A DNA stretch of 38,263 nt from Candidatus Desulfatibia vada. GTDB lineage: Bacteria > Desulfobacterota > Desulfobacteria > Desulfobacterales > UBA11574. The position numbers were made by a program, and so were the translations under genes. Below are positions 1 through 38,263 of the stretch, one piece after another. Under the pieces are notes generated by a model that had not been told where the DNA came from, ran no database searches, and saw only the letters and a list, made by a program, of their open reading frames with translations. The stretch covers positions 1-38,263 of the forward strand of contig JACNIG010000093.1 of the NCBI GenBank assembly GCA_014383215.1, given 5' to 3'. The stretch's first letter is position 1. Each line of letters opens with the position of its first letter.

Positions 1-2
1 AT

Positions 3-218
3 CGGATACTTGAGGCTGAACACGGATGTGTCAAAGAACGTAGAAAACATGTTCAGCGTCTCAAATACGTTAAACCAGAACTGCTGGCAACCGAACCCAA
101 TCAAGTCTGGTCGTGGGACATTACCAAACTTAAAGGCCCGGTAAAATGGACCTATTTTTACCTGTACGTGATATTAGACATTTTCATTGACATATTCCGG
201 TTTGAGATTTATTTGTAA
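3..218 (+). pseudogene. IS3-family transposase remnant (integrase catalytic core fragment)
   Basis: An open frame enters from the left edge and ends at TAA 216-218. It reads through the start of a retroviral-integrase-like (rve) core: ATEPNQVWSWDITKLKGP, then YFYLYVILDIF, with the first catalytic Asp in WDITKL and the second in ILDIF. An intact IS3-family OrfB would continue for more than 100 residues to the catalytic Glu. Here homology stops right after ILDIF, followed by about eight unrelated codons and a stop. The 3' part of the element is therefore lost and the protein cannot be active. The family call rests on the motif; the exact IS subgroup cannot be told. It marks an old insertion followed by deletion. 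Confidence 0.85.
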
Positions 219-332
219 TTTGGTGCTTGGAATTTGTGATTTTAGACACAAAATTCTAAGGCAGAGCCTAGGCCTCTGATCTGGCCCAAAGGACCAAATT
301 TTTCAGGAGTAAACAAAGAAGGAGAACTTACC

Positions 333-881
333 ATGCCTTTAAAAAGAAAAGTAAAAGACAGAATGATTCCTATAGAAAATTATTCGACGATTGGCCCGGA
401 CGCGACCTTAAAGGAAGCGGCCCTGTCACTTAGAACCTCATATTGCGAATTGGAAACCGGTATGTGTACCGAAATCGGTCCCCGCACCGTCATGGTCGTT
501 GATGACACCGGCAAACTCGTAGGAATTTTAGACTTTAATAGTTTTCTGGTAACACTGATCCCGGAAATCGCCGGAGGGCTGTCTGCCAAACTGGAAGCTC
601 TGGGCGTTTCAATAGCCTTTGCGCAGGCCGATGCCGCCTCGTTGGACGAAGCCAGCCAGGGCTTCAGGGCGCGTGTTATCAAAAATGCCGGCACCAAAGT
701 GCGCGACATCATGATGAAAATCAAAGGAACCATCGATGCCGGCGACAGCCTGCTGAACGGCCTGAAAAAGATGTTTCGCAATAAAATTACCGTGCTGCCG
801 GTATATGAAGACGACAAACTGGTCGGTGTTTTAAGAGACACCGATTTTTTCCTGGCGGTCGCGGATATCCTGGAAGAATAA
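333..881 (+). CDS. CBS-domain pair protein
   Basis: A soluble 182-residue protein made almost entirely of two CBS motifs, about residues 8-80 and 120-180, joined by a helical linker. Each shows the usual pattern: IGPDATLKEAA...VVDDTGKLVGILD in the first, and VRDIMMK...DSLLNGLKKMFRNKITVLPVYEDDKLVGVL in the second. CBS pairs (Bateman modules) bind adenine nucleotides and act as energy or ligand sensors. With no attached effector domain, this one must act through a partner. The start at 333 has GGAG about 10 bases upstream. It stands alone, with a strong hairpin terminator just downstream. The ligand and partner are unknown. Confidence 0.85.
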   Translation: MPLKRKVKDRMIPIENYSTIGPDATLKEAALSLRTSYCELETGMCTEIGPRTVMVVDDTGKLVGILDFNSFLVTLIPEIAGGLSAKLEALGVSIAFAQADAASLDEASQGFRARVIKNAGTKVRDIMMKIKGTIDAGDSLLNGLKKMFRNKITVLPVYEDDKLVGVLRDTDFFLAVADILEE

Positions 882-916
882 AAAACATACCCAAATTTTT
901 TCATTCGAATTTCTTA

Positions 917-960
917 TCAAGAGTATTTTTCCTGTTAGTTTAAAGGAAAAATACTTTTGG
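917..960 (+). terminator. Hairpin terminator after the CBS gene
   Basis: Perfect 11-bp stem AGTATTTTTCC (922-932) / GGAAAAATACT (945-955) with a 12-nt loop. It extends outward to about 16 pairs including G-T wobbles. Its flank is TTTTGG then GTTTT. It lies about 40 nt after the CBS stop codon. Confidence 0.65.
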
Positions 961-1160
961 GTTTTCACATCAGAATCTTTAATGACCACGTCAATACCGG
1001 CAACAGGTTTTCCAGACGCATCTTAAACCTTTCCCTTGATACCAATTTCTTCATCATACTGCTTTGTTCTTGCGCATACTGATTTTATTTGCTGGCTGGT
1101 TAATCCTTTTTCTTCCATCGCTCTTATCAGTCCCTCGGAACAATATCCTGCAAAGCCCGA
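957..1160 (-). pseudogene. Degenerate coding remnant, in-frame stop
   Basis: On the minus strand a coherent peptide starts near 1160 (SGFAGYCSEGLIRAMEEKG, then LTSQQIKSVCARTKQYDEE). It reads into GIKGKV, is cut by TAA at 1023-1025, and continues in the same frame as DASGKPVAGIDVVIKDSD. The second half resembles the start of a carboxypeptidase-regulatory-like (CnaB-type) beta-sandwich. The composition looks like protein on both sides of the stop, so this is more likely a decayed gene end than chance, but there is no start signal and no recognised family. Only the first 31 codons from ATG 1138 would be translated. Confidence 0.25.
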
Positions 1161-1397
1161 TTAAACTTCTACCAATGAAAAAACTTTTTATTTGATATCA
1201 GGAAACGCCAAGCTTTTCAGATTTAACTGTACGCAAACATATATCCACCGGACACAGTAAGAAAAATCATCAAACCGGCTGAAATCGTGCATGTTGCAAT
1301 GCGGTTTTCTTGCAAAAGGCACGATTTTACTTTTCAAACACCATCGACCTTCCCCCTATCCTTATTAACTTGCTGGTTTTAAAACAAATATTGTTAT

Positions 1398-1413
1398 TGG
1401 CACCAAATATGCT
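1398..1413 (+). promoter_or_regulatory. Candidate sigma54 (-24/-12) promoter for the permease operon
   Basis: TGGCACCAAATATGCT matches the consensus TGGCACRNNNNTTGCW except R to C and the first T of TTGC. The invariant GG (1399-1400) and GC (1411-1412) have the correct 12-nt offset. Predicted transcription starts near 1424, giving a leader of about 38 nt to the ATG at 1462. Two TTGCAA palindromes at 1294-1299 and 1310-1315 lie 100-130 bp upstream, a typical activator distance. Otherwise I see no gene in 1161-1461. Confidence 0.6.
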
Positions 1414-1461
1414 TAAGAGTCTTACCATAAAACATATTTTCGATTTAGCCGAGGTGACAAG

Positions 1462-2061
1462 ATGCAACAGGAAGGCCGACAATTTATGCAGACGGATAAC
1501 AGAAATTATAAGATTTTACTCTATAACTCTACCTTGGAACCTGATGATCAGGTTTTGGATGAATTTGCCTCGGCGAACAGTCCGGCAGCTTGCATCCAAA
1601 AAGCAACGATCAATACGTATGATCTTATTGCAATTTTTCATAACTATAGGTCGTTGAAAGAACGTTTCGCCCTGGTTGAGCTTTGTTCGATATTAAAACA
1701 AAGCAACCATGCCGGGCATATCCCGCTTTTATGTCTTCTTCCTTCTATACACAGAGGATTGCTGGAACAACTCCAAAATGCGCAGGTAGAATATGCCAGG
1801 TTTTATGATCCAGGCGATCCTAATTCCAAAGATAATCTCAAATCCCTTCTCACGATTCCATTTGAAGATTGTACGATAGAAAAGATACTGTCTGGGATAT
1901 GTCCGCACATTAATTATTTTCCCATCAGCCGGCATCAGGAAATGTTATATTGCGGCGCCTATCGGAACCGGTTGGTTTTAGGGCCCCATCGGTTAAGACA
2001 TTCGTGTGAAACAATAAAACATAAAAGCTGCCAGTATTTTAAATGCCCGAAAGGCTCTTAG
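1462..2061 (+). CDS. Hypothetical protein with Cys/His-rich C-terminus
   Basis: 199 residues, function not recognised. GAGGTGAC lies a few bases before the ATG at 1462. The first ~140 residues alternate beta and alpha segments (KILLYNSTLEP, YDLIAIFHNY, HIPLLCLLP, VEYARFYDPGDP), which recalls a receiver-like or USP-like Rossmannoid fold without the receiver aspartates. The last ~50 residues hold a dense metal-ligand pattern: CPHINYF, MLYCGAYRNRLVLGPHRL, HSCETIKHKSC, YFKC. Five Cys and several His there could bind zinc or an iron-sulfur cluster. It is the first gene after a sigma54-type promoter, 65 nt ahead of the permease, so it probably serves or senses for that transport/stress operon. Confidence 0.6.
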   Translation: MQQEGRQFMQTDNRNYKILLYNSTLEPDDQVLDEFASANSPAACIQKATINTYDLIAIFHNYRSLKERFALVELCSILKQSNHAGHIPLLCLLPSIHRGLLEQLQNAQVEYARFYDPGDPNSKDNLKSLLTIPFEDCTIEKILSGICPHINYFPISRHQEMLYCGAYRNRLVLGPHRLRHSCETIKHKSCQYFKCPKGS

Positions 2062-2126
2062 TGGTTGCGATTCCAATGGGAGCGTTAGGAACTGCTCATG
2101 AAGGTTAGGAGGATTAAAAATTCGTA

Positions 2127-3917
2127 ATGGAAAACGCCATAGTAACACGACCAAGCCCACTTGCATCAACTGAGGAACTACTCGTTGGGCATTCACCGAA
2201 GAAAAAGTTGAATCAATGGCTGGCCACCGGTATCTGTGGTAATGACATCACTTCTTCTTGTCTGTATGTTTCTGCCATCGCCGCTGTTTTTGCCGGCGTT
2301 CTGGCACCGGTAGTACTCCTATTGGTCGTTGTCCTGCTTTATCTTTACAAAAAGGTTTATACCGAGGTGGTTGAAGCCCTGCCTTTAAACGGCGGCACTT
2401 ATAACTGTCTGCTCAACAGCACATCCAAATTTGCCGCCGCTCTGGCCGCCTGCATGACCATTTTGTCCTATATTGCCACGGCGGTGATATCCTCAAAAAC
2501 CGCTGTTGAATACTTACATACCGTGTATCCAAACGTCAGTATCATCGGGGGTACCATCTTTGTGCTGGGTTTTTTTGCCGCGCTGGCGATCATAGGAATA
2601 ACGGAGTCTGCAGTAGTGGCATTGACGATCTTTATCTTCCACATGTCCATCTTGGCGGTTTTCTGTATCTTAGGTTTTGTCAGCATACCGGCGGATTTCC
2701 ACATTTTCAAAGCCAACCTGAGTACCCTTCCGGCCGGTGAAAACCTAATCATTGCAATTGCTTTGGGTTTTTCGGCAGCGCTTCTGGGCATCAGCGGCTT
2801 TGAGAGCTCAGCCAACTTTGTCGAAGAACAAGATGTGGGCGTCTTTCGCAAAACTTTGCGGAATATGTTGATTGCGGTGGCCATATTTAATCCCCTGATA
2901 TCCGTTCTTTCTCTCAACCTTTTTCCATTAGAAGAAATTGTTCGGCACAAGGACTATCTTTTATCTGAAATGGCTCATTTAATGGGAGGGCAAACGTTTA
3001 AAGTAATTATTGTAATAGACGCTGCCGCCGTGCTCTCAGGCGCGGTATTGACGAGCTTTGTGGGAGTGACGGGTTTGGTGCAAAGGATGTCCCTCGACCA
3101 ATGCTTGCCGCAATTTTTATTAAAAAAGAATCGCCGGGGGACTTCTCACCGCATTATTATCGGCTTTTTTCTCCTATGCTCATCCATTTTGCTGGTGACC
3201 AAAGGAAGTCTGCTTGCGCTGGCAGGGGTCTATACCATCTCCTTTTTGGGAGTCATGACACTTTTCGGCATCGGAAACATTCTTTTGAAAACGAGGCGCA
3301 AAGAACTCAAACGAACGTACCGGGCCGGCTGGCTCACAATTATCGTTGCGGTCATCGCGACCAGTCTGGGAATGGTGGGCAACGTTATCATCGATTATAA
3401 AAACCTTTTATACTTTCTCCAGTATTTCATTCCCACCGCCCTTTTGGTTGTGATTATGTATCTGCGCATTCCTATTCTAAGAACTATTTTACAAATGCTG
3501 AATAACCTGATGACCCGGGTTCTACTGTGGAGAACCACGGTGATCGACAGTATTATTGCCATCACCGAACAACGAGTAATTCTCTTTACCCGCGGCGGAA
3601 ACCTGGCGCGGATGCACTCGGCCTTCAATTACATCGTCAACAATGAATCGAGCCGATCTGTTGTCGTGCTGCATCTCTATAATCATCCGGAATATAATGA
3701 GGAGTCCTCCCTCAAAGAAAGCCTGAAGGCTCTGGGAGAAATTTTCCCCATGCTAAAGGTAGAATTGGTTGTTCGAAAAAGCAAATTCGGGCCGGAGGTA
3801 GTTGAAGCCGTCTCTAAAGAATTCAAGGTGCCGGTAAACAACATTTTTATCGGTGCCCCCGAAGAGAAACACGCCTTTTCGATACAGGATCTTGGAGGTG
3901 TACGGGTAATTTTCTAA
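2127..3917 (+). CDS. APC-superfamily amino-acid permease with USP-like C-terminal domain
   Basis: 596 residues. Residues ~35-455 form about 12 hydrophobic membrane segments. The fold starts with the unwound-helix region GNDITSSCLYV, and LPLNGGTYNCLLN follows, typical of APC amino-acid/polyamine transporters. GFSAALLGISGFESSANFVEEQ is the conserved helix-6 region. From ~460 to the end the protein is soluble and alpha/beta (SSRSVVVLHLYNHPEY, LKVELVVRKSKFG, VPVNNIFIGAPEE), resembling a universal-stress-protein domain. Such permease-USP fusions are known in the family. AGGAGG at 2107-2112 precedes the ATG. The next gene is a free USP, and the upstream candidate sigma54 promoter likely drives all three. 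The substrate cannot be assigned from sequence. Confidence 0.85.
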   Translation: MENAIVTRPSPLASTEELLVGHSPKKKLNQWLATGICGNDITSSCLYVSAIAAVFAGVLAPVVLLLVVVLLYLYKKVYTEVVEALPLNGGTYNCLLNSTSKFAAALAACMTILSYIATAVISSKTAVEYLHTVYPNVSIIGGTIFVLGFFAALAIIGITESAVVALTIFIFHMSILAVFCILGFVSIPADFHIFKANLSTLPAGENLIIAIALGFSAALLGISGFESSANFVEEQDVGVFRKTLRNMLIAVAIFNPLISVLSLNLFPLEEIVRHKDYLLSEMAHLMGGQTFKVIIVIDAAAVLSGAVLTSFVGVTGLVQRMSLDQCLPQFLLKKNRRGTSHRIIIGFFLLCSSILLVTKGSLLALAGVYTISFLGVMTLFGIGNILLKTRRKELKRTYRAGWLTIIVAVIATSLGMVGNVIIDYKNLLYFLQYFIPTALLVVIMYLRIPILRTILQMLNNLMTRVLLWRTTVIDSIIAITEQRVILFTRGGNLARMHSAFNYIVNNESSRSVVVLHLYNHPEYNEESSLKESLKALGEIFPMLKVELVVRKSKFGPEVVEAVSKEFKVPVNNIFIGAPEEKHAFSIQDLGGVRVIF

Positions 3918-3961
3918 AAGTGAAAAGTATACACAGCTATAAGATAATAAAGGAGATTAAA

Positions 3962-4822
3962 ATGTCAGCCCGGCTATTCCATATTTTCAGAAACAACCCT
4001 TTGGGCCGAGAAACGCTGCTCCAGTCGATTTGCTTTTGCGAAAAGGTGGGGGCCTCTCTTGTAATTTACATTCCCAGGCACACGAAATTTTTGATGCCTT
4101 TTGAAACAAACATGGTTCAGGTGGATCTCGACGGTTCTTATCTAATATCACCGGATACCGCCTTGATGCATGCAAACGATCTGATTGAAAAACGAGGGTT
4201 AACAGCAAAGTTTCTGAATTCTGACTATACCGGTGCTGCGGCGCTACCGGAAATACAACCAAAGTTCGATTTTATGACATGCCCACGCAGCGTCAGCGAT
4301 TTATCTTCCAAAATCGGCCTGGGCTACTTAGGCCCGAGAGTCAGGCGCCTTGTAGGGTCGGCACAATTTCCTATCCTTCTAACCAGTCCGGCCTTTAAGG
4401 AATGGAACAGCATAGCGGTTTTTTTCGGAGGATCAGCAAATGCGGTTAAGGCGCTGAAATTGGGACTTCGTATCAGCAGAGTTTCCGGTTTGCCAATTAA
4501 TGTTTTTACCCAGACGGAAAATACATCCCGTGAATCATATGAAAAAGTTATTGAAAAAAATAGTCTTGAAAAAGAAATGCGCCGCCGAATAAACGAGTGG
4601 TATATATTTGAACAGAACAGTTTTGAAGAAAACCTTTATCAAGTACCGCACGATGCCCTTGTGGTGCTGGGTGCCTACGGCCGCAGCCGTTTAAAAGACA
4701 TGGTTTTTGGAAGAAAAATGGAAAAGATACAATCCACGCTTCCCAATAATATATTGATTGTAGGGCCGAACTATAAAGAGCCGAATTCGTCATTACCGGC
4801 ATGGTTTCCCTCTTTAGGATAA
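3962..4822 (+). CDS. Universal stress protein family, tandem-type
   Basis: 286 residues from the ATG at 3962. I prefer it to a GTG 14 codons earlier because AAGGAG sits ~8 bases before it and the earlier codons are poor in family character. There are two alpha/beta halves of roughly 140 residues: the first opens with ARLFHIFRNNPLGRETLLQS, the second with IAVFFGGSANAVKALKLG. The second half ends in ALVVLGAYGRSRLKDMVFGR, close to the nucleotide-binding pattern G-x2-G-x9-G but with Arg where Ser/Thr normally follows. It is therefore the only USP here with a near-complete ATP loop. It sits 44 nt behind the permease, whose tail is itself USP-like, suggesting a partner in controlling transport. Confidence 0.75.
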   Translation: MSARLFHIFRNNPLGRETLLQSICFCEKVGASLVIYIPRHTKFLMPFETNMVQVDLDGSYLISPDTALMHANDLIEKRGLTAKFLNSDYTGAAALPEIQPKFDFMTCPRSVSDLSSKIGLGYLGPRVRRLVGSAQFPILLTSPAFKEWNSIAVFFGGSANAVKALKLGLRISRVSGLPINVFTQTENTSRESYEKVIEKNSLEKEMRRRINEWYIFEQNSFEENLYQVPHDALVVLGAYGRSRLKDMVFGRKMEKIQSTLPNNILIVGPNYKEPNSSLPAWFPSLG

Positions 4823-4911
4823 AATAGCCGAGTTGCTCCCTTTTACGAAAAACAATCTGATATTAATGTGGAATGATTTATTGATTTTATTGAAATTCCA
4901 ACATAATCTGT

Positions 4912-6477
4912 ATGAACAGTGAATTGCGACCTAGCAATAATAAGATGAAAAATATTAAATTCTCCATAAAAGCCAAGTTTTTTATTATCATCCTTATCCC
5001 TGCATTGATACTGGTGCTGGTGATTTATCTGGATTACGTCCATCTAAGTTCCCTGGGGCGCAGTGCCGAACACATTTTGTCAAAAAATTATAAAAGCATC
5101 CAGGCGGCACAGCAGATCCGGCAGCTTATCGATACGGACCGGAATATTATATTGATGTCTCTTTTTCAGAAAAAAGCCGACGAACACCGGGAATCGCTGT
5201 ACGAAGGTAATATTTCATCTTTACTAAATACTTGTAATGATAACATTACCGAATCCGGCGAGAAACAGATCATAGACAATTTGTTTAGCAATTACCAAAA
5301 ATATAAACCTTTATATTCAAGCTTTATAGCCAACACTGCACATCCCATTGAAGTCGACCAAAAATTCCATGAATTCCTTTCTCTGACCGCCTCTCTTATT
5401 TCCGACCTGAATGACTTGGTCTTAATCAATGAAAAAGCCATGGAAACCGCTGAGCAGAAAACCCGACAGATCGCCAGAAAAGGGATGCAATACTCCATGG
5501 GTCTGCTTTGTGCTGCAATCTTTTTTGCAGTTATTTTCAGCTATATTCTATCATCCAGAATATCTAGGCCACTGACTAAACTTGCTCGAAACCTTGCCGT
5601 CATTAAAGAAGGCAAAGGAGAGTATCCCCGGGTTCCGGTTACTTCCCGGGATGAAATCGGATTTTTGACTTCTGAATTTAACCGGCTGTTCGAACGGTTG
5701 GAGCTTTACGACCAACTCAGCGCGGACAAGCTTACGGCTGAAAAATTAAAGGTTCGCCAGGCCGAGGAAGCCAAGGCTCAGTTTATTGCCAACCTTTCCC
5801 ACCAGCTCAAAACCCCCATGACATCACTGGCGATGAGTGTGGGGATGCTTTCCGAAAAATCAGAACGTTTGCCGGCAGAAAAAACTCTCAAACTACTGAA
5901 AACAGCAAGGGAAGATTGCTTCAAGTTGTCGGCTTTGATCAATGAACTGGTTGACATTGCCAAGTTGGATGGAAGCCTGAGACCAAGGACAAAGGAACTT
6001 TTGGATATTGAAACGGTTATCCTTGAATGTCTAAGGCCGCTTAGGAATCAGTCCGGAGAGAGAAATGTTCATCTTGAAATCGACATCGAAGCTGATCTCC
6101 CTCCGGTTGCCATTGATTCCCTGCGATTTCCCTGGGTGATTACGAACCTGATGGGCAATGCAATACGATACACTGATCCGGACGGAAGCGTTGCCCTGAA
6201 AGTCGCCAAACACGGTAGCCGATTTCACTTTCAGTGTATTGACACAGGAACTGGAATTGAAGAAAAATTTTTACCGAAAATATTTGACCGCTTTACTCAG
6301 TTTTCTGAAAGGGAAAAAAGCGGCTCCATCGGGCTGGGGCTGGCCATCGTCAAAGAGATCATTGAACAGCACGGTGGAGACATCACCGTTACGAGTAAGG
6401 TGGGCAAGGGTACAACGTTTAACTTCTGGATACCAATAGGCAACGAGGAATTCGATGAAAAAAGTACTCCTGATTGA
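4912..6477 (+). CDS. Membrane sensor histidine kinase with HAMP domain
   Basis: 521 residues. Membrane segments at ~23-41 and ~194-213 bracket a ~150-residue, mainly helical periplasmic sensor without a recognised ligand motif. HAMP follows (~214-265), then HisKA with the phospho-acceptor in NLSHQLKTPMTS (His297), and the ATPase domain with N box NLMGNAIRY, G1 DTGTGI and G2 GSIGLGLAIVKE. All catalytic boxes are present. The start at 4912 is uncertain; ATG 4945 (MKNIKFSIKAKFF) is equally plausible as no good ribosome site precedes either. The stop overlaps the next gene by 23 nt, so kinase and regulator are translationally coupled and surely cognate. Confidence 0.9.
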   Translation: MNSELRPSNNKMKNIKFSIKAKFFIIILIPALILVLVIYLDYVHLSSLGRSAEHILSKNYKSIQAAQQIRQLIDTDRNIILMSLFQKKADEHRESLYEGNISSLLNTCNDNITESGEKQIIDNLFSNYQKYKPLYSSFIANTAHPIEVDQKFHEFLSLTASLISDLNDLVLINEKAMETAEQKTRQIARKGMQYSMGLLCAAIFFAVIFSYILSSRISRPLTKLARNLAVIKEGKGEYPRVPVTSRDEIGFLTSEFNRLFERLELYDQLSADKLTAEKLKVRQAEEAKAQFIANLSHQLKTPMTSLAMSVGMLSEKSERLPAEKTLKLLKTAREDCFKLSALINELVDIAKLDGSLRPRTKELLDIETVILECLRPLRNQSGERNVHLEIDIEADLPPVAIDSLRFPWVITNLMGNAIRYTDPDGSVALKVAKHGSRFHFQCIDTGTGIEEKFLPKIFDRFTQFSEREKSGSIGLGLAIVKEIIEQHGGDITVTSKVGKGTTFNFWIPIGNEEFDEKSTPD

Positions 6478-7792
6478 TGATGACCGCAACATCTTGACGA
6501 CCCTCCAGATCCACCTGGAAGATCTCGGCATGGAGGTTATACCGGCAGATACCGGCCGGAAAGGTTTGGAACTTTTTAGTCAGGAAAAGCCCCGAATTGT
6601 ATTTCTGGATCTGAAGCTTCCGGATATTGACGGTCTAAACGTACTCGACGACATCGTTCGTTCGGGAACTAAGGCGTATGTTATTATTATCACTGCATAC
6701 GCTACCATCAATACCGCTGTAAAGGCGATCAAGATGGGGGCTTTCGATTACCTGCCCAAACCGTTTACACCCGAGCAGATTACGCATCATTTGGAAATGA
6801 TCGCCAAGGTTCACGGTTTGGAGTCGGAAGTTGAAATCCTCAAAGACCAGCTCAAAGGAATCGTCAGGGAAGGAGACTTTATTACCCGCAGCCGGAATAT
6901 TCACAAAATACTCAAGATGGCCCGGCAGGTGGCCGATGCCGACGCCAGCATCTTGATCAGTGGAGAAAGCGGGACCGGCAAAGGCGTGCTGGCAGGCCTG
7001 ATTCACGCCTGGAGTCCAAGACAACCCGGACCCTTTATCACCGTAGATTGTGCCGGGTTGCAAGAAAATCTTCTGGAGAGCGACCTGTTCGGACACGTCA
7101 AAGGAGCCTTTACCGGTGCTGTGCGCGACAAAACCGGTAAACTGGAGCTGACAAACGGAGGGACCGTTTTTCTGGATGAGGTGTCTGAAATGTCGGCAAC
7201 CATTCAGGCAAAACTGCTGCATTTCCTCCAGCACAGAGAGTTTGAAAGACTGGGTGACACTCAAATCATTCGAGTGGATGTTCGTGTTATTGCCGCCACA
7301 AACAGAGATCTGGAGGAGCTTGTAAAGGAAAAATTGTTTCGACAGGACCTTTTTTTTAGGCTTAACGTCATCGAATTGTTCTTGCCGCCCCTGCGCGAAC
7401 GACCGGAAGATATCCCGCTGATTGCCGAGCATTATTTATCAAAATTCGCATCGGCCAATAATAAGCAAATACAAGGAATTACCACCAAGGCCCTGGAGGC
7501 CATCCAATCGTATCCATGGCCCGGAAATATCCGTGAGCTGATCAACGTCATTGAACGGGGCAGCATTCTAACAACTAAAGACAGACTGCATCCGGAAGAC
7601 CTTCCGCCGCACATCGCAAACTACACGTCCGCAGCCCAAAGCAGCCAAAAAAAGCAGACCATGACTGAAGTGGAAAAATCACACATCAAAGACGTGCTGC
7701 TGCATACCGCATCCATAGAAGAAGCGGCACAGGTTCTGGGTATCGATCCGGCCACCTTGTGGCGCAAGCGAAAGAAATATCAGCTCGATTGA
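6455..7792 (+). CDS. Sigma54-dependent response regulator (NtrC family)
   Basis: 445 residues. Receiver at 1-120: acidic pair IDDD, phospho-acceptor Asp52 in FLDLKLP, Thr80 and the KP pair (Lys102). AAA+ domain ~145-375 has Walker A GESGTGKG (170-177), the sigma54-contact loop GAFTGA (217-222) and Walker B FLDE (239-242). The Fis-type helix-turn-helix is at the C-terminus (EEAAQVLGIDPATLWRKRKK). This is a complete activator of -24/-12 promoters. GAGG lies just before the ATG, inside the kinase gene. The best in-window target is the candidate sigma54 promoter at 1398 in front of the adjacent permease/USP operon; this is inference from proximity. Confidence 0.92.
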   Translation: MKKVLLIDDDRNILTTLQIHLEDLGMEVIPADTGRKGLELFSQEKPRIVFLDLKLPDIDGLNVLDDIVRSGTKAYVIIITAYATINTAVKAIKMGAFDYLPKPFTPEQITHHLEMIAKVHGLESEVEILKDQLKGIVREGDFITRSRNIHKILKMARQVADADASILISGESGTGKGVLAGLIHAWSPRQPGPFITVDCAGLQENLLESDLFGHVKGAFTGAVRDKTGKLELTNGGTVFLDEVSEMSATIQAKLLHFLQHREFERLGDTQIIRVDVRVIAATNRDLEELVKEKLFRQDLFFRLNVIELFLPPLRERPEDIPLIAEHYLSKFASANNKQIQGITTKALEAIQSYPWPGNIRELINVIERGSILTTKDRLHPEDLPPHIANYTSAAQSSQKKQTMTEVEKSHIKDVLLHTASIEEAAQVLGIDPATLWRKRKKYQLD

Positions 7793-7833
7793 AATTATGG
7801 CAATGAACGAATCAGGATGATGAGAAGTTCAAC

Positions 7834-8970
7834 TTAAAGGTCACTCCCCTTCAATTTGTTTGAGGATTTGTCAATATCTATAATTTTTATGCCTTCGATA
7901 TAGTCCTTGGTCTCATATTTCGTGATCCCCATGAGTTTTTTTGTTATTTCCCCAATCCTGTCGGCTTGCCCTGTAATTTCCGTAGCATGTTTATACAGCG
8001 GATGATCTTCTGAGATAGCAGCACTCAAGGCATCGGAAGATAAGATAAGATTCTGCAGCGGCTGGCTTAACTCATGGCACACAGCCCCGGTCATCTCTAA
8101 AATGCTTTGCAATTTTTCTTTTTGCAGGTGTTCTTCTTCGGCCAGCTTACGACGGGTAATATCCCGAATGATGCCTAAGGCATTCCATTGTCTGCGGTGT
8201 TGAAAAGAAGAGAGCGAAAGTTCCATTGGAAATTCGGTTCCATCCTTTCTTATGGCTGACAGTTCAAGAGTCTTGCCAATTCCATCGCCTTGGCCTGTTG
8301 CTTTAAATTGGCTGAATCTCTCGTTGAAATCTTGCACATATTTTTCCGGAGCCAGCAGCCGGTGCAGGTTCTTTCCTGTCGCTTCCTTTTTGGTGTAACC
8401 GAAGATTCTTGCGGCGGCTTCATTCCAGAATGATATGTTCCCCTGACTGTCCATCATTATCATGGCATCATAGGCCGTAGAAGCCAGGTTCCGAAATATC
8501 TCCTCACTTTCTCTAAGCGCCTCCTGTGCCCGCTTTTGATCTGTAATGTCTCTGCTGTAAACAGCCAGCTTCTCGACGCTTCCCTTTCTGTCGAATACAG
8601 GGTAGAAGGTGTTGTTAAACACAAGTTCTTCTATGTGGTCCTCAAAATGTGCAGGCTCACCCGAACGAACAACCTCAGCGGCTCGCGCCTTTCTTTCTTT
8701 AGCCACCCCGGGCGGAAACATATCAAAAAGGTTCATCCTGACAACTTTGTTTTTGATCTTGCCAAGCCGATGAACCGCGACTTCGTTTATGGCAATGATG
8801 GTGCCTTGGGTATCTATAAGAATGGCCGAATCGGAAGTGGCATTAAGGAGCGCTCGCGCCGTCTCCTCGGATTGGCGCAACGCCTCTTTTGTCCGCATGC
8901 GCCGGCCGAGTTCTTTTTCCAATTCCTTTAATCTTTGTTCCAGTTCTTCATATGTTGGTTTTTCAGCCAT
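7834..8970 (-). CDS. PAS-PAS protein with histidine-kinase dimerisation domain but no ATPase domain
   Basis: 378 residues, soluble. An N-terminal coiled coil (TYEELEQRLKELEKELGR) is followed by two PAS domains, ~38-150 and ~160-275, each ending in the PAC-type RDIT signature (YSRDITDQKRAQEAL, IIRDITRRKLAEEEH). A HisKA-like helical hairpin follows with GAVCHELSQPLQNL, His at the phospho-acceptor place. The protein ends ~70 residues later (KLMGITKYETKDYIEG...) with no N, G1 or G2 box. There is no downstream coding sequence for a lost ATPase domain, since the next gene converges 42 nt away, so the short form looks genuine. It could accept phosphate from another kinase, or act as a PAS-controlled scaffold. 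Confidence 0.85.
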   Translation of the reverse strand: MAEKPTYEELEQRLKELEKELGRRMRTKEALRQSEETARALLNATSDSAILIDTQGTIIAINEVAVHRLGKIKNKVVRMNLFDMFPPGVAKERKARAAEVVRSGEPAHFEDHIEELVFNNTFYPVFDRKGSVEKLAVYSRDITDQKRAQEALRESEEIFRNLASTAYDAMIMMDSQGNISFWNEAAARIFGYTKKEATGKNLHRLLAPEKYVQDFNERFSQFKATGQGDGIGKTLELSAIRKDGTEFPMELSLSSFQHRRQWNALGIIRDITRRKLAEEEHLQKEKLQSILEMTGAVCHELSQPLQNLILSSDALSAAISEDHPLYKHATEITGQADRIGEITKKLMGITKYETKDYIEGIKIIDIDKSSNKLKGSDL

Positions 8971-9134
8971 GGGAATATCTCTCAGCAGAACATCAGGGCT
9001 TAAAGGGCCCGGCTTTATTTAACACCGCAAAGGATCAGTTTCTTAATATTGCGATGGCATTACTCCATTACTCCATATGCAAAAATTTAAGGCAAAGCTT
9101 TGGGTCTCTGCTTCCCGTAATGCGGGACCTTCGG

Positions 9135-10028
9135 CTATCTCAGGATCAGTACCGAAGATTGACTGGTTCTGACGAGTTTGCCCACTTTCTTGGGGGGAAA
9201 GATTTTTTCCAATATGGATTTTTCTCCCATCCACAGAGCCATCAAGCTTCGTTGGGCTTCCCGGGACACGAAAGATTCAAAAGCAGAGGGTTCGACCAGT
9301 TGTATCAATGGCATAAGCTGCCTTGCCGTATAATATTGTAAGATTGCATCCACTTTTTTTTCTACATCGACCTTGAGCCTTGCACCTTCCGTCAGCCCGA
9401 TAATCTCGAGTTCCGCTTTGTGAAACGTAACCATCTGATTGATCATTTCGAGGGAGTTTTGACTGACTGTATCATGATCCAGACAGCATACGATCTTGTT
9501 TGCAGTTGCCTCTTCTTTGACGACCAGGACCGAACAGGGGGCATCATTGGCAATTTTCTGCGGTACGTTGGCAGCGTTTTCCCACAGGCATTTTTTATCT
9601 TTGTCACATCCGATTACAACCAGATCGATGCCTTCTTCGTAGGATTCGGCCAAAATCGCTTTGGCCGGGTTACCCTGCCTTATGCGTATTTTTAGATCCT
9701 TTATGGCGCCGCGATCAGTGAACAACTCTTCCCACACATGCCTTTTAACCTCGACAAATTCGTTTTTACTTTTTTGTGTATTATAGGGTGAATCCTTACC
9801 CTGAAAATAGCCCAAAAACTCCTGGCGATGGTTGCCAAGGGCGTTGGTGATAGGATGTTCCAGGACTACCTGAGCGGACTCTGTTTTTGATGGCTGCCTC
9901 TTGGGAGCAGTTTTAGGACAAATCCCCAGCAAGGTGACGTCCGCCCATGTGTTCATGGCCAGTTTGGCTGCTTCCCTGACGGCACGATTGCTGTAAGAGT
10001 GTTGATCCAATGCAACAAGGATTCTCAT
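9135..10028 (-). CDS. Universal stress protein, two USP domains in tandem
   Basis: 297 residues. The first half opens MRILVALDQHSYSNRAVREA and closes DLVVIGCDKDKKCLWENA...APCSVLVVKEE. The second opens NKIVCCLDHDTVSQNSLEMI and closes in SSVLILR. Both folds are recognisable, but the ATP loop G-x2-G-x9-G-S/T is absent from each, so it is expected to be of the non-nucleotide-binding USP type. GGAGG sits upstream of the ATG at 10028. It lies 40 nt behind another USP gene on the same strand, probably in one operon. The cue and the partners are unknown. Confidence 0.8.
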   Translation of the reverse strand: MRILVALDQHSYSNRAVREAAKLAMNTWADVTLLGICPKTAPKRQPSKTESAQVVLEHPITNALGNHRQEFLGYFQGKDSPYNTQKSKNEFVEVKRHVWEELFTDRGAIKDLKIRIRQGNPAKAILAESYEEGIDLVVIGCDKDKKCLWENAANVPQKIANDAPCSVLVVKEEATANKIVCCLDHDTVSQNSLEMINQMVTFHKAELEIIGLTEGARLKVDVEKKVDAILQYYTARQLMPLIQLVEPSAFESFVSREAQRSLMALWMGEKSILEKIFPPKKVGKLVRTSQSSVLILR

Positions 10029-10068
10029 GTTGACCTCCGGTTAGTAACTGCGCATATTTTTTTTATGC

Positions 10069-10878
10069 TTACTGCCAGCACAGGAAAAGGGGATAGGGTG
10101 TGCGGCTCAGCACCTCCAGCAACGGACTTTTTTTGCTGGTCTGGCGGTATATTGATGACGCCACCAGGCCGTAACCTTGCATAAGCTCGGCAGCCTTGTC
10201 CGAGGAATTTTGAACGACACGGCAGTGTGCGGGCGGCATCTCATTTTCAGAGAGAATTTTTTCTGCGTTCCGTAATATGGTATCCGCATCTTCCCCCTTC
10301 GGTCGGGCCGATTTTGCATGTTCGTTAAAATCGCAATAGACCAGGTCCAGCTCAACCTCAACCCCTTTAAAAAATTTTAAAAATGTGGCTATAAGTTTGG
10401 CATAATTTACATCACTGCTCAGAACAAGCAGGACCTTTTCCAAGCGCACCAGGTTTTTTACCAAAAGGATTGGACAAGGTGTGTTGCGGTAAAACCAGGA
10501 ATGCATTTTACTGTAAAAGGGCGCAGAATTGAAGGTGTGCAGCGCTCCTTCCACGAAAAGGTCATAGAATCCGCTTTGAAGTTCATAGAGAATTTCTTTT
10601 TCACGGTCTCCGACCGACATTTTCGGAGGTCCCAATCTTGGGTATGACGCCCTTTCGGCTTTGACCATCCGGCGGATATCGGTTTGCTCCGAGGTCAGCA
10701 CGGCATCCTCCCAGGTTTTACGCACCCATCCCGACCCCGGAGACGAACTTTCCGCGTCCGGTTCCTTCACATATATGGTATGCAGCTCTGTTTCTATTAA
10801 GTTCGCCAAACGGCAGGCATACCTGAGAGCGATACTGGATGCCAGGTTGGTTTCTAAAGAAACGATAGTCTTAATCAT
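10069..10878 (-). CDS. Universal stress protein, two USP domains in tandem
   Basis: 269 residues. Domain one starts MIKTIVSLETNLASSIALRY and ends FYRNTPCPILLVKNL. Domain two starts EKVLLVLSSDVNYAKLIATF and ends SRTPYPLFLCWQ. As in the downstream USP gene, the glycine-rich nucleotide loop is missing in both halves. It is the first gene of a two-gene USP unit, 264 nt after the stand-alone receiver gene; that gap is filled with GAACC-type repeats, so read-through from upstream is uncertain. AGGAT at ~6 bases before the ATG serves as a modest ribosome site. Confidence 0.75.
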   Translation of the reverse strand: MIKTIVSLETNLASSIALRYACRLANLIETELHTIYVKEPDAESSSPGSGWVRKTWEDAVLTSEQTDIRRMVKAERASYPRLGPPKMSVGDREKEILYELQSGFYDLFVEGALHTFNSAPFYSKMHSWFYRNTPCPILLVKNLVRLEKVLLVLSSDVNYAKLIATFLKFFKGVEVELDLVYCDFNEHAKSARPKGEDADTILRNAEKILSENEMPPAHCRVVQNSSDKAAELMQGYGLVASSIYRQTSKKSPLLEVLSRTPYPLFLCWQ

Positions 10879-10910
10879 GATTTTTATCCTACCTAAACTG
10901 ATCGGTTATA

Positions 10911-11131
10911 GGTTCAGGGTTCTAGGTTCAAAGGTTATAACATCTTGACATTACTTAACGTTACAACTCAATGTCAGGCCATAGACCTTGCGAGTTAACT
11001 CCCGGGTCAACTGCCATGCCTCAATATCTTCAAATCGTTTTATTCTCATGCCTTCTCTATTCAAAGCCGGCTAATTAACGGTTCAAATTTCTGAACCTTT
11101 GAACCCTGACCCTCTGAACCTGTAAACGGTT
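10911..11131. repeat. GAACC-type 7-nt-period repeat cluster (intergenic)
   Basis: The plus strand carries GGTTCAGGGTTCTAGGTTC at 10911-10929 (continuing AAAGGTT), and later the complementary sense CTGAACCTTTGAACCCTGA from 11091 and CTCTGAACC to ~11120. The two arms can pair (GGTTCAAAGG with CCTTTGAACC) across ~160 nt. The same units recur at 12758-12930, 22693-22770 and 35446-35460. No gene is seen in the interval. Confidence 0.7.
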
Positions 11132-11142
11132 ACACAAAGGCT

Positions 11143-11541
11143 TTATACCGGCTTGCCTTGATCTTCGGTTCTCAGCGCATCAACGGCTTTTTGGATGACT
11201 GCGCGTATCTCGCCCAGCTTAAAAGGTTTGGCAATGAAATCAAAAGCCCCTTTTGCCAGAGACTCCCGGGCGACTTCTATGGTAGCATAACCGGTAATCA
11301 TAACGACTTTAGTCCGCTCGGACAGGGTTCTGACGCGTTCCAGAATCTGGATGCCGTCGATATCTTCCATGCGGATATCCGTCACAACAATATCGAACTC
11401 CTTTTCACCTACGCGCTCTAAGGCCCGGTAAGGATTGACGAAAATTTCCACCCGGTGACCCTCCTTCTCAAGGGCCGGCTTAAGGCGCTGCCCCACGACG
11501 GGCTCGTCATCCAGGATAAGAATGTCGTATTGGTTGTCCAT
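11143..11541 (-). CDS. Stand-alone response-regulator receiver domain
   Basis: 132 residues forming one complete CheY-like receiver: acidic pair LDDE (11-12), phospho-acceptor Asp55 in VVTDIRMED, Thr in MITGYAT and Lys in AKPFKLGEI. There is no output domain. Single-domain receivers either shuttle phosphate or bind a target. It follows the transporter gene at 11606 by 64 nt on the same strand and has a clear ribosome site (AGGAG) before the ATG at 11541. The two kinases upstream in the same block are candidate donors, and the transporter or USPs possible targets; both points are inference. Confidence 0.88.
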   Translation of the reverse strand: MDNQYDILILDDEPVVGQRLKPALEKEGHRVEIFVNPYRALERVGEKEFDIVVTDIRMEDIDGIQILERVRTLSERTKVVMITGYATIEVARESLAKGAFDFIAKPFKLGEIRAVIQKAVDALRTEDQGKPV

Positions 11542-11605
11542 GTTTTACTCCTTATTAATTGTGGTCATCTTGCTCATTATGGTTATGTTCGTAATGGCGC
11601 GTCTC

Positions 11606-12727
11606 TCATGTGCCGGCGGCTTCGGGCTCCGGGGATGCGGGTTCGTGAACCACCTGAAGCGTTTTATGAAGGCCTCTTCTTTGCCGGTAGGCCCGGATGA
11701 CGTGAAACAGGATGACAAGGCAACCGGTGATGCCGCTGGCAAAAAGGAAAAACTTGCTGACCAGATTAAAATAGCGATCCCATCCCGGATCCATGGCAAC
11801 CCAGCCCAACTGGCGCACATACATGGGAATGGCGATAACCCGGCTGATCACACACAAAATAATAATGATGCTGGTCACCAGGCGGATATACATTTCATTG
11901 ACCACTTTGACGCCGTAAACCCCCAGGTAAATTCCGACAAGTGAACCCAGGTAAAGCAGCATGGTCAGACGGATGTCCACAAATCCCAGGTAGGCATAAC
12001 TCAAGGCGCCGTATGCGCCCATGAACATAGCCAGATAAAGTTCCGTGCCGGCGGCCACGGCGGTCGGTACGCCGAAAACATAGATCATGGCCGGCACGCC
12101 GATGAAGCCCCCTACGCCGATGGTACCGGCCAGGTACCCGGTGGCGGTTCCGACGGCCAAGATAATCCAGAGGCTGACCTTCACATCGGCCACCTTGAAG
12201 TAAATTATCGGCGGCAGATTGAGCCGGCGCATGAACTCGGCAATTTTCATGGATGGCCCGGCACCGGCTTCGGCTTCACGCGCAGTCTTGATCACATCCC
12301 GCAGCATGGACACGGAAACAAATGTCAGGATAACAGCGAAAACCAGACTGATATAAAGGTTGGCCCCGGCACCCTTGGCCGCGCCATGACCCGAGCCGCC
12401 TTTAAACAGCAGGTTGTTGATCGAGACCGCCAACTGGATGCCGCAGATGGCGGTTGCCAGTAAGAACACCGCCAGTTTCTTATCTACATTGCCTGCTTCG
12501 CCGTGTTTGCTGGAGCCGACCATGGCCTTGCCGAACTTGTGGGTAATGTTACTGGCAACCGCCACGACCCCGTTTACCCCTAAATTCATCATTCCCGGTG
12601 TCATGAAAAAGGCACCGCCGCTGCCGATGAAGCCGCTGAGAACACCGCCGATGAATCCCAACAGGACCACCTGTAAGGCGGTGATGAAATTAATGTCGAT
12701 GTAATGAAGAAAAAACATATTGTGCAT
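11606..12727 (-). CDS. TSUP-family transporter (TauE/SafE, sulfite/organosulfur anion exporter type)
   Basis: 373 residues, about nine to ten hydrophobic segments. The N-terminal TSUP signature reads VVLLGFIGGVLSGFIGSGGA followed by FFMTPGMMNLGV. The second repeat gives TGYLAGTIGVGGFIGVPAMI followed by YVFGVPTAVAAGTELYL. Family members move sulfite, sulfonates or other small anions, and in sulfate reducers they commonly lie among sulfur-linked genes. The substrate is not fixed by sequence. It is somewhat longer than the ~250-residue family minimum because of an insertion around residues 125-190. AGGAGG lies five bases before the ATG at 12727. It follows the kinase-like membrane protein, with which it probably forms a unit under the candidate sigma54 promoter near 14530. 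Confidence 0.88.
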   Translation of the reverse strand: MHNMFFLHYIDINFITALQVVLLGFIGGVLSGFIGSGGAFFMTPGMMNLGVNGVVAVASNITHKFGKAMVGSSKHGEAGNVDKKLAVFLLATAICGIQLAVSINNLLFKGGSGHGAAKGAGANLYISLVFAVILTFVSVSMLRDVIKTAREAEAGAGPSMKIAEFMRRLNLPPIIYFKVADVKVSLWIILAVGTATGYLAGTIGVGGFIGVPAMIYVFGVPTAVAAGTELYLAMFMGAYGALSYAYLGFVDIRLTMLLYLGSLVGIYLGVYGVKVVNEMYIRLVTSIIIILCVISRVIAIPMYVRQLGWVAMDPGWDRYFNLVSKFFLFASGITGCLVILFHVIRAYRQRRGLHKTLQVVHEPASPEPEAAGT

Positions 12728-12757
12728 TCTGGCCTCCTGCTTGAAAAAACGTATGCA

Positions 12758-12930
12758 TTCACAGGTTCAGAGCTTGTCCGCCTTTGGCGGGTTCACCCTG
12801 TTAAATTTCCCGAAGGGAACCCTATTTAACGGGGTGAACCGTTCAGGGTTGCTTTTCTTTTGGCAACCTTCATTAACCCTGAACCTCTGAACCCTGAACC
12901 CTGAACCTTTGAACCCGTGAACGGTTACGA
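12758..12930. repeat. GAACC-type 7-nt-period repeats with a GTTGC/GCAAC hairpin
   Basis: Between two minus-strand genes, the plus strand shows CTGAACCTCTGAACCCTGAA (from 12889) continuing as CCCTGAACCTTTGAACCC, i.e. a TGAACCY heptamer repeated at least six times. Partial copies lie on the left (CAGGTTCAGAG). Within it, GTTGC 12848-12852 and GCAAC 12863-12867 form an extended hairpin (AGGGTTGC/GCAACCTT). No gene fits here. Confidence 0.7.
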
Positions 12931-12936
12931 AACAAC

Positions 12937-14451
12937 TTAGTCAATGCCGATCATTTTGAGTATCAAACCGGTAACCGTGCCGTATGTATAGGCGATCAAA
13001 GGAACAAAGAGAAAAACTACCACCGATGTCAGCCACTTGTATTTTTGATGAATATCACCGCCCATAAAATCGAGAATCGGGCCTTGAGTAGAAAAGACAA
13101 TGGTATAAATGCATGCCACCAGGGCAGCAAAGGCTACAAATTTTACAACCTGGCGCTTGCCGAAAAGAAAACGGGCCTGCAACTCGTCGGCGGTGATCAC
13201 CGGTGTTTTCAGTCGCTGTCGAACGGCCAGGGCCAACTCGCGCGTCTGACGTTGTCGGGCTTCATGCCCCTTTGAAAGGAAAATATCGCCGATGATTACC
13301 AATGCACTTTTGTCGTTGCCTTTGACTGTCTCCAGAAGTTCGTCCTGGGAACCGTACACGGTATAACTCCCACCGGAGCGACCTCTGGCGACCAGTTCTT
13401 CCAGGGTTCGACTCAGGCCGGAATCATCTGCGGCCGGCAGTGCGTCGTCATCTTCGACACCGCCGGTATATATTTCTACTGCAGGCTTTTGGGAGACAGC
13501 TGCGGCCGGCAGCGCTTGGGCGGCTTCATGCTCGGCGGTCTCTTGCGGCGCCAGACGCAAAAGCTCCACGGCGGCACCCCACCTTTGCGCCAGCCGGTTG
13601 ATCTGCTTGAAATTCTCGGATTCGGGATCAAAAACCTCTTGAATCCATAGAATGTTTGTTTCAGCCATGGTGCAGCGGACTTCCCGGCAGTGCTCCAGAT
13701 CCCGGAGCACTTTGGGGATGTCGCCGGCAATGTCTGCCTGCTGAGGCATGTAGGTAACGGTGATAATGCCGCTGTCGGCCTTGACTCTCAGCTCGGCCTT
13801 GCGGGTGCGCTCGTCATCGGCCAGGCGCAGTTTGGCCCGGGCGGTCAGGTGATGGTCGGTCATTGCTTTCAGGCTGGCCGCTGTCGGCTGGAATCCGGGT
13901 AAGGCGGCCATGGAGTGCAAAATCTCGGATGCGTTTTCCATGCTCATGTTGTGCAGATTGATGACAAGGTCATATTGCCCCAATTCATTCAGATCATGCC
14001 CGTGAACGTATCGCGCCCACTTGGCGATATCTTCGTCGATTTGATCCAGATAGGCCATGGCCTTGTCCTGGGGCAGATTCAGCGCCTGCATGGCATTTTT
14101 GACCCGAGTTTCCTTGGGAACCTCCACCGCCACCCGCAGCCGGTGGCCCACCCCCGGCAAGAGCAAGTGACCCACCCGGCCTTCATATACAAGGTTCCCC
14201 GCGGGCGCCTGTTCGCAGGTAGCCGCCGTAATGAAAGCCAGATAAAGTTCTTTCTCCCGGGCCAGCTTTTCGTGCATTTCCGGAGATTTGATCATTGAAA
14301 GCTCGAGTCGGCCCACTTTAATTCCATGCTCTCGGGCCTTTTCGACCAACTCTTTGCGGCTTGTTAACGGCCAGCCTGTCTTGTTGGCCAGACTTTCGGC
14401 CAGGGCTTCGCACCCGCTGTGGGGCTGGCTGGAAATCATAATAATCGGCAT
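12937..14451 (-). CDS. Membrane-anchored cytidylate-kinase-like protein
   Basis: 504 residues. Residues 1-~200 match the cytidylate-kinase-like family (Cytidylate_kin2): MPIIMISSQPHSGCEALAES, LVYEGRVGHLLLPGVGHRLR, VHGHDLNELGQYDLVINLHN. The P-loop is degenerate (PHSGCEA rather than a GxxGxGKS/T loop), as in many family members, so catalysis is doubtful. A ~70-residue segment (KAELRVKADSGIITVTYMPQ) looks like a BON-type module. After an acidic linker and an alpha/beta segment (SALVIIGDIFLSKGHEARQR), two membrane helices close the protein (~437-458 and ~474-500). It sits just upstream of the TSUP transporter and may act as its membrane-bound sensor/regulator (inference). The ribosome site is AGGCG before the ATG at 14451. 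Confidence 0.7.
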   Translation of the reverse strand: MPIIMISSQPHSGCEALAESLANKTGWPLTSRKELVEKAREHGIKVGRLELSMIKSPEMHEKLAREKELYLAFITAATCEQAPAGNLVYEGRVGHLLLPGVGHRLRVAVEVPKETRVKNAMQALNLPQDKAMAYLDQIDEDIAKWARYVHGHDLNELGQYDLVINLHNMSMENASEILHSMAALPGFQPTAASLKAMTDHHLTARAKLRLADDERTRKAELRVKADSGIITVTYMPQQADIAGDIPKVLRDLEHCREVRCTMAETNILWIQEVFDPESENFKQINRLAQRWGAAVELLRLAPQETAEHEAAQALPAAAVSQKPAVEIYTGGVEDDDALPAADDSGLSRTLEELVARGRSGGSYTVYGSQDELLETVKGNDKSALVIIGDIFLSKGHEARQRQTRELALAVRQRLKTPVITADELQARFLFGKRQVVKFVAFAALVACIYTIVFSTQGPILDFMGGDIHQKYKWLTSVVVFLFVPLIAYTYGTVTGLILKMIGID

Positions 14452-14520
14452 TTTTTTCGCCTTTTTAATTTAGGTGATTGTTTCTTCAAAGGTCTTGTTT
14501 CTGATCACAACTCTATGCAT

Positions 14521-14536
14521 ATCAAGAAATGTGCCA
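14521..14536 (-). promoter_or_regulatory. Candidate sigma54 promoter for the kinase-like/TSUP operon
   Basis: Read on the minus strand, TGGCACATTTCTTGAT has the full -24 element TGGCAC and TTG at the right spacing. Only the -12 element deviates (TTGAT instead of TTGCT). The predicted start is near 14510, giving a leader of ~60 nt to the ATG at 14451. I see no gene or other clear element in the rest of 14452-14774. Confidence 0.45.
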
Positions 14537-14774
14537 AAATATGATTTTATTGAAATATCAAAGTGTTATCTTAATGCAGTCCAATTGGTCCATACGGTTT
14601 TGTTTCAGTATGAAACCGAAGCTCTCGTAGCGTGACACGGATCTTGCAGTTTGTTGAGCGTAAAATCATGCTATTTGGTGCAATATCAATCTATTGAGAG
14701 CAATGCCAGGACGTTATAGCATATGTTTCAAATTGAAAATCAAAAGGAGTTATGGTGGAGTTTTGCGCGAACCC

Positions 14775-16133
14775 TTAGCTCAACCCCAGGCGTTTCATCT
14801 TGCGCCAGAGGGTTGTTCGGGGAATTTTGAGGATTTGAGCGGCGAGCCCTTTTTGATAATTGGTTTTAATCAACACCTGCCGGATATACTCACGTTCCTT
14901 TTTTTCCAGGGAAGGCCAGTCTTCTGAACTGTTAGCGGCAAACCGTTGCAGATCCGGCGGCAAATCGTGGGGGCTTATGATGGATTCATCGGCCAGGGCG
15001 ACGGCGCGTTCGATAATGTTTTCCAGTTCACGCACGTTGCCGGGGAAGGGGTAGTTTAATAGCACCTCCATGGTATTCGGCGCCAACCCTTTTACTTTTT
15101 TAGAAAAAGCCTGGGTGTATTTGGCCAGAAAGTGACGCACAAGCAGAGGAACATCTTCTTTTCTGTCTCGCAGTGGAGGCAGAGTGATACAGACAACGTT
15201 GAGACGGTAGAAAAGGTCTTCCCGGAATGTTTGGTTGGTCACTGCTTCGGCAAGGTCCTGGTTGCTGGCGGCAATGATGCGAGCGTCCACCTGAATTGGT
15301 TTTACACTACCAACCCGCAGCAAGTTCCTTTCCTGGATAAACCGCAGCAGCTTGACCTGCATGCTTGTCGGCATTGCGCTTATTTCATCCAGGAATACGG
15401 TACCCATATGGGCCGCCTCCAAAAGTCCGATTTTGGTGCCTGCGGCTCCGGTGAAGGCCCCCTTTTCGTGACCGAAAAGTTCATTAGCAATGAGTTCTTC
15501 GGTAAAACCGCCACAGTTGAACGACATGAAAGGCTGATCCCGCCGCGACCCCTGGAGATGGATGGCGCGTGCGACCAGCTCCTTGCCGATCCCGCTTTCA
15601 CCATGTATCAGCACATTGCAAAGCAGGGGTGCCACTTTATCAATCAGATGGAAGACCTCTTGCATCAGATGGCTCTGCCCGATGATCCTCGGGTGGCGAG
15701 ATTGGGAATCGAGGGCTTTTTTCAGAGCCTCCTTTTCCTTCACCAGGCACACTTTTTCGATGGCCCTTGCGGCCAGTGCCCTGATTTCATTCATTTTGAC
15801 CGGTTTGGTCACGTAATGGAACGCTCCGGCCTGTATAGCTTCAATGGCCGTATCTATGGAACTGTAGCCGGTAATGATGATGACCTCGGTCTGAGGAAAG
15901 CGGTCTTTTATGGTCTTGAGCACGTCCAGGCCGCTCTGATCCCGAAGCATCAAATCACACAGCACTAAATCGAAGGGAATTTGGCTCAGCCTATTGAGGG
16001 CCGGTTCTCCGGCCAGAAATGTTTCTACCAGATAACGGTCCTTTTCCAGCCCTCGCTTGATTTCCCGGCAGACAATAGCTTCGTCGTCGACAACAGCGAC
16101 CCGGTGGGTTTTCTTCTCGTCATCACCACTCAT
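14775..16133 (-). CDS. Sigma54-dependent response regulator (NtrC family), pair with the kinase at 16123
   Basis: 452 residues from ATG 16133, chosen over a start 26 codons earlier because CAGGAAT precedes it and the conserved receiver begins ten residues later (RVAVVDDEA). Phospho-acceptor Asp60 is in LVLCDLML; the receiver continues with ITGYSS and TKPVKM. AAA+ motifs: GESGIGKE, the intact GAFTGA loop in GHEKGAFTGAAG, and FLDE. The C-terminal Fis-type helix-turn-helix is GLAAQILKIPRTTLWRKMKR. It overlaps the kinase gene by 11 nt, so they are coupled and cognate. It could act on the sigma54-type site 14521-14536, which lies only 240 nt downstream of its own stop codon. Confidence 0.92.
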   Translation of the reverse strand: MSGDDEKKTHRVAVVDDEAIVCREIKRGLEKDRYLVETFLAGEPALNRLSQIPFDLVLCDLMLRDQSGLDVLKTIKDRFPQTEVIIITGYSSIDTAIEAIQAGAFHYVTKPVKMNEIRALAARAIEKVCLVKEKEALKKALDSQSRHPRIIGQSHLMQEVFHLIDKVAPLLCNVLIHGESGIGKELVARAIHLQGSRRDQPFMSFNCGGFTEELIANELFGHEKGAFTGAAGTKIGLLEAAHMGTVFLDEISAMPTSMQVKLLRFIQERNLLRVGSVKPIQVDARIIAASNQDLAEAVTNQTFREDLFYRLNVVCITLPPLRDRKEDVPLLVRHFLAKYTQAFSKKVKGLAPNTMEVLLNYPFPGNVRELENIIERAVALADESIISPHDLPPDLQRFAANSSEDWPSLEKKEREYIRQVLIKTNYQKGLAAQILKIPRTTLWRKMKRLGLS

Positions 16134-17568
16134 TTTTAATTCCTGCAGGGATATAGATTGAAAAACGCGTACCCTGGCCGAGTGTACTCTCGACTTCGAT
16201 TCGTCCCCCATGCTTTTTTATAATGCTGTAGCTGACCGAGAGCCCCAAACCGGTGCCTTCACCTTCCTTCTTGGTTGTGAAGAAAGGATCAAAAATGCTG
16301 TTCAATTGGTCGGCGGGAATCCCCTCGCCGGTATCCTCAACATCTATCCGCACTTCTTTCAAGGAATCGCTGAGTCGCGTCAATACCTTGAGTTCTCCGC
16401 CCCCGGGCATGGCCTGGATGCTGTTAATGAACAGGTTAAGCAGGACCTGCTGAATACCGCTGCGGTCAAGGTTCATCGTAGGGATTCCGTCCTCTATCTT
16501 TTTAGAGAACTTGATGTTGTGCAGGTGCAGTTCATTCTTGACAAGACGTACTGTTTTGTCCACGATTTCATCAATGGAGATATTTTCCATTTTAGGATGG
16601 CTGGCGCGGGAAAACTCGAGCAGGTTCTTTACGGTTTCGCTGGCCCGGTCGGTCTGAGCCATGGCTTCCTGGAAAAGACGCAGCCGCTCGTCTCTGCCCA
16701 TTGTCATTCCGTCTTCGACCAGGGACTCTAATATCAGGGATATGTTATTGATAGGATTGTTGAGTTCGTGGGCTATTCCCGAGGTTAAGGTTCCTACGGC
16801 GGCGATCTTGCGAGACTGCACCAGTTGTTCCTGGCGGCTCTCCAACTCGCCCATCATATGGTTGACCGCGGAAACCAGCCGGTGGATCTCATTTCCAGGC
16901 TTTCCAAAGGGGGTAATTCTCAGATACGCCCCCCTGGTAATCTGTTCGGACTCCCTGGTAATACGCGCTAGGGGACGGATGATTACGTCAGTGATAAAAA
17001 AGACGACAAAGACTAAAAGGAGTATCAAGATCCCCAGGTTAATTACCGGTAATGGCACCATTCGCTGCAGCCGGCGGTTGACCTCCCGACGTTCGGTGCT
17101 GACTAACTGGTCGGCAAAGAGAAGGAGGTCCTGACTCATTCTGCGGATTTTGGACTGGAGTTCGAGGCAGCAGCCCTCCTTCCAGGGAGTCTTTCTCAAC
17201 TCCTCCATAAGCTGGGTGTACTCACCGACATATCTTAAGAAGCGTCTGTAGTTCTTATCCCCGATAGCATCAATAAGGTTGGTTTTCTCTCTGGAGAGCA
17301 TCATGGTCAGGCGATTGGTGAATGTCAGGTTCTCCTCATAACTGAACGCCTCCCGGGAAAGGAAGTAATTCTTTTCATAACGCCGCATTTCCGTGATGGT
17401 GTTGTTGATGTCTCCGGATAGCTCAAAGAACTGCATCGCCCCGGTGAGACGGTGGAAATTGCCGTAATTAACGGTAATCATAATCGCCATAAAAAGGAAG
17501 CATGCCGAGAAAGCCATGATTACCTGGCTGCGAATTGTCTTGGGAAGAAACGGCAATCTGCTTAGCAT
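16123..17568 (-). CDS. Sensor histidine kinase, HAMP type
   Basis: 481 residues. Membrane helices at ~15-34 and ~173-195 flank a helical periplasmic domain containing EMRRYEKNYFLSRE. HAMP (~195-248) leads to HisKA with GIAHELNNPINNIS (His267). The ATPase boxes are NLFINSIQAM, DTGEGI, DPFFTTKKEGEGTGLGLSVS. It is paralogous to the kinase at 19064-20470, which shares the same RRYEKN(Y/F)FL sensor motif and order. TAGGAGAAA precedes the ATG at 17568. It is coupled to the downstream regulator by an 11-nt overlap. The sensor motif resembles four-helix-bundle sensors, but the ligand is unknown. Confidence 0.92.
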   Translation of the reverse strand: MLSRLPFLPKTIRSQVIMAFSACFLFMAIMITVNYGNFHRLTGAMQFFELSGDINNTITEMRRYEKNYFLSREAFSYEENLTFTNRLTMMLSREKTNLIDAIGDKNYRRFLRYVGEYTQLMEELRKTPWKEGCCLELQSKIRRMSQDLLLFADQLVSTERREVNRRLQRMVPLPVINLGILILLLVFVVFFITDVIIRPLARITRESEQITRGAYLRITPFGKPGNEIHRLVSAVNHMMGELESRQEQLVQSRKIAAVGTLTSGIAHELNNPINNISLILESLVEDGMTMGRDERLRLFQEAMAQTDRASETVKNLLEFSRASHPKMENISIDEIVDKTVRLVKNELHLHNIKFSKKIEDGIPTMNLDRSGIQQVLLNLFINSIQAMPGGGELKVLTRLSDSLKEVRIDVEDTGEGIPADQLNSIFDPFFTTKKEGEGTGLGLSVSYSIIKKHGGRIEVESTLGQGTRFSIYIPAGIKNEW

Positions 17569-17652
17569 TTTTTCTCCTAATTTAACCCGGCACTATTGTC
17601 AATTCAGACTTGCGTTTTAATCTGTTCTTTTTGCAGGTACAAAAGATTAAGG

Positions 17653-19026
17653 TCAGGAATCTTGGGGCTCAATCCCGTACCGCTTGATTTTTCTCCACAG
17701 GGAAACCCGATCAATACCCATAATTTTGGCTGCTTTGGTTTTATTGCCCGCGCACTTTTCGAGTACCCACTGGATATATTTTTTTTCCTGCTCTTCCAGG
17801 GTGGGAATTTCGGAAGAAGCCCGGCGGTAGATTTCAATGGAAAGATTATGGAAATTTTCCGGAAGGTCGTCCGGGCGGATGCAGGTGCCGTTTTCCAGAG
17901 CCACAGCTCTTTCAATGACATTCTCCAGCTCCCTGACATTGCCGGGCCAGCTGTATTGGCAGAGTAAATCCAGACACTCTCTGTCGATGTTGTGGATTTC
18001 CTTGCCCATGGCCTGACTTTTTTGGGCCAGAAAATGGTGGACCAGCAAGGGAATATCTCCGTTGCGATCCGTCAAGGGAGGCGCATTAATAGTAATCACA
18101 TTGAGACGGTAATAAAGATCCTGGCGGAAATGCCCTTTTTCCACATCTTCCTTGAGATCGCGATGGGTGGCAGCGATAAAGCGTACATCCACAGGCACAG
18201 GATTCTCTCCGCCAACCGGCAAGACCTCTCTTTCCTGAATGACGCGCAGCAGTTTGACCTGCATGCTCAACGGCATATCGCCGATTTCATCTAAAAAAAC
18301 GGTCCCTCCGTCGGCCATCTTAATCAACCCGGCTTTGACTTTGGTGGCCCCGGTGAAGGCATCTTTTTCATGGCCGAAAAGCTCATTGGCCATGAGTTCT
18401 TCGGTAAAAGAGCCGCAATTAAAAGCGATGAACTTATTTTCGGAACGGGGACTAAGATTATGGATGGCTCTGGCTACCAGCTCCTTGCCGGTCCCGCTTT
18501 CACCTAATATCAGGACATTGATATCCGCGGGCGCGATTTGACGAATGGTATTCTTTACAGTCACCATGGCCTCGCTTCTACCCACGATAAAAGGAATCTG
18601 CTGATGCTTTTTGAGGATATCCCGAAGTTCCATATTTTCCAGCCAAAGCTTGCGCTTTAGAAGCGCTTCCCGGGCAATCTTACGGACTTCGTCGATTTTA
18701 TACGGTTTGGCGATGTAGTAATAGGCACCTTCCCGCATGGCTTGTACTGACGACTCCACGGTGGCGTACCCGGTAATCATGATCACTTCGGTATAGGGCT
18801 GAAGCTCTTTGGTTTTTCGCAAGACCTGCATACCGTCCACCTGTTTCATTTTTAGATCCGTGATGACCAGATCAAAACTTTGTGATTTAAGCAAATCAAG
18901 CGCCTTGGCACCGCTGTCCACCGCTATGACATCATATCCTTCTTTTAAAAGGATATGCTCCAGGTTTTTGCGGGAGATCTCCTCGTCTTCTACAACAATA
19001 ATTTTTTCTTTAACCTGCCCCAACAC
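17653..19026 (-). CDS. Sigma54-dependent response regulator with DAFTGA variant loop
   Basis: 457 residues. Receiver: VVEDEE, Asp57 in LVITDLKMKQVDG, MITGYAT, AKPYKI. AAA+: GESGTGKE, FLDEIGD. The sigma54-contact loop reads DAFTGA (GHEKDAFTGATK); the first Gly of GAFTGA is Asp, while the critical Thr is kept. HTH: NKTKAAKIMGIDRVSLWRKI. The start is GTG at 19026, or the TTG just after it; AGAGGAT lies immediately upstream and does not decide between them. Its receiver is the closest in the window to the receiver inside the Lon-type protease (NLEH...[35 protein letters not shown]). It follows the kinase at 19064 by 37 nt. Confidence 0.9.
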   Translation of the reverse strand: MLGQVKEKIIVVEDEEISRKNLEHILLKEGYDVIAVDSGAKALDLLKSQSFDLVITDLKMKQVDGMQVLRKTKELQPYTEVIMITGYATVESSVQAMREGAYYYIAKPYKIDEVRKIAREALLKRKLWLENMELRDILKKHQQIPFIVGRSEAMVTVKNTIRQIAPADINVLILGESGTGKELVARAIHNLSPRSENKFIAFNCGSFTEELMANELFGHEKDAFTGATKVKAGLIKMADGGTVFLDEIGDMPLSMQVKLLRVIQEREVLPVGGENPVPVDVRFIAATHRDLKEDVEKGHFRQDLYYRLNVITINAPPLTDRNGDIPLLVHHFLAQKSQAMGKEIHNIDRECLDLLCQYSWPGNVRELENVIERAVALENGTCIRPDDLPENFHNLSIEIYRRASSEIPTLEEQEKKYIQWVLEKCAGNKTKAAKIMGIDRVSLWRKIKRYGIEPQDS

Positions 19027-19063
19027 TATCCTCTTGTGTCTTAAATTGCCTGACTGTCAGGCT

Positions 19064-20470
19064 TTAAATACGGGTTGGCAAAAATATAGTAAATGTTGCG
19101 CCTTCACCTTCCTTGCTGGTGACTTGTATGCGGCCTCCGTGCAGCTCAATAATACCGTAAATGATAGAAAGCCCCAATCCCGAACCTTTGCCTACCTCTT
19201 TTGTGGAAAAAAATGGGTCGAATATTTTTGATATATTCTCTTCGGAGATACCACAACCGGTATCCTGAACCTGGAAACTAAACTCTTCTTTATTATTCTG
19301 TTTAGCACTGACGCTCAAAGTCCCCCCTGATTCCATGGCCTGGACCGCGTTAAGCATGAGGTTGATCAGGACGCTTTGCATGCGGCCGGGATCTAAATCT
19401 ATCTGAATATCCTCCGGCACCTGCACCTTAAGTTTGACATGGGCCGGAACTTGTCTTTTGATCGCATGGACGGCTTCATTGACCAGGTCAAGAAAATTGA
19501 TTGTTTTAATTTTGAGAGCGCGTTCTCGAGAGAATTCCAGCAGCGCTCGAACGATATTTCGGGCCCGATCCACCTCTTTTTCCGTGCCGGTCAAAAGCTC
19601 CATTTTGTATTCCAGATTATTTTCTTCTATTTCTTCCAGCAGGATCTGGACGGACGTGGAAATATTATTGAGCGGGTTATTCAATTCATGGGCCACCCCG
19701 GAGGTTAATCTCCCCAGAGACTCCAGCTTTCTGGCCTGAACGAGTTCTTCATTGCGCTTGTTCAGTTCATTGATCATATTGTTCAGGCTGTCGACCAGAT
19801 ATTCAAATTCATCTCCTGTGGATATGTCGGGGATGTTCTTGAAATCGCCTTTGGAGATTTTTTTTATGGCATTTTCAATCGCTTTTAAGGGCCGGTTGAC
19901 ATTAAAGATTAAGAAAAGGGCGATCAGTATGGATAGAATAAAAACGGGTACCAGGGCGATATAATGAATCGTTTTGGTTTTTCCAACCAGATCTTGAGTG
20001 AACTGGCCCTCTTTTTTAACGATTTTTTCCAGTTCGGTGGTTATTTTGTGGCCCTGCTGCTGAATAAATATGGTGGTTTCCCGGGGGATCAATAAGGTAC
20101 CGTTGTTTTGCAGCTCCAATAGCTCTAAGAGCGATTTTTTATATGCTTTCAGTTCGATCAACCGTTCGGGGAGATTTTTAGCCAGTGTATACTTGCCGTA
20201 TTCAGATGTAATATTACTTAAAATATCCTCGGCTTCATGAATATAATCGAGTGCTTGATCAATATTCTTTTTGTCCAGAGACAAAAAAAAGTTTTTTTCG
20301 TATCGGCGGGCTTCCAGGATAGTGTTAAATAGACTGTTTTTTCTTTCTATGATCTGGAGTTTTTGATGGAGAACGTACTGGCTGTAATAGCTTCGAAACC
20401 ATATGATGGCGCTGATGCCGATAAATATCGCAAATGATAGAATGATTTTTTGTCTGATACTGATTTTCAT
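19064..20470 (-). CDS. Sensor histidine kinase, HAMP type (paralogue of the one at 16123)
   Basis: 468 residues. Membrane helices ~9-26 and ~170-190 surround a helical sensor containing EARRYEKNFFLSLD. HAMP (~191-244) is followed by HisKA with SGVAHELNNPLNNIS (His261) and ATPase boxes NLMLNAVQAM, DTGCGI, DPFFSTKEVGKGSGLGLSII. The shared sensor signature with the next kinase indicates duplication of a whole kinase-regulator pair. It lies between the DASS transporter gene and its cognate regulator, all on one strand, so transport and sensing of one anion is a reasonable inference. The ribosome site is weak (CAGGAA 12 nt upstream of the ATG). Confidence 0.92.
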   Translation of the reverse strand: MKISIRQKIILSFAIFIGISAIIWFRSYYSQYVLHQKLQIIERKNSLFNTILEARRYEKNFFLSLDKKNIDQALDYIHEAEDILSNITSEYGKYTLAKNLPERLIELKAYKKSLLELLELQNNGTLLIPRETTIFIQQQGHKITTELEKIVKKEGQFTQDLVGKTKTIHYIALVPVFILSILIALFLIFNVNRPLKAIENAIKKISKGDFKNIPDISTGDEFEYLVDSLNNMINELNKRNEELVQARKLESLGRLTSGVAHELNNPLNNISTSVQILLEEIEENNLEYKMELLTGTEKEVDRARNIVRALLEFSRERALKIKTINFLDLVNEAVHAIKRQVPAHVKLKVQVPEDIQIDLDPGRMQSVLINLMLNAVQAMESGGTLSVSAKQNNKEEFSFQVQDTGCGISEENISKIFDPFFSTKEVGKGSGLGLSIIYGIIELHGGRIQVTSKEGEGATFTIFLPTRI

Positions 20471-20488
20471 ACAGCCCGGGTTCCTGTG

Positions 20489-20513
20489 GCGGATGTTTCA
20501 TAACGACATCCGC
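20489..20513. other. Stem-loop between transporter and kinase genes
   Basis: GCGGATGT (20489-20496) pairs perfectly with ACATCCGC (20506-20513) across a 9-nt loop. On the minus strand it falls after the DASS stop codon and just before the kinase start, without a U-run, so it may be a processing or mRNA-stability element rather than a terminator. Confidence 0.4.
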
Positions 20514-20568
20514 GGTTTTGGTTTGTTACAATCCTGTGGCATATTTTATGAATATCAGCATAACATAT

Positions 20569-22383
20569 TTATTGAATACCGTAAAAGAAATAGAGAATGG
20601 TCAGTTCCACGGCCAAAAAGAGCACCGTCATAATAATACCCGCCTTGGCATAATCCACCGTACGATAGCCGCCCGGTCTCATGATCAAGGCGTTTACCTG
20701 GTGGGTCGGCAAAACAAACGTATTGGAGGCCGACAATCCCACGACCAGAGCAGCCATACGGGGATCTCCGCCGGCCATGACCGCCATGTTCATGCACAGA
20801 GGAACCAGCAGGACCGTGGCGCCCACATTGGAGACCACCAGGGTGAAAAAGGAGGTCATAATGCCGACTGCAGCCAAAAGCACAATGGGTGAAGGCTGAC
20901 CTATTAATCCTAAAACAAACTTGGCAATAAAGGCCGCCGTTCCGGTTTTCTCAAAGGCCATGCCCAGGGGAATCAGTCCGGCCAGCAGAAAAACGGTCAT
21001 CCAGTCCACGGCGTAGTATGCTTCATCCACGGAAAGGACCCCGGTGATGATCATCCCCAGAGCCCCTGACATTAACGCCACCGAAAGCTGGGTCTTGAAG
21101 ACTAAAATCTGCAGCAGGGCCACCGCCAGCCACGCAATGGCCAGTTTGGCCTTTTCCGGCCGCATAATTTCGCCTTCCAGGGCCGTGGCAAAAGAGAGTG
21201 CCCGCGGCTGCGGTTTGTTCCTTAGAATATGAAATTTTTCCCAGGGTCCGTACAGCAGCAGGGTATCGCCCATTCTCAGCCGGATATGGGTAAGGCCGCT
21301 GTAAAAAACCTTGTTGCCGGTATACAGGGCTACAGGGTTTACTTCGTAGTGTTCCTTAAAATTGACTTCACTCATGGTTTTGCCGATCAATTCCGATCGG
21401 GGCGAAACAACCGTCTCTGCCATGCCGGCATTGGTCATGGAAAGGCCTTCGGCAAACTCGTCCAGGCCGTCCTTGATCTCCCAGCCGTATTCCTCGGCCA
21501 GTTTGCGGACCTTTCTTTCTTTACCGATCACGGCAAGGTCATCGCCGGCTGAAATCATATCGGTACTGCGCGGAGTAAAGTTTTTCTGTTTTTTTTCGGC
21601 AAAATTGACGGCGACCACGGTCACCAAAAATTTTAGTCTGACGGCCAACTCCTCCAGGCTTCTGGGACCTTGAAAACTGTCGGGAACGTGCAGTTCAAAC
21701 ATATTTTCAACCCCCTGATACTCGTCCATCAACATGGCGGTGACGCCTTCGTCGTCTGCGCCTTCCGCCGCCGGCAGGACCAATTTGCCGAAAACGAGAA
21801 AGTATATAATCGCCGAGAAGAGTAAGCAGATACCGATGGGCGTCTGGGTAAAGAGCCCGAAGGGTTCCAGTTTTTCACCGCCCAATATCATCAGATCGTT
21901 CAACAAAATGGTGGGACTGGCTCCCACTAGGGTGATGGTGCCGCCGATGATGGCGCAAAATCCCATAGGCATCAGGATGCGTGATATGGGAACCCCCATT
22001 CTCTTGGCGATGCGTTGGGCCGCGGGCAGAAACAATGCCGCCGCCCCGATATTCTGCATCATACTGGAGATTATTCCAACGGTGCCGGATATCAGTGTAA
22101 TCACTTTCTTTTCACTGTTGCCGGCCAGCTTGATGATGGGCCCGGCCACTTTGTTCATCACCCCGGTCTTATCCAGCCCGGCTCCGATGATAATGACGGC
22201 AATGATGGAGCAGACGGCGTTACTGCTCAGGCCGACAAAGGCCTCTTTGGGCGATACAAGCCCGATCAACGGCAGCATAACCATCATGATAATACCGACA
22301 ACATCGACCCTTACCCACTCAAAAATAAAAAGAACAATCGCAAAAACCAGTACGATCATGGTCAAAATCATCTCAGGTGTCAT
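20569..22383 (-). CDS. DASS/SLC13-family anion transporter with TrkA-C (RCK_C) domains
   Basis: 604 residues. Two membrane halves, ~1-205 and ~400-604, carry the SLC13 signatures (AGLDKTGVMNKVAG, IIGGTITLVGASPTILLNDL, NVGATVLLVPLCMNMAVMAG). Between them, ~225-395, lie two soluble TrkA-C-like domains (LKFLVTVVAVNFAEKK...GDDLAVIGKERKV and RSELIGKTMSEVNFKEHYEV...GDTLLLYGP). This architecture is common for bacterial sulfate or dicarboxylate uptake proteins; in sulfate reducers DASS members are known candidate sulfate importers. The exact substrate is unproven. It leads the minus-strand block, preceded by a 29-codon membrane-peptide gene and followed by the kinase at 19064. Confidence 0.9.
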   Translation of the reverse strand: MTPEMILTMIVLVFAIVLFIFEWVRVDVVGIIMMVMLPLIGLVSPKEAFVGLSSNAVCSIIAVIIIGAGLDKTGVMNKVAGPIIKLAGNSEKKVITLISGTVGIISSMMQNIGAAALFLPAAQRIAKRMGVPISRILMPMGFCAIIGGTITLVGASPTILLNDLMILGGEKLEPFGLFTQTPIGICLLFSAIIYFLVFGKLVLPAAEGADDEGVTAMLMDEYQGVENMFELHVPDSFQGPRSLEELAVRLKFLVTVVAVNFAEKKQKNFTPRSTDMISAGDDLAVIGKERKVRKLAEEYGWEIKDGLDEFAEGLSMTNAGMAETVVSPRSELIGKTMSEVNFKEHYEVNPVALYTGNKVFYSGLTHIRLRMGDTLLLYGPWEKFHILRNKPQPRALSFATALEGEIMRPEKAKLAIAWLAVALLQILVFKTQLSVALMSGALGMIITGVLSVDEAYYAVDWMTVFLLAGLIPLGMAFEKTGTAAFIAKFVLGLIGQPSPIVLLAAVGIMTSFFTLVVSNVGATVLLVPLCMNMAVMAGGDPRMAALVVGLSASNTFVLPTHQVNALIMRPGGYRTVDYAKAGIIMTVLFLAVELTILYFFYGIQ

Positions 22384-22510
22384 CTATAATACCCCTTTCC
22401 CCTCTGAATCAAGTTGATTAGCGCCCATCCCATCCATAATACGCTCAAAATCAACAACTTATAATGTGCACACCCCAATAATTGATAGTCCGGCGATGAC
22501 ACGATGGTTT

Positions 22511-22600
22511 TCATTTCCCCTTCTTTTCATTCCTGAACCAATAGCAGAGAAAAAATATAAAACCGACTAAAGCCAGCCCAAAAAAGAAATGTGCATCCAT
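22511..22600 (-). CDS. 29-residue single-span membrane peptide
   Basis: A very short gene with an excellent ribosome site (AAGGAGG, five bases before the ATG at 22600-22598) and a stop at 22511-22513. The product starts MDAHFFFGLALVGFIFFLCY, one transmembrane helix, and ends in a basic tail (WFRNEKKGK). It lies 128 nt ahead of the DASS transporter on the same strand. Small one-helix proteins of about 30 residues are known as accessory subunits next to several sodium symporters, and this could be one for the transporter. No clear homologue is recognised. Its size alone makes it easy to miss. Confidence 0.6.
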   Translation of the reverse strand: MDAHFFFGLALVGFIFFLCYWFRNEKKGK

Positions 22601-22692
22601 GCCATCCTCCTTATTATTCAACTTATATAAATAGCCATAGACCTATAGATACCATGGGATTGCACATAAATTGGACGCCAGGCCGGTCTGGG

Positions 22693-22770
22693 TTGTGAGG
22701 TTCAGGGTTCTGCGTTCAGAGTTCTGCGTTAACCCCTGAACCTTTGAACGTTGAACCTTTGAACCCAACT
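22693..22770. repeat. GAACC-type 7-nt-period repeats
   Basis: GAGGTTCAGGGTTCTGCGTT is followed by CAGAGTTC and then the complementary sense CCTGAACCTTTGAACGTTGA and ACCTTTGAACCC. The two arms can fold on each other. This is the same family as at 10911, 12758 and 35446. No gene is seen from 22606 to 23026. Confidence 0.65.
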
Positions 22771-22882
22771 TTTTGATTAGAGATGGGGCGTTTTGTCCAA
22801 AATATTACACCATGGTACGCTATAACTTATGATGTCTTTAATTAAGCCCTTTGCTTTTGAAAAGGGTATATAGTACATAAAA

Positions 22883-22898
22883 GTTGCTTTTTGGCAAC
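22883..22898. other. GTTGC-N6-GCAAC inverted repeat
   Basis: GTTGC (22883-22887) and GCAAC (22894-22898) with spacer TTTTTG. It resembles the GTTGC-N5-GCAA(C/T) repeats at 24489 and 24577 but with one extra spacer base. It could be an activator site or a small hairpin. Confidence 0.3.
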
Positions 22899-22951
22899 AT
22901 GAAAGTGGTTTTTGAGTAACTTGTAAAACAGATTTGTGCCCCCAAAAAACA

Positions 22952-23001
22952 GAAAGTCCGATCTGCTTCTTCTAAAGCTTAAAAAAAGCAACCGGACTTT
23001 C
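22952..23001 (-). terminator. Terminator of the small-USP operon
   Basis: The stem GAAAGTCCG (22952-22960) / CGGACTTTC (22993-23001) is 9 bp and perfect. On the minus strand it is followed by TGTTTTTTGG, a good U-run, and it lies 26 nt after the stop codon of the gene at 23027. On the plus strand it is followed by GTTTT, so it may work both ways. Confidence 0.7.
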
Positions 23002-23026
23002 GTTTTAAAAATACGTGCCCCAAATG

Positions 23027-23584
23027 TTATATTACTGAATAAACAAAGAGTTTTTGCTGCAATCTCTCACCTTGTTCTATGCGGCTGTCAGCCTGTTGTT
23101 CTTGGGATTCAGAAACCACAAAAGCGACCTGACCCAACTCTTTGCAAACGGATTCAATGGCCTCATCAATTTCACTGAACTTGATCATATGGGAAAAGGA
23201 GATTCCTTCCCGGGCTGCCTCTTTTTGAAAAACATCGGCGTTCTTGGTTGCAAGCTCTTGAAAATCCGTGCAAAGCTGATCGCGAGATGAAGAAAACAAT
23301 TTAAACGTATCGCAGGAAAACGGCGCAGTATTTAACGCCACGATCTCATAGGACATTCGTTTGGCCATATCCAGAGCATAATCGATCATCTCTCGCGAGA
23401 AAGTACCCTCCTGCCCAACGACTAAAAGTTTTTCAGTCTTTTTGGATTCGGGTTGCATTTGCAATACTTCCCGGGCATGATCCGATTCTCCTGCTTCGGC
23501 AAACGTAATCGCTTCCTGATACTGGTCCATTTTACCACTGACCCCAAGAACCTTTTGCTTTAGTTTTTCCAAAATACCTGCCAT
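23027..23584 (-). CDS. USP-like protein with N-terminal TFAEAGE motif
   Basis: 185 residues. Residues ~21-43 hold YQEAITFAEAGESDHAREV, an amphipathic helix motif repeated in the two neighbouring genes. After a linker, ~52-185 reads like one USP-type alpha/beta domain (EKLLVVGQEGTFSREMIDYA, YEIVALNTAPFSC, QVAFVVSESQEQ, KLFVYSVI), without the ATP loop. AAGGAGGAG lies just upstream of the ATG at 23584. It is the third gene of an operon fired by the sigma54 promoter at 24393-24408 and ends in a hairpin terminator. The role of the motif is unknown; a shared docking or dimerisation helix is a guess. Confidence 0.7.
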   Translation of the reverse strand: MAGILEKLKQKVLGVSGKMDQYQEAITFAEAGESDHAREVLQMQPESKKTEKLLVVGQEGTFSREMIDYALDMAKRMSYEIVALNTAPFSCDTFKLFSSSRDQLCTDFQELATKNADVFQKEAAREGISFSHMIKFSEIDEAIESVCKELGQVAFVVSESQEQQADSRIEQGERLQQKLFVYSVI

Positions 23585-23634
23585 TTTTTTCTCCTCCTTA
23601 TAATATCAATTTTTTATAAAAAATTTTATCGTCT

Positions 23635-24141
23635 TTAATGCTGGACCACCACAAGCGGAACAGCAAGTTTTTGCATTATTTTTCTGGACACCCCTTGCTG
23701 TTTTTTCACTCCCCGCGTTCCCTTGCGATCTTCCAGAGATGAATCATAAATGGTAAGCACAACGTCACGATGGCGATTGACATAATTAATTATCTCTTTA
23801 GCCGGATTTCCCGTTTTAACGGCAAAATGACACTGAACGCCTGCTTTTTCCGATTCCGGCAACAGCCGGTTGATATTCTCTAACGCCGCTGACATTATTT
23901 CCTTAGCGGTTTCATGTTCGCCGGCTTCGGCAAATGTCGCCGCCACCATGGTGTTTTCGAAATATTTGCGGGCAAACCCAGCACTTTTACGTATGGTTTT
24001 AAGATATTCATTGTACCTGCGCGGGTTGATAACCTGAAAAACACTCAATTCAGCCTTAATCCGCTTGCAAAGTTGCACTGCATAGTCAAATATCTTGTGG
24101 TCGGGACTGATTCCATCTATGGCTAACAGAACTTTCTGCAT
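23635..24141 (-). CDS. USP-family protein with internal TFAEAGE motif
   Basis: 168 residues, a single USP domain: MQKVLLAIDGISPDHKIFDY, LSVFQVINP, GVQCHFAVKTGNPAKEIINY, DVVLTIYDSSLED, KLAVPLVVVQH. Between strand two and strand three, ~residues 66-90, it carries MVAATFAEAGEHETAKEI, the motif also seen in the genes on both sides. The nucleotide loop is degenerate (no G-x2-G-x9-G). It starts 13 nt after the small gene at 24154 and is 50 nt ahead of the gene at 23584, so it is the middle gene of the operon. Confidence 0.75.
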   Translation of the reverse strand: MQKVLLAIDGISPDHKIFDYAVQLCKRIKAELSVFQVINPRRYNEYLKTIRKSAGFARKYFENTMVAATFAEAGEHETAKEIMSAALENINRLLPESEKAGVQCHFAVKTGNPAKEIINYVNRHRDVVLTIYDSSLEDRKGTRGVKKQQGVSRKIMQKLAVPLVVVQH

Positions 24142-24153
24142 GCTTTTATCCCT

Positions 24154-24339
24154 CTACACTCTCAAGTCCGGCCGTTGCTCTTCGCGGCTCGGGGTTCTAA
24201 TTTCGGTTCGTTGCTGCTTTTCCCTCTCCGGTTTATCGTGCAAGATGTCCAGAGCGGTTTCGCTTTCGCCGGCTTGGGCAAAAGTAATCGCCGCCATCCA
24301 CCGGTCAACAGTATTGATCAGGTTCTTGAAACTAAACAT
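24154..24339 (-). CDS. 61-residue protein built around the TFAEAGE motif
   Basis: A short helical protein. FSFKNLINTVDRWMAAITFA continues as QAGESETALDILHD, then a charged tail rich in Glu, Arg and Gln. It is essentially the shared motif with a basic-acidic extension, with no USP domain. AAGGAGG lies upstream of the ATG at 24339. It is the first gene after a consensus sigma54 promoter and is followed by two USP genes carrying the same motif. The function is not known; the arrangement suggests a small partner or regulator of the two USPs. Confidence 0.65.
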   Translation of the reverse strand: MFSFKNLINTVDRWMAAITFAQAGESETALDILHDKPEREKQQRTEIRTPSREEQRPDLRV

Positions 24340-24392
24340 GTTAATTCCTCCTTTGAAAAGTGTTTGTTAACTTTGCCTTTATGCTGAGTAGT

Positions 24393-24408
24393 AGCAAGTT
24401 GCGTGCCA
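24393..24408 (-). promoter_or_regulatory. Consensus-perfect sigma54 promoter
   Basis: On the minus strand TGGCACGCAACTTGCT matches TGGCACG-N4-TTGCW at every fixed position with the correct spacing. The predicted start is at ~24382 and the leader to the ATG at 24339 is ~43 nt. It implies that the small-USP operon is fully dependent on an NtrC-type activator. Confidence 0.85.
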
Positions 24409-24488
24409 TCATGGACAAACCGCTATAACACATTAAAAATATTGTTATTTATATAAAACACAGGTTGGCAAAGATACTCGCCCCAAGC

Positions 24489-24591
24489 GTTGCAATTTGC
24501 AATGGTTTTTGCATCTCGGCAAATATTTAATTTAAATTAAAGGTGTTATGATATATTACAGAAACGGTACAGCCACGTTGCATATCGCAAC
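24489..24591. promoter_or_regulatory. Two GTTGC-N5-GCAA(C/T) palindromes, candidate activator sites
   Basis: GTTGCAATTTGCAAT (24489-24503) and GTTGCATATCGCAAC (24577-24591) share half-sites and spacing, 88 bp apart. They lie about 107-121 and 195-209 bp upstream of the predicted sigma54 start, the classical range for an NtrC-family enhancer. They also lie upstream of the divergent protease gene, so they could affect both. Confidence 0.5.
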
Positions 24592-24646
24592 ATTTTTCGA
24601 TTGTGGCATTGGGGACATCCGGGAACGGTCTTCAGGGAGAATATCG

Positions 24647-24676
24647 TTGCGAAAAACGTCGGATCTGTTTTATAGT
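24647..24676 (+). promoter_or_regulatory. Possible sigma70-type promoter of the receiver-Lon gene
   Basis: TTGCGA (24647-24652), an 18-nt spacer, then TATAGT (24671-24676). This predicts a ~22-nt leader holding AGGAG before the ATG at 24705. It is a moderate match only. Confidence 0.4.
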
Positions 24677-24704
24677 GGGAGCAAAACCCTGATAGGAGCA
24701 GACT

Positions 24705-26702
24705 ATGGGCTTGTTTAAAAAAGGACCGGACAAAGAACTGCTATCTGAAATAGAAGAATTGAAGCAAGCGGTGATAAACGCAAGCATGCCGGAAGCGGTG
24801 GGAAAAATTGCTTTCAAAGAGATCGCAAGACTTGCGAAAACCAGCCCTTCCAGCGGGGAATATACCATCGGTATTAATTATATCGATTATCTGGTTAGTC
24901 TTCCCTGGATAAGAATGACCGAAGATAACCTTGATATCAGGCGGGCCGAGTCAATTTTAGACAAAGAACATTTTGGACTGTCCGACATCAAGGATCGTAT
25001 TCTGGAACATCTGGCGGTTCGCATATTGAAGATGACCCGCCAGTATAACATCCTGGTTGTGGATGACGAAAAAATGACCCGCCGGAACCTGGAGCATGTT
25101 TTTACAAAAGACGGGTATTTGGTCGCAACTGCCGGCAGCGGTATAGAAGCGCTGGACCTTCTTAAAGAGAACGCCTTTGATGTCGTTGTGACGGACCTCA
25201 AAATGGAAAAGGTCGACGGCATGGATGTTCTGGATCACGCCAAAGCCAAGGATCCCGGTACCGAGGTCATTATAATCACCGGATACGCCACGGTACCGAC
25301 GGCGATAGAAGCCATGAAAAAAGGTTCCTATCACTTTCTGGCCAAACCGTTGAAGCTGAATGAAATCCGGGCCACTATCTCCAAGGCGTTGTTCAAGAAA
25401 AAAGATCGCCTGGAACCCAAAGGCCCCGTGCTTTGCTTTGCCGGTCCTCCCGGTACCGGCAAGACTTCTTTAGGGAAATCCATCGCCCGGAGTCTGGAAC
25501 GAAAATTCGTGCGCATGTCTTTGGCCGGTATGAAGGACGAAGCGGAAATCAGGGGACATCGTAAAAGCTACGTGGGTGCTTTGCCCGGTAGAATTATACA
25601 GGAAGTGCGCCGGGCCGAAACAAGAAATCCGGTTATTATGCTGGATGAAATCGATAAAATCGGTCAGGACTTCAAAGGCGATCCGGCCGCGGCGTTGCTG
25701 GAAGTTTTAGATCCCGAGCAGAATACGCATTTTGTTGATCATTATCTTGATGTTCCTTTTGATCTATCCCGGGTGATGTTTATTGCTACGGCCAACACCA
25801 TCGACCCGATTCCCGGACCGCTGCTGGATCGCCTGGAGGTTATCAACCTTTCAGGGTATACCGAAGAAGAAAAAGAGAATATCGCCTTTAACTATTTAAT
25901 CTCCAGGGAAGTAGAAGAAGCCGGCCTTGCGGATGACCCTCCGGTGTTTACTTCCGAAGCAATTCGCAAGATCATCAGAGGATATACGCGGGAAGCAGGA
26001 CTTAGAAATCTGCAACGACAGATCGCTGCGGTCTGCCGCAAAATTGCCAGAAACACCTTGGCCGGTAAAAGCAAAGACACGTCAAACAGCATCACTCCCG
26101 AGGTGGTGGAACAGCTTCTGGGCCCCAGAAAATTTCATTTTGAAGTTACGGAAGGCAAAGACAGGATCGGTGTTGCCACCGGTCTGGCATGGACCGAAGC
26201 CGGCGGACAGATCATATTCATCGAAGCTGCAAAAATGAAAGGGAACAATAATCTGACCCTGACCGGTTCTCTGGGCGATGTGATGAAAGAATCCGCCCAG
26301 GCGGCCATGAGCTACATCCGCAGCCATACCGAATTATTCAACATCTCTGAAGATATCTTTGATCAGCATGATATCCATATTCACGTTCCGGCCGGGGCCA
26401 TTCCCAAAGACGGCCCCTCTGCGGGTGTGACCATCGCTGTTGCGCTGATCTCTCTGCTGACCGATCGCCCGGTCAGAAGGAATGTGGCGCTGACCGGTGA
26501 ATTGACACTGAGCGGTAGAATCCTGCCGGTAGGTGGTGTCAAAGAAAAGGTTTTGGCGGCACATCGCGCCGGGGTAAAGACGGTAATTTTTCCGGCCAAA
26601 AATGAAGCGGATATCCAGGATATACACCCCGACATCAAAAAAGATCTTAAAATTTATGCCATCGATGAATTACCGGAAATTGTTAATCTGGTTTTAAAGT
26701 AA
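24705..26702 (+). CDS. Lon-type ATP-dependent protease with an inserted response-regulator receiver domain
   Basis: 665 residues. There is no N-terminal LAN substrate-binding domain; residues 1-107 match only the helical segment before the Lon ATPase ([33 protein letters not shown]). A full CheY-like receiver follows (~114-230): acidic pair Asp120/Asp121, phospho-acceptor Asp164 in [12 protein letters not shown], Thr192, Lys214. Then the Lon AAA+ module: Walker A GPPGTGKT (247-254), Walker B IMLDEIDK (311-318). The protease domain has catalytic Ser572 in KDGPSAGVT and Lys615 in [11 protein letters not shown], 43 apart as in E. coli Lon. All catalytic residues are kept, so it should be an active protease whose ATPase may be gated by phosphorylation. 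AGGAG precedes the start. No dedicated kinase is adjacent. Confidence 0.92.
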
Positions 26703-26911
26703 ACAGCAAAACTTTTTTTATTGCCACGAAGACACCAAGATACTAAGAAAGAGTAAAAGGCACGACAAAGACAAAGGCAGTGGCGGCGGGGGCTGTGGAT
26801 TTTTTTCGGACAGATCTCACCCGCGACCCGGCAAGCTTTCACCGCGACAGACGTCAATGAGAATCGGTCCGGGTATCGGGCTTGCATTCGTTTCGGAAGA
26901 GGGAGAACAGA

Positions 26912-27076
26912 ATGGCTATAAAGGAAAAACGTCTGTGCAAGTGGAAGGAAGATGATATATCCGAAAAATTTGATAAATTTATAACCATCGTCAGTGATCC
27001 GAAATTCGTATGTAAAAAATGCGGCAGGGTGGCGAATAAGAAAAAGTGGTTGCACAAACCCGTGTCATTAAGATAG
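26912..27076 (+). CDS. Small zinc-ribbon-like protein
   Basis: 54 residues from the ATG at 26912, with GAGGGAG ~8 bases upstream, preferred over a TTG ten codons earlier. Ligand candidates are Cys in KRLCKWKEDD, the pair in VCKKCGRVANKKKWLHKP and the His that follows: C...CxxC...H spacing typical of a single zinc site. The rest is basic. It lies between the Lon-type gene and the lysine-rich gene on the same strand. Its role is unknown; a nucleic-acid or protein-binding knuckle is possible. The 209 nt before it include a CCACGAAGACACCAAGA stretch of a common intergenic repeat type, with nothing else recognised. Confidence 0.6.
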   Translation: MAIKEKRLCKWKEDDISEKFDKFITIVSDPKFVCKKCGRVANKKKWLHKPVSLR

Positions 27077-27222
27077 AATTGTTTTTGCTATATTAAGTAA
27101 ATATGGTTTTTGTTTTCTAAAAGGCATGCTTTATTAATCTCAATAGAGCAACGAATCCCTACATTTTCTAACCCCACAGCAAACTATGAGGAATTGAAAG
27201 TTCAAACAGAAAGGAGAGACCC

Positions 27223-27474
27223 ATGGCAAAAGAAAAGAAGGTTGAGGAAGCTAAGCTCGAAGAGGAAGCCAAAGAAGAAAAAAATGGCAAAGAGGTAACA
27301 GTAGAGAAAAAGAAAGAAAAAAAGGCAAAGGCGGAGAAAAAGAAAAAAAAGAAAGACAAGGAAAAGATAAAAGCCAAGAAAAAGGATAAAAAGGAGAAAA
27401 AGAAAAAGAAAGAAAAAAAGGCAAAGGCGGAGAAAAAGAAAAAAGAGAAAAAGAAAGACAAAAAAAAGAAATAA
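27223..27474 (+). CDS. Lysine-rich low-complexity protein
   Basis: 83 residues, more than half Lys, the rest mainly Glu, Ala and Asp (MAKEKKVEEAKLEEEAKEEK at the start). AAAGGAGAG lies upstream of the ATG. The second half contains the unit KKKEKKAKAEKKKK twice, from a 42-nt direct repeat (27307-27348 and 27403-27444, offset 96 nt), so the gene has grown by slippage or duplication. It is probably disordered. Its opening MAKEKK and composition match the N-terminal tail of the PPK2 at 28814. Lysine-rich tails are known polyphosphate-binding surfaces, so a polyphosphate-binding or charge-balancing role is a reasonable but untested inference. Confidence 0.55.
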   Translation: MAKEKKVEEAKLEEEAKEEKNGKEVTVEKKKEKKAKAEKKKKKKDKEKIKAKKKDKKEKKKKKEKKAKAEKKKKEKKKDKKKK

Positions 27475-27476
27475 AA

Positions 27477-27494
27477 CAGCCTTTAAAAAGGCTG
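27477..27494. other. Short hairpin after the lysine-rich gene
   Basis: CAGCCTTT / AAAGGCTG, an 8-bp perfect stem separated by two bases, directly after the stop codon. There is no U-run on the plus strand; on the minus strand it is followed by TTTTATTT. No convincing gene is seen in 27495-27676. Confidence 0.35.
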
Positions 27495-27676
27495 CCTGTC
27501 AAAGCTGATGGCGATCTCTAAGACGACCCATGCCTGGAGCACTCCCGTTGGAAAATGTATCGGCCTATTTCATCTGACCTGCTAATACCGGAATTCATCA
27601 TTGAGAAAGGCGATCAGCGGCTGACAGATACGATTAATATTCGAAAAGATATTGAACTATAAGTCTGGGATCAGCC

Positions 27677-28762
27677 ATGAAAAACAAGAAGGAAGACAAG
27701 CAAAAGATACGGGGAAAAAGAGTCGGCGATTTGAAAGCACCTGGGAAAGGTATGGTGAAGAAATCCGAATCGAAATCCAGTTCGGCCGGCCATGACAAAC
27801 AGAATAGAAAAGAAAAGAGATCGGTAAAGCGGATAAATGGTCCCACGGCGCAACATAAAGGCGCTGAGAACAAAGTCGATTCGAAATTCAAATACGCCGA
27901 TTCTAAAAAGCAGGTTCTAAAGATCCCGAAGCTTTCCAAAAAGAAAGAAAAAGAAGGAATCATCAAGGGAGCATTGGAAAAACATTACTGTGCAGAAGAG
28001 TTGCAACCTTACCAGGCGGAATTGATCAAGATGCAGCGCCATCTGGAAAATACAGGAAAAAAAATGGTCGTTCTTTTCGACGGCCGAGATGCCTCCGGCA
28101 AAGGCGGAACGATTCGCCGGATAGTACGCTATATGAATGAGAAAAGGTATCGGGTGGTTGCCCTGGGCAAACCAAATGAGCAACAAAAAACCGAGCTCCA
28201 TATCAAACGCTATATCGAGCACTTCCCCCATGCCGGAGAGATCGTTTTGTTTGACAGGAGCTGGTACAACAGAGCCTTGGTTGAGTCGGTGATGGGATTT
28301 TGTACCAAGGCTCAATATAAGCGATTTATGAAGAAGGTCATTATTTACGAACAAAATTTCCTCGAAGATGCCGGCAAAACCATACTGATTAAGCTCTATT
28401 TTTCGGTGACCAAGGACGAACAGAATAGGCGATTTAAAAGGAGAAAGAACGATCCTCTACGGCAATGGAAACTTTCCGAAGTGGACCTGCAGGCCCAGGA
28501 ATTATGGAATGAATTTACCATAAAAAAATTTATGTTATTGAAAAAAACCCATACAAAAAAATCGCCATGGTGGGTGATTCGATCGGACAATAAGCATCTG
28601 GCCCGACGGGAAACCATGAAGTTGATTCTTAATTCTGGACGATATAAAGGAAGAAGCCGTAAACTCAATTTCATACCGGATTCGGCTATCGTTATACCGG
28701 GCGACAAAGAATTAAAAGAAATGAAAAAGCAGCGCAAAAAACATGGTAGATTCCTGGCATGA
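27677..28762 (+). CDS. ppk2: Polyphosphate kinase 2 family enzyme with long basic N-terminal tail
   Basis: 361 residues. About the first 95 are a basic, disordered, lysine-rich tail (LSKKKEKEGI at its end). The PPK2 core follows: Walker A in FDGRDASGKGGTIRRIV, Walker B-like region VLFDRSWYNRALVESVMGFC, and the lid FKRRKNDPLRQWKLSEVD. PPK2 enzymes transfer phosphate between polyphosphate and nucleoside mono- or diphosphates; which class this is cannot be decided here. The tail is unusual, as most PPK2 proteins begin close to the core. It is paralogous to the next gene, 51 nt downstream. No strong ribosome site is visible (GGGAT before the ATG). Confidence 0.9.
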   Translation: MKNKKEDKQKIRGKRVGDLKAPGKGMVKKSESKSSSAGHDKQNRKEKRSVKRINGPTAQHKGAENKVDSKFKYADSKKQVLKIPKLSKKKEKEGIIKGALEKHYCAEELQPYQAELIKMQRHLENTGKKMVVLFDGRDASGKGGTIRRIVRYMNEKRYRVVALGKPNEQQKTELHIKRYIEHFPHAGEIVLFDRSWYNRALVESVMGFCTKAQYKRFMKKVIIYEQNFLEDAGKTILIKLYFSVTKDEQNRRFKRRKNDPLRQWKLSEVDLQAQELWNEFTIKKFMLLKKTHTKKSPWWVIRSDNKHLARRETMKLILNSGRYKGRSRKLNFIPDSAIVIPGDKELKEMKKQRKKHGRFLA

Positions 28763-28768
28763 TTATCG

Positions 28769-28794
28769 ATCATTTTAAAGCTTAAATGATTTTT
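28769..28794 (+). terminator. Weak AT-rich hairpin with T4
   Basis: ATCATTT / AAATGAT stem followed by TTTT, between the two PPK2 genes. It is possibly an attenuator; being short and AT-rich, it is weak. Confidence 0.3.
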
Positions 28795-28813
28795 GTATAA
28801 ATAAGGGGGCCAG

Positions 28814-29740
28814 ATGGCAAAAGAAAAAAAGAAAAAGAAATCAAAGGAGAAAGGCAAGAAAAAAGAAAAAAAGCTAAAGAAGAGCTTGACCGAACACACC
28901 AGTTTTAAAAATTTAAATAAGAAAAAAACAAAAACCCGCCAGGCCGTTTGGGTAAAAAAATTCACCCTTGAATATGAAGAAGAGCTGAACAGGCTTCAGA
29001 TCGAACTTTTAAAATGGCAAAAACATGTCATTGCCAACGAGGACCGCATTTTGTTGTTATTTGAAGGGCGGGATGCCGCTGGAAAAGGCGGCACGATCAA
29101 AAGGATTCTCGAACATTTGAACCCACGGGGTGCCCGGGTTGTTGCTCTTTTAAAGCCCAGCGACAGGGAACGAACCCAGTGGTATTTTCAAAGGTATATC
29201 CATCAACTCCCCTCCGGCGGAGAAATTGTACTGTTCGACCGCAGCTGGTACAATCGCGCCATGGTAGAGCCAACAATGGGTTTCTGTACCGATGAAGAAA
29301 ATAAGCGCTTTTTAAAAGACACCCCAATGCTTGAGTCCATGCTGGTTAAGAACGGAATTATTCTGTTCAAGTTCTTTTTCTCTGTTTCTAAAGAGGAGCA
29401 GTTGCGCCGGTTTAATGCGAGAGAGACGGACCCATTGAAGCAGTATAAAATATCGCCGGTTGACAGAGAGGCTCAGGAAAAATGGGATGATTACACTGTA
29501 AGAAAGTTCCAGATGCTCAATGAAACCAACCGAACGATTTCTCCCTGGACGATTATCCGTTCCGATAACAAGAAAAAGGCAAGGCTCAACTGTCTCAGGC
29601 ATATTCTGTCCAATGTCGAGTATAAAGGTAAGATCTCCCAAGAAGAACTCCAACCCGATCCTGAGATCGTGGTATCGGGCATTGATGAAATCAGGTTCAT
29701 GGAAGATCATCTCATGACGGGCGTTGAACTGCCCGGATAA
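28814..29740 (+). CDS. ppk2: Polyphosphate kinase 2 family enzyme, lysine-rich N-terminus
   Basis: 308 residues. Residues 1-~42 are a lysine-rich tail (MAKEKKKKKSKEKGKKKEKK). The PPK2 core carries Walker A in FEGRDAAGKGGTIKRIL, EIVLFDRSWYNRAMVEPTMG, and lid FNARETDPLKQYKISPVDRE. It has the usual PPK2 core length. AAGGGGG precedes the ATG. With the upstream PPK2 it forms a tandem pair that shares core motifs but differs in tail length and in lid residues, so the pair may differ in nucleotide preference or in the direction of phosphate transfer. That assignment needs biochemistry. Confidence 0.92.
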   Translation: MAKEKKKKKSKEKGKKKEKKLKKSLTEHTSFKNLNKKKTKTRQAVWVKKFTLEYEEELNRLQIELLKWQKHVIANEDRILLLFEGRDAAGKGGTIKRILEHLNPRGARVVALLKPSDRERTQWYFQRYIHQLPSGGEIVLFDRSWYNRAMVEPTMGFCTDEENKRFLKDTPMLESMLVKNGIILFKFFFSVSKEEQLRRFNARETDPLKQYKISPVDREAQEKWDDYTVRKFQMLNETNRTISPWTIIRSDNKKKARLNCLRHILSNVEYKGKISQEELQPDPEIVVSGIDEIRFMEDHLMTGVELPG

Positions 29741-29747
29741 CTGGTGA

Positions 29748-29776
29748 TTGACCGAAAACTCTGTATTTTCGGTCAA
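29748..29776. other. Strong hairpin after the second PPK2 gene
   Basis: TTGACCGAAAA (29748-29758) / TTTTCGGTCAA (29766-29776), an 11-bp perfect stem with a 7-nt loop, just after the stop codon. The following bases are A-rich rather than T-rich, so it may be a 3'-end stabiliser or a non-canonical terminator. Confidence 0.5.
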
Positions 29777-29891
29777 AAATACAAAATTCGGATTTTGCGT
29801 GAACATGGCTTTTCGCTCAAGCAATAACGATGATGTCTGGTGCGGCTCGGTTCAACCAAGCAAAATGATCTTAATTCAAAAGGAGAGATAG

Positions 29892-30185
29892 ATGCCTGTT
29901 CAAATTATGATCAAGCGTAAATGGCAAGTCAATAAGCCGGAAGACCTCCTGCCGCTTCTCGCGGAATTACGCTCCCGGGCAAAAGAGCAAGCCGGATATA
30001 TTTCCAGTGAAACATTAAGAAACCTTGATGACCCCGATGAGTTTTTGGTCATAAGCAGGTGGGAGACGGCCGACGACTGGAAGAAATGGTTTCACAGCAA
30101 GGAGAAAAGAGATATTCAAGGCAAGGTGGATTCTCTTATCGGAGAAAAAACTTTTTACGATATCTTTGAGACCGTAAGTCACTGA
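29892..30185 (+). CDS. ABM-fold (antibiotic biosynthesis monooxygenase-like) small protein
   Basis: 97 residues with the ferredoxin-like ABM pattern: MPVQIMIKRKWQV, LRSRAKEQAGYISSETLRNL, DPDEFLVISRWETADDWKKW. Typical members are small dimeric monooxygenases or haem-degrading/stress proteins. The Trp-containing ISRWETADDWKKW helix is the best family marker. AAAAGGAGAG lies before the ATG. It stands as the last plus-strand gene of the block, convergent with the phosphoesterase gene. Substrate unknown. Confidence 0.75.
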   Translation: MPVQIMIKRKWQVNKPEDLLPLLAELRSRAKEQAGYISSETLRNLDDPDEFLVISRWETADDWKKWFHSKEKRDIQGKVDSLIGEKTFYDIFETVSH

Positions 30186-30253
30186 TCCGAAATTTATGAG
30201 AAGCTCGGGCCAACGGACGGCACCCTACACCGTTTCCACGTTAATCGTTCCTG

Positions 30254-30976
30254 TTAATTTAATTTCTTTCCTGTACGGTACATTTTTGCATAAACATCCG
30301 GCAGACGGCTCTTTTTCAACCCCGTGATCACCTCTTCCACCGGATAGGGGATGCGCAAATGTTCTACGGCTATTTTGCCTGAAAAAATCTTAAGAATGGC
30401 AAAAGACGCCCGCGGATCTCCGTCAAACATGCGTCCCGCACTGCCCGGATTGATAAAATGAACCCCATCGATAATTTTATAATAGGGTGTATGAGAATGG
30501 CCCATGATATGAACTTGGTAGCGAGAACTCTTTGCCAGTTCACGAAAGCGGGTTTCAGGGGTGCTTGGAAACAGGATTTCATCCTTATCATCGAGGGTTC
30601 CATGGAATAGGCCGACATGGATATTGTCTATGGTAAAATCGGCTTGTCTGGGTAATGATTTCAAGTACTTAACATTTTCCGGAAGTAAGTTTTCAGATGT
30701 CCAGAAGTACATGACCCGCTTTTCTTCTTTTTTGGGCCTTTTTAATTTCTTACCTTTTAAGATTCTCAATATGCGCCTGTCCGTATTCCCCAATATGCAG
30801 ACAGATTTTTTCCTTTTCCGGAACCACTGGATCGTTTCGTTGGGAAATGTACTGTAAACAGTAAAGTCACCCGTGTTAATAATCCGATCGAACCGGTATG
30901 CCCGGACATAGCTTTGTATCGCTTTTAATGCCGGATAATTGGCGTGAATATCACCCAGTACAAGTATTTTTTTCAT
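30254..30976 (-). CDS. YfcE/MJ0936-type metallophosphoesterase
   Basis: 240 residues with the full calcineurin-like metal site in order: GDIHANYPA (D-x-H), NTGDFTVYS (GD), ILGNTDRRI (GN-x-D), GLFHGTLDD (H), IMGHSHTPYY (GH-x-H). MJ0936/YfcE relatives hydrolyse phosphodiesters or phosphomonoesters with two divalent metals. It is a soluble enzyme. It lies last in a minus-strand run with CYTH, CHAD and SixA genes, which all handle phosphate esters or polyphosphate, so a role there is plausible though not shown. Confidence 0.85.
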   Translation of the reverse strand: MKKILVLGDIHANYPALKAIQSYVRAYRFDRIINTGDFTVYSTFPNETIQWFRKRKKSVCILGNTDRRILRILKGKKLKRPKKEEKRVMYFWTSENLLPENVKYLKSLPRQADFTIDNIHVGLFHGTLDDKDEILFPSTPETRFRELAKSSRYQVHIMGHSHTPYYKIIDGVHFINPGSAGRMFDGDPRASFAILKIFSGKIAVEHLRIPYPVEEVITGLKKSRLPDVYAKMYRTGKKLN

Positions 30977-31054
30977 TAGGCAGAGCGGTCGTAACTGCGG
31001 CTGTGTCAGCGAGAGGCCTTATTTATGGATTAACGGAAGCGGGCTTGCCGACAT

Positions 31055-31630
31055 TCAGGAAGTAATATCCCTTATCATTTTGGAAAATGATTGAATTTTC
31101 TTGGTTAATTCTTTGTATTTCTTTTTTTTCGGTTTTTTCCCGATTTTTTTCAATGTTAAAGTAAGGGCATCGGTTTTCTTAATGATATTTTTCTTGACCT
31201 TTTTGGGAAGGTCCTCTTGACTTTTACCCAGTGTTTTAAGGCGGGCTTTCAGCTTGGTCGATCGTTTCTTAAAATCAATATATAATTCCAGATATTTCTT
31301 TTCCCACAAAGGCTTTAAATCTTCATTTACCCGGCTTAAACTCTTATTAAGCCATTTAATCTTTTTCTGCAAATCCCGGTTGATCTCCTCGATTTTTCTT
31401 TCTTTGGCAGATATGGTCTCACCGGGCAATTTTTTCTGTTTTTCCCTATAATATTCAGTCACAGAGATCTTGATCAGCTTGGCATAATGTGCGCCGATCG
31501 ATTTGATCTCGGCCAGTTTTTCCAACGGCATTTCATAAAGCTGCTTTATGGTTGTAATGCCAAAATCGTTTAGCAATTGCATGCGAGTGACTCCGACATG
31601 CTTCAACTGGGTTAGATCATTCTGTTTCAT
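31055..31630 (-). CDS. HhH-domain coiled-coil protein
   Basis: 191 residues. Residues ~1-60 form a helix-hairpin-helix-like module (LKHVGVTRMQLLNDFGITTI, then EKLAEIKSIGAHYAKLI). From ~65 to the end the protein is a Lys/Glu-rich coiled coil (ERKIEEINRDLQKKIKWLNK). HhH modules generally bind DNA or other proteins. AAAGGGG precedes the ATG at 31630. It follows the CYTH gene by 99 nt, a gap with a 7-bp hairpin (GCCCTCT/AGAGGGC, 31651-31668). The basic tail is again notable beside polyphosphate enzymes. The function is not known. Confidence 0.65.
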   Translation of the reverse strand: MKQNDLTQLKHVGVTRMQLLNDFGITTIKQLYEMPLEKLAEIKSIGAHYAKLIKISVTEYYREKQKKLPGETISAKERKIEEINRDLQKKIKWLNKSLSRVNEDLKPLWEKKYLELYIDFKKRSTKLKARLKTLGKSQEDLPKKVKKNIIKKTDALTLTLKKIGKKPKKKKYKELTKKIQSFSKMIRDITS

Positions 31631-31729
31631 AATAATCCCCTTTCAGCGTCGCCCTCTCTGTAGAGGGCAATGGTGTTATCTAATTGAACCGTATCAATTT
31701 ATCATTTCTTTCTTTTCGGCTTTCTCATC

Positions 31730-32191
31730 TTACCACCTGCAGTAAGGATGGTGAATCAGATTTGCATTGAAGTACCTCGGGTCTCCAGTCACTTCCTCAC
31801 CGATCCATTCAGGTTTTTCGAATTTTTGGTCTTCACTTTCAAGCTCCACCTCGGCCACGATCAATCCTTGGTTTTCACCGCAAAACTCGTCGACCTCCCA
31901 GACGAATCCTTTGTAGGCGATTTTGCACCTCATCTTTTCGATGAGAGGTTTTTCGCACAGGTCATCCAGCATGGCTTCAGCTTCTACCCCGGGGATTTCA
32001 TATTCGTACTCAGCCCGGACAGCTCCCCGAGAGATACCCTTGACGGTTAAATATCCTTTGTCACCAATAATGCGCACACGCACAGTTCTTTCTTTAATGC
32101 TGTTTAAATAACCCTGGCGATACATCACTCCTTGCTCTTTACGCCAGGCACTGTTGTTTACCAGGAATTTTCTTTCAATTTCCAGGGCCAT
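31730..32191 (-). CDS. CYTH-domain (triphosphate tunnel) protein
   Basis: 153 residues from the ATG at 32191, preferred to the GTG two codons earlier because GAGGT lies at a better distance. The signature ExExK is present in EIERKFLV, followed by the tunnel strands: RQGYLNSIKERTVRVRIIGD, KGYLTVKGISRGAVRAEYEY, CKIAYKGFVWEVDEF, LIVAEVELESEDQ, the last two with the usual acidic and basic ligands. Family members are inorganic triphosphatases, thiamine triphosphatases or adenylate cyclases. Stand-alone bacterial forms of this length are usually triphosphatases. It is on the same strand as, and downstream of, the ParA and CHAD genes, from which a palindromic element now separates it. Confidence 0.88.
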   Translation of the reverse strand: MALEIERKFLVNNSAWRKEQGVMYRQGYLNSIKERTVRVRIIGDKGYLTVKGISRGAVRAEYEYEIPGVEAEAMLDDLCEKPLIEKMRCKIAYKGFVWEVDEFCGENQGLIVAEVELESEDQKFEKPEWIGEEVTGDPRYFNANLIHHPYCRW

Positions 32192-32225
32192 TGCCACCTC
32201 ATAAAATTTAGCAATATTGCTTTTA

Positions 32226-32529
32226 ACTCAAGTTTCGCACACCAGACTTTAACGATGCGCTTTACTCGTAAAGGTTGGATGGTGTTTTTTAAAAGGTAAA
32301 ATATCTCGACAACTGCGCAAAAAGTTATGTTCTCACAATCCAACCAGGCCAGGCGCAACGGCAGCGTTTGTCGAAGTTTTGTATTCTATTCAGTATGATA
32401 AAATGATATTTGATGTCCAGGCGCCGTCAACAAAGCGAAAACGCTCTGTTTATATTTTGCCTTTTAAAAAATATCATCCAACCCTTGGGCGCTAAGGATT
32501 TTGATTTAAATCAGGGTGCGAAACTTGAA
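32226..32529. mobile_element. Palindromic MITE-like element, ~300 bp
   Basis: Perfect 13-bp inverted ends TCAAGTTTCGCAC (32228-32240) and GTGCGAAACTTGA (32516-32528). Further in, GGTTGGATGGTGTTTTTTAA (from ~32273) and the reverse complement of 32447-32478 match over about 32 bp with three differences. The stretches between these two paired regions are exactly 32 nt on both arms. TTTTA flanks both sides (32221-32225 and 32530-32534), a possible 5-bp target duplication. There is no coding capacity. It fills the gap between the ParA and CYTH genes. Confidence 0.75.
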
Positions 32530-32547
32530 TTTTAGATTATTCGAACC

Positions 32548-33306
32548 TCAAAGGCCGGTGGTCGAAAGTATGTTTTTTTGAATTTTACTCCACAGGTTTT
32601 GATATGCTTTTGAAGCCACTGAAGCCGGCGCAAAGGCCGCAACCGGTTCGCGTTCAATCCCCATTCTTTCGATCTGTGACAAATATGGAATAAGGCTTCG
32701 TAAAACACCGTTAAACTCCTTAAACGCCATCGCCATGAGGGCGTGGTGCATTTTTTTACGCCGGTCGACCATCGAAAAAAAGGTATAAATTTTACTAACA
32801 TCATATTTGTTCTTTTTACAGAAAGAGAGTAACTGTCGATGCGTCCGCACCGACAGCGTTGTGGGAATAAGTGGAACAAGAGTGTAATCAACAGCATTGA
32901 ATATATTTTCGGCCAGGATACTGATGGTGACCGGACAGTCAAGAATGATCAGATCATATTCAGCCTTAAGAGGCTTCAGTATTTTCCTCAACCGCTGCTT
33001 TGAGCGCTTGAGTTTGCCAAAAGCGGTATCTAAATTGCGATGAGTGAAATCGGCCGGCAGCAGATCCAGGTTGTCATAATCAGTGCCTTTAATGTTTTTT
33101 TTTAACTGCATACCTCCTTTAATAAACCCTTCTGTGCCGAACTTGAGTTTGGGTTTGATCCGAAAATAATAGGTTGCCGAGCTTTGAGGATCGAGATCAC
33201 AGATCAGGGTTTTCGCGCCTGCCTGCGCTGCCAAATAGGACAGGTTTACTGCTGCTGCCGTTTTGCCCACTCCCCCTTTATTGCTGTAGAGTGCCAGGGT
33301 TGTCAT
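32548..33306 (-). CDS. ParA/MinD-type ATPase
   Basis: 252 residues. It opens with MTTLALYSNKGGVGKTAAAV, a deviant Walker A (KGGVGKT, Lys at the signature position), and continues with LICDLDPQSSATYYF (switch I region) and DLIILDCPV (Walker B). These are P-loop ATPases that position DNA, complexes or storage bodies. The gene overlaps the CHAD gene by 4 nt (ATGA), a clear sign of coupled translation, and no ParB is nearby. Together with CHAD, a polyphosphate-binding module, this suggests a ParA that could place polyphosphate granules; this is inference. Confidence 0.88.
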   Translation of the reverse strand: MTTLALYSNKGGVGKTAAAVNLSYLAAQAGAKTLICDLDPQSSATYYFRIKPKLKFGTEGFIKGGMQLKKNIKGTDYDNLDLLPADFTHRNLDTAFGKLKRSKQRLRKILKPLKAEYDLIILDCPVTISILAENIFNAVDYTLVPLIPTTLSVRTHRQLLSFCKKNKYDVSKIYTFFSMVDRRKKMHHALMAMAFKEFNGVLRSLIPYLSQIERMGIEREPVAAFAPASVASKAYQNLWSKIQKNILSTTGL

Positions 33307-34862
33307 GCCGTCGCCGCTTTCGTTTTTGATGCAAAAAGGTCTTGAAACAGCCTCTTATTGGGGGGCGCTGCAAAGTTGGTATAAGTTTTGGCAAACGCAT
33401 TTTTCACGATCTGTTTGTTTCTATCCAATGTTCCGATCAGACTGCCGATGGCCACAAGCACTTTTTGGGAATTCGGATCGATTGCGGGTATTTCCCCGGC
33501 AATGTCCATCAGATAGTCTTGCTGAACACAAAGATCATTAAAGTCCCCTAAATTATCCTGCAATTTCTTTAATTGTTCGATCAGGCTATCGATTGTTTGG
33601 CGTGCAAACAGACTGGAGAAAAACTCCATCAGGTATCGCAGTTTTTTACATTCAATCCTCAATGCATGCAGTTTTTCGTCCTCGGTTTTTTTAAGAATCA
33701 GGTTGCCGGATTTTACAATACTCCGATATTGTTGATAGATTCTTTTCCGTGCCAGACGAATGATCGGGAGGTCGGCATTAGATGCGGTCGGCGAATTCTG
33801 CTGCGGTTCATGTAAAAACGACTCCCAATCCTGCATAATTTGCGCAAATTTTTTAGACTCCAAACCGCTGATGACCTTTTTGAGCGCCTTTGATCGTTTT
33901 TTCCGTAAGTAGCCAAATAAAGGATTAATGTCATCACGCAAGCCCGAAGGAAGCATCCCTTTGTAGGTGTCCTCCTTTAGCAGATAGACGTCCAAATCGC
34001 GCAACTGGTTGGAGAGTTTACCCACAAAAACAAAATCTTTTTTAAATCGACCGATGGTCTCTTGCGGAAACACAGATTTAATCTGACTCAAAGCAGAGCG
34101 CGTGCGCCGAATAGCGACCCGGAAATCATGTAAAAATTCCGTATCCAGGTCTTTCTCAATCTTGTTTTGATTGATTTTCATTACCTGCAACAAAAAGCGT
34201 AAAATGATTTTGGCGGCTTCATCAGAGCGCATATCGGGATCAAGCCGTATTTTCAACTTTGAAGAGTAACTGCCTGGTTGTTTTTCTACGGCCTCAAGGG
34301 CTTTAAAGTAAATATCTTCTTTTTTGCAGGCTGCAAATCCACTCTCCTTGAGTCGTTTGGTCAGGTTGCGAGAATCTTTCTGATATCCTTTAACCGGGTT
34401 CAACCACAAATAAACAGCCAATACCGGCGCGTTTTTACCACGGGATGGCCGAATTTCTTCGTAAACCAAGCGGACCACGGTTTTTTCATCCTGATTCAAA
34501 AGGCACCATGGCGTTGAACGGGAATGTACTTCAACGAGCTTGAAGAGAGCCCGCATTTTTATGATCGGTGCCAATTGTTCTTTTAATTTGCTATCGGAGA
34601 AATCCCATATAAAAACCGGCGGAGAGGTAATTTCAGTGACGTGGACAATTTCGTTTTTAAACAGCTTGCGTAAAAATAGTTTATTTCCGGATGCATACAA
34701 GACCAACGATTTGTCAAATAAGCGCCAGTCAAATGTATCGTAGATCACCATACTCTTGCGCGCGGGTCGCTCTTTTTTGATCCCATAATAATCGGCCAGT
34801 CCGCTAATCAACTGCTTTTCATCATACCCGTCAGGCAAGTTAAATTTTAAATGATTATGCAT
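33303..34862 (-). CDS. CYTH-like/CHAD-domain protein
   Basis: 519 residues. Residues ~1-190 are a diverged CYTH-like domain (IYDTFDWRLFDKSLVLYASG, KTVVRLVYEEIRPS) without a clear ExExK. Residues ~215-500 are a CHAD domain, all-helical with conserved basic/His residues (FLHDFRVAIRRTRSALSQIK, LRDLDVYL, LHALRIECKKLRYLMEFF). CHAD domains are known to bind inorganic polyphosphate and are often fused to CYTH. The fused CYTH here is poor in ligands, so it likely acts as a binding partner, not an enzyme. The gene lies 25 nt after SixA and overlaps ParA. Confidence 0.9.
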   Translation of the reverse strand: MHNHLKFNLPDGYDEKQLISGLADYYGIKKERPARKSMVIYDTFDWRLFDKSLVLYASGNKLFLRKLFKNEIVHVTEITSPPVFIWDFSDSKLKEQLAPIIKMRALFKLVEVHSRSTPWCLLNQDEKTVVRLVYEEIRPSRGKNAPVLAVYLWLNPVKGYQKDSRNLTKRLKESGFAACKKEDIYFKALEAVEKQPGSYSSKLKIRLDPDMRSDEAAKIILRFLLQVMKINQNKIEKDLDTEFLHDFRVAIRRTRSALSQIKSVFPQETIGRFKKDFVFVGKLSNQLRDLDVYLLKEDTYKGMLPSGLRDDINPLFGYLRKKRSKALKKVISGLESKKFAQIMQDWESFLHEPQQNSPTASNADLPIIRLARKRIYQQYRSIVKSGNLILKKTEDEKLHALRIECKKLRYLMEFFSSLFARQTIDSLIEQLKKLQDNLGDFNDLCVQQDYLMDIAGEIPAIDPNSQKVLVAIGSLIGTLDRNKQIVKNAFAKTYTNFAAPPNKRLFQDLFASKTKAATA

Positions 34863-34887
34863 GCTTTGGTCCTAAATCCGGCTAAAC

Positions 34888-35391
34888 TCATTCATCCTGG
34901 TACTGCCTCGGATAATCAAAAAAGACGGATTCACCTTTACCGTCTCGCACGTTTTCCCAACGATCCACATTAAACCTGATGCAGTAAACTCCGGTGGTAG
35001 GGATGTTGTCTACCGGGTTTTTTTTCAGCAGTATGTCAGCAAAGTCATTGAAACCAGGGTTATGCCCGAACAGCATAATCGTTTCATAATCATCATCCAG
35101 AGCTCTCACCATTTCGAAAAGATACCATGCGCTGGCATGATAAATTTTTTCATCAAAGATAATCTTCTTTTTCGGATAGCCGATGGCTTTGGCAACAGCT
35201 ACGGCCGTTTTTCTGGCTCTTTTTGCAGGACTTGACAGAATAAGGTCGGGCATAATTCGTCGCTCTTGCAATTTTTCCCCCATAAACGGTGCATTCATTT
35301 TGCCTCTTTTATTCAAAGGTCTGTCAAAGTCGTCCAAACTTCCATTTTTCCAGCTCGATTTGGCATGTCTGACCAGAATAATTGTTTTCAT
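34888..35391 (-). CDS. sixA: SixA-type histidine phosphatase
   Basis: 167 residues from the ATG at 35391, chosen over a GTG three codons earlier because AAGGAG lies too close to that GTG. The catalytic RHA motif is in MKTIILVRHAKSSWKNGSLD. The second His is in LFGHNPGF, and ILSSPAKRARKTA is the usual phosphate-pocket region. Short members of the phosphoglycerate-mutase family of this type dephosphorylate phosphohistidine (SixA on ArcB, and phosphotransferase proteins). A CHAD-SixA pair is a repeated gene-neighbourhood theme. It is the first gene of the minus-strand set CHAD-ParA-CYTH. Confidence 0.88.
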   Translation of the reverse strand: MKTIILVRHAKSSWKNGSLDDFDRPLNKRGKMNAPFMGEKLQERRIMPDLILSSPAKRARKTAVAVAKAIGYPKKKIIFDEKIYHASAWYLFEMVRALDDDYETIMLFGHNPGFNDFADILLKKNPVDNIPTTGVYCIRFNVDRWENVRDGKGESVFFDYPRQYQDE

Positions 35392-35445
35392 CTTGAACAC
35401 ACTCCTTTCAGCCAGTCAAATAGACTGAACAGGTCGATTGTTACC

Positions 35446-35580
35446 GTTCACGGGTTCAGGGAGGCATCGAAAATATGAGTATTGGTCAATCCGCTTGCCG
35501 GCCTTCGCTCTCGTGCTCATGCAACGCATGGCGGTGATAGAACTATGAACGGAGAACGCTAAACCCGTGAAAACTCACGG
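35446..35580. other. Intergenic stretch with a repeat fragment and small hairpin
   Basis: GTTCACGGGTTCAGGG (35446-35461) is a fragment of the GAACC family. CCGTGA/TCACGG (35565-35580) forms a small hairpin, and ACCCGTGAA can also pair with TTCACGGGT 110 nt away. No gene is seen between 35392 and 35618. Confidence 0.4.
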
Positions 35581-35618
35581 CCGATTTGCCTGCATACATT
35601 TTGACGATAAATGATCTT

Positions 35619-35753
35619 TTAATCTTTGTCCAATATATTTCTTGCTTTTTGTGACAAATTGTTCATGTCAAATGGTTTCTGAATGAAGCCATTGCAGCCG
35701 CGCTCCAAAATTTGCGTTGCCTTGCCGGTGATGCTATAGCCGCTCGAGAGCAT
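35619..35753 (-). pseudogene. Receiver-domain relic (C-terminal end of a response regulator or hybrid kinase)
   Basis: Minus-strand frame MLSSGYSITGKATQILERGC, then NGFIQKPFDMNNLSQK and a stop at 35619-35621. This is the last third of a CheY-like receiver with the conserved Thr/Ser region (LSSGYS) and the Lys-Pro pair (QKPF), as in the tails of PAS hybrid kinases of this bacterial group. The phospho-acceptor Asp and everything before it are missing; upstream sequence is in other frames. It is therefore a deletion relic. Confidence 0.7.
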
Positions 35754-35874
35754 CTATTCCACGTCGGATCAATCCTTTCAGCTCTTCTTCCAAGATAAAA
35801 AATAATTGAAGTTTCTGATTCCGTCATGCTATTTAATCTTAATTGCAAATATCATTGGAAATTCCGGCGAATGA

Positions 35875-36023
35875 GCTAGTGTCCGTCCATAAATGAGGAT
35901 TTTTGTTCAAGATCAAGGCATGCGAAAAAAATAACCACAGGCATATAGTTGATATTCCGAGGATTATTTTTTGAGCATAACGCAGAGATTGGGCAAAAAG
36001 ACCATTTATGGACGGACACGAGC
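35875..36023. mobile_element. Palindromic MITE-like element, 149 bp with ends
   Basis: GTGTCCGTCCATAAATG (35879-35895) and CATTTATGGACGGACAC (36003-36019) are perfect inverted ends; with one mismatch they extend to 21 bp (35875-36023). The interior is also partly self-complementary (AAAAAAATAA ... TTATTTTTT). It cannot encode a transposase and would need one in trans. It differs in sequence from the 32226 element. Confidence 0.75.
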
Positions 36024-36089
36024 CAATTTCGAATTTAACCTGAACTTATGGGAAGAACCTTCTGCATCTCATAGGGGAGGTGTCAAGAT

Positions 36090-38263
36090 ATGAAACTTCG
36101 TATAATTCTCATTGTCCTCTCTTTAATGGCCTTTCTTTCAGCAGGGACAGGAGGGTATCTTTACTATTCATCTGTGAAAAATTCTGCATTTGAGGAAGCT
36201 GACAGACAGGCTGCCTTTCACACGGAGACGATTAAAAGTCATCTCTCTTTCTTTCTGTATGAAAACTTGAATTCGGTTAGAGCTTTGGCCGGGCTGCAGG
36301 AACTGCCGCAAGCCCTTTCTAAAAAAGATGAAGACTCTCTTTTAAGAGTCAATTCCATTCTCGATCATTTTAAAAATATCTATAAAGCGGATGTCTGTTA
36401 TTTGATTGACCGTGATGGAAACACCATAGCCTCAAGTAATCGAAATGCATCTGACAGTTTTGTGGGGCAGAATTATGCCTTCCGTCCTTATTTCCAGCAC
36501 GCCATCAAGGGAGATCCTTTCATCTATTTGGGTTACATGGCCCTCGGAGTGACATCAGGCAGAAGAGGGATCTACTACAGTCACTCGGTTTATGAAGATG
36601 GGCAGGATACACCCGTAGGGGTTGCTGTCATCAAGGCCCCTATTGATCCTATGGAAAGAGAGTTCGTCAAGGATTACGAAGGCATCGTGATGCTCACAGA
36701 CCCACATGGTATTGTTTTCATCTCCAACCGCAATGAATTGATTCTACATACCTTGTCAAAACTTTCTCCCGAAGAAATCACCCAGATTAAAAGGTATAGG
36801 CAATTCGGAGAAGGGCCGTGGAATTGGACCGGCCTGAATATGATCGATGAGACGCATGCGATTGACAGTTTGGGAAATAAATATCTCTTCCATAAGTTAG
36901 CAATGGACAATTACCCGGGGTGGAATCTTATCTTCTTGAGCGACATAAAGTCGATTCTCAAGCGAGTATCCAGACCTTTAATAAAGATAAGCGGCTATCT
37001 GATCCTGATATGGTGTGCATTTATAGGATTGGCCGTATTTATCCTTTATAAGAAAGCAAATAGTGAAATAGATCAAAGGAAAAAAGCCGAAAAAGCACTG
37101 AGGAAAGCCCATAGTGATCTGGAAAAACGAGTTGAGGAACGAACCGCTGACCTGACGAAATCGGTCGATGAGCTCCAGAAAGAAATAGTGGAGCGCGAGC
37201 GGGCCGAAGAGGCACTTTGTGGAAGTGAAGAGAAGTATAGGACCTTAACAGACAATCTTAGTGTTGGGGTGTTCAGGACTACCCCGGGACCTAAAGGCAA
37301 TTATATTGAGGTTAATGCCGCCTATACCAAAATGTTTGGATTTGACAATAAGGAAGCGTTACTTTCGTTTTATGCTTACGATCTTTATCAAAACCCGCAT
37401 GATCGAGACAGATTCAGTAAAAAAATGCTCAAGGACGGAACTGTCAGCAATGAAGAGATCATGCTTAAAAGAAGCGACGGGGCACCATTTGTTGGTTCTG
37501 TATCGGCGGTGGCGGTAAAAGATGACAATGGTAAAGCAAGATACTATGATGGGATTTTGGAAGATATCACCGAACTCAGACAGGCCAAGGAAGAGGCCCA
37601 GAAGCGTCGGGAAGAGATGGCTCATTTGGGGCGAGTGGCGTCCATGGGTGAACTTTCCGCGTCGTTGGCCCATGAACTCAATCAACCCCTGACGGCAATC
37701 ATGAGCAACGCCCAGGCAGCTCTTAGGCTTATTGCCGGCGATGCACCGGATCTCGATGAGGTGCGTGATATACTCAGTGATATTGTTGCGGACGACAGGC
37801 GCGCCGGCCAGGTCATACAACGGCTTCGTTCGCTGTTCAGAAAAGGCGAATTTGAGAGGGTAGAAGTAAACATTAACGATCTGGTTCAAGAGGTAGTATC
37901 GCTGATAAAAAGTGAAGCGATTATAAGGAACGTCTCCATAGAGACAACACTGGGCAGAAGCCTTCCCCCGCTGCTGGGAGACAGAATTCACATACAACAG
38001 GTGATTATCAATTTTATTCTGAATGCCTCAGAAGCCATGACGGACGTCGATGATGCCCCTCGAAAGATCATCATCTCGACAATTAAAGAGGACGAACAGT
38101 GGGTCAAAGTGGGAATCAGGGATTCCGGTATCGGTATTCTTGAGGATAATTTCAATCAGATTATAGAGCCCTTCTATACCACCAAACCTGAAGGCATGGG
38201 AATGGGGCTCTCAATTAATCGGTCGATTATCGATGCTCATTCGGGCCTGTTGTGGGCTGAAAA
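36090..38263 (+). CDS. DctB-like sensor histidine kinase, 3' end beyond the window
   Basis: 724 codons visible, open to the right edge. GGGGAGG precedes the ATG at 36090. Membrane segments at ~4-22 (IILIVLSLMAFLSA) and ~301-320 bracket a long periplasmic Cache-type sensor (VCYLIDRDGNTIASSNR, GQNYAFRPYFQHAIKG, GVAVIKAPIDP), as in C4-dicarboxylate sensor DctB and its relatives. After a coiled coil comes a PAS domain (~375-495), then HisKA with ASLAHELNQPLTAI (His528) and ATPase boxes NFILNASEAM, DSGIGI, EPFYTTKPEGMGMGLSI. The sequence ends a few residues past G2. No in-frame stop interrupts it. Its regulator would be expected beyond the window. Confidence 0.9.
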   Translation, partial: MKLRIILIVLSLMAFLSAGTGGYLYYSSVKNSAFEEADRQAAFHTETIKSHLSFFLYENLNSVRALAGLQELPQALSKKDEDSLLRVNSILDHFKNIYKADVCYLIDRDGNTIASSNRNASDSFVGQNYAFRPYFQHAIKGDPFIYLGYMALGVTSGRRGIYYSHSVYEDGQDTPVGVAVIKAPIDPMEREFVKDYEGIVMLTDPHGIVFISNRNELILHTLSKLSPEEITQIKRYRQFGEGPWNWTGLNMIDETHAIDSLGNKYLFHKLAMDNYPGWNLIFLSDIKSILKRVSRPLIKISGYLILIWCAFIGLAVFILYKKANSEIDQRKKAEKALRKAHSDLEKRVEERTADLTKSVDELQKEIVERERAEEALCGSEEKYRTLTDNLSVGVFRTTPGPKGNYIEVNAAYTKMFGFDNKEALLSFYAYDLYQNPHDRDRFSKKMLKDGTVSNEEIMLKRSDGAPFVGSVSAVAVKDDNGKARYYDGILEDITELRQAKEEAQKRREEMAHLGRVASMGELSASLAHELNQPLTAIMSNAQAALRLIAGDAPDLDEVRDILSDIVADDRRAGQVIQRLRSLFRKGEFERVEVNINDLVQEVVSLIKSEAIIRNVSIETTLGRSLPPLLGDRIHIQQVIINFILNASEAMTDVDDAPRKIIISTIKEDEQWVKVGIRDSGIGILEDNFNQIIEPFYTTKPEGMGMGLSINRSIIDAHSGLLWAE

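Follow-up and report, generated by a model that had tools for sequence, protein, structure and literature searches.

The window considered here is the complete stretch of 38,263 nucleotides that was analysed. Three consecutive genes on its minus strand carry the same element of about 25 residues, each in a different context, as a reading of the sequence alone had proposed; we confirm the element in all three genes, with the segments where that reading had put them. P0001 (23027..23584, minus strand; 185 aa; family F3) carries the segment QEAITFAEAGESDHAREVL near its N-terminus, ahead of a USP-like domain (motif copy at 23450..23536, minus strand; profile E=7.7e-14). It reaches only 15.6 bits against the Pfam Usp model, under the cut-off of 24, and is therefore treated as USP-like only. 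P0002 (23635..24141, minus strand; 168 aa) is a universal stress protein (USP) in which the segment VAATFAEAGEHETAKEIM lies within the USP domain, inserted after strand 2 (23887..23970, minus strand; E=1.0e-14). Its family membership is supported by 37.7 bits against Pfam Usp (cut-off 24) and by a Foldseek match to USPs (E=4e-8); modelling predicts the USP core well, and the model fits solved USPs, the top fold match being TeaD of a TRAP transporter. P0003 (24154..24339, minus strand; 61 aa) consists almost entirely of the segment MAAITFAQAGESETALDIL (24229..24315, minus strand; E=9.2e-16) and a charged tail. Pfam and NCBIfam gave no family match for this protein, and its family (F4) recurs as the first gene of the cluster. 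The copies in P0001, P0002 and P0003 share 10-11 of 17 core residues. With gaps of 12 and 50 bases the three genes form an apparent operon, and inspection of the sequence finds a purine-rich, RBS-like stretch before each of them.

Downstream lies an SLC13/DASS-type anion transporter with TrkA_C domains (20569..22383, minus strand; CitMHS, TrkA_C, Na_sulph_symp), whose family F11 is conserved downstream of motif genes. It is followed by a histidine kinase (19064..20470, minus strand; family F1) and a sigma-54-type response regulator, a receiver-AAA-HTH chain by sequence (17653..19026, minus strand; family F0), both conserved neighbours. On the other side a receiver-Lon protease (24705..26702, plus strand; Response_reg, AAA, Lon_lid, Lon_C), the usual neighbour of this cluster type, is divergent from P0003. 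The gap between the two holds a putative sigma-54 -24/-12 promoter upstream of P0003, TGGCACGCAACTTGC (24394..24408, minus strand; the only exact match in the window), and two dyads of the TTGC-GCAA type, GTTGCAATTTGCAAT (24489..24503) and GTTGCATATCGCAAC (24577..24591), which are probable activator sites. Dyads resembling TTGC...GCAA, judged by a loose pattern, occur in the receiver-Lon intergenic gap of 13 of 16 inspected loci.

This arrangement, a receiver-Lon divergent from a USP/anion-transporter operon with a kinase and a sigma-54 regulator, meets the definition of a module of the DVU3298-3305 type. As described in PMC3333781 and PMC10102598, the D. vulgaris module comprises receiver-Lon DVU3303, kinase DVU3304, sigma-54 regulator DVU3305 and the operon DVU3302-3298 with UspA proteins and the anion transporter DVU3299. 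Protease, kinase and regulator show nearly identical fitness patterns and control an anion transporter (PMC10102598). The window has the same components as this three-component stress module (receiver-Lon, USPs, anion transporter, kinase and sigma-54 regulator); it differs in that kinase and regulator stand on the transporter side, and the motif is not described in the passages available from either paper.

Further gene groups lie outside the cluster. Positions 9135-17568 of the window hold a second cluster in the same style without the motif, with USP proteins, a lone receiver, TauE-family-like and cytidylate-kinase-like proteins, then a sigma-54 regulator and a kinase. A polyphosphate-like gene island (27223-35400) includes a lysine-rich ORF (27223-27474) and two PPK2 genes whose N-terminal tails are rich in lysine; CYTH, ParA-like, CHAD and histidine-phosphatase genes lie on the opposite strand. 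The genome also encodes a second receiver-Lon, 77% identical to that of the window, at a contig edge that hides its divergent neighbours (G000:C82:161-2140).

Specificity, hosts and distribution of the motif

The core of the motif reads A-x-x-F-A-E-A-G-E-x-x-x-A-x-x-x-L. Searched against the complete genome, a profile (A1) built from 19 rows gave only four strong matches (E 8e-14 to 9e-16), with the next one at 0.008; the fourth copy lies on contig C411 in the C-terminal tail of a single-domain response regulator. Among the open frames of the fetched loci it matched 294 with a score of at least 8 bits, but none after the same frames had been reversed. The motif is thus real and not a chance match. 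The profile search, which the sequence-only reading had itself suggested as a check, matches far more than three genes, so the idea is not refuted on that ground. The other outcome that would have refuted it, the motif as an ordinary helix of known USP structures, was not seen either: the profile matched no solved structure in the PDB, and PDB sequence searches returned no match for P0002 and only spurious ones for P0001. The statement that no name is known for the element also holds. The motif is absent from Pfam and NCBIfam models, from solved structures and from the literature text searched, where its string was not found, but it is built from a known TPR-like unit. USPs encoded with or bound to a transporter are known from TeaD-TeaABC (3hgm) and Rv2623-Rv1747, (PMC5549992); these involve other transporters, and the motif profile, which matches no solved structure, hence does not match those USPs.

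Under the strict profile, 31 of the 192 genomes drawn from the class have the motif, as do 29 of the 247 drawn from the phylum. When named genomes were scanned, it turned up in Desulfobacterota, in Nitrospirota and in a few MAGs that bear the labels Ignavibacteria/Melioribacteraceae, Latescibacterota and Deferribacteres. At least two motif genes, usually neighbouring genes of one cluster, occur in 100 of the 126 fetched loci with a motif. A strict rule that the motif is never alone in a locus fails, as 26 loci show one motif gene, many of them on short contigs. A more sensitive profile finds at least two copies in most apparently singleton genomes and leaves a single copy in only a few (G246, G270, G419).

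The hosts are diverse. They comprise small proteins with one to three copies each; USPs with the motif in one of two positions, inserted after strand 2 or N-terminal; receiver proteins with the motif in the C-terminal tail; a small membrane protein (L135 and relatives) that has the motif at its N-terminus and two apparent transmembrane helices; and a PPDK-like protein, in which the motif is a clean insertion of about 30 residues. The PPDK-like insertions (L147:12649-14652 and L210:3590-6256) fall in the region of the ATP-binding domain, and homologues in L101, L103 and L129 lack the motif. The membrane-protein family (L135:8545-8892, L134:8493-8726), which adjoins TauE transporters and ends in ...SFIHGAFASNLLSSIGIEAKK, has no Pfam or NCBIfam match. 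Many Nitrospirota membrane proteins are without the motif although the USPs encoded with them carry it. Where paired host domains are 17% identical the motif is about 57% identical, a comparison that is inflated because the relatives were found through the motif.

The gene context is conserved as well: two or three adjacent genes usually carry the motif, and next to them stand a histidine kinase, a sigma-54 regulator and an anion transporter of the SLC13 or TauE/SafE type. Type I clusters, to which the window belongs, have a receiver-Lon divergent from the small protein, the USP with the inner motif, the USP-like protein with the N-terminal motif, an SLC13-type transporter, a kinase and a sigma-54 regulator. 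Type II clusters contain a kinase, a sigma-54 regulator, a kinase-like protein, a protein with one or two motifs, two motif-tailed receivers, a CBS protein and a sodium:sulfate-symporter-type transporter. A Nitro_FeMo-Co domain protein stands between sigma-54 regulator and kinase at L107:6270-6626 and, as family F13, in other type II loci. In Nitrospirota and Desulfobulbales a TauE/SafE transporter and a tandem USP follow the motif genes. By gene content, without a sequence comparison, these TauE clusters resemble D. vulgaris DVU0542-0545, which encodes a pair of USPs, a putative sulfate exporter and a protein of 133 residues containing a transmembrane helix (PMC10102598).

The co-occurrence of motif and receiver-Lon that the sequence-only reading had suggested looking for is real in the cluster type of the window. 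In the phylum draw of 247 genomes, 17 have both, 9 only the receiver-Lon, 12 only the motif and 209 neither (odds ratio 33, p=1e-12); the class draw gives an odds ratio of 12 (p=8e-9). Both p-values are inflated by the relatedness of the genomes. Of the 17 genomes that have both, 16 show a motif within 6 kb of the receiver-Lon, and all 17 do when the sensitive profile is used.

A probable TPR-like fold

Judged from its sequence, which is only TPR-like and stays below the Pfam TPR cut-offs, the motif is a single TPR-like two-helix hairpin, because it aligns with positions 8-24 of the TPR and some copies recur at intervals of 34 residues. When 249 copies are aligned on the F, they agree with the TPR consensus in having A at position 8, F at 11, G at 15, A at 20 and L/M at 24; the conservation figures are upper bounds, as the windows were preselected on the core pattern. 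The spacing of tandem motifs is exactly 34 residues in L101, L142, L159 and L177, and 38-53 in other multi-copy proteins. The best Pfam matches of a three-copy protein are TPR_4, TPR_6 and TPR_14, all below cut-off (TPR_4 with 23.2 bits against 27), and P0003 matched none of the Pfam TPR models. The insert of P0002 is modelled as a helix-turn-helix with low to moderate confidence (pLDDT about 40-80). In an AlphaFold model of a double motif the packing of the hairpins is unresolved (pTM 0.42); among its top 50 Foldseek matches almost all are TPR/PPR proteins, though with E near 1.

The motif shares with the TPR hairpin the register 8, 11, 15, 20, 24, the 34-residue spacing of some tandems and, in models of no more than moderate confidence, the helix-turn-helix, yet it differs in usually occurring once per chain and in scoring below the TPR cut-offs. 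Most motif proteins are single-copy (range 1-3), so that a solenoid, which takes at least three tandem hairpins, is not formed by this criterion. The two kinds of surface differ as well. In ordinary TPRs positions 2, 5, 9, 12, 13, 33 and 34 are the most variable and contact different ligands (PMC1261162), whereas positions 9, 12 and 13 of the motif are conserved in all carriers, in part an effect of window choice, and the surface positions 12 and 13 are near-invariant. Such conservation is expected if all motif copies touch the same kind of partner. The motif has charged residues at positions 3 and 21, which usually belong to the stacking face of TPRs (PMC5074805), and this makes ordinary solenoid stacking unlikely. 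Lone TPR-like hairpins in non-repeat proteins have been described in RPS20, Tom20 and the MIT domain (PMC5074805); these, in contrast to the motif, are not a mobile module common to the genes of one operon.

Fused carriers and a proposed assembly clip

At two loci (L224, L225) the orthologues of P0002 and P0001 form one chain. There the insert motif, about 35 residues, is cleanly absent, the N-terminal motif is absent too, and no small motif gene was found. At other receiver-Lon loci a USP without the motif is fused to the two-helix membrane protein. The membrane protein was searched in two even genome draws, as free loci fetched via the motif would bias a comparison of fused and free states. 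Fused to a USP it was found in 23 cases, none with a motif within 1.5 kb, while the free protein has a motif nearby in 13 of 15 cases (Fisher p=1.9e-8). In 4 of these 13 the motif is a weak match inside the membrane protein itself (9-15 bits), confirmed by the sensitive profile with E 3e-6 to 2e-11. In one fused case (G411) motif genes lie some 6 kb off, and one family (f68) includes both the fused and the free state. The related genomes behind these counts are not independent, and the fused loci, which may be derived or ancestral, may represent a sister subfamily instead of cases of motif loss. By the usual reasoning on gene fusions, mutual exclusion of fusion and motif suggests that the carriers physically associate, the motif replacing a covalent link.

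The sequence-only reading had inferred a common partner or mutual binding. No binding has been measured; the evidence nevertheless favours that inference, because the hosts are unrelated, the insertion is clean, the motif is conserved above its hosts and it is absent where carriers are fused. We go one step further and suggest that the motif is probably a detachable, non-covalent assembly clip for a complex of stress response and anion transport, since it recurs in unrelated proteins beside anion-transporter genes and is missing where its carriers are fused. The clip would hold soluble regulators (USPs, small adaptors and receiver proteins) together; in related operons it would also tie them to the two-helix membrane protein whose gene adjoins that of the transporter. 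In the window, P0001, P0002 and P0003 would probably be co-expressed from the sigma-54 promoter under the neighbouring kinase and regulator, and we predict that they assemble into a single complex that would modulate the SLC13-type transporter. The hairpins would gather nucleotide-binding USPs, receivers and adaptors, and the membrane protein, or the hairpins directly, would place them at the anion transporter; any effect on the transporter is inferred, as is physical binding itself. Against the clip stand the Nitrospirota membrane proteins without the motif, the few single-copy genomes, and a sequence that is no more than TPR-like with hairpin packing unresolved.

Whether motif meets motif or a common receptor is likewise a matter of inference. 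That most motif genomes keep at least two copies slightly favours mutual binding, while lone motifs on receiver proteins argue for a receptor. A wider scheme, which we offer only tentatively, is a homotypic module, not described before, with one hairpin per chain; it would build a regulatory complex of USPs, receivers, adaptors and a membrane subunit at anion transporters in several bacterial phyla, and would allow separate clusters within a cell to share components. Alternatively, the hairpins do not bind each other and each docks on one common receptor as a docking tag, the candidates being the kinase, the transporter or its membrane subunit, and the receiver domain of the receiver-Lon. The conserved ligand-face positions 9, 12 and 13, the occasional lone motif on receiver proteins, and the kinase, sigma-54 regulator and anion transporter that accompany nearly all clusters would fit such docking; but none of these candidates occurs at all motif loci (the membrane protein is missing from type I clusters, the receiver-Lon from type II clusters and many other loci), and most genomes retain two or more carriers. 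We regard docking on one receptor as unlikely, without discarding it.

Quite improbable is the view that the segments have no binding function in common and are merely structural helices of the ordinary kind, or relics left by duplication from a TPR protein. The TPR-like sequence would suit it, and copies within one cluster do look like old duplicates of one element; against it, the motif is conserved above its hosts (with the caveat of how relatives were selected), positions 12 and 13 hardly vary, and the motif is cleanly absent in homologous host folds and when carriers are fused. The suggestion that the motif is a dedicated degradation tag read by the adjacent receiver-Lon, for all its co-occurrence and adjacency with that protease, is unsupported and in our opinion very improbable, because exceptions run both ways (12 of 29 motif genomes without receiver-Lon, 9 of 26 receiver-Lon genomes without a strong motif match, same draw, and many receiver-Lon loci without the motif) and the protease persists beside fused, motif-less USPs, and the position of the motif varies between the start, middle and end of the host.

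Universal stress proteins are widespread, and to our knowledge their mode of action is mostly unknown. If the assembly clip is true, it would provide a testable mechanism tying USPs to receivers, small proteins and transporter subunits, and the exclusion between fusion and motif makes the association of the carriers a sharp and easily tested prediction. The motif would then offer a sequence-based way to identify components of the complex, and it would connect many small genes of sulfate-reducing and related bacteria that lack annotation.
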